64,000 nucleotides of DNA. Source: Sideroxydans sp. (GTDB lineage Bacteria; Pseudomonadota; Gammaproteobacteria; Burkholderiales; Gallionellaceae). Location: NCBI GenBank assembly GCA_027310725.1, contig DAIDAG010000040.1, positions 1-64,000 of the forward strand. The letters are read 5' to 3'. The position numbers were made by a program, and so were the translations under genes. Under the pieces are notes generated by a model. That model worked only from the letters and a program-made list of their open reading frames with translations, had not been told where the DNA came from and did no database searches. Shown here piece after piece: positions 1 to 64,000 of the stretch (position 1 is the stretch's first letter; each line of letters opens with the position of its first letter).

Positions 1-228
1 CAGCACGTCGGCGGCGGCATAGCCCAGCATGCGCTCGGCGCCGATGTTGAAGATCTGGATCACCCCTTTTTCGTCGGTGGCGATACTGGAGAAGTTGGCA
101 CTGGTGAGGATCGCGTTCTGCAGGGCGCCGGTTTTAAGCAAGGTCCCCAAACGTGCGGTCTCGATGACTCCTTCCGCCGTTCCTGCAGTCTGGTTGGGCA
201 ATGCCGAATGTGTTGTTTGTTCAACCAT
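1..228 (-). CDS. PAS-domain signalling protein, N-terminal part only
   Basis: The gene starts at an ATG (228-226) preceded by AGGAAAG and runs off the left edge of the window, so only 76 residues are visible. The visible part contains the opening of a PAS fold (residues about 38-76, with SSIATDEKGVIQIFNIGAER followed by MLGY), the pattern typical of PAS sensor modules. It is the last of four minus-strand signalling genes (CheB/CheR fusion, PAS protein, Crp/Fnr regulator, this one). The output domain, perhaps a histidine kinase or GGDEF, lies outside the window and cannot be stated. Confidence 0.75.
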   Translation of the reverse strand, partial: MVEQTTHSALPNQTAGTAEGVIETARLGTLLKTGALQNAILTSANFSSIATDEKGVIQIFNIGAERMLGYAAADVL

Positions 229-299
229 GGCTGACTTTCCTGCAAAGAAAAACAGGATTTTGGACAATCTTGCATTCAGGTTTTGTAAAGAACATGGCG

Positions 300-1022
300 T
301 TATGCCTCCTTCAGCAAACGATGGAACTCTTTCCTGACCACGTCGTAGCATTCACATGAGTGTTTTTCCAATCCGGCACGGCTCAGTACGGTGATGTGTC
401 CGCGGCGGTAACTGATCAAACCGGCGCGTTGGAGATCGCCCGCGGTTTCCGTGATGCCTTCGCGCCGGACGCCGAGCATACTGGCGATCAGTTCCTGCGT
501 CATGATCAGTTCCTGCGATGGCAAGCGATCCAGCGTCTGCAACAGCCAGCGACACATTTGCTGTTCCATCGAATGGTGCCGGTTGCAGACGGCGGTTTGG
601 GACATTTGCGTGATCAATGCCTGGGTATAACGCAGCATCAATTTCATCATCGGTCCCGCGCGATTGAATTCTTCCATCATCACCTGGGCTTTCAGGCGGT
701 AGCCGTAACCGCCGGTGCATACTGCGGCCCGGCTGGGTGTGGTATTGCCGCCCATGAAAAGGGAAATTCCGACTACGCCTTCATTGCCCACGCCCGATAT
801 CTCTGCCGAGGCGCCATTTTCCATGACGTAGTGCAGCGACACGATGGCGGTCGTCGGGAAATAGACATGATGCAGCTGGTCGCCGGATTCATACAGGACT
901 TCACCGAGCGGCATCGGGACCGATTCCAGATGGGGAGCGATGCGTTCGAATGTCTCCTTCGGCAGCGAGGCGAGAAGGTGGTTCTGCCAGGGTGTTTGCT
1001 GTGTGGACATCTTGGCAACCAT
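300..1022 (-). CDS. Crp/Fnr-family transcriptional regulator
   Basis: A 240-residue DNA-binding regulator. An N-terminal cyclic-nucleotide-binding-like beta barrel (about residues 20-130) is followed by a C-terminal winged helix, where QELIASMLGVRREGITETAG is the recognition helix region. No FNR-type N-terminal cysteine cluster is seen, so an oxygen-sensing iron-sulfur role is unlikely; the ligand is unknown. I chose the ATG at 1022 because GGAG lies eight bases before it; the reading frame stays open to 1097, but that start lacks a ribosome site. A palindromic site at 1145-1158 lies upstream and recurs before the CheB/CheR gene, suggesting autoregulation and a linked target. Confidence 0.85.
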   Translation of the reverse strand: MVAKMSTQQTPWQNHLLASLPKETFERIAPHLESVPMPLGEVLYESGDQLHHVYFPTTAIVSLHYVMENGASAEISGVGNEGVVGISLFMGGNTTPSRAAVCTGGYGYRLKAQVMMEEFNRAGPMMKLMLRYTQALITQMSQTAVCNRHHSMEQQMCRWLLQTLDRLPSQELIMTQELIASMLGVRREGITETAGDLQRAGLISYRRGHITVLSRAGLEKHSCECYDVVRKEFHRLLKEA

Positions 1023-1144
1023 ATTCTTGTCTCCGGAGCGTGCAGCTGATAGGTAAAACCGATAATGCAACGGAAATATAGAAGCGAAATACTGCAAAGG
1101 CCAAGCCGCATATACCTGTATAGCATGCTATCCGGGGCGGTTAT

Positions 1145-1158
1145 GTGCGCTACCGCAC
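1145..1158. promoter_or_regulatory. Candidate Crp/Fnr operator
   Basis: GTGCGCTACCGCAC has five-base inverted arms, GTGCG and CGCAC, around CTAC. It lies about 120 bp upstream of the Crp/Fnr gene. A near copy (12 of 14 bases) occurs at 5283-5296, upstream of the CheB/CheR gene. A separate 12-bp palindrome, ATAGCATGCTAT, sits at 1120-1131 between this site and the gene. Confidence 0.4.
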
Positions 1159-1221
1159 GTACAACAGTTGCGGGATGAATTCGGTGTGCTAACCCTCCAT
1201 CCTGTTTGATTCACCCGACGC

Positions 1222-2202
1222 TCAACCGCGTTCAGTGGCATCCTCCATCGCAAGCAGGATCAACTGTGTCCGGCCTGTCTTGCAGATGAGGCGTCTTGCA
1301 TTGAGCAGCATCCTGCGTCTTCCGATGCCCGGGAAATCATGAACGACTTCGAAGTCTTCGAGAACCCGGTTGTGCGGCAGAATGGTTTCCAGCAATTCCC
1401 TCAGTTTTGGAATATCCCACTGGTGTTTGCCCAATTCATAGATCTGGCGGCCCACGGTATCTTCCGGCGTGACATTGAATTTCTGGTAGAACGAGCGGCT
1501 GACGGAAACGACCTTGAGGGCATCGTCCAGCACAATGAGCGGCTCGCGCACCGTATCCACGATACTTTCGGCGAATTCGCGCGCTTCTGTGACCGCGGTT
1601 TCGGCCTGCACGCGCTCGGTGATGTCGGTAACGGCGATGCGCACCGAGAATGCCCCGCCCGGTGTGTGCAGGCCGGGTGCCTGCTCAAGCTCCTCGGAGC
1701 CAAGCGCATTGCGCACCTTTAACGAATCCAGTTGGGCGCTAAAGTGCGAACCATCCTCGCGCTGAAACACCAGTTCGCACCGCTGTCTTTGGTCGTGCTT
1801 CAGTACGCTGCCAAAATGCAGATACCAGCGATCACGGTCTGCCTCGGCGACAAATTGCGAAAATCGGCGCTTGATCAGTTTGCTTCGCACCACGCCCAGC
1901 ATATCGGCGGCTGTGAGGTTGATCTCGTTGATCATGCCCTCGCGGCTCAGGGTGAGATAGCCGATGGGCGCGAAGTCATAGAGATCCGCGTAACGGTCGC
2001 GGGACTCCTCCATGGCGATCTCCGCCTGGCGCAAGGCATCGTTCTGCATCTGCAGCTCGACCTGATGCACCTGCAGTTCATGCAGGAGTTTATGCAGCAG
2101 CTCCTCGCCCGGTTGCGGGTTCACCAGCACCATCTGCTCTTTGTCGATGCGTGCCTCGGCTTCTGAGCGCAGGGAGTTCGGTATTTTTGTCTTGTCGTCC
2201 AT
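1222..2202 (-). CDS. Tandem PAS-domain protein without output domain
   Basis: A 326-residue cytoplasmic protein. An N-terminal coiled coil (about residues 30-70) precedes two PAS modules (about 70-195 and 205-326). No kinase, GGDEF or methyl-accepting domain follows, so it is a sensor or adaptor module alone. The second PAS region closely resembles the last 120 residues of the neighbouring CheB/CheR protein: both contain DTVGRQ(I/L)YELG, QWDIPKLRELLE and RMLLNARR or KMLLNARR. This indicates a duplicated module. The start has AAGGAT upstream. The gene begins 32 bp after the CheB/CheR gene and is probably in one operon with it. Confidence 0.8.
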   Translation of the reverse strand: MDDKTKIPNSLRSEAEARIDKEQMVLVNPQPGEELLHKLLHELQVHQVELQMQNDALRQAEIAMEESRDRYADLYDFAPIGYLTLSREGMINEINLTAADMLGVVRSKLIKRRFSQFVAEADRDRWYLHFGSVLKHDQRQRCELVFQREDGSHFSAQLDSLKVRNALGSEELEQAPGLHTPGGAFSVRIAVTDITERVQAETAVTEAREFAESIVDTVREPLIVLDDALKVVSVSRSFYQKFNVTPEDTVGRQIYELGKHQWDIPKLRELLETILPHNRVLEDFEVVHDFPGIGRRRMLLNARRLICKTGRTQLILLAMEDATERG

Positions 2203-2233
2203 GGTGCATCCTTAAAACCGGGTTGTTGCCTCT

Positions 2234-5200
2234 TTATTTGACTTCTTCTATCGCCAGCAGGATCAAGGGCGTTCCTTCCGCCTTGCCGGTAATGCGCCGC
2301 GCGTTTAGCAGCATCTTGCGTTTGCCGATGACCGGGAAGTCATGCTCGACCTCGAAGCCTTCGATTACCTGGTTGCCCGGCAACAGGGATTCCAGCAGTT
2401 CCCTGAGTTTCGGGATGTCCCACTGCCGGTTGCCCAATTCGTACAGTTGGCGGCCTACAGTGTCTTGCGGCGAGACCTTGAAGCTATCGTAGAACGAGTT
2501 GCTGGCCAGGACGATCTTGCATGTGCCATCCAGTACGATGAGCGGTTCGTGCACCGTGTTCACGATGCTTTCGGATAATTCCCGCGCATCCCGCGTCGCG
2601 GTTTCGGCCAGCAGGCGTTTGGTGATGTCGGTAAAAGTCAGCACCACGCCGTCGATCACGTTGTCCAGTGTGCGGTAGGGCTGGATGCGTGCCTGATACC
2701 AGGCACCGGAAGCGGTGCTCACTTCGCGTTCGCGCGGTACCAGCGTATCGAGCACGGCCTGTGCATCGGCGAGCAGATCGTCATCCTTGATGTTCGATTT
2801 GATATCGCCCAGCGGGCGGCCAACATCCGAGGCGACGAGACGATAGACCTGAACTGCCTCGCGCGTGAATCGCTTGATATTCAGGGTGTCGTTGAGAAAG
2901 ACCGTGCCGATGTTGATATTGTCGAGCAGATTCTTCATGTCGTTCTGCATGCCGGCCAGTTGCTCGATCTTGTTTTGCAGTTCGGCGTTGACGGTCACCA
3001 GTTCCTCATTGACGGATTGCAGTTCTTCCTTGGAGGTTTCCAGTTCTTCATTGGTGGACTGCAGTTCTTCGTTGGTGGACTGCATCTCCTCGTTGGCGGA
3101 CTTGAGCTCCTCGTTGGAGGCCTGTTGTTCCTCGATGGTGGCATGCAGGTTTTCCTTGGTATAGGTCAGATCGCGTTCCAGTTCTTCGATGCGGCGCTGT
3201 TCCGCCGATACTGCGGGGCGCTTGCCGCGCGCGGGCTTTCCCGCAATTGCGGACGATTCGGCTGCCTTTTCCGGCTTTGCGATCACGTCCTGGAAGCTCA
3301 CCAGCAGCAACCCCTGGCCGATGTTTGCAACGGGCAAGGGACGCACGCTGAAGCTGACTCTGAATATATTGCCGTTGCTTCCAAATGAGGCTTCCCGGTT
3401 CAGGACAGGGATCCCTTTGTCGGCCGTTTCCTGAATGGCGGTACGCAATTCCAGTTGCAATCCCTCGCGCGCCATTTCGATCACATTGAGCGTGGCCTGG
3501 CCGGGGGCGGGACGCAGGTATTTTCCGGTGTCGCCATGCACAAACAATATGTCCCCCTTGGTATTGGTCACGACCGAGGCCGGGGCATAGGACTGCAGCA
3601 AGGCGCGCCGGGTCAATTCGGCGAAGTCGGTTTCTTTGATCTGGGCAGTCACGTCATCAGGACCTTTGGTCGGGTTATCTTTGGTCCAGGACAGTCCGCT
3701 GGACATCATGGTGCGGTTTGAAGCGATCGAGGGCGTGGTCTGGTAGAACTTCCATTTGCGGTTGAGCGCCGTGAAAAGTTCGACATGGTTGCCGATGCTC
3801 TCCGAAGGGGAGAGGAACAGCACGCCACCCGGCTTCAGCGCGTAGTGAAACGCCGGGATGACCCGGTTCTGCAACTCCGGTTCCAGATAGATCATCAGAT
3901 TGCGGCAACTGAGCAAGTCCAGCTTGGTGAAAGGCGGGTCCTTGATGATGTTCTGGGTGGCGAACACCACCATCTCGCGGATCTCCTTTTTTACGCGGTA
4001 GCCTGCATCTTCTTTGATGAAGAAGCGGCGCAACCTTTCCGGCGTGACATCCTGGGCGATGTTGGGCGGATAGACGCCGGCGCGCGCGATGGCGATGGCA
4101 TCGTCGTCGAGGTCAGTGCTGTAGATCTGGGTCTTGAAAACGGATTGATTCTCGCTCATGAGTTCATGCAGCAGTATGGCGATGGAATAGGCTTCTTCGC
4201 CGGTGGCGCAACCTGCCACCCAGACGCGGAACACATAGTGTTCCGGCTTGTTCTTGAGCAGCTCGGGGAGAATATTTTGCTTGAGCACGACGAACGCCTC
4301 CGGATCGCGGAAGAAGCTGGTGACGTTGATCAGCAACTCCTTGAACAGCGACTGGACTTCAGGCGGATGTTCCTTGAGGTAGCGTGCGTAAGTATCCATG
4401 TCGTCGATGTTGTGTTGCGACATGCGCCGTTCGATGCGGCGGCCTATGGTACTTTTCTTGTACAGCGAGAAGTCGTTTCCGGTGCCTGAGCGCAGCAGCA
4501 TCAGGATCCGGCTCAAACCGTTTTCAGCGGCCGGCGATGGCGTTGCTTCCTTGGTGATCGACAACTTGAGCTTGTTATTCAGCAATTGCTCCGGCATCTT
4601 CTCTACCGGCAACGTATAGGAAGCATAGCCTGCCTGAATCGCGCTGACCGGCATGCCGTCGTATTTCGCGGTGCCCGGATCCTGCACCAGCGTGATACCG
4701 CCCGCGCCTTGAATGGAGCGCAGTCCCAGCGTGCCATCGGTACCGGTACCCGACAGGATGATGCCGACGGCTTTTTCGCCCTGATCTTCCGCCAGCGAAC
4801 GCAGGAAAGAGTCGATGACCATGCGTTGTCCTCGAGGCATTTCCGGTGTGCTGAGCTGCAGATTGCCGTGGAAGATGGCCATTTCGCGGTTGGGCGGCAG
4901 CACATACACGCAATTCCGCTCCACTTTTACGTGATCCCGGGCCTCGACCACAGGCATGGTGGTCGTGCGCTGCAGGATCTCGGTAAGCATGCTGTCGTGA
5001 TCGGGGTCAAGGTGTGATACCAGCACGAAAGCCATGCCGCTGTCCGGCGGGATGCTGCGAAAGAACTGCTCAAACGCTTCCAGCCCGCCGGCCGAGGCAC
5101 CGATGCCAACGATATGGAAGCCGGCATCTGTTTGTTTGACTTTCACTGGTGCCGGTTTGGCCTCGACGGGAGGGTTTTTGGGATTTCTCACGACTTTCTT

Positions 5201-5236
5201 GATTGTCACAGAACACCCTTGTTTGTGCGGGAACAC
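2234..5236 (-). CDS. CheB methylesterase / CheR methyltransferase fusion with PAS domains
   Basis: A 1000-residue protein. Residues about 42-225 form a CheB-type methylesterase (GIGASAGG with S48, VSHLDPDH with H75, SGTGTDGTLG with the Asp). About 240-490 form a CheR methyltransferase (VWVAGCATGEEAYSIA is the SAM-binding loop). About 680-790 is a long coiled coil rich in EELQSTNEEL repeats, followed by two PAS modules to the end. Such fusions adjust methylation of receptors or related signalling proteins. No free receptor gene is adjacent. The start is GTG at 5236; a second GTG at 5209 (AAGGG six bases upstream) fits equally well. An operator-like palindrome lies at 5283-5296. Confidence 0.88.
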   Translation of the reverse strand: MFPHKQGCSVTIKKVVRNPKNPPVEAKPAPVKVKQTDAGFHIVGIGASAGGLEAFEQFFRSIPPDSGMAFVLVSHLDPDHDSMLTEILQRTTTMPVVEARDHVKVERNCVYVLPPNREMAIFHGNLQLSTPEMPRGQRMVIDSFLRSLAEDQGEKAVGIILSGTGTDGTLGLRSIQGAGGITLVQDPGTAKYDGMPVSAIQAGYASYTLPVEKMPEQLLNNKLKLSITKEATPSPAAENGLSRILMLLRSGTGNDFSLYKKSTIGRRIERRMSQHNIDDMDTYARYLKEHPPEVQSLFKELLINVTSFFRDPEAFVVLKQNILPELLKNKPEHYVFRVWVAGCATGEEAYSIAILLHELMSENQSVFKTQIYSTDLDDDAIAIARAGVYPPNIAQDVTPERLRRFFIKEDAGYRVKKEIREMVVFATQNIIKDPPFTKLDLLSCRNLMIYLEPELQNRVIPAFHYALKPGGVLFLSPSESIGNHVELFTALNRKWKFYQTTPSIASNRTMMSSGLSWTKDNPTKGPDDVTAQIKETDFAELTRRALLQSYAPASVVTNTKGDILFVHGDTGKYLRPAPGQATLNVIEMAREGLQLELRTAIQETADKGIPVLNREASFGSNGNIFRVSFSVRPLPVANIGQGLLLVSFQDVIAKPEKAAESSAIAGKPARGKRPAVSAEQRRIEELERDLTYTKENLHATIEEQQASNEELKSANEEMQSTNEELQSTNEELETSKEELQSVNEELVTVNAELQNKIEQLAGMQNDMKNLLDNINIGTVFLNDTLNIKRFTREAVQVYRLVASDVGRPLGDIKSNIKDDDLLADAQAVLDTLVPREREVSTASGAWYQARIQPYRTLDNVIDGVVLTFTDITKRLLAETATRDARELSESIVNTVHEPLIVLDGTCKIVLASNSFYDSFKVSPQDTVGRQLYELGNRQWDIPKLRELLESLLPGNQVIEGFEVEHDFPVIGKRKMLLNARRITGKAEGTPLILLAIEEVK

Positions 5237-5282
5237 GTCTATGCTACTCCGAATTCAGGCGTATTCTATTTTTTGACTTTAA

Positions 5283-5296
5283 GTGTGCTAACGCAC
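5283..5296. promoter_or_regulatory. Candidate Crp/Fnr operator
   Basis: GTGTGCTAACGCAC, matching the site at 1145-1158 at 12 of 14 positions and with inverted arms TGTGC and GCACA. It lies 46 bp upstream of the CheB/CheR start codon on the minus strand and at the 5' side of the possible small RNA on the plus strand. A left half-site of the same sequence, GTGTGCTAAC, is also present at 1184-1193. Confidence 0.4.
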
Positions 5297-5370
5297 AGAG
5301 CGGGGCGGCGCAAAGGTAGAAGATGCACGCGGGTGTTTCTCCTCCCCCTGATGAGCACCTGATGTACTAA

Positions 5371-5403
5371 GGCCCGGTCGGCCCCCCGACCGGGCCTTTT
5401 TTT
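5371..5403 (+). terminator. Rho-independent terminator
   Basis: An 11-bp perfect stem GGCCCGGTCGG / CCGACCGGGCC with a CCCC loop is followed by seven T (5397-5403). The T-run is on the plus strand only, so it terminates plus-strand transcription arriving from the CheB/CheR promoter region. Confidence 0.85.
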
Positions 5404-5673
5404 GCGGTTGCCGCATTTTCCCGAAGTGAGTATTGCGACAAACCTTGAACCCTGTCGTTGAATCGATCCACGGGCATCCGCTTCGATCACACCGGGCGGT
5501 ACGCACCCGACAGCAAGATCCACAAACTTCTTGAGCTCGACGCAAGTCTCGCGCGGCATCCTCGCAATGGTAGACTTCATCCAGGATTTTCCATGTATGG
5601 ACCGGGCACGATTCCCCGTGTCTGGTTCAATACTCAAGCCCGAATGGGTCAAGTATCAGTTGGCGAAACGAAC

Positions 5674-6063
5674 ATGAATAGCTCATCCAGCCTGTGCCCA
5701 TGCGGCAGCAACAAGGATTTTTCAAATTGCTGCGCACGTTACATCGAGGGAAACGAACCCGCACCCACCGCCGAAGCGCTGATGCGCTCGCGCTATACCG
5801 CCTACACGCTGCCGCGTGAAGACTACCTGCTCGCGACCTGGCATTCTTCCACTCGCCCGTCTGCATTGGGCCTGGCGGAAGAAGCGCCTGCCCAATGGAT
5901 CGGCCTGCAAGTCAAACGCCATGAACAAACGGATGCGGAACACGCCAGGGTCGAATTCGTGGCCCGCTACAAAATGAATGGACGCGCGTACCGGCTGCAT
6001 GAAGTCAGCCGTTTCGTGCTCGAAAACGGGAAATGGTTCTACGTGGACGGGGAGGTTGAATGA
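5674..6063 (+). CDS. YchJ/UPF0225-family protein with SEC-C-like motif
   Basis: A 129-residue protein of the YchJ family. The N-terminus carries a zinc-type cysteine motif (LCPCGSNKDFSNCC) resembling the SEC-C metal-binding module, followed by the family core with EALMRSRYTAYTL and a C-terminal alpha+beta NTF2-like domain (VEFVARYKMNGRAYRLHEVS). The molecular role of the family is unknown. The ATG at 5674 was chosen because the family starts directly before the cysteine motif; the frame is open further upstream without a ribosome site. Confidence 0.8.
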   Translation: MNSSSSLCPCGSNKDFSNCCARYIEGNEPAPTAEALMRSRYTAYTLPREDYLLATWHSSTRPSALGLAEEAPAQWIGLQVKRHEQTDAEHARVEFVARYKMNGRAYRLHEVSRFVLENGKWFYVDGEVE

Positions 6064-6111
6064 GGGCGCCGCACACTTTGCAGCGCCCTCTTTAGATCAC
6101 ATCGTCCGGGA

Positions 6112-6357
6112 TTACAGCTTCTGGTGGGTGCCGTCGCAAGTCATGCCGTTCCCGCTGTGCTTGCAGCCACAGAAATAGACAGTCTCCGATTTTTCGGCCT
6201 TGTATTCCCTGGGAGTGAACTCGCTGCCTTTGTGGCTGCCATCGCAAAAAGGCTGTCCGGCACTTTTGCCGCAAGTGCAGTACCAGTAGCTCTTGCCGGC
6301 TTCAACTGCGACGGCGAAAGGGGATTTCTGGGCGATATGGGGTTTCTTTTCGGACAT
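6112..6357 (-). CDS. Double CDGSH iron-sulfur protein
   Basis: An 81-residue protein with two CDGSH-type [2Fe-2S] binding motifs. The first uses C27, C29, C38 and H42 (CTCGKSAGQPFCDGSH); the second uses C63, C65, C74 and H78 (CGCKHSGNGMTCDGTH). Each motif would bind one cluster through three Cys and one His. Single-chain tandem CDGSH proteins are common in bacteria; their role in electron transfer or cluster handling is largely unproven. AAAGGA lies eight bases before the ATG. No signal peptide is visible. Confidence 0.9.
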   Translation of the reverse strand: MSEKKPHIAQKSPFAVAVEAGKSYWYCTCGKSAGQPFCDGSHKGSEFTPREYKAEKSETVYFCGCKHSGNGMTCDGTHQKL

Positions 6358-6695
6358 GTTCGATTCCTTTGGTTACTGTGGCCGTTTTATCAAGGCACTT
6401 TGGGTGCCGGGTATCGTGGCCCACTTTTCAATTGCAGCGGAACGGCGCTGCCCCATTTGGTTCTCTATTCCCGGCGTGCCGGAAGGAGAGTGCCTGCATG
6501 TTAGGTTGCAGGCAGGGAAAGATAAAGCGGTTAATACGGGATGGGGTGTTCCATAAATGGAACAACAAATATTTTTGCAGCAGGAGTCATCCTGCTTTTC
6601 CCGATTTTAAAGTGAGCGGTCATCAAAACGTTCGATTGTGGTCGTCGCAAGACTGGTGCCTTCAAGACGGCGGGCGTTGACCGTGGCGGAGATAT
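6358..6695. other. Gene-free stretch
   Basis: About 340 bases between the CDGSH gene and the end of the SRPBCC operon. It must contain the CDGSH promoter. Open frames on the plus strand have no ribosome site and no recognisable domain. I see no repeat or hairpin of note. Confidence 0.5.
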
Positions 6696-7175
6696 TCACG
6701 CCAATTGATCAAGGAGTGCGGCGAGTTTTTCGAGGCTTTGCGTCCAGCCTTGCTCCATGCCCGCAATGGCACCTGCTACGGCAGGGGTAGACCGCAGAAC
6801 GATTGCATGCAATGTGACTTTGGTCTTGCCGTTGCAGTCCTCGAAGGTCACGCCGTTGCGCACTTCGAGTTGCGGCTGGCCGGTTTCGTCCGGCATGGCA
6901 TTGGTGATGAACACCAGTCGTTCGGGAGCGATGACTTCCTCGAATGCGCCGCCCATAGGCATGTCGAAATCGAACGGTGAACCTTGCGGGCCGTGCATGT
7001 GCACGAGAATGGCGTTGCCGGGCTTCGCATCCCACTGGCACAACGGATTGGTAAAGCCATGCGGCCCCCACCATTGCTCGATGTGTTTGGGGTCAGTCCA
7101 CGCTTGCCACACCAGGGCACGCGGCGCATCGAACACGCGTGAGATAGATAATTCCGTGTTTTCTGCAATGCTCAT
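6696..7175 (-). CDS. SRPBCC/AHSA1-domain protein
   Basis: A 159-residue single-domain protein of the START-like AHSA1 family. It opens with the typical ISRVFDAPRALVWQAWTDP and WWGPHGF and ends with the family's GMEQGWTQSLEKLAALL helix. These proteins form a hydrophobic cavity; substrates in such ArsR-linked operons are unknown. It is the last gene of a four-gene minus-strand operon (arsR-like, tandem AHSA1, DHFR-like, this), 16 bp after the DHFR-like gene. Confidence 0.85.
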   Translation of the reverse strand: MSIAENTELSISRVFDAPRALVWQAWTDPKHIEQWWGPHGFTNPLCQWDAKPGNAILVHMHGPQGSPFDFDMPMGGAFEEVIAPERLVFITNAMPDETGQPQLEVRNGVTFEDCNGKTKVTLHAIVLRSTPAVAGAIAGMEQGWTQSLEKLAALLDQLA

Positions 7176-7191
7176 GTTCGCCCCTGCTCAT

Positions 7192-7776
7192 TTATTGATC
7201 ACGGTTTAATTTGTAATGCAGACACACCACACCCGACGCAAAAATTTTACTTTTTACCAGCGTGAGTGCGGTTCTGTCTTTGATGTTTTTGAATAAGGGA
7301 ACACCTTGCCCCAGCAAAATCGGATTGATGAACAGCCAATACTCGTCGATGAGGTTTTCCGCCATCAGCGCGTGGGTGGCGGTGGGACTGCCAAACATCA
7401 GGATTTCGCTGCCCGCACTTTGCTTCAGCTTGTTGAGTTCGTCGGTTAAATTACTGCTGATGATTTTTGTATTGACGTGATTTTTTTCTTGCAGCGTTTT
7501 CGACAATACGATTTTTCCGGCATTTTTATACCAGCGCGAATGTTCAATATCGTGTCGAGTGGGATTGGGTTTATCTGCCGCAGTGGGCCAATACGATTCC
7601 ATCATCTGGTAAGTATTGCGTCCGTACAATGCAGTGTCGGCCTGCTGAATCCTTTGCTCCACATATTCAAATAGATGGTCACTAAGGCTTATCCAGCCGA
7701 GGCTAGCCATGCCCTCATCGGTCGAGGCGACAAAACCATCCAGTGACACATGTACAAACGAAACGATTTTTCTCAT
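7192..7776 (-). CDS. Dihydrofolate reductase-like (RibD C-terminal) protein
   Basis: A 194-residue protein of the RibD_C/DHFR-like reductase superfamily: KIVSFVHVSLDGFVA at the N-terminus, the NADPH-type LYGRNTYQMM segment, and ILMFGSPTATHALM plus LFINPILLGQGVPLF near the end. Members reduce pterin- or flavin-like substrates, or are uncharacterised. Codon use is visibly more AT-rich than the flanking genes, suggesting later acquisition into this operon. It lies 14 bp after the tandem AHSA1 gene. Confidence 0.82.
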   Translation of the reverse strand: MRKIVSFVHVSLDGFVASTDEGMASLGWISLSDHLFEYVEQRIQQADTALYGRNTYQMMESYWPTAADKPNPTRHDIEHSRWYKNAGKIVLSKTLQEKNHVNTKIISSNLTDELNKLKQSAGSEILMFGSPTATHALMAENLIDEYWLFINPILLGQGVPLFKNIKDRTALTLVKSKIFASGVVCLHYKLNRDQ

Positions 7777-7790
7777 GATTTTCTCCCTGA

Positions 7791-8765
7791 TCAGACTTTT
7801 GATAAATAGCCCGCAAGACGCGCCAATGTTTGATGTCCGCCTTCAATCGCACCATATTTCTCCACCACCATGTTGCGTGCTTCCGCTGTAGGGAAGACCA
7901 GATGTATGGTCACTTTGGTTTGTCCATCCACCACCTCGAACGTCCATGTCGCATCAAAATTCGCGTTCGGGTCGCCCTTATATGTGCCTCCATTGCATAA
8001 CTCGATGCGTTCAGGTTCAACGATGGCAGTGAACACACTCTTGTTCGGATAGTCCGTACCGTCTGGTCCGTGCATGATGTGCTTCCACACCCCACCCACG
8101 CGAAAATCCATTTTCTCCAGCGTGTTGGTAAAACCATTCGGTCCCCACCAATGCACAACATGCTCAGGCTTGGTCATCGCCTCCCATACCAGTTCGCGCG
8201 GGGCGTCGAAGACGCGACTGATGACGATCTCTCTGTCCGCTGTGTTCGTTCTTTGTTTTTCCAGATATGCATCGAGTTGCGCGAATGTCCCGCCCCAGCC
8301 TTGTTCCATGCTGTTGAGTGCCGCGTTGAAGGTAGCGCGTTCTTGTTCGGTGGCGTTCCAGGGCGACCAGCGTATGGTGAGCCTGGTCTTGTCTCCCTGT
8401 GCCTCGAATGTCGTGGTGGACAGCATCTCCAGCGGCCAACTGGCCGACAGGGGGTGGCGCGTGATGCCGCCTTGTGCGTCGGAGAACGAGTTGATCAGTA
8501 CCAGTTTCTTCGGGGCCGCAATCTCGCGAAACGTCCACTTTCCCCACATCTCGTGCCCGTCGGGCATACGCATCGCATAGTGGAAGGTGCCGCCGACCCG
8601 CAGGTCAAGCGCGGCGTGGGAGAGGGTGCAGCCCTGCGGGCCGAACCACTGCATCAGTTGTTCGCGTTCAGTCCAGGCCATCCATACTTGTTTGCAGGGG
8701 GCGTTGAAGATACGCGAGATGACGAATTCTTCCTGGTGTGCAGCGGTATTCACGGTTGCGTCCAT
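7791..8765 (-). CDS. Tandem (two-domain) SRPBCC/AHSA1 protein
   Basis: A 324-residue protein made of two consecutive AHSA1 domains. Domain 1 is about residues 12-150 (ISRIFNAPCKQVWMAWTE, QWFGPQG) and domain 2 about 160-322 (ISRVFDAPRELVWEAMTK, HWWGPNG). Most family members have one domain, so this looks like a duplication and fusion. I place the start at the ATG at 8765, seven bases after AAGGAG; an ATG two codons earlier (8771) sits too close to it. The reading frame stays open across the arsR-like gene, but that part is out of frame with arsR and is not coding. Confidence 0.83.
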   Translation of the reverse strand: MDATVNTAAHQEEFVISRIFNAPCKQVWMAWTEREQLMQWFGPQGCTLSHAALDLRVGGTFHYAMRMPDGHEMWGKWTFREIAAPKKLVLINSFSDAQGGITRHPLSASWPLEMLSTTTFEAQGDKTRLTIRWSPWNATEQERATFNAALNSMEQGWGGTFAQLDAYLEKQRTNTADREIVISRVFDAPRELVWEAMTKPEHVVHWWGPNGFTNTLEKMDFRVGGVWKHIMHGPDGTDYPNKSVFTAIVEPERIELCNGGTYKGDPNANFDATWTFEVVDGQTKVTIHLVFPTAEARNMVVEKYGAIEGGHQTLARLAGYLSKV

Positions 8766-8787
8766 GTCCATTCTCCTTGGGTTAGAG

Positions 8788-9156
8788 TCATGCCTTTTTC
8801 TTGTTCTTGCGAACGGTCTTCTTTTCCTGTTCCTGTTTTTGCAGTTCCTGCAGATAGCTGTCCAGCCGGTCGAAGCTCTGTTCCCAGAACTGGCGGTACT
8901 GCTCGATGAAGCTGGCCGCTTCCTGCAGCGGTGCGGCTTCCAGCTTGCACGGGCGCCATTGCGCCTGGCGGCCCTGCGTGATGAGCCCGGCACGCTGCAA
9001 TACCTTGAGATGCTTGGTGACGGCGGGTGGGCTGATCGAGAACGGGGCGGCCAGTTCGGCGACAGATGTTTCACCCAAGGCCAGCCGGGCCAGAATTGCG
9101 CGGCGGGTTGGGTCGGCGAGTGCCGCAAAAGTGCTGCTGAGACGGTCGACTGACAT
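8788..9156 (-). CDS. ArsR-family transcriptional repressor
   Basis: A 123-residue winged-helix repressor: FAALADPTRRAILARLALGE, VAELAAPFSISPPAVTKHLK (recognition helix) and VLQRAGLITQGRQAQWRPCK (wing). A Lys-rich tail follows. No ArsR-type metal-binding cysteine pair is seen, so this is the subgroup that controls AHSA1 genes rather than a metal sensor. It heads the SRPBCC operon. The ATG at 9156 is preferred because a longer frame to 9207 would translate through the operator palindrome at 9175-9198. Confidence 0.87.
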   Translation of the reverse strand: MSVDRLSSTFAALADPTRRAILARLALGETSVAELAAPFSISPPAVTKHLKVLQRAGLITQGRQAQWRPCKLEAAPLQEAASFIEQYRQFWEQSFDRLDSYLQELQKQEQEKKTVRKNKKKA

Positions 9157-9174
9157 TTCCAAGATACCTGATTT

Positions 9175-9198
9175 GTAATTAACCGACTGGTAAATTAC
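9175..9198. promoter_or_regulatory. Operator palindrome of the ArsR-type repressor
   Basis: Inverted arms GTAATTAACC and GGTAAATTAC (one mismatch) separated by GACT. The palindrome ends 19 bp before the arsR-like start codon, where a repressor would block the promoter. The position and symmetry fit autoregulation by the adjacent ArsR-family protein. Confidence 0.6.
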
Positions 9199-9460
9199 TG
9201 CCGCCAACTTATTTCGTCAAGTATTAACATGGCTGACAATAGGGGAAATTCTCTGTGCCCAGAGAAATGGACAAATTGCGATCAATCAAACGTACGAATC
9301 GGCAAGAGACGGATTATTAATACTTAAATACTTTTTTACGAGACAGACCAAGTTATTCAGTTTGCGACATAGCGTTTGACGGCTGATGCCAAGCTGTTAG
9401 CAGCATTCCAAAATGCAGAACAATAGTTGGGCACCAAAAAAATGTTCAACTGTTCCGTTT

Positions 9461-9476
9461 TGTGACAGTTGTCGCA
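9461..9476. promoter_or_regulatory. Possible upstream activator site
   Basis: TGTGACA-GT-TGTCGCA, an inverted repeat with one mismatch, about 90 bp upstream of the sigma-54-like promoter. A related half-site, TGCGACA, is at 9363-9369. Distance and symmetry fit an enhancer for a Fis-type sigma-54 activator; no such activator gene is in the window. Confidence 0.35.
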
Positions 9477-9563
9477 GTTTGGAACGTTATGCAATATGCG
9501 AAAAATTGGCGACTGTTTGTTGAAAGCTTTTTTAAATCAATATATTGATCGGTATATTGGCAT

Positions 9564-9579
9564 TGGCACGTTACTTGAG
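9564..9579 (+). promoter_or_regulatory. Sigma-54-like promoter of the aldehyde dehydrogenase gene
   Basis: TGGCACG-N4-TTGAG agrees with the -24/-12 consensus TGGCACG-N4-TTGCW except that the -12 GC is GA. It lies about 87 bp upstream of the start codon. Alcohol/aldehyde-responsive aldehyde dehydrogenase genes are often sigma-54 controlled, which raises plausibility, but the mismatch falls in a critical base. Confidence 0.35.
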
Positions 9580-9665
9580 ACATAGATATCGCAGCGATAC
9601 ATCGGAAACGATCCTGCAATCGCCAATAGATATCCAATAGATATATTGAACTGAGGAGAAAAAAC

Positions 9666-11186
9666 ATGATTTACGCAGCCCCCGGTGCCGCCGGTGCCAA
9701 GATTTCTTTCAAGAAGCAATACGACAACTTCATCGGCGGCAAGTGGGTTGCCCCGGTCAAAGGCCAATACTTCGACGTCATCACACCGATCACCGGCAAG
9801 CCGTATACCAAGGCTGCACGTTCCGGAGCAGAGGACATCGAATTGGCGCTCGACGCGGCGCATGCCGCTGCCGACAAGTGGGGAAAGACCTCGATTACCG
9901 ACCGCTCCAATGTGCTGTTGAAGATCGCCGATCGCATTGAGGCCAACCTGGAACTGCTGGCTTACGCTGAAACAGTAGACAACGGCAAGGCGATCCGCGA
10001 GACGCTGAACGCCGACATTCCTTTGACCGTCGACCATTTCCGCTATTTTGCCGGCTGTTTGCGTGCCCAGGAAGGAAGCTTGTCAGAGATCAACGAGACA
10101 ACTATCGCCTATCACTACCACGAACCGCTGGGCGTGGTAGGCCAGATCATCCCGTGGAACTTCCCCATCCTGATGGCGGCGTGGAAACTGGCGCCAGCCA
10201 TCGGTGCCGGTAACTGCGTGGTGCTGAAACCTGCCGAGTCCACACCGATCAGCATTTTGATACTGGCAGACCTGATTGCCGACCTGTTGCCGCCCGGTGT
10301 GCTGAACATCGTCAACGGTCTTGGACGCGAAGCAGGTATGCCACTCGCCACGAGCAAACGCATTGCCAAGATCGCCTTTACCGGTTCCACGACCACGGGC
10401 CGCGTTATTGCCCAAGCTGCTGCGAATAATCTGATCCCGGCGACGCTGGAGTTGGGCGGCAAGTCGCCCAACATTTTCTTCGCCGATGTCATGGACAAGG
10501 ATGACGGCTTCCTGGACAAGGCGATCGAAGGCCTCGTGCTGTTTGCCTTCAACCAGGGCGAAGTGTGCACCTGCCCATCGCGCGCACTGATCCATGAATC
10601 CATCTACGACAAGTTCATGGAACGCGTACTCAAGCGTGTCGCGGCTATCAAGCAGGGCAATCCGCTCGATAGCGACACCATGATGGGCGCCCAGGCATCC
10701 AAGGAACAACTGACCAAAATCTTGTCCTACCTCGACCTCGGCAAGCAGGAAGGCGCCAAAGTGCTGGCAGGCGGCGGACAAGCTCACTTGGGCGGCGACC
10801 TGGAAGGCGGATACTACGTGCAGCCGACGTTGTTCAAAGGCCACAACAAGATGCGCATCTTCCAGGAAGAGATATTCGGACCGGTACTGGCAGTGACTAC
10901 CTTCAAGGACGAAGCAGAAGCACTCGCTATCGCCAACGACACCTTGTACGGTCTGGGCGCGGGCGTGTGGAGCCGCAACGGCAACGTGGCCTATCGCATG
11001 GGGCGCGCCATCAAGGCCGGTCGTGTATGGACCAACTGCTACCATGACTACGCAGCCGGTGCAGCATTCGGCGGCTACAAGGAATCCGGCATCGGACGCG
11101 AAACGCACAAGATGATGCTCGACCACTACCAACAAACCAAGAACCTGCTGGTCAGCTATAGCGAGCAGAAGCTGGGCTTCTTCTAA
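9666..11186 (+). CDS. exaC: Aldehyde dehydrogenase, ExaC/AldB type
   Basis: A 506-residue NAD(P)-dependent aldehyde dehydrogenase that oxidises acetaldehyde or similar short aldehydes to acids in the cytoplasm. It contains [12 protein letters not shown] and FTGSTTTG (cofactor binding), [15 protein letters not shown] (general base Glu) and [15 protein letters not shown] (catalytic Cys). The sequence closely follows E. coli AldB and Pseudomonas ExaC over its whole length, including the C-terminal [13 protein letters not shown] and [23 protein letters not shown] precedes the ATG. It is followed by a terminator-like hairpin and a DUF779 gene, a recurrent partner. Confidence 0.93.
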
Positions 11187-11223
11187 GCATTACGCTTGAC
11201 TTTGGTTGCGGGCAATTTTATAT

Positions 11224-11249
11224 GGGGCGGGAAACCGCCCCGTTTTTTT
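11224..11249 (+). terminator. Rho-independent terminator between exaC and the DUF779 gene
   Basis: A perfect 7-bp stem GGGGCGG / CCGCCCC with a GAAA tetraloop is followed by G and seven T. It sits 38 bp after the exaC stop and 14 bp before the next start, and it overlaps that gene's leader. It may therefore attenuate rather than separate the two genes. Confidence 0.8.
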
Positions 11250-11262
11250 GGAGATCAAAATC

Positions 11263-11622
11263 ATGGTTGAAAAAGTGATTGCTACTGAAGCCGCACTGGA
11301 GCTCATCGATTTTTTGAAACGCAAACATGGCGAATTGATGTTCCATCAGTCAGGTGGCTGTTGCGACAACAGTGCGGCCAATTGCTATTTGCCGGGTGAA
11401 CTCACTATTGGTGCCGGAGACGAATTTCTGGGCGAGATCGGCGGCTGTCCTTTTTACATCAGCAAATCGCAATATGAGTATTGGAAACACACCCAGCTGA
11501 TCATCGACGTGATCGAGGGGCGCGGCGGCACGTTTTCGCTGGAGGGGCCGGAGGGCAAGGCATTCCATACGAGGTCACGGGTGTTTACCGATGACGAGTG
11601 GGCTGAGTTAACGGCGGAGTGA
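11263..11622 (+). CDS. DUF779-family protein
   Basis: A 119-residue protein of the DUF779 family, commonly encoded beside ExaC-type aldehyde dehydrogenases. It contains HQSGGCCDNSAANCYLPGE and IGGCPFYISKSQYEYWKHTQ, with a conserved CC pair and nearby Cys residues that could bind metal. Function is unknown; genetic linkage suggests help for the dehydrogenase or aldehyde detoxification. The ATG at 11263 has GGAG nine bases upstream; the frame's earlier start falls inside the terminator hairpin region and is rejected. Confidence 0.85.
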   Translation: MVEKVIATEAALELIDFLKRKHGELMFHQSGGCCDNSAANCYLPGELTIGAGDEFLGEIGGCPFYISKSQYEYWKHTQLIIDVIEGRGGTFSLEGPEGKAFHTRSRVFTDDEWAELTAE

Positions 11623-11860
11623 AAGACTGTCGTTTTTTCAAAATGTATTAACTCGAAGATGATCTGACGCGATCTGTCAGATTGCTGCAATGAAATTTGC
11701 TGCTCACGTTCATGCGATTGGAAGTTGAATTGCATGAAGGCGGACTGTGCCGGTTGACAGAAATGAACCCACAAGAGGCATAGCAGTTTCCAAAAGCCGG
11801 CCTAAAATAATTGAACATCACAAAGTCCATTTTCCACCTTCAATCCGGCATCAGATGTCT

Positions 11861-12205
11861 CTAATGACCTTCTTTGCACTGGCTTGGCGAACCCTCATCA
11901 CAACCGCCGAGACATTTTACTTTCCCAGTGGAATCGGTTGCGGCTCCGCCACCTGGTTCCTTCGAGCACCAGACGTGCCCGAATTTGTCTTTCGCGCAAT
12001 ATCCCACCCCGCATTGAACATTCGCAAACTGATCTTTCATTGCCCCACCACCTGCATCGGCACAATATATCTTCCCAAACCGATCGGCTTCGCATTGACC
12101 TTTTCCACACACTACATTTCCGTAAAGATCATTAATGCAGTTGGCATTTGCACCAATAGGCACTGCGAGTGAAGCTAACAGGATGACGCCACGCAACTTC
12201 TTCAT
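11861..12205 (-). CDS. Small secreted cysteine-rich repeat protein
   Basis: A 114-residue protein with a classic signal peptide (MKKLRGVILLASLAVPIGANA, cleavage after about residue 21). The mature part of about 93 residues has ten cysteines arranged in imperfect repeats of the form D.(F/Y)GxVxC followed by GxGxC or similar: DLYGNVVCGKGQC, DRFGKIYC, DQFANVQCGVGYC, DKFGHVWC, DSTGKVKCLGGC. Ten Cys suggests disulfides or metal in the periplasm or outside. I do not recognise the family. AAGGAGG sits five bases before the ATG, so the start is secure. Confidence 0.75.
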   Translation of the reverse strand: MKKLRGVILLASLAVPIGANANCINDLYGNVVCGKGQCEADRFGKIYCADAGGGAMKDQFANVQCGVGYCAKDKFGHVWCSKEPGGGAATDSTGKVKCLGGCDEGSPSQCKEGH

Positions 12206-12511
12206 ATGTGCCTCCTTCTTGTTCTTGTCTTCACGCGATTCCTTCCATGAATTCGATTTAGAGCGCATCCATGTGTTTCCGCTGTTTGGCTGGGTTCGAC
12301 GATCACCCCTAGTTGGCAGACCTCATGATAGCAGCCACCGGAAACATGTATCACCCAACCCATTCAGTCATTCAATTTTTCTCCAATGCTGCCGCCCAAT
12401 TTGCTATAAAGTGCAACGCGATTCACTTGGTGTGCATGTTGGTTAACGGCATTGCCGTCCAGCACTCATATCGGATGTGATAATTTTTGAAGCGACTATC
12501 AGGAGTTTGCC
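12206..12511. other. Divergent promoter region
   Basis: About 300 bases between the minus-strand Cys-rich protein and the plus-strand lipoprotein. Promoters for both must lie here. A short palindrome ACGGCATTGCCGT is near 12447-12459. No supported gene was found. Confidence 0.4.
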
Positions 12512-12841
12512 ATGCAATTTTCAAAAGGAATATTGGCCATCGTTGCCATCGTGCCACTGTTTGCCGGGTTGAGCGGATGTGCAAACAACATCTTCATCGG
12601 GGTTCACGAAGGAGCGGATCAAGTGACACTGGCGGAAGCAAACCAGGTTGCCAGCTGTCAGTCCAAGGGGTCTGTCATCGTGAGCGTCTTTGCCAAATAT
12701 CGAATTGAGAAGGACGTAGAAGCAAATTTGTATCAAATGGCGCGCAATGAGGCTGTTGATGCAGGTGCAGACACGGTCGTGAAGGGTGATTCGTCTGAGT
12801 ACGGCAAGCGAGCTTTCAAGTTGTACAAATGCCGGCCTTGA
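12512..12841 (+). CDS. DUF4156-type lipoprotein
   Basis: A 109-residue lipoprotein. The signal peptide ends in the lipobox LSGC (Cys at residue 23), giving a membrane-anchored mature protein of about 87 residues. The core matches the DUF4156 pattern of conserved envelope lipoproteins (VASCQSKGSVIVSV, YQMARNEAVDAGADTVV). The role is unknown. A GGAG-type site precedes the ATG. It is flanked by gene-poor stretches and appears monocistronic. Confidence 0.8.
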   Translation: MQFSKGILAIVAIVPLFAGLSGCANNIFIGVHEGADQVTLAEANQVASCQSKGSVIVSVFAKYRIEKDVEANLYQMARNEAVDAGADTVVKGDSSEYGKRAFKLYKCRP

Positions 12842-13082
12842 TTTGATTGACGGAGATGACCTGCACATAATTGCCGTCTGCCCGCTGACTGCTGTTCCTG
12901 GCGGATAACTGAAGTCTGTTCCTGGTTTTCGCCGCTGCAAAGAAGCGATTCGCGACTATCCTATGGCCATATGAGTTGAGTTCAGTTGCGTCGCCTGCGA
13001 CTGGCTGGCTTTACCCGAAAACCCGGTTAGACATTCCCCCTCCAAGCCATTAGACTTGCGGCCTTTTTCACAGGCAAGCACC

Positions 13083-14723
13083 ATGTCAGCTGATATAGAA
13101 CAGACACTGAAAGAACCCGCAGCCGTTCCGCGCGACCAGATCTCGCGCGAAGTGGCGCGCCGCCGCACTTTTGGCATCATTTCCCACCCCGACGCGGGCA
13201 AGACCACGCTTACCGAGAAACTGCTGCTGTTCTCCGGCGCGATCCAGCTGGCGGGGGCGGTGAAGGCGCGCAAGAGCGGTCGCCATGCCACCTCCGACTT
13301 CCTCGAGATCGAAAAGCAGCGCGGCATTTCGGTCGCCAGCTCGGTGATGCAGTTCGAATACCGCGACCATGTGGTGAACCTGCTCGACACACCCGGCCAC
13401 CAGGACTTCTCCGAAGATACCTATCGCGTGCTCACCGCCGTGGACTCGGCGCTGATGGTGATCGACGCGGCCAAGGGCGTGGAAGCGCAGACCATCAAGT
13501 TGCTCGATGTGTGCCGCATGCGCGACACGCCCATCATCACTTTCATGAACAAGATGGACCGCGAGGTGCGCGATCCGCTGGAACTGCTGGACGAAGTCGA
13601 GTCGGTACTGAAGATACAGTGCGCGCCCGTAACCTGGCCGGTGGGCATGGGCAAGACCTTCCGCGGCGTGTACCACCTGTTGCGCGACGAGATCCTATTG
13701 TTCACGCCGGGCGAAGAAAAGGCTGACGGTGAAGTTGAGGTTATCAAGGGTATCGATAACCCTATCCTGGCCGAACGCTTTCCGCTGGAGATCGAACAGT
13801 TGAAGATGGAAGTGGAACTGGTGCACGGCGCATCGCACCCGTTCGATCTGCAGCGCTTCCTCGATGGCAAGCAGACGCCGGTGTTCTTCGGTTCCGCCAT
13901 CAACAACTTCGGCGTGCGCGAGATTTTGAATGCGCTGCTGGACTGGGCGCCAGCGCCCATCGCACGCGACGCCACGGCGCGTGTCGTGAACCCCAACGAG
14001 CAGGCATTCTCCGGCTTCGTGTTCAAGATCCAGGCCAACATGGATGCCAACCACCGCGACCGCATCGCGTTCCTGCGCGTGTGTTCCGGCCATTTCGAGC
14101 GCGGCATGAAGATCAAGCATTTGCGCATCGGCCGCGAGATACGGGTATCCAATGTGGTGACCTTCATGGCCTCCAGCCGCGAGCAGGTGGAAGAAGCGTA
14201 TGCAGGCGACATCATCGGCCTGCCCAACCACGGCAACATGCAGATCGGCGACAGCTTCTCCGAGGGCGAGGTATTGCAGTACACCGGCATTCCTTATTTC
14301 GCGCCGGACTTCTTCCGCTCGGTGCGCATTCGCAACCCGATCAAGGTGAAGCAGTTACACAAGGGACTGCAGCAGCTGGGCGAAGAGGGCGCAGTGCAGG
14401 TGTTCAAGCCGGTGGACGGCGGCGATTTGATCCTGGGCGCGGTCGGCATGCTGCAGTTCGACGTGGTGGCCAGCCGTTTGCAGGGCGAATACGGCGTGGA
14501 TGCGATGTTCGAGGGCACCAGCACCACCAGCGCGCGATGGGTGACCTGCGACGACAAGAAGATACTCGCCGATTTCGAGAAGGCGCTGTCGCACAATCTC
14601 GCCATCGATGCGGCCGGCAACCTGGCTTACCTTGCACCGAACAACGTCAACCTGAAACTGACGCAGGAGCGCTGGCCGAAAGTGGTGTTCCATACGACGC
14701 GCGAACATGCGGTCAAGCTGTGA
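13083..14723 (+). CDS. prfC: Peptide chain release factor 3
   Basis: A 546-residue translational GTPase that removes RF1/RF2 from the ribosome after peptide release. The G-domain is intact: G1 [21 protein letters not shown]3 DTPGHQDF, G4 NKMDR, plus the RF3 signature [20 protein letters not shown]. Domains 2 and 3 follow, ending in [14 protein letters not shown] chose the ATG at 13083 from family length; the frame opens nine codons earlier at a TTG. Downstream are two further translation-linked genes (S4 protein and arfB). Confidence 0.97.
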
Positions 14724-14868
14724 ACACCTTCAATAACCTACTGCGCGATTCGATTGCCGCGTTGCGCGGTACTCGCTTCTTCGCCTACCTTCATGGTATG
14801 TCTCGTAGCTCCGTTCCGTGCGCCTTGCACTCGAACCGCTCGCAACGGTTCTTGGAGGTGTTCATCTA

Positions 14869-15084
14869 ATGCAACAAATTGACTTCCATCTGCGCGGAGA
14901 ATTTGTGGAACTGAACCAGCTGCTCAAGCTCACCGGCGTGTGCGACAGCGGCGGGGCGGGCAAGGCGCTGGTTGCAGAGGGTGTCGTTTCGGTCGACGGG
15001 CAGGTGGAATCGCGCAAGACCGCCAAGATCCATGCGGGGCAGGTAGTGACGCTGGGCGATGTGCTGATACAGGTGTTGGGGTGA
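14869..15084 (+). CDS. S4-domain RNA-binding protein (YbcJ-like)
   Basis: A 71-residue protein consisting of little more than one S4 RNA-binding domain: FVELNQLLKLTGVCDSGGAG, ALVAEGVVSVDGQVESRKTAK and GQVVTLGDVLIQV. Such small S4 proteins are thought to bind structured RNA, probably ribosomal. The ATG at 14869 lies 10 bases after GGAGG; the frame upstream to 14818 has no site. It sits between prfC and arfB, so this is a small ribosome-related cluster. Confidence 0.85.
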   Translation: MQQIDFHLRGEFVELNQLLKLTGVCDSGGAGKALVAEGVVSVDGQVESRKTAKIHAGQVVTLGDVLIQVLG

Positions 15085-15104
15085 ATAGGGCTGTTCAGGA
15101 ATAC

Positions 15105-15220
15105 TTCTCCCTTCTCCCGCAGGCGGGAGAAGGGGCGGGGATGAGGGGCTATGCGATGCAAAGAATGAGTTACTACTCAACGCCCCTCACCCTAACCCTC
15201 TCCCGCTTGCGGGAGAGGGA
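15105..15220. repeat. Pair of palindromic REP-like elements
   Basis: Two hairpin units in opposite orientation between the S4 gene and arfB. The first is CTTCTCCCGC-AG-GCGGGAGAAG at 15111-15132, followed by a GGGGCGGGGATGAGGGGC tail. The second is CCCTCTCCCGC-TT-GCGGGAGAGGG at 15196-15219, preceded by the complementary GCCCCTCACCCTAACCC. This is the layout of paired REP/BIME elements. A related unit is inside rlmD at 54126-54163. Confidence 0.75.
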
Positions 15221-15266
15221 ATGTGGCTGTCTTGATGTCCAATTGAAGTTTCCTAAAAATTAGGCC

Positions 15267-15680
15267 ATGTTGTACATCTCCCACAACGTCATCATCCCGG
15301 AACGCGAGATCGAACTGACCGCGGTGCGCGCGCAAGGGGCGGGCGGACAGAACGTGAACAAGGTGTCGAGTGCGGTGCATCTGCGTTTCGATATTTGTGC
15401 AGCGTCGTTGCCGCAGGAGTTAAAGGAACGCCTGCTCCAGCTCAACGACCAGCGCATCACCAAGGACGGCGTGGTCGTCATCAAGGCACAGGAATATCGC
15501 AATCAGGAGCAGAACCGCACTGAAGCATTGCGTCGCCTGAAAGCCCTGCTGCTATCGGTCGCCGTGAAACCGAAACCGCGCGTGGCGACCAGGCCTTCCC
15601 GTAGCGCCAGGAAGAAACGTCTGGAGAGTAAAGTCAGGCGCGGAGAAACCAAAGCGTTGCGCGGCCGGGTGAACGACTAA
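15267..15680 (+). CDS. arfB: Alternative ribosome-rescue factor ArfB (peptidyl-tRNA hydrolase)
   Basis: A 137-residue YaeJ/ArfB protein that rescues ribosomes stalled without a stop codon. It has the release-factor catalytic motif [10 protein letters not shown] (GGQ at 26-28) and the long basic C-terminal tail ([21 protein letters not shown]) that enters the empty mRNA channel. It lacks the stop-codon recognition domains of RF1/RF2. The stop codon overlaps the convergent GGDEF/EAL gene end by four bases. Confidence 0.93.
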
Positions 15681-18600
15681 ACGGTTACGCTGTTTTCCAG
15701 GTAACGGTCGAAATCGTCTGCCGGCATCGGTTTGGCGAACAGGTATCCCTGCCCGAAGTCGCATCCGGCGGCCACCAGCAAATCCCGTTGCTCCACGGTC
15801 TCCACACCTTCGGCAACAACCTTCATGCCCAGCTTGTGTGCCTGACGATGATCGCCTCGGCGATGGCATGGTCGCCCGGGTTTTGCACCATGTTGCGCAC
15901 GAAGGACTGGTCTATCTTCAGGTAATCGATGTCGAAGCGTTGCAGATAGGACATCGCCGAATAGCCGGTGCCGAAATCGTCGAGCGAGACCTGGATGCCG
16001 GCATCGCGGAACGCCAGCAGCTTTTCCTGCACTTCGGCGCGGTCGTCCATCAGCAGTCCTTCGGTGATCTCCACCACGATGCAGCTCGGCGGGATATCGA
16101 GGGCACGCAGCCAATCGAGCAAGCCAAGATTGCTTTCACCCGTGATGAACTGGCGCGGCGACTTGTTCACGCTGATCTGCATGGCAGACAGCCGGCGACT
16201 GTTGCTGTCATTGCACCACTGTTTGGCCTTGAGCGCGGACTGACGGAATACCCAGTCACCGATGCTGTTGATGAGGCCGATCTCCTCAGCCAGCGGAATG
16301 AATACGGCAGGACTGACGAAGCCGAGCCTGGGATGATGCCAGCGCAGCAGTGCTTCAGCCTTGGCGGCTTGCCCGGTGGCCAGATCGATGATGGGCTGAT
16401 AGTAGATTTCGAATTGCCCGCCCTCAAGTGCCTTCCGCAGATCGTTGCTGAGCTGCAAACGGGTCTGTGCGGCGTCCTGCATGGAAGAAGTGAAGTAGCT
16501 GTATTGGTTGCGCCCCTTGCCCTTCGCAACGTACATCGCCTGATCCGCGTTCTTCAAGAGCGAAGTCAAATTGTCCGCGTCCTGCGGGTACAGGGTGATG
16601 CCGATACTGGCGGAGACGTAGGCGGTCGATTCGCCGATCATGAACGGTCTGGCGATGATATGGATGATGGTGTCGGCCAGTATGCCCAAGCGTTTGGGAT
16701 CGGCCAGGCCGGGCAGGATAATGGTGAACTCGTCCCCGCCGAGCCGTGCCAGTGTGTCCGATTCGCGGATGCAGCCGGCGATACGCTTGGAAGCCTGGAC
16801 CAGCAGATTGTCGCCCGCCTCGTGTCCCAGCGTGTCGTTCACTTCCTTGAAGTGGTCGAGATCGATGAACATCAGCGCCATAGAGTGTTGCTCGCGTTCG
16901 TCTCGTTTCAGCTCCTGCATCAGGCGGTCATGGAACAATCGGCGGTTAGGCAGTCCGGTGAGCACGTCGAAATTGGCTTGCCGCCAGATGATCTCTTCGC
17001 TACGTTTTTTGTCTGTGATATCGGAGAAGATGGCGATGCGCTGCCGTACCGCTCCGTTTGCGTCGCGCACGGTATTGATGGTCAGCCATTCGGAATATAT
17101 GTCTCCGTTCTTGCGGCGGTTGACGATCTCGCCCTGCCAACTGCCGAAGGTCTCGATGGTAGACCACATAGCGCGGTAGAACTCCTTGCCCTGTTTGCCG
17201 GAGTTGAGCAGCTTGGGATCTTGCCCGACCGCTTCGGCGGCATCGTATTGCGTGATGCGGGTGAAGGCAGGATTGACCGCGATGATCCTGTTGTTCGCAT
17301 CGGTGATGACGATGGCTTCCGAGCTGGCCTGGAACACGGTGGAGGCGAGTTGCAGGTTCTCCTCGTCCAGTTTGCGTTCGACCGCGATGCCAACGATCTT
17401 CGCCATCTCCTCGATGAGAAGGATCTGTGCCGCATCCGGCGAAGCAGTCTGATGCTGATATAACGCCAGCGTGCCCAGTATCTTGCCTCTGGATGAAAAC
17501 ACGGGTTCTGACCAGCACGAGGACAGATTCGCCCTGGCGGCCAATTCCTTGTATGGCACCCAGTAGAGGTGGTTCTGGATGTCGGAGACGACGATGCGCT
17601 CACCGGTAGCGGCAGCGTGACCGCAGGAGCCGCGCCCGATCCCCGTTTCAAAACCCTGCACCGCCTTGTTGAAAAAATCGGGAAAGCTCGGCGCTGCGCC
17701 GATGTGCAGATGCCTGTCGTCCTTGTCGAGCAGCAGGATGGAACATAGCAATTGCGGTTGCTCGGATTCGACCTGATGCACGATGGCATTGAGAATGTCG
17801 CTCAACTCCCTGCCGCGGGCCAGCATCTCCAGCACTTCGCCGCGTATCCGTTCGCGCTGGAGTGCCTGTTCGCGGTCGGTGACATCGTTGATGACGGAAT
17901 AGAGCAAATCCCTGCCGCGGTATTCCACATGCCCCGAATGTACTTCGACATCGCGTACCTCGCCCGAGGCCAGGCGATGCCGGAACCGGAAGAACTGGCG
18001 CTGCTCGCGAAGGGCAAGGTCCATTTCCTGTTTCAACAGTTCCGGCTCCATGATGTTGAGGTCGGTGATGCGCATCTTGCGCAACTCCTTTACCGGCCAG
18101 CCATAGTAGGCTGCGGAGGCGGGATTTGCGTCCACGATCGTGCCGTCTCCGGGGTCGATCAACAGCTTGACTGCCGAGTTGTTGGTGAACATCGAGCGAT
18201 ACAATGCCTTATCCGCAAGCAGGTCGACCTCGTCATTCAGGAGCCTTTCCTGCAATCGGTTGAAGCTTGTCTGCATCTTTCGAATCTCCGGGCTGCCTTC
18301 CAGCGGAATGTGGCGCAAAGGAGAAATGAACCCATTGGCGAGCTGCTCCACCAGCGCGGCGGAGCGCGACAGGGGTGAAAGTTCGTGGCGCAAGAACAAC
18401 CAGAGCAGCGCGATAGTGAGCAGGGAAACGATGCCGGCGGTGGCGATCGCTTCGTTGCGGATATGCGAGATGTGTTCAAACGCCGTGGAAGTGGGCAGGC
18501 GCGCCACCACGAACCAGCCGGTGCTGGGAATGTGCCGGGACGACGTGAGTTCTTCGACGCCATTGGAATTGACCGTGACACCGGAACCTTCGTAACCGCT

Positions 18601-19323
18601 CATGTAGCGGTCGTGCATCACGTTGATGCCCGGCGCGGGTAGTGGTTGCAAGGTGCGCAGATTGTCTGTGTCGGAGACGAACAGATTGTCGCGGGGCGAG
18701 ATGACCAGATAGGCACTGCTGTTGGGGTGCGATTTGGCGTCGAAGTTGCTCAAAAGGCTGTTGTTGCTCAGGCTGGTGACGCCCGCGAATATTCCGATGA
18801 TATGGTGCTTGTTGTCGAAGACGGGTACCGCGATGACAAGGCGCGGGTCTTTTACGAAACGCCCGAGACTCGGTTTGGAGAAAGAAGCCTTTCCCGTTGT
18901 CATCACCTGGCGGTAAAAATCGGTCTGGCTGAAGTCCGCATTTCCCCTTCCTTCAACCTGCGGAAAGTCTGCAACGCCATTCCCGTTTCTGGAGATGACG
19001 ATGACCCCCAGAGTGCAAAGTGTATTGATGGTTTTGCGCGCTTCCAGAAAAGAAGAGATGCGGTTCCGGTCTGCCATCATTGCGGGAGTAATCGAACTGG
19101 CGACCAACGCAAGGGAGTCGATGCGCAACCTGATTGCGTTGTCTATGCTTTCTGCAACAAATGAGACTTCGGAGAACTGCTGGCTGGACAGCGATACTTC
19201 CATCTCCCGTTCAAGGTTGGCCGAGAACTGGTAAGTGATCACTGCGATCGAGAGCAGGAAAAGACCCAGGGTGAACACGGTCACCTTGGCTTTCAAGCTG
19301 AGATTCTGAAGCGCGTGCAACAT
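15677..19323 (-). pseudogene. Membrane GGDEF/EAL protein interrupted by a frameshift in the EAL domain
   Basis: A long c-di-GMP protein. After an N-terminal membrane helix (about residues 9-32), it has a periplasmic Cache-like sensor, a second helix near residue 300, a HAMP-like linker, PAS, GAF and PAS modules, GGDEF (RLGGDEF intact) and EAL (AEALLRW). At 15842/15843 the frame breaks. The upper frame ends in [12 protein letters not shown] and stops at 15823, while the missing EAL end ([20 protein letters not shown] to LENSVTV) continues in another frame to 15677. Adding one base gives [13 protein letters not shown], the expected EAL sequence. This is either a sequencing error or a recent mutation removing EAL activity. 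The start at 19323 is uncertain; 19356 is also open. Confidence 0.85.
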
Positions 19324-19609
19324 ACTGGTGAGACACCATCCTCCTGCTTGCAGCACGTCGTGTCTTTATTTTTGTTCTTGCAGCCTGGCAGACCGACAGT
19401 GTCTATTTTATTTATATAACCACTGTAGAAGTTTACACCTTTCGGCGCAGATGGTTTTTGCGTTGCGATGCTTGAAACTCAAATTTGGCAACAAATAACC
19501 TGCAAGATTGTCAGGGGATATAAAAACGATTAAAGTTGCCGCGATTCTTGCCGATACCAGAACGGTAGACGCACAGAAGTGCGTGAGTGCCAGATCAAAG
19601 GAGATACAC

Positions 19610-19840
19610 ATGGTAGTCAGTCCGGCCAATGCGAATGCAGGCAGCAGTTACGTGTCTCTGGTGCAGCCCCAGCCGCAATCCCAGGCTGAGCGAGCCGCTG
19701 AAGTGGAGAACGACAGTGATAGCGACGATGCCACAAAAGCCGCTGCAGCGAACGCGCAAGCCCAGCCACAAACCCAACCCAAGCCCACCGTGAATACCAG
19801 TGGTCAGACGGTAGGTACTATCATCAACGTCAAAGCCTGA
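19610..19840 (+). CDS. Small Gln/Ala-rich protein, possible YjfB-like motility protein relative
   Basis: A 76-residue low-complexity protein: hydrophobic start MVVSPANANAGSSYVSLVQ, then Gln-, Ala-, Asp- and Pro-rich sequence, ending in GTIINVKA. AAGGAG lies six bases before the ATG, so translation is credible. A bidirectional terminator follows. The start and end resemble the Gln-rich protein at 24332-24718 (MAISAINS start, SNINVTA end); small putative motility proteins have similar termini. That resemblance is from memory and weak. No signal peptide or domain is visible. Confidence 0.6.
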   Translation: MVVSPANANAGSSYVSLVQPQPQSQAERAAEVENDSDSDDATKAAAANAQAQPQTQPKPTVNTSGQTVGTIINVKA

Positions 19841-19864
19841 CGTTTAACTGATAAAGCAGTCGAC

Positions 19865-19897
19865 AAAAAAAGGCGCGGATTCATTCCGCGCCTTTTT
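19865..19897. terminator. Bidirectional Rho-independent terminator
   Basis: Stem AAAAAGGCGCGGA / TCCGCGCCTTTTT around TTCAT, with an A-run before and a T-run after. It can end the small plus-strand gene and the minus-strand lipA transcript coming from the other side. Confidence 0.88.
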
Positions 19898-19965
19898 GAT
19901 TTGGTACCTGCTCCCGATGAGCAGCGTTGCAAAAGAATGCTGTCGGTATGCCAATACAGGCTGTT

Positions 19966-20901
19966 TTACACCCCGGCGTGTTCCGCCTGAATATCTGCAA
20001 AATAACTTGAACGCACCATCGGAGCGCAGGCGGCATGGGAGAACCCCATTTCCTTGGCGGCGTCCTCGAACGCCTTGAAGGCTTCCGGCGTCACATAGCG
20101 CAGCACCGGCAGGTGGCCGTCGGAAGGTTGCAGGTATTGGCCAAGTGTGAGCATCTCGACATCGTGCTCGCGCAGATCGCGCATGACTTGCAGCACTTCT
20201 TCATCGGTCTCGCCCAGCCCCAGCATCAGGCCGGATTTGGTGATCACCTGCGGGAAACGTGCCTTGAATTCCTTGAGCAGCTTGAGCGAGTGCGCGTAGT
20301 CGGCGCCGGGGCGTGCCAGAGAATACAGGCGCGGCACTGTTTCCAGATTGTGGTTGAGCACGTCGGGCAGGCTCGTGGCCATCGCGTCCAGCGCAACGTC
20401 GAGGCGGCCGCGGAAATCCGGCACCAGCGTTTCCAGTTTGGTTCCGGGCGAAGAAGCACGGATAGCGGTGAGGCAATCGGAAAAATGTTGTGCACCGCCG
20501 TCGCGCAGGTCGTCGCGGTCGACGCTGGTGATGACGACATATTTGAGTTTGAGGATGCCGATGGAGCGGGCAAGATTTTGCGGTTCGTCGGCGTCGGGCG
20601 GCAGCGGCTTGCCGTGTGCCACGTCGCAGAACGGGCAACGGCGCGTACACACGTCACCGAGGATCATGAAGCTGGCCGTGCCTTTACTGAAGCATTCGCC
20701 GATGTTGGGGCAGGAGGCTTCTTCGCACACGGTGTGCAACTGGTTGTCTCGCAGCAGTCGTTTTACTTCGTTGAAGCCCGAACCCATGCCGGGTTTGGCG
20801 CGTATCCACTGAGGTTTGCGCAGGCGTTCTACCAGGGGAATGATCTTGATCGGGTTGCGGGAGGTCTTGGCTGCGCCGGTCTGTTTGTTTGTGTCGTTCA
20901 T
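19966..20901 (-). CDS. lipA: Lipoyl synthase
   Basis: A 311-residue radical-SAM enzyme that inserts two sulfurs into protein-bound octanoyl groups to make lipoate. The auxiliary cluster ligands C59, C64, C70 ([12 protein letters not shown]) and the radical-SAM ligands C85, C89, C92 (CTRRCPFC) are all present, as is the C-terminal MVRSSYFAD. The ATG at 20901 fits family length; the frame opens farther, to 21012, into the sodB promoter region. lipB is not adjacent. The gene is divergent from sodB, with a possible iron-sulfur-responsive site between them. Confidence 0.96.
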
Positions 20902-20978
20902 GGATGAGGATTGTAAGACATTCGGCGTGTCGCCCGATTCTAAAATTCGGAAAACCATGTAGGATAGACGGTTGAATA

Positions 20979-21003
20979 ATACCCAACCATAAAGGTATGG
21001 TAT
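20979..21003. promoter_or_regulatory. IscR type-1-like site in the sodB/lipA promoter region
   Basis: A 25-bp imperfect palindrome with outer arms ATACC and GGTAT and inner ACC/GGT around ATAAA. It resembles the type-1 site of the Fe-S regulator IscR. It abuts an extended -10-like TGGTATATT (20998-21006), 55 bp before sodB. Both neighbours concern iron: Fe superoxide dismutase and the Fe-S enzyme LipA. No IscR gene is in the window. Confidence 0.4.
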
Positions 21004-21060
21004 ATTCCGCACCGATGGTTACGCCATTCCCACTTTAAGTAAATCGATTAGGAGATTGTC

Positions 21061-21645
21061 ATGGAACACCAATTGCCCGCTCTGCCGTATCCCAGGGAAG
21101 CACTCGCGCCGCACATGTCTGCCGAGACTTTCGATTACCACTATGCAAAGCACCATCAGGCCTATGTCACCAATCTGAATAACCTTATCAAAGGGACTGA
21201 ATTCGAGAACGCCAGCCTTGAAGACATCATCAAGAAGGCTTCCGGCGGCATCTACAACAACGCGGCACAAGTTGCCAACCACACTTTCTTCTGGAGCTGC
21301 ATGAAGCCACAGGGCGGCGGTGCACCGACTGGCGCACTGGCTGATGCCATCACAAAAAAATGGGGCAGCTTCGACGAATTCAAGAAAGCCTTCCAGACTT
21401 CCGCGGTGGGCAACTTCGGTTCCGGCTGGACCTGGCTGGTGAAGAAGGCGGACGGTTCGCTCGACATCGTGAATCTCGGCGCAGCCGGTACTCCGATCAA
21501 AAGCGGCGAAGGCAAGCCGATCCTGACCGTCGACGTGTGGGAACATGCGTACTACATCGATTATCGCAATATGCGTCCCAAGTACGTTGAGACCTTCCTC
21601 AATAATCTGGTGAACTGGGATTTCGCGGCGAAGAACTTCGCCTGA
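21061..21645 (+). CDS. sodB: Superoxide dismutase, Fe/Mn family (Fe type likely)
   Basis: A 194-residue cytoplasmic enzyme that dismutates superoxide. Metal ligands are present at H27 (DYHYAKHH), H74 (ANHTFFW), D158 and H162 ([11 protein letters not shown]). Length and the sequence FNNAAQ-like [14 protein letters not shown] match bacterial SodB. AGGAG lies before the ATG. A very strong hairpin follows the stop at 21674-21715. Metal choice (Fe or Mn) cannot be proven from sequence alone. Confidence 0.95.
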
Positions 21646-21673
21646 TTCACTAGCTGTTCGTTGGTATAAGATT

Positions 21674-21715
21674 GCAATGAATAAGGGGAAACTTCGGTTT
21701 CCCCTTATTCATTGC
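21674..21715. terminator. Long perfect hairpin after sodB
   Basis: A 19-bp perfect stem (left arm 21674-21692, right arm 21697-21715) is capped by TTCG. There is no long T-run, so it may act as an mRNA 3' stabiliser or processing site as well as a terminator. Confidence 0.7.
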
Positions 21716-21823
21716 GCAATGGCACAGCAAGTTGAAATCGGATTTGAAAGTCTTGTGTCCGGTTTCGGTAATGGCCCATCATCGGGGAAACTCGCAGATA
21801 AATGGCAGGAAGGAACTGCGGAC

Positions 21824-23038
21824 TCAACCGGTCGATGCAACACTTTATCTTAAAATGTTTAAGAGGAGGTGTTGATAATGAAATACAGAACTCGGACTTT
21901 TTATACAGAAGACCAAAAAGCAGTAATGTGGGAACGCTGGCAAAAAGGCGATTCTCTTCAGCATATCGCACAACTATTTGATCGAAACCACTCTTCAATC
22001 CAACGCATCCTGGCAGAGAGTGGAGGGATACGACCTGCACCACGACGGCGTTCCATATTAGCCCTGACTTTGGCTGAACGAGAAGAGATATCGCGTGCCG
22101 TGGTCGCTGGCCAGTCGGCTCGCTCGATTGCAACTTTCCTCGGGCGTGCTCCTTCCACCATCAGTCGCGAACTCAAGCGCAATGGTGGTCAGGAATGTTA
22201 CCGTGCGAGTCAGGCTGAACAGGCGGCTTGGGATCGGACACTTCGTCCCAAGACCTGTAAACTTGCCGAGAATCGGGCATTGGCACACCTTGTGGCCGAC
22301 AAGCTCCAAGGGAATTGGTCACCGGAACAGATTGCCGGATGGCTGAAGCAGACAAACCCAAGCGACGAGAGTAATCAGGTGTCACACGAAACCATCTATC
22401 GTAGCCTCTATATCCAGGCCCGAGGCGCCTTGAAGAAGGAACTGCTGGGACACTTGCGGCGAACTCGCGTCATGCGTCGTTCACGTCATCATACTCAGAA
22501 GACAGAAGATCACGGCAGGATCACGGATGCCGTATCGATCAGTGAGCGTCCTGCCACGGTTGAAGACCGAGCGGTACCGGGACACTGGGAAGGTGATCTG
22601 TTATGCGGCAGCGGTAACAGTCAGATTGCGACCCTCGTCGAACGTAAGACACGCTATGTGATGCTGGTGAAAGTACCCAGCAAGGATACCGAGACCGTCA
22701 TCAACGCGCTGATCAAACATTCTCATAAGTTACCGCAGGAACTCTACAAATCGCTGACTTGGGATCGGGGCAGTGAATTGGCCGACCACAAGCGATTCAC
22801 GCTGGCAACCGACATCAAAGTCTATTTCTGTGATCCGCAGAATCCCTGGCAACGTGGGACGAATGAGAACACCAATGGATTATTGAGACAGTACTTCCCC
22901 AAAGGAACAGACTTGTCGGCACACTCTCAATCGAAACTCAATGCGGTCGCTCGCCAGTTGAATGAACGTCCTCGAAAGACGTTAAACTTCGAAACACCGG
23001 CTGAACGGTTTAACCAATGTGTTGCGTCGACCGGTTGA
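21824..23038 (+). mobile_element. IS30-family insertion sequence
   Basis: A 1215-bp element with terminal inverted repeats. The left end (21824-21843) starts TCAACCGGTCGATGCAACAC; the right end (23019-23038) is its complement with one mismatch. One transposase gene fills it, and its stop codon TGA is the last three bases of the right repeat. I find no matching direct target duplication in the flanking bases (GAC left, AAT right). Flanks outside the element share a diverged inverted segment containing GAAACCGGAC. Confidence 0.85.
21878..23038 (+). CDS. IS30-family transposase
   Basis: A 386-residue DDE transposase. An N-terminal helix-turn-helix (MWERWQKGDSLQHIAQLFDR, then SIATFLGRAPSTISRELKRN) is followed by the catalytic domain, with the first Asp in GHWEGDLL, the second in LTWDRGSE and the Glu in RGTNENTNGLLRQYFPKG. 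The gene looks intact and potentially active. The ATG at 21878 follows AGGAGG by eight bases; an in-frame GTG at 21869 is also open. Translation runs to the very end of the element. Confidence 0.93.
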   Translation: MKYRTRTFYTEDQKAVMWERWQKGDSLQHIAQLFDRNHSSIQRILAESGGIRPAPRRRSILALTLAEREEISRAVVAGQSARSIATFLGRAPSTISRELKRNGGQECYRASQAEQAAWDRTLRPKTCKLAENRALAHLVADKLQGNWSPEQIAGWLKQTNPSDESNQVSHETIYRSLYIQARGALKKELLGHLRRTRVMRRSRHHTQKTEDHGRITDAVSISERPATVEDRAVPGHWEGDLLCGSGNSQIATLVERKTRYVMLVKVPSKDTETVINALIKHSHKLPQELYKSLTWDRGSELADHKRFTLATDIKVYFCDPQNPWQRGTNENTNGLLRQYFPKGTDLSAHSQSKLNAVARQLNERPRKTLNFETPAERFNQCVASTG

Positions 23039-23154
23039 AATCGCAAACCGATGCGGTCATCGGGAATTTTCCTGAAACCGGACGTAAGGCTAAAGCCGAA
23101 ACCGGAATTGAACCGGATATCATTGGATAAGCTAACGACTGGGGGTAGACTTGC

Positions 23155-23199
23155 ATGCAAGAAGATTTCCAGGTCGCATTCCGGAAAGCAAAAGCGTGA
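23155..23199 (+). CDS. Possible 14-residue leader peptide
   Basis: ATG at 23155 opens a 14-codon frame (MQEDFQVAFRKAKA) whose stop TGA overlaps the GTG start of the diguanylate cyclase as GTGA. A G-rich stretch (GGGGG) lies about 13 bases upstream. This arrangement would couple translation of the two frames. It could equally be chance: the sequence is short and has no homology I recognise. Confidence 0.25.
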   Translation: MQEDFQVAFRKAKA

Positions 23200-24233
23200 A
23201 ATACGAACACGACCGTCAGGCAAGCGAGGAGATCCTGCGTTTGCTGATTCAAAAAATGGCCGAACATCCGGCAGCATTCACGCCGCAAAACTATGCGGTG
23301 TGGTACGAGTACGTTACTGGCATCAATCCGGCGTTGAGCGAGACACTCGTCAGGCAGGTCGGCAGCGGTGAAAGACTCGATGACACGACCATTGAAGGGC
23401 TGTATCTCAAATATGTATCCGAGTGCAACATGGATGTGGAATGGGCATTGCGGGAAGATATCCAGCATTTGCTAAGAAAACTGGCCGAATCAACCATAGA
23501 GACAGAAAAGCAGGCATATCGATTCGACACCAGTTTGCATGCCTACGGCGATACGCTGAAACAGAATCCGGATCCGGTCAGTCTGAGTGCCTTGATCAAG
23601 AATATGGCCGACGATACAAGCAAAATGATCGATTCCATGCAGGATCTGCAGTCCGAATTGGCGGCCAGCAAGCAGAAAGTGGAAAAGCTGCACCTGGAGC
23701 TTCATTCTGCCCGCGGGGAGGCGTTGATCGACCCATTGACCGGTATCCTCAACCGGCGCGGGTTTGAGAACAGCGCAAAAATAGCACTTTCCAATCAGGC
23801 GGCTCTAGGCAGTGGCATATGTCTGTTGATGGTGGATATCGATCATTTCAAGACGATCAATGATACCTATGGGCACCTGTTTGGCGACAAGGTCATACGC
23901 GCTGTCGCCAACACACTTAAGTCCAAGGTTCGCGGACAGGATTCCGTCGGCCGCATGGGCGGGGAAGAGTTTGCGCTATTGCTGGCAGAAACGGATATAT
24001 CGGGCGCCTGCACGGTTGCGGAAAATATGAGGAAGACCGTAGAGGGGTGCCAGATCCATCGCGTCGACGCCCAGGAGAAGATAGGGGGGATTACCATCTC
24101 TGTCGGGGTGGCTGAATACGTCAGTGGTAACAGTCTGCTTGATTTGCTTGGGCATGCCGACAAGGCTCTCTACGCCTCCAAAAAACAAGGCAGGAACAGG
24201 ACGACTGTGTATGCCGATATAAAGGCTTTATAG
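23196..24233 (+). CDS. Diguanylate cyclase (GGDEF domain)
   Basis: A cytoplasmic protein of 345 residues making c-di-GMP. The N-terminal helical region (about residues 1-175) contains LLIQKMAEHPAAFTPQNYAVWYEYV, a sequence seen in many betaproteobacterial GGDEF proteins. The C-terminal cyclase has DPLTGILNRRGFE, DIDHFKTINDTYGH and the active-site GGEEF. No membrane segment is seen. The GTG at 23196 is my choice of start; a TTG at 23151 in frame is also possible. The gene begins about 160 bp after the IS30 element, so its original promoter may be altered. Confidence 0.88.
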   Translation: MKYEHDRQASEEILRLLIQKMAEHPAAFTPQNYAVWYEYVTGINPALSETLVRQVGSGERLDDTTIEGLYLKYVSECNMDVEWALREDIQHLLRKLAESTIETEKQAYRFDTSLHAYGDTLKQNPDPVSLSALIKNMADDTSKMIDSMQDLQSELAASKQKVEKLHLELHSARGEALIDPLTGILNRRGFENSAKIALSNQAALGSGICLLMVDIDHFKTINDTYGHLFGDKVIRAVANTLKSKVRGQDSVGRMGGEEFALLLAETDISGACTVAENMRKTVEGCQIHRVDAQEKIGGITISVGVAEYVSGNSLLDLLGHADKALYASKKQGRNRTTVYADIKAL

Positions 24234-24331
24234 GCCGGTGACGCAATTCATCAGTCGCGAATATCGTGCAGACGCGCTACGGTCGGGAGGCGCCAATTAA
24301 GGCGAAAGGATCGGACATCACTGCATTCAGC

Positions 24332-24718
24332 TTAAGCCGTGACGTTGATATTTGAGCCGGGAGCCTGGCCTTGTAATGCCTGTTGAGCAAGAAAAGCCTG
24401 CAAAGCTTGCTGGACCTGCTGTGTCTGATCGGCCTGTTGAGATTGCTGGTCCAATAATGCCTGAGCCTGCAAGGACTGCTGGGCTTGCTGATCCAGCAGT
24501 GCCTGCTGAGCCTGAAGTGTCTGCCGGGTCTGCTGATCCAGCAGTGCCTGCTGAGATTGTTGAGTTTGCTGTGTCTGTTGAACTTGCTGGTCCAGTACTG
24601 CTTGTTGAGCCTGTGATGCCTGCTGGGTTTGTGCATCTTGCAGTGCTTGTCGGGTCTGTTGGGCTTGCAGGAATGCTTGCAGTGAGTTGGTGCTGGAGTT
24701 GATAGCGCTGATTGCCAT
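24332..24718 (-). CDS. Gln-rich repeat protein, possible motility-associated small protein
   Basis: A 128-residue low-complexity protein, roughly one-third Gln, with repeated ALLDQQ and QTQQ units. One 15-residue unit recurs at DNA level with a 45-base period (24487 and 24532). The start MAISAINSSTNSLQAFLQAQ and the end GSNINVTA are not repetitive and resemble the ends of the small protein at 19610-19840. AAGGAGG precedes the ATG by four bases, so it is likely expressed. No signal peptide. Function unknown; the repeats predict a helix or coiled coil. Confidence 0.65.
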   Translation of the reverse strand: MAISAINSSTNSLQAFLQAQQTRQALQDAQTQQASQAQQAVLDQQVQQTQQTQQSQQALLDQQTRQTLQAQQALLDQQAQQSLQAQALLDQQSQQADQTQQVQQALQAFLAQQALQGQAPGSNINVTA

Positions 24719-24997
24719 GATGCCTCCTTGCTGACGAGTGAATACGTCACCGGGTCATCCTACCCCTGGTTCGATCCGGTTACAACAGGAGCCTTTGGGG
24801 GGCGCTTGCAAGGGCCGTATTTAAGGATGCAAAGGGGGCTGCATAAGTAGGGATGGATACCACCTGCACTTCCTGATTGTCATCCGCCTATTCGGGTGAA
24901 CTGGCAGAACCCGACCGGAGCCGTAACTTGGCGGTGTCCACCATACGGATAATCAATAAGCTATGGATAACGTAATACAAGACTATTGGGTACTGCA

Positions 24998-25399
24998 ATG
25001 CGAAAAATTATCCTGATATTTATGCTGGCCATCGCGAGCGGCAGCGCGAATGCGGAATGGGTCTATTTCGGCACTGCCGTTGTTCGGGACGACGTCGTTA
25101 TGGCTTATGTAAATCAATCCACCATTCATAAGAATGGCAAGAGAGTGACGATGTGGATTCTGTATGACGCCAAGACACCCAGGAAATTCGAGAATTCAAC
25201 ATACCTCTCGTCCATGGGGCAGGATGAATACGACTGTGTAACAGCGCAATCGAGAAACCTGGCCGTGTTGTTGTATTCCGAAAACCTGGGGCACGGGAGC
25301 GTCGTATCCAAGTCGTCCGCTCCCAGCAGTGACTGGGACCCCGCACTACCCGATTCGATGGCTGGACATCTTTTAAAATACGCTTGTGGGAAAAAGTAG
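24998..25399 (+). CDS. Surface-adhesin E-like exported protein
   Basis: A 133-residue protein with a signal peptide (MRKIILIFMLAIASGSANA, cleavage before EW). The mature domain resembles the small 'surface-adhesin protein E' family common in betaproteobacteria: AYVNQSTI, VTMWILYDAKTPR, STYLSSMGQDEYDC and a final Cys (YACGKK), the two Cys probably disulfide-linked. Despite the family name, adhesion is not established here. The ATG at 24998 was chosen because it starts the signal peptide. Confidence 0.7.
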   Translation: MRKIILIFMLAIASGSANAEWVYFGTAVVRDDVVMAYVNQSTIHKNGKRVTMWILYDAKTPRKFENSTYLSSMGQDEYDCVTAQSRNLAVLLYSENLGHGSVVSKSSAPSSDWDPALPDSMAGHLLKYACGKK

Positions 25400-25482
25400 G
25401 TTGATGCGCCGTATTGGATTTCGGGTTGGGCAGCCGAACTGATAGAATAAACCCTTGTAATTTACTTGGTTGATTTTCAGGG

Positions 25483-26112
25483 ATGACAAGTACTTCGAAC
25501 GATCGTCCAAACGCTGGTTCTGCTTCAGATGAAGTGACGGAAGTCGAATTGGTCGACGAAGACATTCTGGACGCAATGAAACACATTCCAGGCTATCTGG
25601 ATATTTCCACTGAAGACTTCAGGACGATCTATCACCTGGCTCATCGCCATGCGATGGGGCGCCTGTTCGATAATTTCAGGGCTGAAAGTCTCATGCGCAC
25701 GGGTATCGAGCCTTTGCTGCCCGGCATGTATCTCGACGAAGCAGCCAAAGCCCTCGTTCGGTCCGGCCTCAAGAGCCTGCCTGTCGTGGATGAAAACGGC
25801 CGCGTGACGGGAATGCTCACCGAGACTGATTTCCTTCGGCGACTGAAGGTAGATACTTTCCTGGAGCTGCTGCTGGCCATGCTGGATGAGTCTTTCGAAT
25901 TCAAGCATCGTTGTCATGAGACGCATGTGAGCGCAGCCATGACGATCCCGGCTATTACCGTGACCCGGGATGCCGGGTTCGCGGAGGTGGTCAGTGCGTT
26001 CCACAAGCATGACGGTCGAAGCACTCCCATCGTGGACAGCGAAGGCCGGTTGCTTGGCGTGCTGTTGCGCAAGGATTTCATTGCCGCATTTCATCAGGGA
26101 AGTCCCCGTTGA
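25483..26112 (+). CDS. Two-CBS-domain protein
   Basis: A 209-residue cytoplasmic protein with two CBS motifs (about residues 70-125, containing LVRSGLKSLPVVDENGRVTGML, and about 150-205, containing HKHDGRSTPIVDSEGRLLGVLL). Paired CBS modules bind adenine nucleotides and regulate partner proteins. The next gene, an HPP-family membrane protein, overlaps its stop by four bases, so the pair is translationally coupled. A regulator-plus-channel relationship is a reasonable inference. Confidence 0.85.
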   Translation: MTSTSNDRPNAGSASDEVTEVELVDEDILDAMKHIPGYLDISTEDFRTIYHLAHRHAMGRLFDNFRAESLMRTGIEPLLPGMYLDEAAKALVRSGLKSLPVVDENGRVTGMLTETDFLRRLKVDTFLELLLAMLDESFEFKHRCHETHVSAAMTIPAITVTRDAGFAEVVSAFHKHDGRSTPIVDSEGRLLGVLLRKDFIAAFHQGSPR

Positions 26113-26657
26113 AAATCCCTGAATACTTCAAAAAGATGAGTGGTTCTACACGAGGCAGTCCGCCTCGTGTCAGCAACTCCGAGATCATCTGGTCATGGAT
26201 CGGCGCATTCCTGGGCATGTCGGCGGTGGCCTGGGTGGATCACTTCTTTTTCGAAGGAACCGATCTGACTTTGATGATCGGTTCTTTCGGTGCTTCCGCC
26301 GTACTCATTTACGGTGCCATACGGAGCCCCCTTGCCCAGCCGCGCAACCTGCTGGGAGGGCACATCCTCTCTGCCCTTGTTGGCGTCACCTGCTGGAAGC
26401 TGTTCCAGCATTACCCCTGGCTCGCGGAAGCGATGGCGGTAGCCACTGCCATCGCGATCATGCATGCCACCAAAACGCTGCATCCGCCCGGCGCCGCCAC
26501 AAGCCTGATCGCGGTGATGGGATCCCCGGCGCTTCATAAACTGGGATACTGGTATGTATTGATACCCGCCACCCTGGGGCCCTTGATCATGCTGCTGGTG
26601 GCGGTGCTGGTTAACAACATTCCCGAGTCAAGACGCTATCCGGAAATCTGGTTTTGA
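26109..26657 (+). CDS. HPP-family membrane protein
   Basis: A 182-residue integral membrane protein with four predicted helices and the family signature LHPPGAATSLIAVMG; LIGSFGASAVLIYG-type segments also match (MIGSFGASAVLIYGAI). HPP proteins have been linked to nitrite transport in plastids and cyanobacteria; substrates in other bacteria are unproven. The start is TTG at 26109, overlapping the preceding stop as TTGA; an internal ATG (26136) is the alternative. Co-translated with the CBS protein. Confidence 0.85.
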   Translation: MKIPEYFKKMSGSTRGSPPRVSNSEIIWSWIGAFLGMSAVAWVDHFFFEGTDLTLMIGSFGASAVLIYGAIRSPLAQPRNLLGGHILSALVGVTCWKLFQHYPWLAEAMAVATAIAIMHATKTLHPPGAATSLIAVMGSPALHKLGYWYVLIPATLGPLIMLLVAVLVNNIPESRRYPEIWF

Positions 26658-26698
26658 CGCATCAGGAATTGAAGCTGGCGATTTTCCTGTCCGTGGCG

Positions 26699-27523
26699 TC
26701 AATTTGCATGATGCGCGTCTTCATATAAGGGCATCACCGTTGGCAGCAAGGCCTGTATCTGCTGGATGCGGTTTTCTTCGGCTGGGTGTGTGCTAAGGAA
26801 TTCAGGAGGCCGCCCGCCCCCCTTGCTGGCCTGTATCATCTTTTGCCACAGGCTGATGCCGGCGCGCGGATCGTACCCGGCGCGCGCGGCAAGTTCGAGG
26901 CCGATCCTGTCGGCCTCGCTCTCGTCGGTGCGGCTGAACTTGGTTGCGATGAAATTATCGTATCCGGCAGATGCCAGGTCTGCAGATCCTCCGCCGAAGC
27001 CGAGCAAAGCGGTCCCGATCCCAATCGCAGTCTGGGCAGCGATCGCCTGCGATACCTGTTCGCGCGAATGCTCGCGCAAGGCATGCGAAATCTCATGTCC
27101 CATCACGATGGCGATCTCGTCGTCGCTGAGGTGGAGCGTGTTGATCAATCCGGAATAGAACACGATCTTGCCGCCAGGCATGCAGAACGCGTTGAGTTCG
27201 TTGCTGCTGATGACGTTCACTTCCCATTTCCAGCCGGGCGCGTCCTGGCGGAACACGGCGGTCTGAGGTTCGATGCGGGCGGCCACTGCGCGAACGCGCT
27301 GGAGCATTGCACGGTCCTCATTCAACTTGCCTTTGCTGACGGCATCGGAAGTCAGTTTGGCATAGCTTTGTGCAGCCATCTGATCGAGTTTCTCGGAAGA
27401 AATAAGCATCAGCTGCGGACGGTCGGCACCCACCGCGCCACTGGCAGTCGTCGTCGTACATCCACCTAGTCCCCCCAATGACAAACCGATCAGAATGGTT
27501 GCAAGGGTTTGTAAGACTGACAT
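26699..27523 (-). CDS. M48-family metalloprotease lipoprotein
   Basis: A 274-residue zinc metallopeptidase of the LoiP/BepA-like periplasmic group. The signal peptide ends in a lipobox (GGLGGC, Cys 22). The catalytic motif is HEISH (H143, E144, H147), with the third ligand Glu in DESEADRIGLELAARAGYDP. It probably degrades or refolds envelope proteins, anchored to a membrane. The ATG at 27523 is preferred; a TTG three codons upstream is also possible. Convergent with the HPP gene. Confidence 0.88.
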   Translation of the reverse strand: MSVLQTLATILIGLSLGGLGGCTTTTASGAVGADRPQLMLISSEKLDQMAAQSYAKLTSDAVSKGKLNEDRAMLQRVRAVAARIEPQTAVFRQDAPGWKWEVNVISSNELNAFCMPGGKIVFYSGLINTLHLSDDEIAIVMGHEISHALREHSREQVSQAIAAQTAIGIGTALLGFGGGSADLASAGYDNFIATKFSRTDESEADRIGLELAARAGYDPRAGISLWQKMIQASKGGGRPPEFLSTHPAEENRIQQIQALLPTVMPLYEDAHHAN

Positions 27524-27647
27524 GATTTTCAATGTAAAAAGTAACGGACGAATAAATCGTACCGCATTTTATGGATGATGGTTAAGAACAGGCCATTGTT
27601 GAATTTATTCGCCCTGTTCAGGACGGCAGGCAATATTCAGCAAAGTT

Positions 27648-27953
27648 TTAAACCGGAATCGAGTGACTGTCGCGCCTGTCCAGGATTTTTCCGGTGTAAG
27701 CATCGACGCAAACCAGCCATGTGCTTAAACCGCGGGTAATTTCGACATGGTAAACGCTCCCGCTTTCTTTATCAGTCGAAACGGGAAGTTGTTCATTGGA
27801 TGTACCATCGGCACGATTGGCGGAATCGCGATTTGCAATGATCGTTCTGCAAAAATCGCCGTCCTCACATTCCCTCTGGTCACGTGCAAAACTGACTGTT
27901 GCAGTCAAAGCGATGATGCCCGCTGCTGCAGGAAATATCTTGAAAAAACCCAT
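27648..27953 (-). CDS. PepSY-like exported protein
   Basis: A 101-residue protein with a signal peptide (to about residue 23, SFA-RD). The C-terminal part (VYHVEITRGLSTWLVCVDAY, then TGKILDRR) matches the PepSY pattern of secreted protease-inhibitor-like domains. Three cysteines are in the mature protein (CEDGDFC and LVCVD). AGGAGAGG precedes the ATG. The role is unknown; it lies near, but is transcribed separately from, the M48 protease. Confidence 0.65.
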   Translation of the reverse strand: MGFFKIFPAAAGIIALTATVSFARDQRECEDGDFCRTIIANRDSANRADGTSNEQLPVSTDKESGSVYHVEITRGLSTWLVCVDAYTGKILDRRDSHSIPV

Positions 27954-28156
27954 TGTCTTCCTCTCCTGTGGAATTTATCGCCTGTCAGGCTTAAAAAACG
28001 CAAAACAAAACCATACGGCGAATACGAGTGCCATACCCAAAAATAGTTCCATCGAATTCGATTGCAGCTTGCCCGCTTCTGCAAATGCCCGGCCAGAATA
28101 ATTCCTGAATGTAAAATTCGGATGACAGCTTTGGTGTAAGCTGCAAAAAATCCATC

Positions 28157-28588
28157 ATGGAACAAATATCAGCCGCGAACATGAATTCCTTGCGCTCACC
28201 GGGTACATCTTTGATTGTAATTCTTGTTGCCGTCTGCCTGCTTTCCGGGTTCGGCGACATTTCGCACGACAAAAACTATGAGTGCGCGGGCAAGACCGAC
28301 AATGGAATGGTGCCTTATCGGGAATTCCCGTCCCTGCATTTTGAGGGGCGCCGATTGAAAATTTCCGGATCCGATATCTTTTCGACTTACCGCTACGAGA
28401 TTTGCGAAGCAAGTGATTCGCTTGTGACCTTCGCCACTCAGCAGGAAATATGTCATGCGGGGCCGGCGAGTCCAATCGCATCGAGCGCTTCAAAAGGATC
28501 TTTGAATACAGCGTCCGGGCTTTTGGAGATTATTGGCGCACAAGGGCTGCGTGGTGAGTACCAGTGCAAAGAGGTCGCTAAGAAATGA
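28157..28588 (+). CDS. Hypothetical exported protein
   Basis: A 143-residue protein not recognised. A hydrophobic segment at about residues 17-33 (TSLIVILVAVCLLSGFG) looks like a signal peptide or anchor. The mature part has four cysteines (YECAG, YEICEA, QEICHA, YQCKE), spaced as for two disulfides. The start could be 28157 or an ATG at 28181; neither has a strong ribosome site. Confidence 0.5.
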   Translation: MEQISAANMNSLRSPGTSLIVILVAVCLLSGFGDISHDKNYECAGKTDNGMVPYREFPSLHFEGRRLKISGSDIFSTYRYEICEASDSLVTFATQQEICHAGPASPIASSASKGSLNTASGLLEIIGAQGLRGEYQCKEVAKK

Positions 28589-29101
28589 TGATCACCGGGT
28601 ATCCAGGCGGCATGGCATCGATATCCCGGATCGGTCGCCTCGGGGAAGTTGGCGTAAAGCTTGGGAGAATATCCCATGGGCGAATTCGCTGACTGATCGC
28701 CAAACAATTGTGCCGATGGAATTCGGAATCTGAAAGCATGATTCGGGGCAGGCATTGCCGCGAAAGAATTGCAGGGTTCGCACGTGTTCCAAAGTTCCGG
28801 TTCCGCTCTTCCATACTCCCTTAATCCCCCGCATCTCCTGAAGAATCTTCCAGGAGATGGTCTTGCCCATCAATAACCCACAACCGGAAACACCGATCAT
28901 TTTTCGGGTGGCAAACACCGCCGAGTGCCCATTCGTTCCTTAAAAAACCGCTTCCATCTGTGTCGCCGGCAAACCGGACCGATTTCCATGCATACGCCAT
29001 ATGACGTATTCAGCTCGCGGTATGTATTTATCTAAACTGAGCCCGTATTTCGTTTGCACCCTGACCGATCAATTTTTTAATCAAACCCTAGGAGTACGAC
29101 A
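28589..29101. other. Gene-poor stretch upstream of the amide/urea island
   Basis: About 510 bases with no supported protein gene. It holds a bulged hairpin (arms CATCTCCTG at 28832-28840 and CAGGAGATG at 28851-28859) without a T-run, and at its right end the porin promoter with the 16-bp palindrome at 28993-29008. Confidence 0.5.
28993..29008. promoter_or_regulatory. 16-bp palindrome upstream of the porin gene
   Basis: TACGCCATATGACGTA is one base from the perfect palindrome TACGTCATATGACGTA. A second copy (13 of 16 identical) lies upstream of urtA at 30493-30508. The shared core ATGACGTATTCA extends beyond the palindrome at both places. A -10-like TATCTA begins 21 bp after the site. It is a candidate binding site for the cluster's LuxR-type response regulator. 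Confidence 0.5.
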
Positions 29102-30301
29102 ATGATACATAAATACTGCAGCAATTCGATCGTCGCCGGTAGACACTGGAAATCATTCATGGCGGGCTTTGCGGTACTGGCAAGTCTGACCGCTGCTTCG
29201 GCCAGCCATGCCGACCAGACCTTTCAAATGGGAGATGGCAAATCGTTGTCTTTGGGTTTTGGCCTGAGGAGCAGCTTTACCAGTTTGCAGGATGGTGCAC
29301 CCGACGGTGTATCGCGCTCAAAGACATTCAATGTCGACAACGCGCGTTTGTATATAAGCGGCCAGCTCAATGACATGATCAGGGGTACTTTGAATACCGA
29401 GCGGGATGCGGCGGGAAACATCGTTCTGATGGACGGGTTCACCGAGCTTGGGCTCAGCGACAATTTCAATGTCAGGGTCGGCAGATTGATACCGCCGTCC
29501 GACAGGTCGAACCTGGATGGTCCCTTCTATCTGAATGCCTGGGAGTTCCCCGGAGTGGTTTCGGCCTACCCCAATCTCGCGATAGGTCGCGACAACGGTA
29601 TGCTTGCCTGGGGTAAGCCGCTGGGAGGTGCGATCGTATACTCGGTCGGAACATTTACCGGACACAATGCCGTTGCGGGAGGTTCCAATGCTGCTGCCAA
29701 TCCGCTATATGCAGGCCGCCTGGCAATCAATTTCCTCGATCCGGAACCCGCACCGGCTTATTACACCGCGAGTACTTATTACGGATCCAAGGATATCCTG
29801 ACCGCCGCGATTGTCATGCAACATCAGAATGCCGGTGTAGGCTCATCTCCTGCAGCGCAGGGTAACTACAATTCCTGGAGTACCGACCTGTTGTTCGAGA
29901 AAAAGATCCCCGGCGATGGCGTGGTCACCGTGGAGGGTGCCTATTACAAGTATGGCCTGGGGGCGGTCGATTGCGGCTCGGGTGAGCCGGGCTCGGGTGT
30001 TTGTCCCGGAGGAACCAATGTGGGTGGTCTGGTCGCGGGGAAAGCTTATCTCGCGACCGTGGAATATATGTTCCCCGAACAAATCGGCGTTGGCAAGCTT
30101 CAGCCTTTCGTCAGACTCCAGAATTTCAATCGCGATGTGTCCCAGACGACAAACAAGCAAAGCGACATTGGCGTCAACTACGTCATGGATGGGCATAACG
30201 CACGCATCAGCGCGGTCTACTCGAAGCTGAGTGATACCCGGCTGGTTCCTTCCGCGGTCGATCGCAATCAATTCATAGTCGGTTACCAGTTCCAGTATTA
30301 A
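29102..30301 (+). CDS. Outer-membrane porin of the amide/urea cluster
   Basis: A 399-residue outer-membrane beta-barrel protein. The signal peptide cleaves after SHA (about residue 37). The mature chain shows alternating amphipathic strands (FNVRVGRLIPPSD, IVYSVGTFTG, ISAVYSKLSDTR) and ends in a terminal aromatic residue (GYQFQY), the usual signal for barrel assembly. It probably lets small amides or urea cross the outer membrane; this is inferred from the adjacent importer. CTAGGAG precedes the ATG. A terminator follows, so it is its own transcript. Confidence 0.82.
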   Translation: MIHKYCSNSIVAGRHWKSFMAGFAVLASLTAASASHADQTFQMGDGKSLSLGFGLRSSFTSLQDGAPDGVSRSKTFNVDNARLYISGQLNDMIRGTLNTERDAAGNIVLMDGFTELGLSDNFNVRVGRLIPPSDRSNLDGPFYLNAWEFPGVVSAYPNLAIGRDNGMLAWGKPLGGAIVYSVGTFTGHNAVAGGSNAAANPLYAGRLAINFLDPEPAPAYYTASTYYGSKDILTAAIVMQHQNAGVGSSPAAQGNYNSWSTDLLFEKKIPGDGVVTVEGAYYKYGLGAVDCGSGEPGSGVCPGGTNVGGLVAGKAYLATVEYMFPEQIGVGKLQPFVRLQNFNRDVSQTTNKQSDIGVNYVMDGHNARISAVYSKLSDTRLVPSAVDRNQFIVGYQFQY

Positions 30302-30329
30302 GAGCGATTCATGGTGGTGTTTCACTTCA

Positions 30330-30356
30330 AGCGGGGATATTCCCCGCTTTTTTTTT
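30330..30356 (+). terminator. Rho-independent terminator of the porin gene
   Basis: Stem AGCGGGGA / TCCCCGCT with a TAT loop, followed by nine T including the last stem base. It separates porin transcription from the ABC-importer operon. Confidence 0.9.
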
Positions 30357-30492
30357 GCGGCCGGAATAAGGCGGTGTGTTTCCTGGCGGCCGGTACAGCG
30401 AAAGGGCACGCCTGACGACGAACGCAAAGTCTTCCTGATTTTTGAAGTAAAGGCTTTGCGAGAGGCGTTGCCGCGTCAATGCGGAGGCCGTG

Positions 30493-30508
30493 TAAGTCAG
30501 ATGACGTA
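30493..30508. promoter_or_regulatory. 16-bp palindrome upstream of urtA
   Basis: TAAGTCAGATGACGTA, matching the porin site at 13 of 16 bases, followed by the same TTCA. It ends 106 bp before the urtA ATG (the porin site ends 93 bp before its ATG). A -10-like TTCTAT begins 21 bp after the site, the same offset as at the porin. Confidence 0.5.
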
Positions 30509-30614
30509 TTCATTGTCGGCCGCGGAAATTCTATTCTTCAACCATGGCTTGCAGGCGTATTTTTGATTCAAGCGTTGTTTGATTTTCCATACAAAACTTT
30601 AAGGAGTAATTGTC

Positions 30615-31904
30615 ATGTTAAGAAAAAAATCCAAGTCACCTACGTGGAATCGCGCAGGCCGTCCCGAAAATGTATCGTTCTTGCCTGTGCGCAAAACGGT
30701 GGCAAATGCAGTGGCTGCCACGCTGCTGATCGCGTTTGCCGGAAGCTCTTTCGGTGCAACACCGCCCACCTCTCAGGTCGACACGACACATCTGGCGGTC
30801 ACCGATACTGAAGTCATCGTGGGGCAGCTTCATTCGTCAACCGGAACCATGGCCATTTCGGAGACGGGGGCTATCGAAGCCGAGCGTCTGGCGATTGACC
30901 AGATCAACGCGATGGGCGGCGTCCTGGGAAGAAAGATAAAAGTCATTCAGGAGGATGGTGGCTCGGATTGGCCGACGTTTGCTGAGAAAGCAAAGAAGCT
31001 GCTGGAATCGGATCATGTGGCGGCGATATTCGGATGCTGGACATCGGCGTCGCGCAAGGCGGTACTTCCCGTTCTGGAACGCGATAACGGGCTCTTGTAC
31101 TACCCGACCTTTTATGAAGGACTGGAGCAATCCAAGAATGTCGTATACACGGGGCAAGAGGCCACGCAACAGGTGTTTGCCGGCCTGGATTGGGTAGCAA
31201 AAACAAAAGGGTCGAAGACTTATTACCTGATCGGCTCGGACTACATCTGGCCGCGCACAACCATGAAGCTGGCGCGCAAATACATTGAAACCGTATTGCA
31301 CGGGACCGTCGTGGGCGAAGAGTACGCCGCTCTCGGAAGCACCGATTTCGGCTCGACGATCAACAAGATCCGCCTGAAAAAGCCAGACGTGATTTATGCC
31401 GCCGTCGTGGGTGGATCGAACGTGTCCTGGTTCAAGCAACTCAAAGCCGCAGGCATCACCGGAAAAGATCACACATTGCTTACATTGTCAGTGACCGAGG
31501 ATGAGGCCAACGGCATCGGCGGCGAGAATCTGCTCGGATTCTATTCGGCAATGAAATACTTTCAGTCCCTCGACACACCCGGCAACAAGGAATTCGTGAA
31601 GAAGTTCAAGGCCAAGTGGGGAGCCGGTGCACCTATCGGCGACGTGACTCAGGCGGGTTACGAAGGTCCCTGGTTGTGGAAGGCTGCGGTTGAAAAGGCA
31701 GGCAGCTTTGATACGGACAAAGTCGTGAAGGCCGAGGAAAGCGGTCAGATCAGCTTCGATGCCCCGGAGGGAATGGTCTACCTGGAGAGCAATCACCACC
31801 TTAAGACCCGTTTGCGGATAGGCGAATGGCGCGCGGACGGTCAGGCCGACATTGTGTACACGTCTGACTACATCATGCCCAATCCTTTCCCCAAAGGTTA
31901 TTGA
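30615..31904 (+). CDS. urtA: Urea/short-chain amide ABC transporter, substrate-binding protein
   Basis: A 429-residue periplasmic binding protein of the UrtA/FmdD family. A long signal peptide ends near FGA-TP (about residue 48). The family core follows: VIVGQLHSSTGTMAISETG, AIFGCWTSASRKAVLPVLER, LLYYPTFYEGLEQSKNVVYTG and GGENLLGFYSAMKYF. It captures urea or, given the formamidase and amidase genes, short amides such as formamide. It heads the import operon; a hairpin after it (31914-31946) may keep its mRNA more abundant than the permease part. FmdD is the alternative name. Confidence 0.9.
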   Translation: MLRKKSKSPTWNRAGRPENVSFLPVRKTVANAVAATLLIAFAGSSFGATPPTSQVDTTHLAVTDTEVIVGQLHSSTGTMAISETGAIEAERLAIDQINAMGGVLGRKIKVIQEDGGSDWPTFAEKAKKLLESDHVAAIFGCWTSASRKAVLPVLERDNGLLYYPTFYEGLEQSKNVVYTGQEATQQVFAGLDWVAKTKGSKTYYLIGSDYIWPRTTMKLARKYIETVLHGTVVGEEYAALGSTDFGSTINKIRLKKPDVIYAAVVGGSNVSWFKQLKAAGITGKDHTLLTLSVTEDEANGIGGENLLGFYSAMKYFQSLDTPGNKEFVKKFKAKWGAGAPIGDVTQAGYEGPWLWKAAVEKAGSFDTDKVVKAEESGQISFDAPEGMVYLESNHHLKTRLRIGEWRADGQADIVYTSDYIMPNPFPKGY

Positions 31905-31913
31905 TCCGGCACC

Positions 31914-31946
31914 GGTCATCCGTCGTGCAGCGAACGATGGATGACC
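31914..31946. other. Intercistronic hairpin between urtA and urtB
   Basis: Arms GGTCATCC (31914-31921) and GGATGACC (31939-31946) with further pairing inside (TCGT/ACGA). There is no T-run. Hairpins after binding-protein genes of ABC operons commonly protect the upstream mRNA and allow excess binding protein. Confidence 0.55.
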
Positions 31947-31990
31947 GATCACGTCAGCAAAATCGAATTTAAGTCATTGGAGATATTGTA

Positions 31991-32914
31991 ATGGGCGGTT
32001 ATTCGATATCGGATTTATGGTCAATCGTGGTCATGCAGGGCTTCTCCGGCTTGAGCCTGTTCAGCGTGCTGTTGTTGATGGCGCTCGGCCTCGCGATCAT
32101 CTTCGGGCAAATGGGCGTCATCAATATGGCTCACGGTGAATTCATGACGATCGGGGCATACACGATCTATTTGTTCTCGAAAGTGACGGAACAATACTTC
32201 CCGGCTTTGATGCCCTACTATTTTGTGATCGCCATATTCGCGGCTTTCGGCATCGCTTTCGCAGCGGGATACCTGGTCGAATATCTGCTGATCAGGCATC
32301 TGTACAAACGTCCGCTGGATACGCTGCTGGCAACCTGGGGCCTGAGTCTGATCATGCAGCAGATATTCCGCACCGTGTTCGGGGCGCGCGAGGTCAGCGC
32401 AACCCTGCCGGACTGGCTGATGGGTTCATGGAAACCCACGCCGGATATCGACATACCTCTTAACGGCCTTTTCGTTATGGGCATCTCTGTCGTTGTGACT
32501 GCAGCAGTCATTCTCTTTCTCTACCGTTCCACCTGGGGGCTCAGGGTTCGCGCAACGACCCAGAACCGGGTCATGGCCGGCTCGGTCGGCATCAACACAA
32601 AGAAGATCGACCGGGTTACTTTTGCAGTCGGATGCGGAATAGCGGGCATCGCGGGTGCGACCTTCACCACGATCGCATCGACCGGCCCCACCAGCGGCTC
32701 CCTGTATATCGTCGACACATTTTTAGTGGTGGTGTTTGGCGGTGCGGGCAGCGTGGTCGGTACCGTCTCGTCGGCATTCTCGATTGCCCAGGCGCAATCG
32801 ATCCTGACATTTTTCCTGACCAATGCCATGGGCAAGGTGGTCACTTTGCTCACGATCATCATCATCCTGATGTTGCGACCCGAAGGCTTGTTCACCAGCA
32901 AGGTAAGAAAATAG
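31991..32914 (+). CDS. urtB: Urea/amide ABC transporter permease, first subunit
   Basis: A 307-residue inner-membrane permease of the branched-chain/urea ABC family, with about eight helices. Family motifs include LGLAIIFGQMGVINMAHGEF, TWGLSLIMQQIFRTVFGARE, RVRATTQNRVMAGSVGIN and VVFGGAGSVVGTVSSA. It pairs with UrtC to form the channel. It follows urtA by 86 bp and urtC by context; the length is that of the short form of UrtB, without the N-terminal extension some species have. Confidence 0.9.
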   Translation: MGGYSISDLWSIVVMQGFSGLSLFSVLLLMALGLAIIFGQMGVINMAHGEFMTIGAYTIYLFSKVTEQYFPALMPYYFVIAIFAAFGIAFAAGYLVEYLLIRHLYKRPLDTLLATWGLSLIMQQIFRTVFGAREVSATLPDWLMGSWKPTPDIDIPLNGLFVMGISVVVTAAVILFLYRSTWGLRVRATTQNRVMAGSVGINTKKIDRVTFAVGCGIAGIAGATFTTIASTGPTSGSLYIVDTFLVVVFGGAGSVVGTVSSAFSIAQAQSILTFFLTNAMGKVVTLLTIIIILMLRPEGLFTSKVRK

Positions 32915-32933
32915 ATTGAGTAAAGGAAAAACC

Positions 32934-34088
32934 ATGAATGCTTTCTACAGTAATTGGCTGGGCGGAAAAAAGGGTGCAATCGAACTTGCGATATTGGCGG
33001 CGTTCATCTTTATCGTAATGCCCCTGTGGCTGGACATCTTCCGACTGAATCTGGTCGGCAAATACCTGACTTACGCATTTGCGGCGGTGGGACTGGTGAT
33101 GGTCTGGGGCTATGGCGGGATTCTAAGTCTCGGTCAGGGCGTCTTCTTCGGTTTGGGCGGCTACTGCATGGCCATGTACCTCAAGCTGGAAGCCTCCGAT
33201 CCGGTAAGCACGGCCCATCAGACCACGCCCGGCATTCCGGATTTCATGGACTGGAATCAGGTGACTCAATTGCCCTTGTTCTGGGAACCGTTCCACAGCC
33301 TGATCTTTACGCTTGCTGCGGTCATCATGGTTCCGCTCGTTCTGGCCTATGTGATCAGCACCGCGATGTTCAAGAGACGGGTCGGCGGAGTCTATTTCTC
33401 GATCATTACCCAGGCAATCGCGGCGATCCTGACGATCCTTGTCGTGGGGCAGCAAGGCATGACCGGCGGAATCAACGGGATCACCGACCTCAAGACGCTG
33501 CACGGCTGGAACATAAACACGGAATCCGCGAAGTACATCCTGTATTACGTCAATGGCGCACTGTTGCTCGGCGTGATCATGCTGTGCCGCTTCATTCTTT
33601 CATCCAAGTTCGGACGTCTGCTGCTTGCGATGCGCGACAAGGAAGACCGGGTCAGATTTTCCGGCTATGACGTCGCCAACTTCAAGATTTTCACCTTCAG
33701 CATGGGGGCGATGATCTCGGCCATCGGCGGGGCCATGTTCATCCTGCAGGTCGGATTCATGTCTCCCTCGCTGATCGGCATTGTGCCTTCGATAGAGATG
33801 GTGATCTTTGCGGCGATCGGCGGGCGGGTCTCCCTGGTCGGGGCGGTCTATGGGACCCTGCTGGTCAATTACGGAAAATCGGCATTCTCGGAATCGTTCC
33901 CTTCGCTCTGGCTGTTGTTCATGGGCGCGCTGTTTATCGGCGTCGTCATGTTCTTTCCCAATGGCCTGGCTGGTTTATACGATGTCTATTTGAAGGGAAG
34001 GGTGGAAAGCCTGGCGGGGAAATTCAAAAAGAAAAATCCCCCGGCCATATTAACCCCGGCTAAAACGGAGCTTCAAAATGAGCTATGA
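32934..34088 (+). CDS. urtC: Urea/amide ABC transporter permease, second subunit
   Basis: A 384-residue inner-membrane permease with many helices and UrtC motifs: WGYGGILSLGQGVFFGLGGY, GVYFSIITQAIAAILTILVV, MRDKEDRVRFSGYDVANFK and AAIGGRVSLVGAVYGTLLVN. It forms the channel with UrtB. The ATG at 32934 is preceded by AAAGGA; the frame is open from a TTG at 32916. Its end overlaps the urtD start by 11 bases. Confidence 0.9.
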   Translation: MNAFYSNWLGGKKGAIELAILAAFIFIVMPLWLDIFRLNLVGKYLTYAFAAVGLVMVWGYGGILSLGQGVFFGLGGYCMAMYLKLEASDPVSTAHQTTPGIPDFMDWNQVTQLPLFWEPFHSLIFTLAAVIMVPLVLAYVISTAMFKRRVGGVYFSIITQAIAAILTILVVGQQGMTGGINGITDLKTLHGWNINTESAKYILYYVNGALLLGVIMLCRFILSSKFGRLLLAMRDKEDRVRFSGYDVANFKIFTFSMGAMISAIGGAMFILQVGFMSPSLIGIVPSIEMVIFAAIGGRVSLVGAVYGTLLVNYGKSAFSESFPSLWLLFMGALFIGVVMFFPNGLAGLYDVYLKGRVESLAGKFKKKNPPAILTPAKTELQNEL

Positions 34089-34818
34089 ATTCGCACTCAC
34101 GGTTGAAGACCTGACAGTTTCGTTCGACGGTTTCAAGGCGGTGGACGGCCTGAATCTGTACGTGGAAAAGAATGAGCTCAGAGTGATCATCGGACCGAAC
34201 GGCGCCGGGAAGACCACGGTACTGGATCTCATTTGCGGGAAGACCAGGGCGACGGGCGGTTCCATTCAGTTCAACGGCATTGAGCTCACCAAATTCCCCG
34301 AATACAAGATCGTCCAGGCGGGCGTTGGCCGAAAGTTCCAGACGCCTTCGATTTATGAAAACTTGTCGGTACTTGAGAATCTCGAAATCTCATTCCCTAG
34401 AGGGCGTAGCGTTTTTGGCTCATTGATGTTCAAACGAACCCAGGATGTGACGGACCGGATTCTGGAGATCGCTGAAACAATTTTCCTTTCCGAACAATTG
34501 AACGTGCAAGCCGGTTTGCTTAGCCATGGCCAAAAGCAATGGCTGGAGATCGGGATGCTGCTCATACAGGACCCGGAGTTGCTGATGCTGGATGAGCCCG
34601 TGGCCGGAATGAGCGTTTCCGAGCGCGAGAAGACCGCCGAACTGCTCAACAAGATATCGCAGGGACGGTCCTTGATCGTAATCGAACACGACATGGAATT
34701 CGTGAAGCGCATCGCGCACAAGGTCACTGTGCTGCATCAGGGCAAGGTGCTGGCTGAGGGCAATATGGACGCGGTGCAAAACAATCCGAAAGTCATTGAA
34801 GTCTATCTTGGGCACTGA
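34078..34818 (+). CDS. urtD: Urea/amide ABC transporter ATPase, first subunit
   Basis: A 246-residue ABC ATPase: Walker A GPNGAGKTT, the UrtD-type signature LLSHGQKQWLEIGMLL, Walker B LLMLDEP and switch His (VIEHDM). It energises the UrtBC channel. The unusual LSHGQ signature (instead of LSGGQ) is typical of UrtD. It overlaps urtC by 11 bases, so translation is probably coupled. Confidence 0.92.
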   Translation: MSYEFALTVEDLTVSFDGFKAVDGLNLYVEKNELRVIIGPNGAGKTTVLDLICGKTRATGGSIQFNGIELTKFPEYKIVQAGVGRKFQTPSIYENLSVLENLEISFPRGRSVFGSLMFKRTQDVTDRILEIAETIFLSEQLNVQAGLLSHGQKQWLEIGMLLIQDPELLMLDEPVAGMSVSEREKTAELLNKISQGRSLIVIEHDMEFVKRIAHKVTVLHQGKVLAEGNMDAVQNNPKVIEVYLGH

Positions 34819-34825
34819 GGGAAAT

Positions 34826-35527
34826 ATGTCGAATCCTATATTTAGCGTTAGCGGTGTCGATTCTGGCTACGGTCAGAGCCAGGTGATACACGAACTGAAT
34901 CTTGACGTCGGCAAGAAGGAGATCGTTGCGGTGATGGGCCGCAACGGCATGGGCAAGACCACGCTATTCAAGACCTTGATGGGGATCATCCCGTCGATTC
35001 GTGGCAGCATTTCCGTGGATGGAAAGCAACTGGACGGACTCGAACCTTACCAGCGGGTTCAGCACGGCCTGGCATACGTGCCCCAGGGCCGGATGATTTT
35101 TTCCAACATGACCGTTGTCGAGAATATCCAGACCGGCCTCCCGGCTTCGGCGCAGGGCCGCGTTCCGGAAGAGTTGTATGCGCTTTTTCCTGTCCTGTTC
35201 GATATGCGAACGCGCAAGGGCGGGAATCTGTCCGGCGGGCAGCAGCAGCAACTGGCGATCGCGCGGGCTCTCGCCACCAACCCCAAGGTACTTCTGCTGG
35301 ATGAGCCGACCGAGGGCATCCAGCCGTCCATCATCAAGGATATCGCAAAGAGCCTGAAGGAGATCAGGGATCTGCGCGACCTAACGATCATCGTATCCGA
35401 GCAAGTGCTCAGTTTCACTCTGGATATTGCCGACCGCTTCTTTGTGATCGACAAGGGCAAATTCGTTTACGAGGACCAGCGTGCCAATGTGGACGAAAAG
35501 ACAATCAGCCAATATCTGTCAATTTGA
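34826..35527 (+). CDS. urtE: Urea/amide ABC transporter ATPase, second subunit
   Basis: A 233-residue ABC ATPase: Walker A GRNGMGKTT, signature NLSGGQQQQLAIARAL, Walker B VLLLDEPTEGIQPS, and the D-loop region. It is the partner of UrtD. The ATG at 34826 follows GAGGG by four bases and lies eight bases after the urtD stop; an upstream in-frame start inside urtD is less likely. It ends the five-gene importer operon; fmdA begins 58 bp later and may be co-transcribed. Confidence 0.92.
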   Translation: MSNPIFSVSGVDSGYGQSQVIHELNLDVGKKEIVAVMGRNGMGKTTLFKTLMGIIPSIRGSISVDGKQLDGLEPYQRVQHGLAYVPQGRMIFSNMTVVENIQTGLPASAQGRVPEELYALFPVLFDMRTRKGGNLSGGQQQQLAIARALATNPKVLLLDEPTEGIQPSIIKDIAKSLKEIRDLRDLTIIVSEQVLSFTLDIADRFFVIDKGKFVYEDQRANVDEKTISQYLSI

Positions 35528-35585
35528 ATTCCGACTACCGATTTGATTTAGCACTGACTCAATTTCTTAAACAAGGAGAAAAATC

Positions 35586-36818
35586 ATGGCCGAAACACTC
35601 ATCAAGGTTGACCTGAAACAATCGCCGTATGAAAACGAAATGATCCACAACCGCTGGCATCCGGACATTCCCATGGCCTGCTGGGTCAAGCCGGGTGACG
35701 ATTTCATCCTCGAAACCTACGACTGGACGGGCGGCTTCATCAAGAACGACGACAGCGCCGACGATGTGCGCGATATCGATCTGTCCATCGTGCATTTTCT
35801 CTCCGGCCCCGTCGGTGTGCACGGTGCCGAGCCCGGCGACCTGCTGGTGGTGGACCTGCTGGACATTGGGGCAAAGCAGGATAGCCTGTGGGGTTTCAAC
35901 GGCTTCTTTTCGAAAAAGAACGGCGGCGGATTCCTGACCGACCATTTTCCGTATGCGCAAAAATCCATATGGGACATCCAGGGCATGTTCACCAAGAGCC
36001 GCCACGTGCCGGGAGTCAATTACGCCGGATTGATCCACCCCGGCCTGATCGGCTGCCTGCCCGATCATGATCTGCTGTCCAAATGGAATACGCGCGAAGT
36101 CGGCCTGATCGCGACCGAGCCCGATCGGGTTCCGCCGCTCGCCAATCCGCCGTTCGCGGCGACCGCGCACATGGGCAAGCTCAAGGGCGATGCCAAGACC
36201 AAAGCCGCAGCCGAAGGCGCCCGTACCGTGCCGCCGCGTGAGCATGGCGGGAATTGCGACATCAAGGACCTGTCGCGCGGCTCGAAAATATACTTCCCGG
36301 TCTATGTGAAAGGTGCCGGCTTGTCGGTGGGCGATCTGCATTTCAGCCAGGGCGACGGCGAGATCACTTTTTGCGGCGCCATCGAGATGGCGGGCTGGGT
36401 GCACATGAAGGTCGAGCTCATCAAGGGTGGCATGGAAAAGTACGGCATCAAGAACCCGATCTTCAAACCCAGCCCGATCACGCCGAACTATAACGACTAC
36501 CTGATCTTCGAAGGCATCTCGGTCGACGAAGCGGGCAAGCAGCACTATCTGGACGTGAATGTGGCCTACCGTCAAGCTTGCCTGAATGCGATTTCGTACA
36601 TGACCAAGTTCGGATATACCAAGGCACAGGCGTATTCGATCCTGGGTACGGCGCCGGTGCAGGGCCATATCAGCGGCGTGGTCGACATTCCGAACTCCTG
36701 CGCAACGCTGTGGTTGCCGACGGAGATCTTCGAATTCGACATCCGTCCGAATTCGGCAGGCCCGGTGAAATTCATCACCGATAACACCGACATTCCCTTG
36801 TCACTCGACTTGAAATAA
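35586..36818 (+). CDS. fmdA: Formamidase
   Basis: A 410-residue FmdA/acetamidase-family enzyme that hydrolyses formamide to formate and ammonia. The sequence follows Methylophilus FmdA throughout: IHNRWHPDIPMACWVKPGDD, VHGAEPGDLLVVDLLDIGA, FPGV-like RHVPGVNYAGLIHPGLIGC, PPREHGGNCDIKDL and GDLHFSQGDGEITFCGAIE. AAGGAGA precedes the ATG. It sits between the importer and fmdB/amiE; its ammonia product joins that of AmiE and urease. Confidence 0.94.
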   Translation: MAETLIKVDLKQSPYENEMIHNRWHPDIPMACWVKPGDDFILETYDWTGGFIKNDDSADDVRDIDLSIVHFLSGPVGVHGAEPGDLLVVDLLDIGAKQDSLWGFNGFFSKKNGGGFLTDHFPYAQKSIWDIQGMFTKSRHVPGVNYAGLIHPGLIGCLPDHDLLSKWNTREVGLIATEPDRVPPLANPPFAATAHMGKLKGDAKTKAAAEGARTVPPREHGGNCDIKDLSRGSKIYFPVYVKGAGLSVGDLHFSQGDGEITFCGAIEMAGWVHMKVELIKGGMEKYGIKNPIFKPSPITPNYNDYLIFEGISVDEAGKQHYLDVNVAYRQACLNAISYMTKFGYTKAQAYSILGTAPVQGHISGVVDIPNSCATLWLPTEIFEFDIRPNSAGPVKFITDNTDIPLSLDLK

Positions 36819-36821
36819 GCC

Positions 36822-37151
36822 ATGCCTATCTATGACTACCAATGCCTCGATTGCGGGCCGTTCGAGGCGATGCGGCGGATCGCCGAACGCGATGCACCGG
36901 CGAATTGTCCGCAGTGCGGTTCGTACGCGGAGCGGATCCTGATTTCTGCCCCGTTCCTGGCCGATATGGCGAGTGATGTACGCCATGCCATGGCAACCAA
37001 CGAAAGAGCCAGCCACGAACCGAAACTGTCGGCGTCGCACGGTCATCCGCGGGGGTGCGGCTGTTGCAAGACACCGGCAAAGGCGAACGCATCGGCACCC
37101 GCTGTCCCGAAGTCGTTCCCCAACAAGCGGCCTTGGATGATCAGTCACTAG
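36822..37151 (+). CDS. fmdB: FmdB-type zinc-ribbon protein
   Basis: A 109-residue protein. The N-terminal FmdB zinc ribbon has YQCLDCG and CPQCG knuckles; the C-terminal half has a further CGCC (residues about 85-88) and is Ala/Pro/Ser-rich. FmdB is encoded with formamidase in methylotrophs and was called a regulator, but its role is unproven. It starts three bases after fmdA, so the two are co-translated. Confidence 0.88.
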   Translation: MPIYDYQCLDCGPFEAMRRIAERDAPANCPQCGSYAERILISAPFLADMASDVRHAMATNERASHEPKLSASHGHPRGCGCCKTPAKANASAPAVPKSFPNKRPWMISH

Positions 37152-37186
37152 GCAATTTCATTTAACCGGATTCTGAGAGGTAGATA

Positions 37187-38227
37187 ATGATTCACGGAGA
37201 TATTTCCAGCAGCAACGATACCGTCGGTGTGGCGGTCGTCAATTACAAGATGCCCCGTCTGCACACCAAGGCGGAAGTTTTGGAGAATGCCCGTGCCATC
37301 GGGCGCATGATCGAAGGCATGAAACTCGGATTGCCCGGACTCGATCTCGTGATCTTCCCCGAGTACAGCACCCACGGGATCATGTATGACAACACCGAAA
37401 TGTATGAAACCGCCTCCGCCGTTCCGGGCGAGGAAACCGAGATATTCGCCGCAGCATGCCGCAAGGCCAAGGTCTGGGGTGTGTTCTCGCTCACCGGCGA
37501 GCGGCATGAAGAGCATCCGCGCAAGGCTCCCTACAACACGCTCATCCTGATGAACGACCAGGGCGAGATCGTCCAGAAATACCGCAAGATCATGCCTTGG
37601 GTGCCCATCGAAGGCTGGTACCCCGGCAACTGCACTTATGTCTCGGAGGGGCCGAAAGGACTGAAGGTGAGCCTCATCATCTGCGACGACGGCAATTATC
37701 CGGAGATATGGCGCGACTGCGCGATGAAGGGTGCCGAGTTGATCGTGCGCTGCCAGGGTTACATGTATCCGGCCAAGGAGCAACAGATCTTGATCTCCAA
37801 GGCCATGGCGTTTGCCAATAATACTTATGTGGCGGTCGCCAATGCCGCTGGATTCGATGGAGTGTATTCATACTTTGGGCACTCTGCGCTGATCGGCTTC
37901 GACGGACGGACATTGGGAGAGTGCGGGGAAGAAGAGATGGGGATCCAGTATGCGGCGCTGTCCAAGAACCTGATCCGCGACTTCCGGAAAAATGGCCAAT
38001 CCGAAAATCATCTGTTCAAACTGCTGCACCGCGGCTACACCGGCATGATCAATTCCGGCGATGGCGACAAGGGCGTTGCCGCCTGCCCGTTCGGTTTCTA
38101 CGAAAAATGGATCAGCGATCCCGAGGGGACGCGAGAGATGGTTGAGCAGTTCACGCGTCCGATGGTCGGAACCGAGGAGTGCCCCATTCCGGGCATACCG
38201 AATCCCGATGACGTCCGGCATCGCTGA
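37187..38227 (+). CDS. amiE: Aliphatic amidase
   Basis: A 346-residue nitrilase-superfamily enzyme hydrolysing acetamide, propionamide and similar short amides to acid plus ammonia. The catalytic triad is E59 (IFPEYS), K134 (KYRKIMPW) and C166 ([15 protein letters not shown]), the Pseudomonas AmiE numbering, and length equals that enzyme. Substitutions against Pseudomonas AmiE are spread over the last 60 residues. The usual AmiC/AmiR regulators are not present, which makes the downstream two-component system the likely controller. Confidence 0.95.
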
Positions 38228-38310
38228 GTGAATGGCCTGAATCCCGCGGGGGATTAACGCAACGGCGCCGCCTGTATACAGGATGGCACGATGCTTGCAC
38301 GTGATACCGA

Positions 38311-39156
38311 ATGCTTGCATCCATAGAAACCAAAGAGCGTTGGCTGGCCAGACTGGAGCTCGAGTTTGAGCGCAGAGGCGATGCCACCATTTTGGTGCGG
38401 AGAGCCCACATCGGCCCGCTTCGGGTGCAGAAAGCGCTCTATCCCGAAGGCCAGGAGATTTGCCACGCTTTGTTATTGCATCCGCCGGCGGGTATCGCCG
38501 GAGGGGATGAGCTGGAGATTGCAGCAGCCGTAAAGGAGGGGGCTCACGTTTTGTTGACGACACCGGGCGCCGGAAAGTGGTATCGCAGCGCGGGCTCCAG
38601 GGCATCGCAGCGGCTGGATTTCGAAGTGGGTACAGGGGGCGTGCTGGAATGGCTTCCCCAGGAAAGCATCGTTTTCGACGGCGCATTGGCGGACATGCAG
38701 ATGCACGTGTCGCTGGCGGAAAAGGCCTGCTTCATCGGATGGGAAATTCTGTGTCTGGGGCGGCGTGCATCCGGTGAACGTTTCTCTTCCGGGGAGATGC
38801 GCGTGTCGACCCGGATCGAGCGGGACGGCAAGCCGGTATGGCTGGAACGCGGCATGCTGGAAGGCGGGTCGGGATTGTTGCAGTCACCCGCGGGGCTTGC
38901 AGGGTATAGCGTCGGTGCGACGCTTTGGGCAACTGGAACCGGGCTGGCTCCCGAGCTTCTGGCGGACTGCAGAAAACAGATTCCGGCAGAGGAGGGGGCG
39001 CTCCATGGCTTGACGCTACTGCCCGATGTGCTGGTGGCGCGCTACCTTGGGCACTCCTCCGAGGCTGCCAAGGACTGGATGATCGCGCTATGGCAAATAT
39101 TGCGTCCGGCCCTGGCTGGACGTGAAGCGCTGATACCGCGTATCTGGAACACCTGA
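38311..39156 (+). CDS. ureD: Urease accessory protein UreD
   Basis: A 281-residue chaperone needed, with UreF and UreG, to deliver nickel to urease. Family segments: [66 protein letters not shown] and [14 protein letters not shown]. It opens the urease operon 84 bp after amiE. The start at 38311 has a twin ATGCTTGCA repeat at 38291, so the exact start is less certain. Confidence 0.92.
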
Positions 39157-39166
39157 TGGAGGAAAG

Positions 39167-39469
39167 ATGGAGCTGACACCGCGCGAGAAAGACAAACTTC
39201 TGATTTTCACTGCCAGCCTGCTTGCCGAAAGGCGCAGGGCGCGCGGTCTCAAACTCAACTATCCCGAGGCCGTTGCGCTGATCACAGCGGCAGTCATGGA
39301 AGGCGCGCGCGACGGTCAGACAGTCGCCCAGCTGATGAGTTATGGCAGCACGTTGTTACGGCGGGACGAGGTGATGGAAGGTGTGCCTGAATTGATCCCG
39401 GATATCCAGGTCGAGGCGACCTTCCCGGACGGCACCAAGCTGGTCACTGTGCACAATCCGATCGTATAG
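39167..39469 (+). CDS. ureA: Urease gamma subunit
   Basis: A 100-residue small structural subunit of nickel urease: [40 protein letters not shown] and [20 protein letters not shown]. It starts 10 bases after ureD with GGAGG. It assembles with UreB and UreC into the (abc)3 trimer. Confidence 0.96.
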
Positions 39470-39477
39470 GAGCGGCG

Positions 39478-39783
39478 ATGATACCGGGTGAATACAAGAT
39501 AGAAGCAGGCGAGATCGAAATGAATGTCGGCCGCAGGGTGCAGAGGCTTGCAGTTGCAAATACCGGCGACAGGCCGATCCAGGTCGGTTCGCACTACCAT
39601 TTTTTTGAGACCAATGACGCACTCGCGTTCGAGCGCGATCTGGCACGGGGGATGCGGCTGGACATCGCCGCCGGAACGGCAGTGCGTTTTGAGCCGGGAC
39701 AGGTGCGCACCGTCGAGCTGGTGGAGCTCGCAGGCGAACGCAGGATTTACGGCTTCCAGGGCCGGATCATGGGAAGTTTGTGA
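39478..39783 (+). CDS. ureB: Urease beta subunit
   Basis: A 101-residue subunit: [60 protein letters not shown]. It starts eight bases after ureA. Separate gamma and beta genes match the usual bacterial urease, not the fused form of Helicobacter. Confidence 0.96.
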
Positions 39784-39846
39784 AAGTGGTTACGCTGGAA
39801 AAGGACGAGGAAATGCAAATATCGACGGTTACCCGGACATGATGCC

Positions 39847-41553
39847 ATGGCAGTAAAAATCTCCCGGCAGGCTTATGCAGAGATGTTCGGCCCCACGGCG
39901 GGGGATCGCGTACGTCTTGCGGACACCGAACTGTGGCTGGAAGTCGAAAAGGACTTCACGATCTACGGCGAGGAAGTGAAATTCGGCGGCGGCAAAGTGA
40001 TCAGGGATGGCATGGGGCAAAGCCAGCTTCGCGCATGCGACGTGGCCGACACGGTCATCACCAACGCGCTGATCGTCGACGCCGTCACCGGCATCGTCAA
40101 GGCCGATCTCGGCATCAAGGAAGGCCGCATCTGGGCGATCGGCAAGGCGGGCAACCCGGATATCCAGCCGGGTGTGAACATTCCCATCGGGGCCGGCACG
40201 GAGATCATCGCGGGGGAAGGCATGATCGTCACCGCAGGCGGGATCGACAGCCATATCCATTTCATCTGCCCGCAACAGATCGACGAAGCATTGACCTCCG
40301 GTGTCACCACCATGCTGGGAGGCGGTACAGGACCTGCCACCGGGACTTACGCCACCACCTGCACGCCGGGTCCGTGGCACATCCATTCCATGTTGCAGGC
40401 TGCAGATGCCTTTCCGATGAACCTGGGCTTTCTGGGCAAGGGTAATGTATCCCTGCCGGATCCGGCCAGGGAACAGGTCGAAGCGGGCGCGATCGGTCTC
40501 AAGCTGCACGAGGATTGGGGAACTACTCCAGCCGCAATCGACAATTGCCTGACCGTCGCGGATGAAATGGACGTGCAGGTGGCAATCCATACAGACACGC
40601 TCAACGAATCCGGTTTTGTCGAGACGACGCTGCAGGCCTTCAAGGGCCGCGCCATCCATACCTTTCATACCGAAGGGGCGGGCGGAGGACACGCGCCCGA
40701 CATCATCAGGGCCGTGGGGGAAATGAACGTATTGCCATCCTCCACCAATCCGACACGGCCTTACACGGTGAACACCATCGACGAGCATCTCGACATGCTC
40801 ATGGTATGTCACCATCTCGACGCATCGATTGCGGAGGATGTGGCCTTTGCCGAGTCGCGTATCCGGCGCGAGACGATCGCAGCCGAAGATATCCTGCACG
40901 ATCTGGGCGCGTTTTCCATGATGTCGTCCGACTCGCAGGCGATGGGGCGGGTCGGCGAGGTCGTCATCCGCACCTGGCAGACGGCGCACAAGATGAAAGT
41001 GCAGCGCGGCGCGCTGAAGGAGGACAGTGCGCGCAACGACAATTTCAGGATCAAGCGCTACATCGCCAAGTACACCATCAACCCGGCAATCACACACGGT
41101 ATCAGCCATGTGGTCGGTTCGGTAGAAGTCGGCAAACTGGCCGACCTGGTACTTTGGAAACCCGCCTTCTTCGGCGTCAAGCCGAGTCTCATCCTCAAGG
41201 GAGGCATGATCGCAGCGGCCGCCATGGGCGATCCCAATGCCTCCATCCCGACACCGCAACCCGTGCACTACCGTCCCATGTTCGGCAGCTTCGGTTCCGC
41301 CCTGAAAAAATCCTTCACTTTCGTTTCCGCGGCGGCACTGGAAAACGAGGCGGTCAGGGCATTGGGCCTCGCAAAGACATTGGTCGCGGTAAAGAACACC
41401 CGCAAGGTGAGCAAGCTGGACATGCTGCACAACAGCGCCATGCCGCACATCGATGTGGACACCGAAACCTATGCCGTGCGTGCCGACGGGGAGTTGCTGG
41501 TGTGCGAACCGGCAAGCATCCTGCCGATGGCCCAGAGATATTTTCTGTTCTAG
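39847..41553 (+). CDS. ureC: Urease alpha (catalytic) subunit
   Basis: A 568-residue catalytic subunit hydrolysing urea to ammonia and carbamate. Nickel ligands and the carbamylated lysine are present: [10 protein letters not shown]219 in [34 protein letters not shown] and the flap region MVCHHLD. Length matches family. A 63-base gap after ureB carries no other gene. A 539-residue open frame lies antisense to it, but it is a shadow of the GC-rich coding strand. Confidence 0.97.
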
Positions 41554-41555
41554 CC

Positions 41556-42065
41556 ATGTTGCTCATAGAAAAAAAAGCGTTGGAGGGTGCCGTGGCGACA
41601 GAGCATCTGGTGCTGCCTTTCGAGTTGCGCTGCAAGAGCCGGTTGCGTACTCGGCTTGAGAGCGGGGAGGAGGGGGGACTGTTTCTGGAGCGCGGCACCG
41701 TGCTGCGCGGCGGGGATCTCCTGCAGGCGGATGACGGCCGCATCGTCCTGATCATGGCGGCACTCGAATCGGTGATGGAAGTTCGTAGCGACAACGCATT
41801 GGCGCTCGCCAGGGCAGCTTATCACCTTGGAAACCGGCATGTTGCGGTGCAATTGCAACCGGGTCTGCTGCGCTTCGCAAAAGATCACGTCCTGGGAGAG
41901 ATGGTCAGCGGCCTGGGGCTCGATGTCGTCGAGACGCTGGCCCCCTTCGAGCCGGAGAGCGGCGCCTATGGCGGTCACGGCGGCCATGCCCATGGGCACA
42001 GCGCCGACGGCGAGGGAAGGGGCGCGCGCATCCACGATATGATCCTGAAGCAACGTGCGTCATGA
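41556..42065 (+). CDS. ureE: Urease nickel-metallochaperone UreE
   Basis: A 169-residue nickel carrier. An N-terminal peptide-binding domain (about residues 1-75) is followed by the metal-binding domain (about 80-150, [20 protein letters not shown] and HVLGEMV). A His-rich tail follows ([11 protein letters not shown]) that binds extra nickel. It begins two bases after the ureC stop and overlaps ureF by four bases. Confidence 0.93.
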
Positions 42066-42730
42066 GTGCCGCATTGATACGCCTGCTGCAGCTTGCCAGC
42101 CCGACCTTGCCGGTCGGCGCCTATACCTACTCGCAGGGACTGGAATGGGCGGTGGAGACGGCTTCCGTGAATAGCGAAGCTTCGGCCCTGGCCTGGATCG
42201 GCGACTGCCTCGATTTCGGCAGCGGGCGATTCGAGGCGGTTTACCTGACGCATATGATCGCGTCGTGGCGAGGAGAAGACATGCACCTGCTCGCCGAACT
42301 GGATGCGGATTTCGTTGCCAGCCGCGAAACCGCCGAATTGCGTGCCGAGACCCTGCAAATGGGATATTCGCTGTCGCGTCTGCTTGTAGACCTCGGAGAT
42401 TTTCCGACGCGTCACCTTGCTGCCTTTACCGCCCCCAGCTTTCCGCTCGCCTGGAGTTGCGCGGCGGCGGCCTGGTCCATCCCGGTCGGGGACGCTGTTT
42501 CCGGCTATCTGTGGGCATGGGCCGAGAATCAAGTCATGGCGGCAGTCAAAGCGGTGCCGTTCGGACAAACGGCGGGGCAGCGTCTGCTGCTCCAGTTGGG
42601 GCGTCGCCTGCACCTGCTTGCGGTCGAGGCGCAGCAGACGCCGATCGAGCTTGCCTGCAATTACCTGCCGGCGTTTTCCATCGCCAGCAGCCGTCACGAA
42701 ACCCAATACACGCGATTATTCAGATCATGA
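42062..42730 (+). CDS. ureF: Urease accessory protein UreF
   Basis: A 222-residue, mostly helical accessory protein: [40 protein letters not shown] and the C-terminal [21 protein letters not shown]. It forms the UreDFG complex and controls the UreG GTPase. It overlaps ureE by four bases and ureG by four bases. Confidence 0.94.
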
Positions 42731-43338
42731 CCCAGCGACTACAACCCTTGCGCGTCGGTATCGGCGGACCGGTCGGTTCCGGCAAGACGGCCCTGACCCT
42801 CGCCCTGTGTCTTGCCTTGCGCGACACCTACAACATTGCCGTCATCACCAACGACATCTATACGGAAGAAGATGCGCAGTTCCTGGTGCGCAACGAAGCG
42901 CTTACGCCGGATCGCATCATCGGGGTCGAGACCGGCGGCTGTCCGCACACTGCCATCCGCGAGGATGCGAGCATCAATCTGGAAGCCGTGGATCGCCTCA
43001 ACAAACGCTTTCCCGGCCTGGATATCATCTTTGTGGAAAGCGGTGGCGACAATCTTGCCGCCACCTTCAGCCCAGAACTGTCCGACCTCACGATCTACGT
43101 CATCGATGTCGCCGCCGGTGAAAAGATCCCGCGCAAGGGCGGTCCGGGAATCACCAAATCGGATCTGCTGGTGATCAACAAGATCGACCTGGCACCGATG
43201 GTGGGGGCATCGCTGGAAGTCATGGATCGGGACGCGGGCAGAATGCGCGGCAAACGGCCTTTCATTTTCTCGAACATGAAGATCGGAACCGGGCTCGGGG
43301 AAATCATCGGCTTTATCCGGCAGGAGGGCATGTTGTGA
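42727..43338 (+). CDS. ureG: Urease accessory GTPase UreG
   Basis: A 203-residue SIMIBI GTPase for nickel delivery: P-loop [45 protein letters not shown] with the nickel-binding [12 protein letters not shown] and NKIDLAP. It ends the urease operon; the permease-kinase gene begins 43 bp later. Confidence 0.97.
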
Positions 43339-43381
43339 GCAGGCAGGAACATTTGCCGCATTCAATGACATGCGAAATTGA

Positions 43382-46300
43382 ATGAATGCGAACAGCGACA
43401 GTCAGGTCGGCAAAGATGGTGCCGTTCAGAATGTGTTCAAGGTGCGCAGAGACTACAACACCTGGGTATCCAATGAGACGCTGGAAGACTATGCGTTGCG
43501 CTTCACCCCCCGCAGTTCCCGCAAGTGGCCGGAGTGGCAGGTTGCCAACACCGCATTCAGCTCTGCCTCATTCCTGGTGCTCGAGGCGATCGGGGCCACG
43601 CTTCTTGTCGACTACGGGTTCGTCAATGCGGCACTGGCCATTTTTGCGACCGGACTGATCATCTTTCTGGTAAGCCTGCCTCTGAGTCGCTACTCGGCTC
43701 TTTATGGTCTTGATATGGATCTCCTGACTCGCGGCTCCGGCTTCGGATACCTAGGTTCCACGATCACTTCACTCATTTATGCCGCATTCACTTTTATTTT
43801 TTTCGCGCTCGAAGCGGCCATCATGGCCTCCGCCCTCAAGCTCGCCTTCAATATTCCGATGGTCTGGGGCTACCTGATCTGTGCCATCGTGGTGATCCCC
43901 CTTGTGACCAGAGGCATTACGGCGATCAGTCGCCTGCAAACCCTGACCCAGCCGATCTGGCTGATCATGTTGTGCCTGCCCTACCTGTTTCTGCTGGTAT
44001 ACAGGCCGCAGGATTTTGCCGGATTTTTCGGTTATGGCGGTCACAATGGGATCGACTTTGATATTCGCCTTTTCAGTGCGGCCGTCACCGTCGCCATGGC
44101 AATCATCGCCCAGATGGGAGAGCAGGCGGATTACCTCCGCTTCATGCCGGAACCCACCTCGATGAACCGTCGCCGCTGGTTGATCGGTGTGCTGGTCGGA
44201 GGAACGGGATGGCTGGTGCTGAGCGTGGTCAAAATGCTGGGTGGAGCCCTGCTGGCATTTCTTGCCATCCAGCATGGCTTTCCGGAAGCGCTGGCGGTGA
44301 ATCCGACTCAGATGTATCTCGCGGCCTACAGTAATTATGTGTTTCCCGATATAGGCTGGGCGGTCGCCGCGACGGCGACGTTCGTGATCGTTTCGCAATT
44401 GAAGATCAATGTCACCAATGCCTATGCCGGTTCTCTGGCCTGGTCCAATTTCTTTTCCCGCCTTACCCACAGCCACCCGGGACGCGTAGTCTGGGTCGTC
44501 TTCAATACGCTGATCGCGCTCATGCTGATGGAACTTGACCTGCTGCAGGTGATGGGCCGGGTTCTGGGTCTTTACTCCAACGTGGCGGTGGCATGGATGA
44601 TGTCCGTAGTTGCGGATCTGGTGATCAACAAGCCGCTTGGATTATCCCCTCGGGGTATCGAATTTCGCCGCGCCTATCTTTACGATATCAATCCCGTAGG
44701 CTTCGGTACGATGGGCATTGCATCCGCATTGTCGATATCGGTCTATCTGGGAGTGTTCGGCCAGGCAGCGCAGCCTTTCGCCATCTTCATCTCGCTCGGC
44801 TTGCCGCTCGTTTTGTCGCCGCTGTTCGCATGGCTCACCGGAGGCCGTTATTATATTGCCCGCCATCCCCAACCTCTCAGCGCCGCTCCCGGTGCAACAG
44901 CGCATACATGCTGCATCTGCGGCACGGATTTCGAGGCGGAGGATATGTCCAATTGCCCGGCATATCAGGGAAGCATCTGCTCCCTGTGTTGTACCCTGGA
45001 TGCACGCTGCCATGACCTCTGTAAACCCCAGGCCCGCCTGACGGAGCAATGGGCCGCCTTCCTGGGGCGATTCTTGCCCGCCTCATTAAAGCCCTATCTG
45101 GAAGCCGGACTCGGCCAGTATATGTTGTTGATGGCCGGATTCATCTCGCTGCTCGGATTGCTGATCGGCCTGGTCTACTACCAGGAAAGCCTGACCCTGA
45201 ACGAAGGCGATGCCGTTCTGCTGCATCATTTGCAGGACATTTTTCTCCGGCTCGCGGCAGGCCTGCTCTTGGTATCCGGCGTCATCGCCTGGTGGATGGT
45301 ACTTGCCAACAAAAGCCGGCGGGTTGCCCAGGAAGAGGCCAACCATCAGACGCAACTCCTGCTGCAGGAGATCGACTCCCATCATCGTACGGACCAGCTT
45401 CTGCAGCAGGCGAAGTTGACCGCCGATCATGCAAACCAGGCCAAGAGCCGCTACATCATGGCGATCAGCCATGAACTGCGTACCCCGCTGAATAGCATAC
45501 TCGGCTATGCCCAGATTCTCGATGGCGACGAGGCCATTCCTGCCAATCGCAGACAGGCAGTCAGCGTGATCCGCAGAAGCGGCGATCACCTGTTGTCGCT
45601 GATCGAAGGCACGCTGGACATCGCGCGGATTGAAGGAGGAAAAGTGAAACTGGACATCAAACCCCTGTGTTTTCCCGATTTCGTACAACAGATCGTGGAC
45701 ATGTTCGAACTTCAGGCGCACAACAAGGGCATCGATTTCGGCTACCGGACCACGGGCGATCTGCCGATTCTGGTGCGGGCGGATGCGAGCAGGCTGCGTC
45801 AGATCCTTATCAATATACTGGGCAACGCCGTGAAGTTCACCACTCGCGGCGGCGTGATCTGCAATCTCAAATTCCAGAGCGATATGGCCACATTCGAGAT
45901 CGAGGACACGGGGCCGGGGATTGCGCCGGAAGAGATGGAGCGCATCTTCGAGCCGTTTGCACGAGGCAGCGCAAACTATATCGGCTCCACAGGGGGCACA
46001 GGGCTCGGGCTTACCATCGCAAAAATGCTCACGGACCTGATGGGCGGCGAGCTGACCGTGGAAAGCTCGCCGGGGAAAGGCTGTTGCTTCCGGATACGGC
46101 TTTTCCTGCCGCACATCCAATCGGTTCAGGCTGTCCAGAGCGGTTTCAGGATCCAGTATATCGGCTATGTAGGCGCACGCCGTCGCATCATGATCGTAGA
46201 CAATGAGAAAACGGATCGGGACCTGCTGGTCAGCATACTGGAGCCTCTCGGGTTTTACCTGGTCCAGGTCGCCTCCGGCCAGGAATGCCTGGATCTGGTT

Positions 46301-46813
46301 CCCAGCTTCTGTCCCCATCTGATATTCATGGATATCGCCATGCCGGGAATGAACGGCTGGGAGACCATACGGCGTATCCGTGAAGCCGGATTCATCGACA
46401 GCAAGATCGCGATCATTTCGGCCAACGTCTTTGAAAAGAATGCGGACAATGATGTGGGGATATCGTCCGGGGACTTCATCACCAAGCCGGTCAGCGTGAA
46501 TGAGCTGATAGACTGGATTGGACGGCATCTCGATCTGGAATGGGAGACCGTCGAGGTACCCGCTCTCGTGGGCGTTTCTTCCGCCCCGAAGCAGGCACCG
46601 TATCCTCCCGGAGAACACTTGCGCGGCCTGAACGAACAGATCGAGCTCGGTTATGTACGGGGGATACTGAACAAACTGGAAGAGATCGAGAAGATCGATT
46701 CCATTTTCAGAGAATTTGTCGACAGGATGCGCCAACTGGCAAATCAGTTCCAGTTCAACACCATGCAGGAAATCTTGCGCCAGGGACTGGAGGGCAATGA
46801 TGGGACATCTTGA
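43382..46813 (+). CDS. NCS1-type permease / hybrid histidine kinase fusion
   Basis: An 1143-residue protein. Residues about 50-490 are an NCS1-like (cytosine/allantoin-type) multi-helix permease: WQVANTAFSSASFLVLEAIG, LTRGSGFGYLGSTITSLIYA, TRGITAISRLQTLTQPIWL. C510-C548 form a cysteine cluster (CCIC, CPAY, CSLCC, CHDLC), possibly metal-binding. Two helices (about 580-600 and 625-645) lead to a histidine kinase (H697 in AISHELRTPLNS, NAVKFT, DTGPG, GGTGLGLTIAKML) and a receiver with D984 (IFMDIAMPGM). The tail has no HPt-type histidine. The known precedent is CbrA, an SSS-transporter kinase. It probably senses or carries an amide, urea or similar compound. The gene overlaps the next by 14 bases. 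Confidence 0.9.
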   Translation: MNANSDSQVGKDGAVQNVFKVRRDYNTWVSNETLEDYALRFTPRSSRKWPEWQVANTAFSSASFLVLEAIGATLLVDYGFVNAALAIFATGLIIFLVSLPLSRYSALYGLDMDLLTRGSGFGYLGSTITSLIYAAFTFIFFALEAAIMASALKLAFNIPMVWGYLICAIVVIPLVTRGITAISRLQTLTQPIWLIMLCLPYLFLLVYRPQDFAGFFGYGGHNGIDFDIRLFSAAVTVAMAIIAQMGEQADYLRFMPEPTSMNRRRWLIGVLVGGTGWLVLSVVKMLGGALLAFLAIQHGFPEALAVNPTQMYLAAYSNYVFPDIGWAVAATATFVIVSQLKINVTNAYAGSLAWSNFFSRLTHSHPGRVVWVVFNTLIALMLMELDLLQVMGRVLGLYSNVAVAWMMSVVADLVINKPLGLSPRGIEFRRAYLYDINPVGFGTMGIASALSISVYLGVFGQAAQPFAIFISLGLPLVLSPLFAWLTGGRYYIARHPQPLSAAPGATAHTCCICGTDFEAEDMSNCPAYQGSICSLCCTLDARCHDLCKPQARLTEQWAAFLGRFLPASLKPYLEAGLGQYMLLMAGFISLLGLLIGLVYYQESLTLNEGDAVLLHHLQDIFLRLAAGLLLVSGVIAWWMVLANKSRRVAQEEANHQTQLLLQEIDSHHRTDQLLQQAKLTADHANQAKSRYIMAISHELRTPLNSILGYAQILDGDEAIPANRRQAVSVIRRSGDHLLSLIEGTLDIARIEGGKVKLDIKPLCFPDFVQQIVDMFELQAHNKGIDFGYRTTGDLPILVRADASRLRQILINILGNAVKFTTRGGVICNLKFQSDMATFEIEDTGPGIAPEEMERIFEPFARGSANYIGSTGGTGLGLTIAKMLTDLMGGELTVESSPGKGCCFRIRLFLPHIQSVQAVQSGFRIQYIGYVGARRRIMIVDNEKTDRDLLVSILEPLGFYLVQVASGQECLDLVPSFCPHLIFMDIAMPGMNGWETIRRIREAGFIDSKIAIISANVFEKNADNDVGISSGDFITKPVSVNELIDWIGRHLDLEWETVEVPALVGVSSAPKQAPYPPGEHLRGLNEQIELGYVRGILNKLEEIEKIDSIFREFVDRMRQLANQFQFNTMQEILRQGLEGNDGTS

Positions 46814-47741
46814 CCGTGTAAGCAGGGATGTCGTCCTGATCGTGGATGACGTACCGGAAAATCTTTCATTGCTCCACGATGCGCTGGAAGAGGCAGGCTA
46901 TACGGTCCTCGTTGCCACCAATGGCGAAGATGCCTTGCAGCGGGCGCGCACGAGCGGACCCGACGTGATCCTTCTGGATGCGCTCATGCCGGGCATGGAT
47001 GGTTTTGAAGTGGCGCAAAGAATGAAGACCGACTTTGCCACCCAGCATATCCCCATCGTCTTCATGACAGGGCTCACTGAAACCGAACATGTGGTGGCGG
47101 CCTTCGCCAGCGGCGGTGCCGACTACGTCACCAAGCCCATCAAGCCGCGGGAGGTGCTGGTTCGTATTGCCGCACACATGCAAAATGCCCGCCAGATAAA
47201 ACAGGCCCGCACCGTGCTGGATGATTACGGACAGGCTACCGTTGTCGTGCGCGAGACCGATGGCCGCATGATCTGGCAGACGCCCAGGGCGCGCAAACTG
47301 CTCCTGGAATATTTCGACGTCGATAACGAACATGCGCAGCCGTATCTGTTGCCCTGGATAAAGAAAGCGCAACAGGCAGTCCTGGATGGCAGTGAACCTC
47401 CGATAGTCGTGGTCAAGGACTCCAGAAGGCTGCTCGCCAGTCTTCAGCCCCTCGGTAGCCAAGGGCACGATGGAGAGTTGCTGATCGTACTCAGGGAAGA
47501 AAGTCATGCTTCTGTTATCGAGGCACTTGTTTCGACTTTTAGTTTGACTACCCGTGAAGCCGAGGTGCTTTATTGGGTCATACATGGCAAGACCAATCGC
47601 GATATAGGCGACATCCTGGAAAGCAGTCACCGGACGGTCAACAAACACCTGGAGCACGTATTCGAGAAACTCGGTGTTGAAACCCGTACCGCCGCTTCAG
47701 CCGTGGCCATGCAGAAAGTCCGCATCCTGTCGTCAGGTTAG
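46800..47741 (+). CDS. LuxR-type response regulator partner of the permease-kinase
   Basis: A 313-residue response regulator. The N-terminal receiver has D16/D17, the phosphorylation site D60 (ILLDALMPGMDG) and K in YVTKPIKPRE. A middle PAS-like region (about 140-235) is unusual. The C-terminal LuxR helix-turn-helix is SLTTREAEVLYWVIHGKTNR, DIGDILESSHRTVNKHLEHV. The ATG at 46800 follows GGAGG by six bases; 46797 is also an ATG. Overlap with the kinase gene makes it the cognate regulator; targets are inferred to be the porin and urtA promoters. Confidence 0.88.
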   Translation: MGHLDRVSRDVVLIVDDVPENLSLLHDALEEAGYTVLVATNGEDALQRARTSGPDVILLDALMPGMDGFEVAQRMKTDFATQHIPIVFMTGLTETEHVVAAFASGGADYVTKPIKPREVLVRIAAHMQNARQIKQARTVLDDYGQATVVVRETDGRMIWQTPRARKLLLEYFDVDNEHAQPYLLPWIKKAQQAVLDGSEPPIVVVKDSRRLLASLQPLGSQGHDGELLIVLREESHASVIEALVSTFSLTTREAEVLYWVIHGKTNRDIGDILESSHRTVNKHLEHVFEKLGVETRTAASAVAMQKVRILSSG

Positions 47742-47750
47742 CCGGAAGAT

Positions 47751-49121
47751 TCAGGGCCGGGATGTTCTCCCGCGCTCTTCATTTTCATCCTCCAGCTGAA
47801 GCAGGTTGTAGCGCGCTTGGTAGAGTTGCGGATCAAGCTGCAGTGCAATGGTGAATTCACGCCGCGCTTCATCATTCCTGTTGGAGAGCAGATACGAGTG
47901 GCCCAGGTTGTTGTGCACGCGCGCCTTGTCGGGCGACTTTGTCACGGTGTCTTCCCATAAGCTGATCTCGTTGGCGTAGACCTGATTGCGCAGTACGGTG
48001 AGGCTGACGAGGGAAAGCAGCAGAGCGGCAGCAACCAAGCGCAATGTCGCTGCGTTCAACCACAGCGTGAGTTCGATGCTCATGGCGAGAAACAACGGCC
48101 ACCCCGCCAGATACATCTGGCGTTCGTTGGCGATGTCGAGGCGCGGCAAGAACAGGTAAAGCGGTATCAGCTGCAACATCACCCATGCAAGGGCGAAGCC
48201 GAGCCAGGGGCGCCTGCGCCAGAAGACCAGCATCACCACAAAAGCCGCGATGAAAAAGAAGAGCGGCAATAGCGCGCCGGAGAAACCGGTGCGCAGCGGA
48301 AGGTCGGGATCGATGTTCAGCCACAGCGGCAGCACCCATTGCCTCAACAGATAGGCGAAACCTGAGATCTGTGTGGCGATATTGCCATGCAGGCCGTTGA
48401 ACGCGGCGCTGCGCTGCATCTGGGCGAAGTAACTGTCGCTGGATATGAAGAACAGCACTGCGCAAACCGACACCGCCCACACCGGCCATTGCGGTTTGAT
48501 CGCGATCTGCCATCTTCCGCCGCAAGCCATTTCCCAGACCAGGAGTGCGAAAGGAAAAGTGATCGCCGTCTCCTTGACGCCGAGTGCCAGGATGAACAGG
48601 AGAGGGGTCACGACATACAAATGGATTTTGCTGTCACGGGTGCGCCCGGTCACGTAGCTGAGCAATGCGGTCAGATAGAACAGTGTCATCAGCGAGGCGG
48701 AGCGGCCGCTGATGTAACTCACGGCTTCTGTGTTGACCGGATGTACTGCGAACAGCAGCGCGGCGAACAGCGGAGCCTGCCGCAGGCTGTCGCGCTGCCA
48801 TTGTTGGCGGATGTATGCCTGCGCAAGTCGGTATACCAGGTAAGTGTCAGCCAAATGGATCAGGAGGTTGGCGAGATGGAAACCGGCCTCGCCCGTGCCC
48901 ATCGTCCAGTTCTGGGTGTAGCTGAATTTGAGCAGCGGGCGTATGCCGCTGCCAAGACCGCCGAGCCAGCCAGCCCAGGTATGGACGTGCGGTTCGTTGA
49001 CGATGACGTTGTAGTCGTCGAACTGGAATGCACCGCCGAGTACATTCGCATAGCCGATACACGCCGCCAGCGTCAGCCACATCAGCACTCTGGTCTGGGA
49101 TTCAGGGCGTATCGCGTGCAT
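47751..49121 (-). CDS. TPR-containing multi-pass membrane protein (TMTC-like)
   Basis: A 456-residue inner-membrane protein with about ten helices and a cytoplasmic or periplasmic TPR pair near the C-terminus (ARVHNNLGHSYLLSNRNDEA, RREFTIALQLDPQLYQARYN). An early FQFDDYNVIVNEPHV matches the FDDxxxI motif of TMTC-type membrane glycosyltransferases (GT-C fold), suggesting sugar transfer to proteins or surface polymers. This is uncertain. The ATG at 49121 overlaps the carboxypeptidase gene by 20 bases. A longer frame reaches 49169. It is convergent with the response regulator gene. Confidence 0.7.
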   Translation of the reverse strand: MHAIRPESQTRVLMWLTLAACIGYANVLGGAFQFDDYNVIVNEPHVHTWAGWLGGLGSGIRPLLKFSYTQNWTMGTGEAGFHLANLLIHLADTYLVYRLAQAYIRQQWQRDSLRQAPLFAALLFAVHPVNTEAVSYISGRSASLMTLFYLTALLSYVTGRTRDSKIHLYVVTPLLFILALGVKETAITFPFALLVWEMACGGRWQIAIKPQWPVWAVSVCAVLFFISSDSYFAQMQRSAAFNGLHGNIATQISGFAYLLRQWVLPLWLNIDPDLPLRTGFSGALLPLFFFIAAFVVMLVFWRRRPWLGFALAWVMLQLIPLYLFLPRLDIANERQMYLAGWPLFLAMSIELTLWLNAATLRLVAAALLLSLVSLTVLRNQVYANEISLWEDTVTKSPDKARVHNNLGHSYLLSNRNDEARREFTIALQLDPQLYQARYNLLQLEDENEERGRTSRP

Positions 49122-49905
49122 GGTCGAAGGCCAGATCGAGTACATCAACCGCGTCCCACCAGCGGTCATGCCCGTGCAGCATGATCAGCAGCACGGTGTT
49201 ATCGCCGCGTTTGGCATAGGCGACCAGGCACTTTCCGGCGTTCGGCGTGAACCCGGTCTTGAGGCCGACCGCACCTTCATAGCGGCCTATCAGTGCATTC
49301 TTGTTCTCAAGCATGTAGCTGCGCTGGCCGTCCAGCGTGGCGATCTGCATCTTCTTTTGCGAGGTCGCGTCAAGCAGAGGCGGGTGTTCAAGCAATGCGT
49401 GCGCCAGAATGGAAAGATCTGCCGCACTGGAATAATGCCCCGGTTTATCGTGTCCGCAGGCATTGATGAAATGCGTATTCCGCATGCCGAGCACGCGGGC
49501 GCGATGGTTCATGCGCGCAACGAACCTGGATTCGTTGCCGTCGACATGATCGGCCAGCGCATGGCAGGCATCGTTGGCCGACGGGATGAGCGCGGCTGCG
49601 AGCAGATCCCGTACGTGAAAACGTTCGCCGCTCTTGAGCCCCATGCGGGAGCCGGTTTCGCGGATGGCTAACGGAGTGACGGTCACGATGTCATCAGGCC
49701 GCGTCTGCTCCAGCACCAGCAGCACGGTCATAAGTTTGGTCAGGCTGGCGAGTGGAAGGCGCAGGTCGGGATGCCTGGCCCAGATCGGTTTGCCGTTCAG
49801 TTCGACCAGATAGGCAGAGGCGACTTCGGGGAACGGATCGGACTGCGATGCTGCCCATGCAGTATTGGCCAGCAGCCACAGCCCGATGAAAAGAACCTTG
49901 CGCAC
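49102..49905 (-). CDS. D-alanyl-D-alanine carboxypeptidase (PBP5/6 family)
   Basis: A 267-residue serine peptidase that trims peptidoglycan pentapeptides. The signal peptide ends near WAA (residue 19). Active-site motifs: S54-LTK57 (PLASLTKLMT), SAN (IPSANDACHALA) and KTG (GLKTGFTPNAG). The PBP5 C-terminal beta domain and amphipathic anchor are missing, so this is the short form. It starts with GTG immediately after the stop of the DUF3617 gene (no gap), so it is translated with it. Confidence 0.88.
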   Translation of the reverse strand: MRKVLFIGLWLLANTAWAASQSDPFPEVASAYLVELNGKPIWARHPDLRLPLASLTKLMTVLLVLEQTRPDDIVTVTPLAIRETGSRMGLKSGERFHVRDLLAAALIPSANDACHALADHVDGNESRFVARMNHRARVLGMRNTHFINACGHDKPGHYSSAADLSILAHALLEHPPLLDATSQKKMQIATLDGQRSYMLENKNALIGRYEGAVGLKTGFTPNAGKCLVAYAKRGDNTVLLIMLHGHDRWWDAVDVLDLAFDHARDTP

Positions 49906-50904
49906 CTAGAAACCGAATTTGCTTTTCAGCTTCTTGGCAGCCTCCAGTACATCGGAAGCGGTATTGCTGCCGGAGGAATCGCTGGATTTCTGCGCTGCCG
50001 CAGCGTCGCCCGATGCGCTGTCATCCGGGGAGTCGCTCTTGCCGCTCAGGCATTTTCTAATGTCCGCGGCGCGCGTCTCTGCGGTGTAACTGCGTCCCTC
50101 GCAATCCTTGCGGCGTTGAACTTCGCGATAGGCCTTGGCCTGAGCAGGACAATGTGCAGAGAGCCGGTTGTAGTTTTCGCCATTGATCGTCTTGCAGATC
50201 GACTTGGTAGTGGCAGCCATGTCCAATTTGCACTCCTTTGCGATGGAGAGCATGTTGCCGGTCATCTGGTCGTTTGTGATCAGAGCGTTGTAGGCGTCCG
50301 CGTCTTTGGGTGTGTCCCTGCGTACCAGTTCGCATAACTGCTTGCGTTGATTGGCGCAAGGAGAGCCTTCCTGCAGGATGAGTCCGGAGCCGCTGATCCA
50401 TTCAGCGGTATTGTGGTAACGGGAGGTATCGCACATTTGAGCATTCAGTTTGCTGGCGTCTTCCTTCGCTTTCTTGACCGCTTCTTCCGAATCGCAACTG
50501 CCGCCGATACGCTTGCCGCTGAACGCCATATTCATGTTCATGTCCTGGCCGTGAGATTTGCCCGAAAATTGCATCTTGCCGTCGTAGCCGTTGGCCGTGG
50601 TGGTTTGTTCTCCGACGCCGGTCATCACTTCGCCGTCGCGGTCGCAGCGTGCTTTCCAGGTGGTCTTGTTGCCGACGGTCTTGACGTCGGTCATCTTGCA
50701 GCTCTTGTCGCCGGAAGTTTTTTCGGGATTGTTTTCGGCGCCTTTGGGAATGCACACCTTGGTTGTGGTTGCGGGCATGGCAAAAGGCATGCCCGGCATT
50801 TCCATCTTGCTGGTGACCTCCCAATACTCGCCGGGCGCAGCGTAAGCCGCAACAGTCAGTAAACCGGTCATCAAGCCAAGGATTGCGACGAAGTTTCTGT
50901 TCAT
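49906..50904 (-). CDS. DUF3617-domain exported protein
   Basis: A 332-residue protein with a signal peptide (LLTVAAYA-APG). The N-terminal 150 residues match DUF3617 (PGEYWEVTSKMEMPGMPFAM, TTTKVCIPKG, GKMQFSGKSHGQDMNMNM). The second half, with eight or more cysteines, and the Ser/Asp-rich tail are extra; typical DUF3617 proteins are about half this long. Function unknown. GGAGAG precedes the ATG. First gene of a three-gene operon with the carboxypeptidase and the TPR membrane protein. Confidence 0.8.
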   Translation of the reverse strand: MNRNFVAILGLMTGLLTVAAYAAPGEYWEVTSKMEMPGMPFAMPATTTKVCIPKGAENNPEKTSGDKSCKMTDVKTVGNKTTWKARCDRDGEVMTGVGEQTTTANGYDGKMQFSGKSHGQDMNMNMAFSGKRIGGSCDSEEAVKKAKEDASKLNAQMCDTSRYHNTAEWISGSGLILQEGSPCANQRKQLCELVRRDTPKDADAYNALITNDQMTGNMLSIAKECKLDMAATTKSICKTINGENYNRLSAHCPAQAKAYREVQRRKDCEGRSYTAETRAADIRKCLSGKSDSPDDSASGDAAAAQKSSDSSGSNTASDVLEAAKKLKSKFGF

Positions 50905-51005
50905 GATCTCTCCACAAGATAGTTTGCAATCGAGTCCGGGCAGCGCCGCGGCGATTCTTTGCTATCCGGGGCTGCGCGTCAAGGACGAAAAGACCATGAG
51001 TTCCT

Positions 51006-51506
51006 TCAATTTTTACGGCTGAAGCGTGCTTTGAAGGCATCGACAAGCATGAGGATGCGCTGCTTGATGCGTTGATAGGCCGCCCAGTTATCCAGATAGG
51101 CGTGGATGCGGTTGCGGTAATACATCACGAAAGCATACAGGCGCGCGAACCAGCCGAGTTGCATCAACGCCGGACGCGTGAGGTTGAAGATGCGCGAGAA
51201 CAGCGCCATGCCCATCAGCTTCGCCAGCACGAACACGGTGCTGCCGATGAGCCAGTGTCCGGCGGCGATGGCATGCAGGCCGATGAGTTTGGCGGGTATC
51301 AGGATCAGGCTGGGCAGCAGGAAAGTGACCAGCGCCCAGCCAGGGTGCAGCGTGGCGATGCGCTTCTCGATGGCTCGAACCAGAAGCATCGCGCCCAGTC
51401 TGGCCATGAATGCCGCCGTCCAGTCCCAGATCGCTTCCTCTATCAGAAAAACGATCGCGGCGAGCCATGTAAGCGGTGCGAGCAACAGGCGCTTGATCTT
51501 TTTCAA
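51006..51506 (-). CDS. Hypothetical membrane protein
   Basis: A 166-residue protein with four probable helices (LLLAPLTWLAAIVFLIEEAI, LVTFLLPSLILIPAKLIGL, GSTVFVLAKLMGMALFSRIF) and a basic C-terminal tail. The start is TTG with GGAG eight bases upstream. It is divergent from the LexA-like gene, and the repressor boxes at 51607-51644 lie in the shared promoter region, so it may be co-regulated. I do not recognise the family beyond 'conserved membrane protein'. Confidence 0.7.
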   Translation of the reverse strand: MKKIKRLLLAPLTWLAAIVFLIEEAIWDWTAAFMARLGAMLLVRAIEKRIATLHPGWALVTFLLPSLILIPAKLIGLHAIAAGHWLIGSTVFVLAKLMGMALFSRIFNLTRPALMQLGWFARLYAFVMYYRNRIHAYLDNWAAYQRIKQRILMLVDAFKARFSRKN

Positions 51507-51606
51507 GAGTGTGTCTCCGTGGATAGGGGCGGCATTCTAGCAAGGGTGCGACAAGGGCCTCGCCCGATTCTCTGCCGCACTCTTTTATGCCTTGCGTATT
51601 GACAGC

Positions 51607-51644
51607 AGAACGCTCGTTCTTTAGGATGCAAGAACGTTCGTTCT
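51607..51644. promoter_or_regulatory. Two LexA-type operator boxes
   Basis: Two perfect inverted repeats, AGAACG-CT-CGTTCT (51607-51620) and AGAACG-TT-CGTTCT (51631-51644), with centres 24 bp apart. Both contain GAAC-N4-GTTC, the core of Gram-positive-type SOS boxes, not the CTGT-N8-ACAG box of most beta- and gammaproteobacteria. They end 14 bp before the LexA-like start codon. Confidence 0.8.
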
Positions 51645-51658
51645 GTAGAGGAGACATC

Positions 51659-52255
51659 ATGAGTGATTCCGACCCCAGTGCCAGGGATGCCGAGTATCTG
51701 GCCAAGCTGCAGGATTACTACGCGTCCTGGAAGAGCATACCTTCCTATGCGGCGCTGTGCGAGGTGTTCGGCATCGCCTCCAAGTCCTGGGTGAAAGCTA
51801 TCCTGGACCGGTTGGAGAAGGCCGGATTCGTCGAGCGCACGCCGGACGGGATGTGGATACCCAGCCGCCAGTTCTTCGCCCGGCCTTTTGCCGAATCCGC
51901 CGTGCAGGCCGGCATGCCCGTCGCGGTGAGCGAGACGCAGGGCGACTACTTCGTCATCGACGAGATGCTGATCGACAAGCCTTCCACGACCACGATGATC
52001 CCTGTGAAAGGCGATTCGATGATCGACGCGGGTATCCGCGAGGGTGACATCGCCGTGGTGGAAAAACGCAACCTCGCCAATATCGGCGATATCGTGGTGG
52101 CCATCGTGGATAACGAGTTCACGCTGAAGACGCTGGACAAGGAACGCGGCCAATATATCCTGCGTCCGGCCAACCCGGCGTTTCCGGTGATACGCCCGCA
52201 GGGCACACTGGAGATATTCGGCGTCCTGGTGGGGTTGATCCGCAAATACAAGTAG
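51659..52255 (+). CDS. LexA-like self-cleaving repressor
   Basis: A 198-residue repressor. The N-terminal winged helix (about residues 15-65, YAALCEVFGIASKSWVKAIL) differs clearly from canonical LexA, while the C-terminal S24 peptidase is intact: cleavage bond A84-G85, S120 (VKGDSM) and K157 (FTLKTL). It should self-cleave on RecA filaments, derepressing its targets. The different DNA reader and the GAAC-N4-GTTC boxes just upstream suggest a second regulon. The ATG at 51659 follows GAGGAG by five bases. Confidence 0.85.
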   Translation: MSDSDPSARDAEYLAKLQDYYASWKSIPSYAALCEVFGIASKSWVKAILDRLEKAGFVERTPDGMWIPSRQFFARPFAESAVQAGMPVAVSETQGDYFVIDEMLIDKPSTTTMIPVKGDSMIDAGIREGDIAVVEKRNLANIGDIVVAIVDNEFTLKTLDKERGQYILRPANPAFPVIRPQGTLEIFGVLVGLIRKYK

Positions 52256-52340
52256 CCGGATCCGTGTCCGGCTAATTCACGGGCGGATAACGGTCAGGGT
52301 TTGCTAAAATCGCAGCCCGTCCGCAATTGACATCCTCACC

Positions 52341-53129
52341 ATGAACCCGACTTTAGTTTTCGACATCGAAACCATTCCCGACATCGCCGGGCTGCGTGCC
52401 CTGTATGAGCTCGACAGTGCGGTGAACGACGCCGAAGTGGCGGAGATGGCGTTCCAGATGCGCCGCCAGAAGACGGGCAGCGATTTCCTGCCGCATCACC
52501 TGCAGCGCGTCGCGGCTATCTCCTGCGTCCTGCGCGAAGGCGACAACTTCAAAGTGTGGACGCTGGGCGAGATGGACGAGGACGAAGGCAGCATCATCCA
52601 GCGTTTCTTCGACGGAATCGAAAAATACACCCCGCAGATCATTTCATGGAACGGCAGCGGTTTCGACCTGCCGGTGCTGCACTATCGCGGGCTGATCCAC
52701 GGCATCCAGTCTCCGCGCTACTGGGATCAGGGCGAGGACGACAAGGACTTCAAGTGGAACAACTACATCAGCCGCTACCACTCGCGCCATCTCGACCTGA
52801 TGGACTTGCTGGCGATGTACACCGGACGTGCCAATGCGCCGCTGGATGAACTGGCGAAGCTGATCGGTTTTCCCGGCAAGCTGGGGATGGACGGCAGCAA
52901 GGTATGGGAGGCATATCAGCAAGGCAAGCTGGCCGAGATACGCAACTACTGTGAGACCGATGTGGTGAATACGTACCTGGTGTTCGCGCGCTTCCAGCTG
53001 ATGCGCGGGCAATTCACCAGGGCACGTTACGAAAAGGAATGCGAACTGATCCGTGCCACACTTGGCAAATCCGATGAAGCGCACTGGAAAGAATTCCTCG
53101 CGCAATGGCCTGAAAAGAAATCCGCATGA
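52341..53129 (+). CDS. 3'-5' exonuclease, PolB-like exonuclease domain
   Basis: A 262-residue RNase H-fold exonuclease of the predicted PolB-type family. Acidic motifs: VFDIETIP (Asp, Glu), [16 protein letters not shown] (Exo II) and [14 protein letters not shown] (Exo III). It probably degrades single-stranded DNA or RNA ends in repair. Its stop overlaps the rlmD start by four bases, so the two are translated together. Confidence 0.87.
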
Positions 53130-54463
53130 ACCCCGTCATCATTGAATCCATCGACCACGAAGGTCGCGGCATCGCGCATGCCGACGGCAAGGTCATCTTC
53201 ATCGAGGGTGCGCTGACCGGCGAGCGCGTGACCTATTCCTCGTACCGAAAAAAGAACAACTATGAGCAGGCGAAGGTCGAGCAGATCCTTAAGCAGTCGT
53301 TCATGCGCGTGCAGCCGAAGTGTCCGGTCTTCGGCGTCTGCGGCGGCTGTTCCATGCAGCATCTGGAACCGCGTGCACAGGTGGCCATCAAGCAGCGCGT
53401 GCTGGAGGACAATCTGCAGCGCATCGGCAAGGTCAAGCCCGAAGTCGTCTTGCCGCCGATCTACGGACAAGCCTGGGCCTATCGCCAGCGCGCTCGGTTG
53501 TCGGTGCGCCATGTGCTGAAAAAGAACAAGACGCTGGTGGGCTTCCGCGAGCAGAACGGAAAATACGTGGCGGACATGCAGCATTGCGAGATACTGACGC
53601 CCAAGATCGCCGGCCTGCTGCCGCTGCTGGGCGAGCTGAATGAGAAATTCACTGCGCGCGACATCCTTCCCCAGATCGAAGTGGCCGTGGGCGAGCATGT
53701 GGATGTGCTGGTACTGCGCATCCTCGCCGCGCTCACGCCGTCGGATGAAGCCCTGATCAGGGAATTCGCCGATACGCACCATGTGCAGTTCTGGACGCAG
53801 ACCAAGGGGCCGGAAACCGTCGTGCCGTTCTACCCGCTGGATGCACCCCAGTTGAGTTACAGCCTGCCTGAATTCGCGATCACCATGCCGTTCGCGCCGA
53901 CCGAATTCACCCAGGTGAATAGCGACATGAATCGTTTGATGGTCAGCCGTGCCATGCGTTTGTTGAAGCCGCAAACGGATGAATGCATCGCCGACTTCTT
54001 CTGCGGTTTGGGCAACTTCACTTTGCCCATCGCCAGAAGCGGCGCGCAAGTGCTGGGCATCGAAGGCAGCGACGCACTGGTGAAACGCGCCAGACAAAAC
54101 GCCGAATACAACGGCCTCGATAAAAACTCCCTCTCCCTCCGGGGGAGGGGTGGGGTGGGGGTGGAATATCGTGCGATGAACCTGTTCGAGATGGATGAAA
54201 CTGCACTGGCCAAACTGGGGCATTTTGATAAATGGCTGGTCGATCCCCCGCGCGACGGCGCCATCGAGCTCATGAGGTCCATCACGCCGGAGATCGCGCC
54301 CCAACGCATTGTGTATGTCTCCTGCAGTCCCTCTACGCTGGCGCGCGATGCCGAGGTGCTGGTGCATGCAAAGGGCTACACGCTGAAAGCGGCCGGCGTG
54401 ATGAACATGTTCCCGCAGACTTCGCACGTGGAGTCCATCGCGCTGTTTGAACTGAACAGATAG
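53126..54463 (+). CDS. rlmD: 23S rRNA (uracil-1939-C5) methyltransferase
   Basis: A 445-residue iron-sulfur SAM methyltransferase. An N-terminal TRAM domain is followed by the cluster ligands C66, C72 and C75 ([10 protein letters not shown]) plus a later Cys, the SAM fold ([14 protein letters not shown]) and the catalytic loop [10 protein letters not shown]. Between NGLD and YRAMNLFE is an inserted stretch ([15 protein letters not shown]) encoded by a palindromic repeat at 54126-54163. It lies in a loop of the SAM domain and keeps the frame. Confidence 0.93.
54126..54163. repeat. Palindromic repeat inserted in frame inside rlmD
   Basis: ACTCCCTCTCCCTCC then GGGGGAGGGG and a GGGGT-rich tail; arms CTCCC(T) and GGGAG can pair. 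Composition and layout match the ubiquitous CCCTCTCCC / GGGAGAGGG intergenic repeats, as at 15105-15220. Here it codes for about 13 extra residues without breaking the frame. Confidence 0.75.
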
Positions 54464-54570
54464 AGCCTGTTCCGGCAGCAACGGGACAGGCAACGTTATC
54501 TGCTTGGGGGAGATTGCCTTTGGTAAGATGAGCGTATCGGTCCCGGCAGTTTCGATGGAATGCAAAATCC

Positions 54571-56169
54571 ATGAGCGCTCCCCAAAGCAGTTACACGATC
54601 CAGCAAAAGCTCATCGCCGCACTGCGCGATCCGAGCCGCTATCCAACGACCCCGTCATCCGTTCAACTGATCGAGACGCATATCTCATGGGTGCTGCTGG
54701 TTGGGAGTTTTGCATACAAGATCAAGAAGGCGCTCGATCTCGGATTTCTGGATTACTCGACACTGGAATTGCGGCGGTTTTGCTGCGACGAAGAGATCAG
54801 GCTCAACCGGCGCACCGCACCGGATATCTATCTGGACACCATTCCTGTCGGGGGCAGCCCGGACAACCCGGAGCTCGGTACGCAACCCGCGATCGAATAT
54901 GCCGTCAGGATGCGTCGCTTTGCCCCCGAAAACCTGATGGACGGCTTGCTGGTGCGTGGCAGGGTGACACTGCTGCACATCGACAATCTTGCCGCCGTCA
55001 TCGCCCGTTTTCATGCCGGCCTGCCCACAGCGGATGCGGGTTCGGGGTTCGGGACCGCCGCATCGATCGGTGCGGCAGCGAGGCAAAACTTTGAGCAGCT
55101 GCGCGAGTACCTGACAGAAGCGCCGGACAGGGCGGTTATCGCCGAGCTGGATGCCGCCACCGATGCCGAGTTCGCCGCATGCAAAGAAAGGTTTGAGCAA
55201 CGCCGCACACTGGGTTTTGTGCGCGAATGCCATGGCGACCTGCATCTGGGCAACATCGTGCTTGACGGAGATATTCCCTTTCTATTTGACTGTATCGAGT
55301 TCAATCCCTCCTTGCGCTGGATAGACGTGATGGATGAGATCTCATTCACGGTGATGGATCTTTTGCACCGAGGCCATCCCGAATATGCATGGCGTCTGCT
55401 GAATGCGTGTCTGGAGGCTAGCGGCGATTACGCGGGCGCCGGCGTGCTGCACTTCTATCTTGCCTATCGCTCGACCGTGCGCGCCAAGGTTTGTGCCATT
55501 CGGGCCGGCCAAAGCGGAATATCCAGACGCGCAAGATCGGATGAGTTGGCGATGTGTCGCAGTTATCTGGCGCTGGGGCGGCAATTCCTGGACCGGCACC
55601 GTCCCGTGTTGATCATCACGCACGGCCTGCCCGGTTCGGGCAAGACCACGTTCTCCCAGTTTGCACTGCAGCAGATGGGGGCCATACGCATTCGTTCGGA
55701 TGTCGAACGCAAGCGTTTTTTTGGTCTGAATGCGCTCGAAAGCAGCGGCCCGCGTGCCGGAGGTATCTACGGTCCCGAGGCGACCCTGAAAACCTACGCG
55801 CACTTGCGCGAACTGGCAAACGAATTATTGGATGCGGGATTCCCCGTGATCGTGGATGCGGCTTTCCTCAAACAGGAGGAACGCGAGATGTTCCGTCGGC
55901 TCGCACAAAATTTGTCGGTGCCATTCGCCATTGCCACATTACAGGCGCAAGATCGCACGTTACGTGAACGCATCCAGCAGCGGCGCAATGATGCTTCGGA
56001 AGCAGATGTGACCGTGCTGGAAAAACTGGGAACAGCGCAAGAACCGTTGTCCGGGCTTGAATTCGCATATGCTGCGAGTTTTACCACCGAAGAGCTTCCC
56101 GGCAGCACAGCGAATACGGAAGCCTGGGGCAGGCTTCAGGATTTGCTGACAAGTCGGGCATCAGGGTAG
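54571..56169 (+). CDS. Aminoglycoside-phosphotransferase-like / AAA P-loop kinase fusion
   Basis: A 532-residue protein. The N-terminal half (about 1-340) is an APH-like kinase fold with FVRECHGDLHLGNIVLDGD (catalytic loop) and LFDCIEFNPSLRWIDVMDEI (metal Asp). The C-terminal half (about 350-530) is a P-loop kinase of the AAA_33 type with THGLPGSGKTTFSQF and RIRSDVERKR. Fused proteins of this kind are widespread and uncharacterised; small-molecule phosphorylation is likely. Resistance is not implied by the fold name. Confidence 0.82.
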   Translation: MSAPQSSYTIQQKLIAALRDPSRYPTTPSSVQLIETHISWVLLVGSFAYKIKKALDLGFLDYSTLELRRFCCDEEIRLNRRTAPDIYLDTIPVGGSPDNPELGTQPAIEYAVRMRRFAPENLMDGLLVRGRVTLLHIDNLAAVIARFHAGLPTADAGSGFGTAASIGAAARQNFEQLREYLTEAPDRAVIAELDAATDAEFAACKERFEQRRTLGFVRECHGDLHLGNIVLDGDIPFLFDCIEFNPSLRWIDVMDEISFTVMDLLHRGHPEYAWRLLNACLEASGDYAGAGVLHFYLAYRSTVRAKVCAIRAGQSGISRRARSDELAMCRSYLALGRQFLDRHRPVLIITHGLPGSGKTTFSQFALQQMGAIRIRSDVERKRFFGLNALESSGPRAGGIYGPEATLKTYAHLRELANELLDAGFPVIVDAAFLKQEEREMFRRLAQNLSVPFAIATLQAQDRTLRERIQQRRNDASEADVTVLEKLGTAQEPLSGLEFAYAASFTTEELPGSTANTEAWGRLQDLLTSRASG

Positions 56170-56221
56170 AGTGCCAGGACATCGCGATGAAGTTTGCGCC
56201 AGATCGAAGAGGAAGAATGGT

Positions 56222-57247
56222 ATGGATGATTCAAACGGGCAGCAAGCGACAGCAAGGAAACTGACCCCCAGTGCCATTGCCGATTATCTGAACCAGTACG
56301 TCGTCGGTCAGGAAGATGCCAAGAAGGTACTGTCCGTGGCCTTGTATTCGCATAACCGCAGGTTCGGCAAACGGCAACTCGGAGGCGTTGAGATCGCCAA
56401 GAGCAATATCCTGCTGATCGGGCCGACCGGTACCGGCAAGACTCTGCTTTGCGAAACCCTGTCCCGCATCGCACGGGTGCCTTTCGTCACGGCCAATGCC
56501 ACTTCGCTGGCACAATCCAAATACGTCAACGAAGAGATCGAAGCCTTGCTGCAGCGCCTGCTGGAAAAGGCGGAGGGGGATATCGCCATGGCCCAGCGAG
56601 GGATCGTCTTTATCGACGAGATCGACAAGCTGAAGACTTCCGAAGGGGAGCAACGCGGCACCTCGGGGGAGCGGGTGCAGCACGCGCTTTTGAAGATCAT
56701 GGAAGGGGCCTCGGTCAGACTGGGAAGCACGCAGACGCTCGATACGACGAATATTCTTTTCATTTGCGCGGGCGCGTTCGTCGGCCTGGAGAGCATCACT
56801 GCAACGAGCCACGCGTTCGGATTCATTTCCGTCGACGGCAGCGACAACCAGAAAGTCCTCGACCGATTGAATTCGCGCGTAAAGCCGAACGATCTGTTCA
56901 CGTTCGGACTGATCCCCGAATTCGCCGGACGACTGCCTGTCATTGCCAATCTTCAGAATCTGTCCAAGGAGCTGCTGGTGCGCATCATGATCGAGCCGCG
57001 CAATTCGATCTATAACCAGTTTCGCGAAACGCTCAGGGAAGAGGGTGTCGAACTGGAAATCGAGCACGCGGCCTTTCTGCAGATCGCCGAAATGGCGTTT
57101 GAGTACAAAGTGGGTGCTCGCAGTCTGAGGGGAATCTTCGAGGAGATGCTGACGCCGGTGTTGTTCCAGATCCCGGACCGGCCGGAGATTCGCAAGGTCG
57201 TGATCAAGTCGCTATATGAAGAGCCGCAACTGGTAATCGTATCCTAG
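56222..57247 (+). CDS. ClpX-like AAA+ ATPase without zinc-binding domain
   Basis: A 341-residue AAA+ ATPase clearly related to ClpX: YVVGQEDAKKVLSVALYSHN, Walker A GPTGTGKT (67-74), Walker B IVFIDEID (128-135), SGERVQHALLKIMEG, LIPEFAGRLPV and ARSLRGIFEEML. Standard ClpX has about 60 more N-terminal residues with a four-Cys zinc domain, absent here. The substrate-gripping pore loop GYVG is KYVN (residues 100-103). AFGF at the ClpP-contact position resembles the IGF loop only partly. It is probably a paralogue; the main clpX should lie elsewhere, but this cannot be seen. The ATG at 56222 follows GAGGAA. Confidence 0.85.
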   Translation: MDDSNGQQATARKLTPSAIADYLNQYVVGQEDAKKVLSVALYSHNRRFGKRQLGGVEIAKSNILLIGPTGTGKTLLCETLSRIARVPFVTANATSLAQSKYVNEEIEALLQRLLEKAEGDIAMAQRGIVFIDEIDKLKTSEGEQRGTSGERVQHALLKIMEGASVRLGSTQTLDTTNILFICAGAFVGLESITATSHAFGFISVDGSDNQKVLDRLNSRVKPNDLFTFGLIPEFAGRLPVIANLQNLSKELLVRIMIEPRNSIYNQFRETLREEGVELEIEHAAFLQIAEMAFEYKVGARSLRGIFEEMLTPVLFQIPDRPEIRKVVIKSLYEEPQLVIVS

Positions 57248-57283
57248 TGCCCCATAGGCCATACAAAAATCGAGATTCCGTAG

Positions 57284-57360
57284 GTCGGGTTAGCGTAGCG
57301 TAACCCGACGTTGCCACCGCTCCTGTCTCATCATGTCGGGTTACGCTACGCTAACCCGAC
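57284..57360. repeat. Pair of 26-bp inverted repeats
   Basis: Two 26-bp units (57284-57309 and 57335-57360) are exact reverse complements of each other. Each starts GTCGGGTTA and ends TAACCCGAC, and each is itself nearly palindromic. They could fold into one long hairpin or two short ones. Such GTCGGGTTA...TAACCCGAC repeats occur between genes in many proteobacteria. Confidence 0.8.
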
Positions 57361-57511
57361 CCACAACTGATAATGGCATCCTGGCGGTCCATAGACCACA
57401 TGAAAAACGGGGACATGTACACCCCGCACGCAGCCGCGGATTCAGTAAAATCATTTCCGTTCATTTGCCGTGGTCCGGCACTTGGAACATCGGAATATTC
57501 AAGGAAAAGAG

Positions 57512-57889
57512 ATGATGAAAATGTTTTTCAGAGCCCTGCGGCTGGTGTTGAATCCTTTCATGCTGCTATGGGCGAAACTTTCCATGCCCAAAGGGATCGT
57601 GCGCGCGGGTGACGCGCAACAGAAGATCGACAAGGAGTGCGCCAGCCTGGCGCTTTACCATTTCAAGACCTGCCCGTTCTGCATCAAAGTGCGCAAGGAA
57701 ATGGCAAGGTTGTCGTTGCCGATCGAATTGCGCGATGCGCAACATGACCCGGCCATCCGCGCCGATCTGATGAAGGGAGGCGGAAAAATCCAGACGCCTT
57801 GCCTGCGGATCGCTGATGCCCAGGGCAATGTTCAGTGGATGTATGAATCCGACGATATCATCAGGTATCTGCAGCAACGCTTTGCCTGA
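57512..57889 (+). CDS. Glutaredoxin-family protein with N-terminal membrane segment
   Basis: A 125-residue thiol protein. The glutaredoxin fold has the CPFC active site (C54, C57, YHFKTCPFCIKVRKEM) and the cis-Pro region (KIQTPCLRIAD), ending in SDDIIRYLQQRF. The N-terminal 25 residues (FFRALRLVLNPFMLLWAKL) look like a membrane anchor, unlike soluble glutaredoxins. ATG at 57512 or 57515; AAGGA is upstream. Confidence 0.82.
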   Translation: MMKMFFRALRLVLNPFMLLWAKLSMPKGIVRAGDAQQKIDKECASLALYHFKTCPFCIKVRKEMARLSLPIELRDAQHDPAIRADLMKGGGKIQTPCLRIADAQGNVQWMYESDDIIRYLQQRFA

Positions 57890-58233
57890 TCGCGGCTGTA
57901 CGTCGCCATGCAACCAGCCTTGGCAAGGTTGAATGGAGGATGGCGGGTATGTGCGTGCATGCCGATTGCCTTCTGGCTGTCCCGCCCGCTTATTGTGCTG
58001 CAACGGCCTGGGTGGTTTTCCTATGTTGGGTTCCGCACTGAATTTTCGTTAATGAATAGGTAAACTTTTGCTGCGTCGATACCTGATCCGGTATCAATGG
58101 CGGGCTTGATGTCCAAGGAGACATATGGCTCCGGGAAGTTCTATCCGTACCGGAAGCCGGCGAAATCTTGCGTGCCCCGATTGGCAGAACAGAGCAAACA
58201 AATCCGGCAATATCTAGACGAAAGGGAACAGTC
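57890..58233. other. Gene-free stretch
   Basis: About 340 bases between the glutaredoxin gene and a small coiled-coil gene. I see no supported coding frame, repeat or strong hairpin. It presumably holds the promoter of the downstream small gene. Confidence 0.45.
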
Positions 58234-58464
58234 ATGACACAAAAATCGGAAGTAACCAAGCTGCAGGAAGCACAACAATTAAAACGGGAAGAATTGCAGA
58301 TTCAGGAAGGCAAGCTGAAAGAGTTGCATGCGGAATTGGAAAAGCTGAATTCAAAAGTGCACAACAATGAAAAGCTTTCATCGGATGACACCAGATATAT
58401 CAGCGAGCTCGGCTGGCTGGCTGCTTTGTCTGTGACGATAGCCACGATCGCATCCAGCCTCTAG
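58234..58464 (+). CDS. Small coiled-coil protein with C-terminal hydrophobic segment
   Basis: A 76-residue protein. Residues about 5-50 form a charged coiled coil (LQEAQQLKREELQIQEGKLK, ELHAELEKLNSKV), and the C-terminus (LGWLAALSVTIATIASSL) is a possible membrane tail. AAGGGA precedes the ATG at a good distance. Not recognised; a tail-anchored or peripheral membrane protein is plausible. Confidence 0.55.
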   Translation: MTQKSEVTKLQEAQQLKREELQIQEGKLKELHAELEKLNSKVHNNEKLSSDDTRYISELGWLAALSVTIATIASSL

Positions 58465-58589
58465 CCTTTAGCAATAATTGTGAAATGTGCCATGAAACTC
58501 AAGCCGAAATGATTCGGATAGGTTGCGGTATGTGCAGTTGTCGCATCGAATCCTCTGGCGGAGCCGATTCGATACGAATTCGGGCAGGT

Positions 58590-58718
58590 TCAAACGAAAA
58601 ATGCGCCAATAATAATGACTGCAAAGACTGCTGCAGCAAATATGACCACTTTTTTCAAAGTTCTTTCGGTTCGTTCCTTGTGCTGAATGTATCTTTCTTC
58701 GTCCGATTTGTCAGGCAA
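58590..58718 (-). CDS. Candidate 42-residue single-pass membrane protein
   Basis: A short frame starting with TTG (58718-58716), six bases after GAGGAG. The protein has a charged N-terminus (PDKSDEERYIQHKERTERTL) and one hydrophobic helix (VVIFAAAVFAVIIIGAFFV) up to the stop. Composition and ribosome site are those of real small membrane proteins. It lies downstream of the XRE-type gene on the same strand, with a 10-bp perfect hairpin between them (58757-58780). Confidence 0.5.
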   Translation of the reverse strand: MPDKSDEERYIQHKERTERTLKKVVIFAAAVFAVIIIGAFFV

Positions 58719-58847
58719 AATCAACTCCTCAAAAATATCCAGTATCAATGCAAGGTCGCATGGGCGGATGCGCCCATGCGTTCTAACGGCCGCTACCGGT
58801 GATGCCCCAAGGGGCCCAACCTGCGTGCCACGAAGTTCTGTCGGGGC

Positions 58848-59285
58848 TTACTTGGAAAGGTTCTGCAGTATGGCACGGATTTCCCGTTTACCCATGCCTC
58901 TCAGTGCAACTATCCTTTCCAATTGCCGGGCACGGGGATTGGAATTGCCAGCCTCCCAGTTATAGATCGTTGGTGCCGATACATCAAGCAAAGTCCCGAT
59001 TTCCATGGCAGACAATCCCAGACGCAGCCTTAACGATTTAAATCCCTTCGCAGTAAAACGTACCTTGCCTGTCACTTCGGGATCTGCCTTTACCCCGGCA
59101 TTATTCGAGATCGTTTTTGCGAGGCGCGACAACTGTTGTTCGAGGGCGACTGTGCGACGTTTCAAAGCTGCAATTTCGGCCCGATATTGCACCGAAGCTT
59201 TCTTCAGACTTTGAGTCTCGCTGCGCAACTCTTTGCGCGTCAGTCGAGAGATTTCCTGTTTTAATACGAGGCCGATGTTTGCCAA
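58848..59285 (-). CDS. XRE-family DNA-binding protein with N-terminal coiled coil
   Basis: A 145-residue protein. The N-terminal half is a coiled coil (RLTRKELRSETQSLKKASVQ, LKRRTVALEQQLSRLAKTI), and the C-terminal half an XRE helix-turn-helix (KSLRLRLGLSAMEIGTLLDV, SAPTIYNWEAGNSNPRARQL). The role is unknown. The start is TTG with AAGGA eight bases upstream. A 9-bp inverted repeat (59467-59475 and 59502-59510) about 180 bp upstream could be its operator. Confidence 0.75.
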   Translation of the reverse strand: MANIGLVLKQEISRLTRKELRSETQSLKKASVQYRAEIAALKRRTVALEQQLSRLAKTISNNAGVKADPEVTGKVRFTAKGFKSLRLRLGLSAMEIGTLLDVSAPTIYNWEAGNSNPRARQLERIVALRGMGKREIRAILQNLSK

Positions 59286-59554
59286 TTTATTTTTCCTTCA
59301 GACAAGTTCGTTTATTGGGAGGGTGGGGTCATGCAAATGAACTGGAATGACCAGAATTCGGGCCAGACAGGCTAAGCAGCGATCGATCGGCATAGACATG
59401 GCGTTCCGACGCATGTCTGTTCGTTTCAGTTTGCGGAACAAACCTGCCGGCGAGAATCCACACGGTTTGATAATTGTAGCTCTTCCCGCAGCAAAAGCGA
59501 TAATTATCAACGAAGCCTGCGAATCAAAATTCGACGATAGCGCGTTGTACATCC

Positions 59555-59983
59555 CTACACATCCCCGGTCTTTTTTTGTGCTGCAAGATTCAACAGGTCA
59601 ATCGATTGTCCGCGCATCAGTTTCAGGAGTTCATTTCGCGCCGTTCCCGCCGTACGACCCGTTGCGACCAATTTGTCGACCATATCCTGAAATCGCATGC
59701 GGCGCCCGATGCCGTCCTCGCTGGTATCGCGCCGATTCCAGAAACTCTCGAGCAAAGTGGAACCGCAGACGCAGTTCCGGAACAGATCCACGATCAACTT
59801 GCCATCATCGCCCAGACTTTGCTTCAACCCGCTGCAATCGACCCGCAATGGCCGCGTGGCAGCGAGGAAGTCGGCGGTACTCCGATACTCCCGGCCGCAA
59901 TTCCCGCAGCGTTTCGGAAAGGCCGATTCGGCCAACTCCCGCAGTCCGGCAAGCAACTCTTCGTCAAGATAAGGCTCAGGCAT
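59555..59983 (-). CDS. Small protein with zinc-type cysteine motifs beside the chemoreceptor
   Basis: A 142-residue cytoplasmic protein. RCGNCGREY (residues about 25-33), an isolated Cys, and CVCGSTLLESFWNRRD suggest a metal site. The C-terminal half is helical. I do not recognise it by name. GGGAG is seven bases before the ATG at 59983. It lies 91 bp after the chemoreceptor gene on the same strand, so a signalling role is possible but only from position. Confidence 0.6.
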   Translation of the reverse strand: MPEPYLDEELLAGLRELAESAFPKRCGNCGREYRSTADFLAATRPLRVDCSGLKQSLGDDGKLIVDLFRNCVCGSTLLESFWNRRDTSEDGIGRRMRFQDMVDKLVATGRTAGTARNELLKLMRGQSIDLLNLAAQKKTGDV

Positions 59984-60074
59984 GGCGCACTCCCGCTGAT
60001 CGCCCATATAACGCTATTGCCATGGCTGAAATCGGCAATATGAAACAAGCTTGATGCAGATAAAGAGCCGCATA

Positions 60075-61874
60075 TCACGTCGCGCTTATGAGTGATTCGG
60101 CACTGATCCCGACCCTGACATTGCCCCACAGGCGCCCATCGATCTCGATGGGCATGGCGATATCGCACAGAACTTCCCCCGTGTCTCGCAGGTAGGTGCG
60201 CAACAACACCGGCTTTGTATTCTTTGCAGCCCGAAGCTCTCCGGGATTTTCGAATTTCCGGTTGCAGCGGTTGCCGGCGATATCTACCGCATCGTCGCCG
60301 GTGAGAGGTTTGGAGAATTTCAGATTGTGTGACGACAAGTAACCGTCCGTATTGACGCCAACCGCGTATATGCAATCTGGAATAAGGTTCAATGCCTCTT
60401 CCAGCAGCGTCTGACAGCGCCGCGAGTATTCTTCGCCCCAGGACACCCGATACTTCTGCGGCCTGCTCTTGCCGAGGGGGATATAGTTCCTGTCGAAAAT
60501 GTCCAGTCCGGAGTTGGCCATCTCGCCAAGCGTATTCTTGAGTTTGTCGCGGAACAAACGGGTCTTCCCGACGACTTCTTCGAAAGTGCCGGCGCCGATA
60601 TTGAAACGCGAAACCAGCTCCTGTATGCCTTCGGTCGACTGGGACAGCACCGCCGTGCGTTTGCCCGAATCCACCATGTGGGTGGAGACATTGGCCGACA
60701 GCTCGTGTATGGCCACCACGTTCTCATGCACCTGGGCATTCGTTGCGGATAACTGCTCCATTGCGGCCGCGATTTGCAGCAGCTGTTCGCCTGTGCGCTC
60801 GAAGTCTCCCACCATGACCTGGAATTGCACGGAAGATCGTCCCACCACTTCACGCGTATGCTGGACGTCTGCATTGATTTCGTCGTTCTCGGTGCGGGTG
60901 TTTCTTACCTGTGACAACATGGCGGCAACGTTGCCGGTGATTTCGGAAGCTGCCTTGTTGACGCTTTCCGCGAGCTTCCTGACCTCGTCGGCGACGACGG
61001 CAAAACCGCGCCCCGCCTCGCCGGCCCGTGCTGCCTCGATGGCGGCATTCAGGGCCAGGAGATTGGTCTGGTCTGCCACCTTGCGGATCAGCGTCGCGAA
61101 CTGATTGACGTTTTCGGAGCGATGCCACAGATCGTCGACGGTATGGTTGAAGCGCAGTACCTTCTCGCCGACAGAATTGATCCTTTCGGTGATGTCCCGC
61201 ATCTCGTTCAACGAGATGCGCGCCTGTTTCAGATTGACGTTGGTCGAATTGGCGATGATCTGGGTACTTTGCGACACGCCATCGATCGCCTTGGTCGACT
61301 CGTTGCTGGCAATGAAGACGCTGTCCGTCAATGTTGCCTGTTGGCGCACGTTGGTTGCCGTTTCATCCAGATTCACATTGACGAGGACCGCATCGCGGGC
61401 GATGGACACGCTCACATTGCGCACCTCGCCGATGATCTGGCGCATCTTGTGCGCGAAAAGATTGTAACTCCGGGCCAACTGCCTGAATTCATCGTGGGTG
61501 GTGAGCGGAAGGTCGCGCGAGAAGTTGCCTTCGCCCTTGCTGATTTCCTCGAAAATGCCGGTGATGGTCTTGACCGGACGCACGATCAAATGCCGCATGT
61601 AGAGAATCTGGAGGATATTCCAGACGAGAGAGACAACCGTCAGCGTGGCCAGTACGTTCAGGCCGAAATTCAAGTCCGCCATGATGGAAATCGCAGTGGC
61701 ATCGGGGACGCCGTTGCTCGCCAGTGTGCCTTGTATATCCTGGCGGACCTTGAAATACGTGAGCAGATAAAGGAGGTCGATAATGAACAGGAAGAGGAAG
61801 CTCATCAGCTTCTTCGTCAGCGTATTCCAGATTTCCCGCTCGGCCCATTCATAGACTTCCCGGATACTGTTCAT
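60075..61874 (-). CDS. Methyl-accepting chemotaxis protein with C-terminal sensor domain
   Basis: A 599-residue chemoreceptor. Two helices (about residues 24-45 and 75-100) enclose only about 25 periplasmic residues, so there is no classical periplasmic ligand domain. HAMP (about 105-160), the methyl-accepting region and the CheA/CheW tip ([33 protein letters not shown]) follow. After the receptor coil, residues about 465-599 form an extra cytoplasmic domain ([55 protein letters not shown]) resembling a Cache/PAS sensor. It is 55 bp after the lactate permease. The ATG at 61874 has AAAGGAG. Confidence 0.88.
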
Positions 61875-61929
61875 TATGGTCTCCTTTGTCGGCGCCGGCT
61901 CTTTGGCCGACACCGTTATCTGTTATTGA

Positions 61930-63570
61930 TCATGGGATCATCCACGGTAACAGATAAGCCTGCACCGTGGTGATCACGCCAACGATTCCGGCAAGCATCA
62001 GGCTGTGTTTCAGCGTGAAGCGGAACAGATCGCCTTCATGTCCCACCAGGCCCACCGCTGCAGTGGCTACCGCGATGGACTGCGGCGAGATCATCTTTCC
62101 GGTGACGCCGCCGGTCGAATTTGCCGCCACCATCAGGGTGTCGCTGACGCCGATCTGGTGTGCGGTGTTGGCCTGCAAGTTGCAGAACAGCGCGTTCGAT
62201 GACGTATCCGATCCGGTGAGGAACACGCCTATCCATCCCAGGAAGGGCGAGAAGAACGGGAAGGCCACACCTGTACCCGCCAGCAGCAACGCCAGCGTTG
62301 CAGACAGGCCGGAGTAGTTGGCGATGAAAGCGAAGGCCAGCACCATGCCGATCGAAAAGATCGGCCACTTCAAGTCGTACAGGGTGCTGCCGAAAGTCTT
62401 GATCGCATCCGCCGGCTTCATGCGCAGAACCAGCACGGTGACGATGGCGGAAAGCAATATCGCCGTGCCGGTGGCTGCCAGCCAATTGAACGAGTAAACG
62501 GCCGGATAGGGAGTGGGCGCGTTGACGATGGGCTGCATCTTTATGACCAGCTTGTCGAGCATCGGCACCGGCGTGTTGATGACCGTCCAGACCAGGTCTC
62601 CTCCCTTGGCGAATAGGGCCTTGAAGGGTTTGAGCGACCACACGGTCACGAAGATCGTCAGGATGACAAAGGGCGACCATGCTTTCAGCACCTGGTCGAA
62701 GGAGTGGCTTTCCGCCTTCAGCGTCACTTCCTGTCCGGGGAAACGGAATATATTTTTGGGTTTCCAGAATTTCAGGAACACCGTAAGCGATATCAGGCTC
62801 ACCAAAGCAGAGGTGATGTCAGGCAACTCGGGGCCGATGAAGTTGGACGTCAGGAACTGGGTGACCGCGAAGGTTGCACCGCACACCAGGATTGCCGGCC
62901 ATGTCTCGCGCACACCGCGCCAGCCGTCCATGATCATGATGACCCAGAAAGGGATGATGATCGACAGCAATGGCAGTTGGCGACCCGCCATTGCGCCGAT
63001 CTTGAAGGCATCGATGCCGGTGACTTGGCCTGCCACGATGATAGGGATGCCCATCGCGCCGAAAGCGACCGGGGCGGTGTTGGTGATCAGGCACAGGCCG
63101 GCGGCATAGAGCGGGTTGAACCCCAGCCCGACCAACAGGGCTGCAGTGATTGCCACAGGGGCGCCGAATCCCGCAGCACCTTCAAGAAAAGCGCCGAATG
63201 AGAATCCGACCAGCAGCATTTGCAAGCGCTGGTCTTCCGTCACGGATATCACCGAGGAGCGGATGATGTCGAACTGTCCGGTCTTTACCGTGACCTTGTA
63301 CAGAAACACCGCGGTGACGATGATCCAGGCGATAGGCCACAAGCCGAAGAGGAAGCCATAACCGGCCGATGCCAGCGCCATTTGTACCGGCATGTTGTAG
63401 AAGAAGATCGACACCAGCAGCGCCAGGACAACGGTGACGGTGCTGGCGATATATCCCTTCATTCGAAAAACAGCCAGGGCAACAAAAAAGAAAATGATCG
63501 GTATCGCAGCGATCAGCGACGAGAGCCAAAGGTTGCCTGCGGGATCGTATATCTGTTGCCAGGGCTGCAT
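61930..63570 (-). CDS. lldP: L-lactate permease
   Basis: A 546-residue inner-membrane lactate/glycolate permease (LctP family) with about 13 helices. Family segments: [86 protein letters not shown] lies seven bases before the ATG. It follows the lldF end on the same strand, so uptake and oxidation of lactate are encoded together. Confidence 0.94.
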
Positions 63571-63582
63571 GGTGAATCTCCT

Positions 63583-63735
63583 CTATTTTGTATCGAATTG
63601 CTGGTTCGTTGTATGGGTCGGCACGAGGGTGCTTACCGTTCCCGGTGCAAGCAACTGCCCTGGGTCGTCGGTGCAGACCTGTTTGACCGCTTCTATCGGT
63701 AGATGAAAGTGACTGGCTGATCTGGCTATCGCCAT
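63583..63735 (-). CDS. Possible small protein between lldF and lldP
   Basis: A 50-residue frame (MAIARSASHFHLPIEAVKQV start) beginning at an ATG that overlaps the lldF stop by 10 bases and ending 12 bases before lldP. The overlap suggests coupling, but there is no clear ribosome site, domain or homologue I recognise. It may be only an untranslated spacer. Confidence 0.25.
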   Translation of the reverse strand: MAIARSASHFHLPIEAVKQVCTDDPGQLLAPGTVSTLVPTHTTNQQFDTK

Positions 63736-64000
63736 CGCTCGCGCAACAGGTCGCGCAGGCGTTTCGGGGCGGGGGTGAGCGGGGTACGGCTGCGCGTCCA
63801 GGCGCCCTGATCGGTGGGAGACAAGGCACGGCCGCGACTGATGAACCACGATGTCAGGCGATAGAGCCCGAGCCGGCTGTAGACGAGCGACCAGCTTTTC
63901 CATATCGCGCTGGTGAACGACTTGCGGCCGGCACCGCTGCCGCGCAAAGAGGCGTCCGCGCTGCCGGGCCGTGCCTGTGCTTCGTTGCGCAGACGGATCA
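63726..64000 (-). CDS. lldF: LldF/LutB iron-sulfur lactate utilisation protein, C-terminal end
   Basis: Only the last about 91 residues are in the window; the gene continues beyond the right edge. The visible part (IRLRNEAQARPGS, AIWKSWSLVYSRLGLYRLTS, GAWTRSRTPLTPAPKRLRDL, ending RERWR) matches the C-terminal region of LldF/LutB, the iron-sulfur subunit of the lactate oxidation complex. Its position just before lldP supports this. The cluster-binding cysteines are upstream and not seen. Confidence 0.72.
   Translation of the reverse strand, partial: IRLRNEAQARPGSADASLRGSGAGRKSFTSAIWKSWSLVYSRLGLYRLTSWFISRGRALSPTDQGAWTRSRTPLTPAPKRLRDLLRERWR

Follow-up and report, generated by a model that had tools for sequence, protein, structure and literature searches.

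In the 64,000-nucleotide stretch of Sideroxydans sp. DNA analyzed here (the window), one gene probably encodes a receptor kinase built from an NCS1 permease, which senses urea or a short-chain amide and controls its island of urt, amidase and urease genes; there are no binding, transport or expression data. The permease module would bind external urea or a short-chain amide such as formamide or acetamide, and both the binding and its site, the pocket corresponding to the cytosine site of CodB, are inferred. A change on binding is supposed to pass through an eight-cysteine domain and a two-helix hairpin to the kinase helices. Judged by sequence, the parts of a phosphorelay are present (His697, the protein's own receiver Asp984 and Asp60 of a partner regulator), and the phosphorylated regulator would then bind the palindrome TACGTCAnnTGACGTA. 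The expected outcome is that amides or urea would induce production of the porin, ABC transporter, amidases and urease, together with the sensor-regulator pair itself.

The permease-kinase gene and its partner regulator

The gene (43382..46813, + strand, ATG start) is a single open frame of 1143 aa, identified from the ORF, Pfam, alignment and a structure model. A divergent NCS1-type permease, the eight-cysteine domain, the two-helix hairpin and a hybrid histidine kinase follow one another in that order. Pfam placed HisKA at residues 688-753 (45443-45640), HATPase_c at 801-909 (45782-46108) and the receiver, Response_reg, at 936-1044 (46187-46513), all within 45443..46513 on the + strand. The kinase gene overlaps by 14 bases the gene for a response regulator of 313 aa (46800..47741, +), in which a receiver and a LuxR-type helix-turn-helix were identified by ORF and Pfam (Response_reg and GerE/LuxR), and in which residue 60, counted from the ATG at 46800, is Asp. 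ANTAR was absent from the 11 Pfam rows obtained for the regulator at E<=1, GerE/LuxR being found instead.

Relatives were compared at 87 loci, of which 80 are the best 80 of at least 562 relatives (genome contigs); L010 and L018 lie on the same contig, hence 86 loci are distinct. An alignment of 85 rows was used, consisting of the window and 84 of the 87 loci, with three short-frame loci excluded, and neither H697 nor D984 varied in any of the 85. The criterion for a hybrid kinase with a cognate regulator (HisKA, HATPase_c, receiver and intact regulator Asp) was met. The initial annotation had described a one-frame permease-kinase fusion of 1143 residues with H697 and D984, overlapping by 14 bases a regulator with D60 and a LuxR domain, and this observation is confirmed by ORF, Pfam and alignment.

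Permease module, cysteine domain and hairpin

The permease module (residues about 50-490; 43529..44851, +; E68, E144, Q244, E247, Q248, K341 and N343 recorded) had been called NCS1-like in the initial annotation. The module is genuine but too divergent for Pfam, and it is assigned to NCS1 on the basis of profile-profile comparison, fold and a free relative. PF02133 did not match the window protein at E<=1, nor any of eight family members at E<=10, and its curated cut-off was not met. When the permease was searched alone against Pfam, NCBIfam and PDB sequences no transporter was named, except that a cytosine permease model was touched by 2/8 members. The free relative L123 (43% identical), however, is above the PF02133 cut-off (31.8 vs 23.5 bits). 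Since hhalign against a single CodB sequence was weak (20.5%), an NCS1 protein set was used instead, consisting of CodB and 11 rows from the loci, with rows of <=380 residues dropped; two of its rows (L210, L217) are apparently out of frame. Against this set the permease gave a probability of 98.95% (E = 9.7e-18, 384 columns), and against L128 alone 97.8%. With Foldseek, ranks 1-5 for the permease model were Mhp1 and CodB (E = 3.1e-7 to 2.8e-6), and NCS1 structures ranked above SLC5 ones. Other LeuT folds start at 7.7e-6, so the lead is small. The SLC5 family was absent from the 4 Pfam rows and from the best 25 of 154 NCBIfam rows for the sensor.

Equivalences to the CodB site were taken from a profile-based alignment with an identity of 17%, in which Trp108 corresponds to Phe140, Phe204 to Ile241 or Ile242, and Thr278/Thr279 to Lys341/Ile342. 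By this alignment the aromatic pair for the substrate and the side-chain sodium ligands of CodB and Mhp1 are absent from the sensor (F140, I241/I242, K341, I342). Loss of NCS1 substrate-binding residues across homologues had been set in advance as a refutation, and it applies in part: by alignment the CodB aromatic pair and sodium ligands are gone, but in an orderly manner, their places being taken by conserved residues that recur in the free permeases encoded in urease and formamidase operons. As far as the accessible part of PMC13390362 goes, not all NCS1 carriers are sodium-driven, so the missing ligands bound the mechanism and not the kinship. Pocket residues are alike in free and sensor permeases, and the two differ in transmembrane helix 1 (TM1), with Glu68 in 99/99 sensor rows counted and Asp67 in 15/16 free permeases. 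The sensor rows comprise 72 urease-linked and 27 amidase-linked ones; rows labelled both or none were uncounted, and the amidase-linked count excludes L013, L122, L184 and L192 (L184 and L192 shown apart). Among the columns that best separate urease-linked from amidase-linked sensors, none falls on a predicted pocket residue and switches clearly between the two groups, therefore no specificity code is claimed.

The nearest described proteins by design are the SLC5/STAC kinases CbrA, CrbS and RpuS (PMC13022988, PMC9100948, PMC7096432), in which, according to the text available from these sources, a LeuT-fold transporter is likewise fused to a histidine kinase that controls nutrient use. They differ in that the transporter family of the sensor is NCS1, not SLC5, and in that its linker is the eight-cysteine domain and hairpin, not the STAC bundle of those sources as far as they were available; no STAC four-helix bundle was seen at residues 507-547 of the model. 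The Na2 site of CbrA is occupied by a lysine, and Lys341 of the sensor aligns with a sodium ligand of CodB. The helices differ, being TM6 for the CbrA lysine in the accessible portion of its paper and, by alignment with CodB, TM8 for Lys341. CbrA also supplies an alternative reading, which may hold for CbrA itself: the permease acts simply as a transporter, and the kinase responds to a signal from inside the cell, either nitrogen state or the breakdown products. CbrA carries histidine, yet in the part of PMC7096432 available its activities were not significantly affected by histidine, so that a fused permease need not be a ligand switch. Also counted for this reading was the conservation of the permease, which matches that of the kinase core (0.69 vs 0.65 in mean identity to the window). 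It is considered unlikely, though it is the strongest of the alternatives, because a urt ABC transporter is already present at many loci, because sensors and free permeases differ at TM1 positions 67-68 as if for another job, and because L126 and L127 couple the module to outputs of quite another kind, which suits a sensor.

The eight-cysteine domain (residues 510-547; 44909..45022, +; alignment and model) follows the permease. A Cys cluster C510-C548 had been proposed; the cluster exists, but residue 548 is not Cys and the last cysteine is 547. The window protein has cysteines at 510, 511, 513, 525, 533, 536, 537, 543 and 547, of which eight are unchanged in 85/85 rows and C511 is not conserved. 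An AlphaFold2 model of residues 507-547 gave short strands and two short helices at modest confidence, and a search of solved structures with the domain gave weak matches only, including zinc fingers and a snake toxin (best E 0.0093). Urease requires nickel. This and the invariance of the eight cysteines could be taken to mean that the domain itself does the sensing (of redox state or of zinc, nickel or iron), with the permease as a mere anchor. The full Cys set is however retained at amidase-linked loci without urease in view, for which reason nickel sensing is rated low; permeases that lack a kinase and adjoin fmdA and amiE retain it too. Four of the eight cysteines are lost jointly, and the same four each time, in 9/9 free permeases of one class, which suits two structural metal sites. 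A sensing role for the domain is thus held to be most improbable, the least favored of the explanations weighed; a structural role, with two metal sites tied to the permease, is likely but unproven, the metal being inferred. The cysteines predicted for the two sites are 510, 513, 533 and 536 for one and 525, 537, 543 and 547 for the other.

The two-helix hairpin (residues 567-605 and 611-679; 45080..45418, +) was assigned from AlphaFold2 secondary structure and hydropathy, with hydropathy peaks at 580-598 and 624-642. Its second helix extends toward the kinase in the model.

Linkage to urea and amide genes

Matches were found in 52/398 Pseudomonadota genomes, the window's own included, and the megaplasmids of Sinorhizobium meliloti also gave matches. 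A urt, ure, fmdA or amiE gene lies within about 10 kb at 68/86 distinct loci (69/87 before merging the duplicate), and in a more distant set from other orders and classes (40 of 41 such matches) at 38/40, the two misses being contig-edge stretches. The initial annotation would have been refuted by homologues scattered without a link to nitrogen genes, which these counts do not bear out. Because the scoring of linkage relied mostly on tblastn with proteins of the window itself, nitrogen genes of other kinds may have escaped it. No urea or amide gene was found nearby at 18/87 loci, several of which have short flanks; in those 18 genomes ureC was matched in 16 (2 fragments) and urtA, at E<=1e-24, in 15. 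In a class-wide sample of 369 genomes, urease was present in 15/17 genomes with the module vs 70/352 without (p = 9e-9); the 17 include G378, in which the module occurs only as a free permease, without a sensor. One genome (G236) has the module twice, with other outputs and without a urease or urtA match. In a tree, separate urease-linked groups were nested in a mostly amidase-linked clade; loci labelled 'none' were counted as changes, which inflates the 13 urease-label changes. Two kinds of weak match were set aside, namely a permease beside hydantoinase-like genes (L017) and carriers that are AGCS-like from their sequences (L129-L131).

Kinase-less permeases were found beside urease or formamidase genes at 16/17 loci, which makes urea or a short amide the probable ligand, binding being inferred. 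Fourteen of these 17 loci come from two genome families and three are plasmid matches picked by hand, further plasmid matches being free-looking as well. The initial annotation had inferred an NCS1-based sensor of an amide, urea or ureide that controls the island; amide and urea are supported by the linkage and by the palindrome described below, but a ureide is not, since no such gene was recognized among the neighbor clusters, most small ones of which are unidentified. The recurrent clusters that could be named at the 87 loci were kinase, regulator, urease, urt, HupE/UreJ, fmdA and amiE. It remains conceivable, at a low probability, that the pair is linked by position only and that the ligand is another nitrogen compound (ureide, cytosine, guanidine). 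Ring compounds are the usual cargo of NCS1 carriers, NCBI names two of the three free relatives examined for this allantoin permease (the third is a hypothetical protein), and an NCS1 carrier for metformin exists (PMC13390362, as far as available). Set against this, no purine/allantoin gene cluster was recognized around the 87 loci, though most smaller clusters are unidentified, and the aromatic pair for ring substrates is missing by alignment.

Island genes and a common palindrome

All island genes lie on the + strand. The first (29102..30301, ORF) encodes a porin-like outer-membrane protein without a Pfam match at E<=0.001; it occupies an equivalent position in L265, L266 and L267, and the name porin is given by analogy with the fmd cluster as described in the available part of PMC10781810. 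A terminator-like stem follows (30329..30349, +; 9-pair stem then T run), and it is weak evidence alone, as there are 4 such sites in the stretch vs 2.9 expected. A urtABCDE-type ABC transporter for urea and short-chain amides was identified by Pfam (30615-31904, 31991-32914, 32916-34088, 34078-34818 and 34796-35527; Peripla_BP_5, two BPD_transp_2 and two ABC_tran). Downstream are fmdA formamidase/acetamidase (35586-36818, Pfam FmdA_AmdA), fmdB zinc-ribbon (36822-37151, from position and a tblastn match to an annotated FmdB family gene), an aliphatic amidase (37187-38227, Pfam CN_hydrolase) and ureD, ureA, ureB, ureC, ureE, ureF and ureG (38311..43338). Of the urease genes, ureD and ureG were assigned by Pfam (UreD, CobW/HypB/UreG), and the other five were named by ORF order and tblastn to the annotated urease genes of L250.

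Divergent promoters of relatives have a common palindrome, TACGTCAnnTGACGTA. An operator matrix was hand-seeded and trained on 33 divergent promoters of other genomes, with the window kept out. Above the 99% shuffle level were 31/33 training promoters, an in-sample figure, since the set contains promoters from closely related loci. The window's top match (score 18.5) is a predicted regulator operator, TACGCCATATGACGTA, upstream of the porin gene (28993..29008), also matched before the porin in L265, L266 and L267, and it is the sole exact pattern match in the 3.03-Mb genome assembly (65% complete). The third-best match (score 12.4) is a second predicted operator, TAAGTCAGATGACGTA, upstream of urtA (30493..30508), with one mismatch to the palindrome; a match before urtA is also present in L265 and L266. 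Three strong matches were seen in the window vs 0.01 expected at random under a first-order Markov model. In 117 non-training loci, 31/32 matches are near starts of urtA, permease, porin, fmdA or amiE, and a Methylobacillus locus (L087) has both the pair and an operator match.

No match that strong was found at four loci with other outputs (L126, L127, L184, L192) or at any of 10 free-permease loci without the pair. Strong matches were also lacking at 37/38 sensor loci with urease and no urtA or fmdA in view (46 urease-only loci minus 8 free-permease loci without the pair), and at 13 of the 34 non-training loci whose sequence takes in a urtA promoter. Sensor-ureA stretches exceeded the 99% level of the matrix in 10/50 cases vs 2% of shuffles. 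By its sequence distribution the common palindrome marks the island's own promoters; there are no binding data, and its use by the regulator is putative.

The comparison with known systems was limited to the parts of the cited sources that were available. CodB and Mhp1 (PMC9379551) are alike in fold and profile and unlike in substrate and sodium-site residues and in the kinase fusion of the sensor. MetT (PMC13390362) is an NCS1 protein for a non-ring nitrogen compound, metformin, but is free, with no kinase. The fmdCABDEF cluster of Methylophilus methylotrophus (PMC10781810) resembles the island in its porin, formamidase and uptake genes and is induced by formamide and urea; in the text available only a putative positive regulator is named, and no ligand-sensing kinase. 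The protein described here could be the sensor that the fmd cluster lacks in that account. AmiC/AmiR (PMC13209695) also places amidase genes under a dedicated regulator, though in that source AmiC senses the ligand and AmiR, an antiterminator, binds RNA, whereas the window regulator is of the LuxR-type, DNA-binding, with a kinase as partner. An annotated histidine kinase and receiver/LuxR regulator lie beside urt in Dechloromonas aromatica (1131 and 308 aa; PMC2907700) and in Ectopseudomonas guguanensis, with fmdA close (PMC13296017); a permease module is unmentioned in the accessible text of either. No published description of an NCS1-type permease-kinase fusion was found in the open-licence literature.

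A wider proposal, on which judgement is evenly divided, is that these permeases form an undescribed NCS1 clade for urea and short-chain amides. Free members would be carriers, and fused members receptors with the pocket retained, the TM1 acid moved from 67 to 68 and hence no transport coupling, a two-metal Cys domain and exchangeable outputs (hybrid kinase with LuxR regulator on TACGTCAnnTGACGTA, another kinase, or GGDEF-EAL). If true, free members would be a new type of carrier for urea/amide uptake, some of them annotated at present as allantoin permease, and fused members the first known urea/amide receptor kinases. For formamide- and urea-induced clusters of the fmd type, a concrete sensor, regulator and operator are proposed. 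A second transporter family is added to the few known transporter-kinase fusions, with free carriers and sensors offering a natural comparison, and proteins that at present carry the names ATP-binding protein, ArcB or allantoin permease gain a likely role.

Architecture of the sensor-regulator pair and identity of its permease module

Re-reading of the open reading frames bore out the positions that the initial annotation had given for the kinase and regulator genes. The sensor frame (43382-46813, plus strand) encodes 1143 residues, and the regulator frame, from an ATG at 46800 to 47741 on the same strand, overlaps it by 14 bases. Pfam assigned HisKA, HATPase_c and receiver domains to the sensor and a receiver followed by a GerE/LuxR helix-turn-helix to the regulator; sensor residues 1-680 had no Pfam match. 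The pair stands last in an island, all on the plus strand, of a porin, urtABCDE, fmdA, fmdB, an amidase and ureDABCEFG. Behind the sensor's receiver (residues 1045-1143), G1090, Y1091 and G1094 were invariant in 8 aligned proteins, and no histidine phosphotransfer domain was recognised in this tail by Pfam or in the alignment, because the 8 proteins share no invariant His there. A transposase-like gene (21869-23038; HTH_38 and rve integrase core) lies upstream of the island. The assembly is 3.03 Mb and 65% complete.

The NCS1-like permease of the initial annotation was recovered by profile comparison, fold and a free (kinase-less) relative, though not by Pfam. PF02133 matched 0/8 family members, and the NCBIfam cytosine permease model touched 2/8. 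The family profile aligned with a set of NCS1 proteins at 98.95% probability over 384 columns. Residues 1-680 were modeled with AlphaFold2 (mean pLDDT 77.7, pTM 0.77), and the best five PDB matches of the model were Mhp1 and CodB, with a small lead over other LeuT folds. The free permease of locus L123 shares 43% identity with the permease of the window and scored above the PF02133 cut-off. On these comparisons and the predicted fold, we call the module a distant NCS1 clade. A 446-aa permease at L017 (4412-5749; hhalign 97.4% to the sensor's permease family) was also below the PF02133 cut-off, carries Arg at the position of the sensors' Lys341, and adjoins hydantoinase/oxoprolinase-like frames, named by reading the sequences.

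In the part of the CodB report available, cytosine is sandwiched by Trp108 and Phe204, and Thr278 and Thr279 are sodium ligands (PMC9379551). By profile alignment only (17% identity), Trp108 corresponds to Phe140, Phe204 to Ile241 or Ile242, and Thr278/Thr279 to Lys341/Ile342 of the sensor; a lysine likewise occupies the sodium site of CbrA (PMC13022988, available in part). Across 72 urease-linked and 27 amidase-linked sensors, Lys341, Asn343, Gln244, Glu247 and Gln248 were invariant and Glu144 was present in 98/99. Position 68 was Glu in all of them (72/72 and 27/27) and in four loci with other outputs (L126, L127, L184, L192). Among free permeases with TM1 read, 15/16 had Asp67 followed by Gln or Phe at 68; L263 had neither acid.

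Association with urea and amide genes

The full fusion was found in 7 of 99 relatives besides the window's genome, with a weak free match in one; in 7/7 the regulator adjoined the sensor and urt genes lay inside 20 kb. These 7 loci were combined with the best 80 of at least 562 genome-contig relatives, and in this set of 87 a ure, urt, fmdA or amiE gene was in the fetched flank of 69 and absent in 18. The initial annotation had asked whether the sensor is always beside urt/fmd/ure genes; this held for 68/86 loci when counted once per contig and, in other orders and classes, for 38/40 (urt or fmdA), the two misses being contig-edge stretches, and the rest had none in the flank. Sixteen genomes of the 18 unlinked loci had a ureC match (two fragments) and 15 a urtA match (E<=1e-24). 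A HupE/UreJ gene recurred near the sensor as a cluster in 26/87 loci (best 80 of at least 562, plus 7), and in L036 (8703-9188) and L045 it sits between ureA and ureB.

A class-wide sample of 369 genomes was analyzed with cut-offs of E<1e-100 for the module and E<1e-40 for both urease and the urtA family. The module was present in 17 genomes, one of which (G378) holds just a free permease. Urease was found in 15/17 genomes with the module vs. 70/352 without (Fisher P = 9e-9), and the urtA family in 13/17 vs. 84/352 (P = 1e-5). In a tree of 133 permease domains, the rows closest to the window (L010 and L018) were both from one contig of a Sideroxydans genome in Gallionellaceae, the window's family. 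Three separate urease-linked groups (L182, L185, L196, L197 and L200; L168 and L175; L016, L164 and L166) were nested within a mostly amidase-linked clade, so the association with urea/amide genes appears to have re-formed on more than one occasion. Not all intervening forks were well supported, and these linkage counts are rough because the urease/amidase labels depend on flank length.

The permease module also matched 526 plasmid records, 342 of them Klebsiella; labels among the matches listed include ATP-binding protein and ArcB. In the one Klebsiella stretch read (L249, OW848998.1), genes for a urt-type transporter and a formamidase lie divergently to the pair.

Predicted operator

A palindrome (consensus TACGYVANNTBRCGTA) was common to the intergenic stretches between sensor genes and divergent urtA. 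A matrix was trained on 33 such stretches, excluding the window, and 31/33 exceeded the 99% shuffle level (in-sample). The best window match (28990-29011, score 18.5) is upstream of the porin and the third best (30490-30511, score 12.4) upstream of urtA; the second (8708, palindrome 8711-8726, score 13.1) is far from the island in unannotated surroundings. Simulated windows gave a mean of 0.01 matches ≥12.3, with a highest score of 13.3 in 100 trials. The only exact consensus match in the assembly was the porin site; one mismatch gave seven more, the urtA site included. Weaker matches mean little genome-wide, because a reversed control pattern gave 29 at up to one mismatch. Close relatives L265 (urtA score 12.0) and L266 have the palindrome before both porin and urtA, and L267 before the porin. 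In L026, identical copies at 15576 and 17352, ~1.8 kb apart, lie one before urtA and the other between the regulator gene and urtA.

Across 117 non-training loci, 32 matches ≥12.3 were obtained vs. 0.1 with column-permuted matrices, and 31/32 were within 450 bp of an extrapolated urtA, permease, porin, fmdA or amiE start (up to 120 bp beyond it permitted). No match ≥12.3 was found in the four other-output loci or in any of the 10 free-permease loci without the pair. Counting against an operator, 37/38 sensor loci with urease and no urtA/fmdA in view had no match, nor did 13/34 non-training loci with a urtA promoter in view.

Module exchange and proposed signaling

Eight cysteines were invariant in 85/85 aligned rows; AlphaFold2 models the stretch that holds them, with modest confidence, as short strands leading into a pair of short helices. 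A Cys-domain profile gave 57 matches in 52/398 Pseudomonadota genomes, the window's own included, all within frames of 894-1365 residues, and the permease was present in 40/40 matches fetched (of 41 outside the window's order). Relatives without a kinase were compared at 17 loci, seven of which are from one genus and hold a single class of permease, here called the urease-operon class. All eight Cys were kept in 7/7 free permeases of the fmdA/amiE-neighbor class; the urease-operon class (9/9) retained Cys 510, 513, 533 and 536 and lost the rest. Judged by this retention, the domain travels with the permease, not with the kinase, and the pattern of loss would suit two metal sites, one dispensable, the metal itself being inferred.

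The urease-operon class, its seven loci of one genus joined by two plasmid members, comprises nine loci (one fragment), eight in urease operons and L252 beside fmdA-fmdB, with no sensor pair within the stretch read. The fmdA/amiE-neighbor class occurred with fmdA, amiE and the sensor-regulator pair in 7/7; in six the permease gene is oriented divergently to the sensor gene, and in L251 it comes immediately after it. L263 had no urease, fmdA/amiE or sensor-pair neighbors. NCBI labels on three free permeases were allantoin permease (L250 and L252) and hypothetical protein (the third); L250 and L252, which have urease or formamidase genes around them, are probably misnamed. In G236, which had no urease or urtA match in the class-wide sample, the same permease-cysteine-hairpin module occurs in two other fusions, one with PAS-GGDEF-EAL (L126), the other with PAS-PAS-kinase-receiver (L127). 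L184 and L192, from another class, match the window's kinase part weakly and have fmdA adjacent. Since the module is swapped between outputs, its behavior, as far as gene architecture can tell, is that of a sensor.

The best-supported reading is a putative urea/short-amide receptor kinase that would drive its own island via the LuxR-type regulator and a defined operator. It draws on features established by sequence: architecture, linkage, the palindrome at both island promoters, the output swap and free relatives near urease/formamidase genes. The permease module would receive urea or a short amide (ligand and binding site inferred), the signal may run through the Cys domain and hairpin to the kinase (path inferred), and the regulator would bind the palindrome and switch on the island (binding inferred); the permease is inferred to transport no longer. 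Methylophilus fmd genes are inducible by formamide and urea in the part of PMC10781810 available, which by analogy fits one sensor for both. From partial sources, SLC5/STAC kinases (PMC13022988, PMC9100948, PMC7096432) are the nearest kind, from which the sensor differs in transporter family and linker, and MetT (PMC13390362) is an NCS1 protein handling a non-ring compound. The available parts of the Dechloromonas aromatica (PMC2907700) and Ectopseudomonas guguanensis (PMC13296017) genome papers list apparently the same gene pair, the permease unmentioned. In the open-licence literature searched, neither the fusion nor the operator was found described, nor was an NCS1 clade for urea/amides. 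Judged from the loci compared, the sensor fusion is real and widespread and, undescribed as far as that literature goes, offers a transporter-kinase with a testable ligand and operator.
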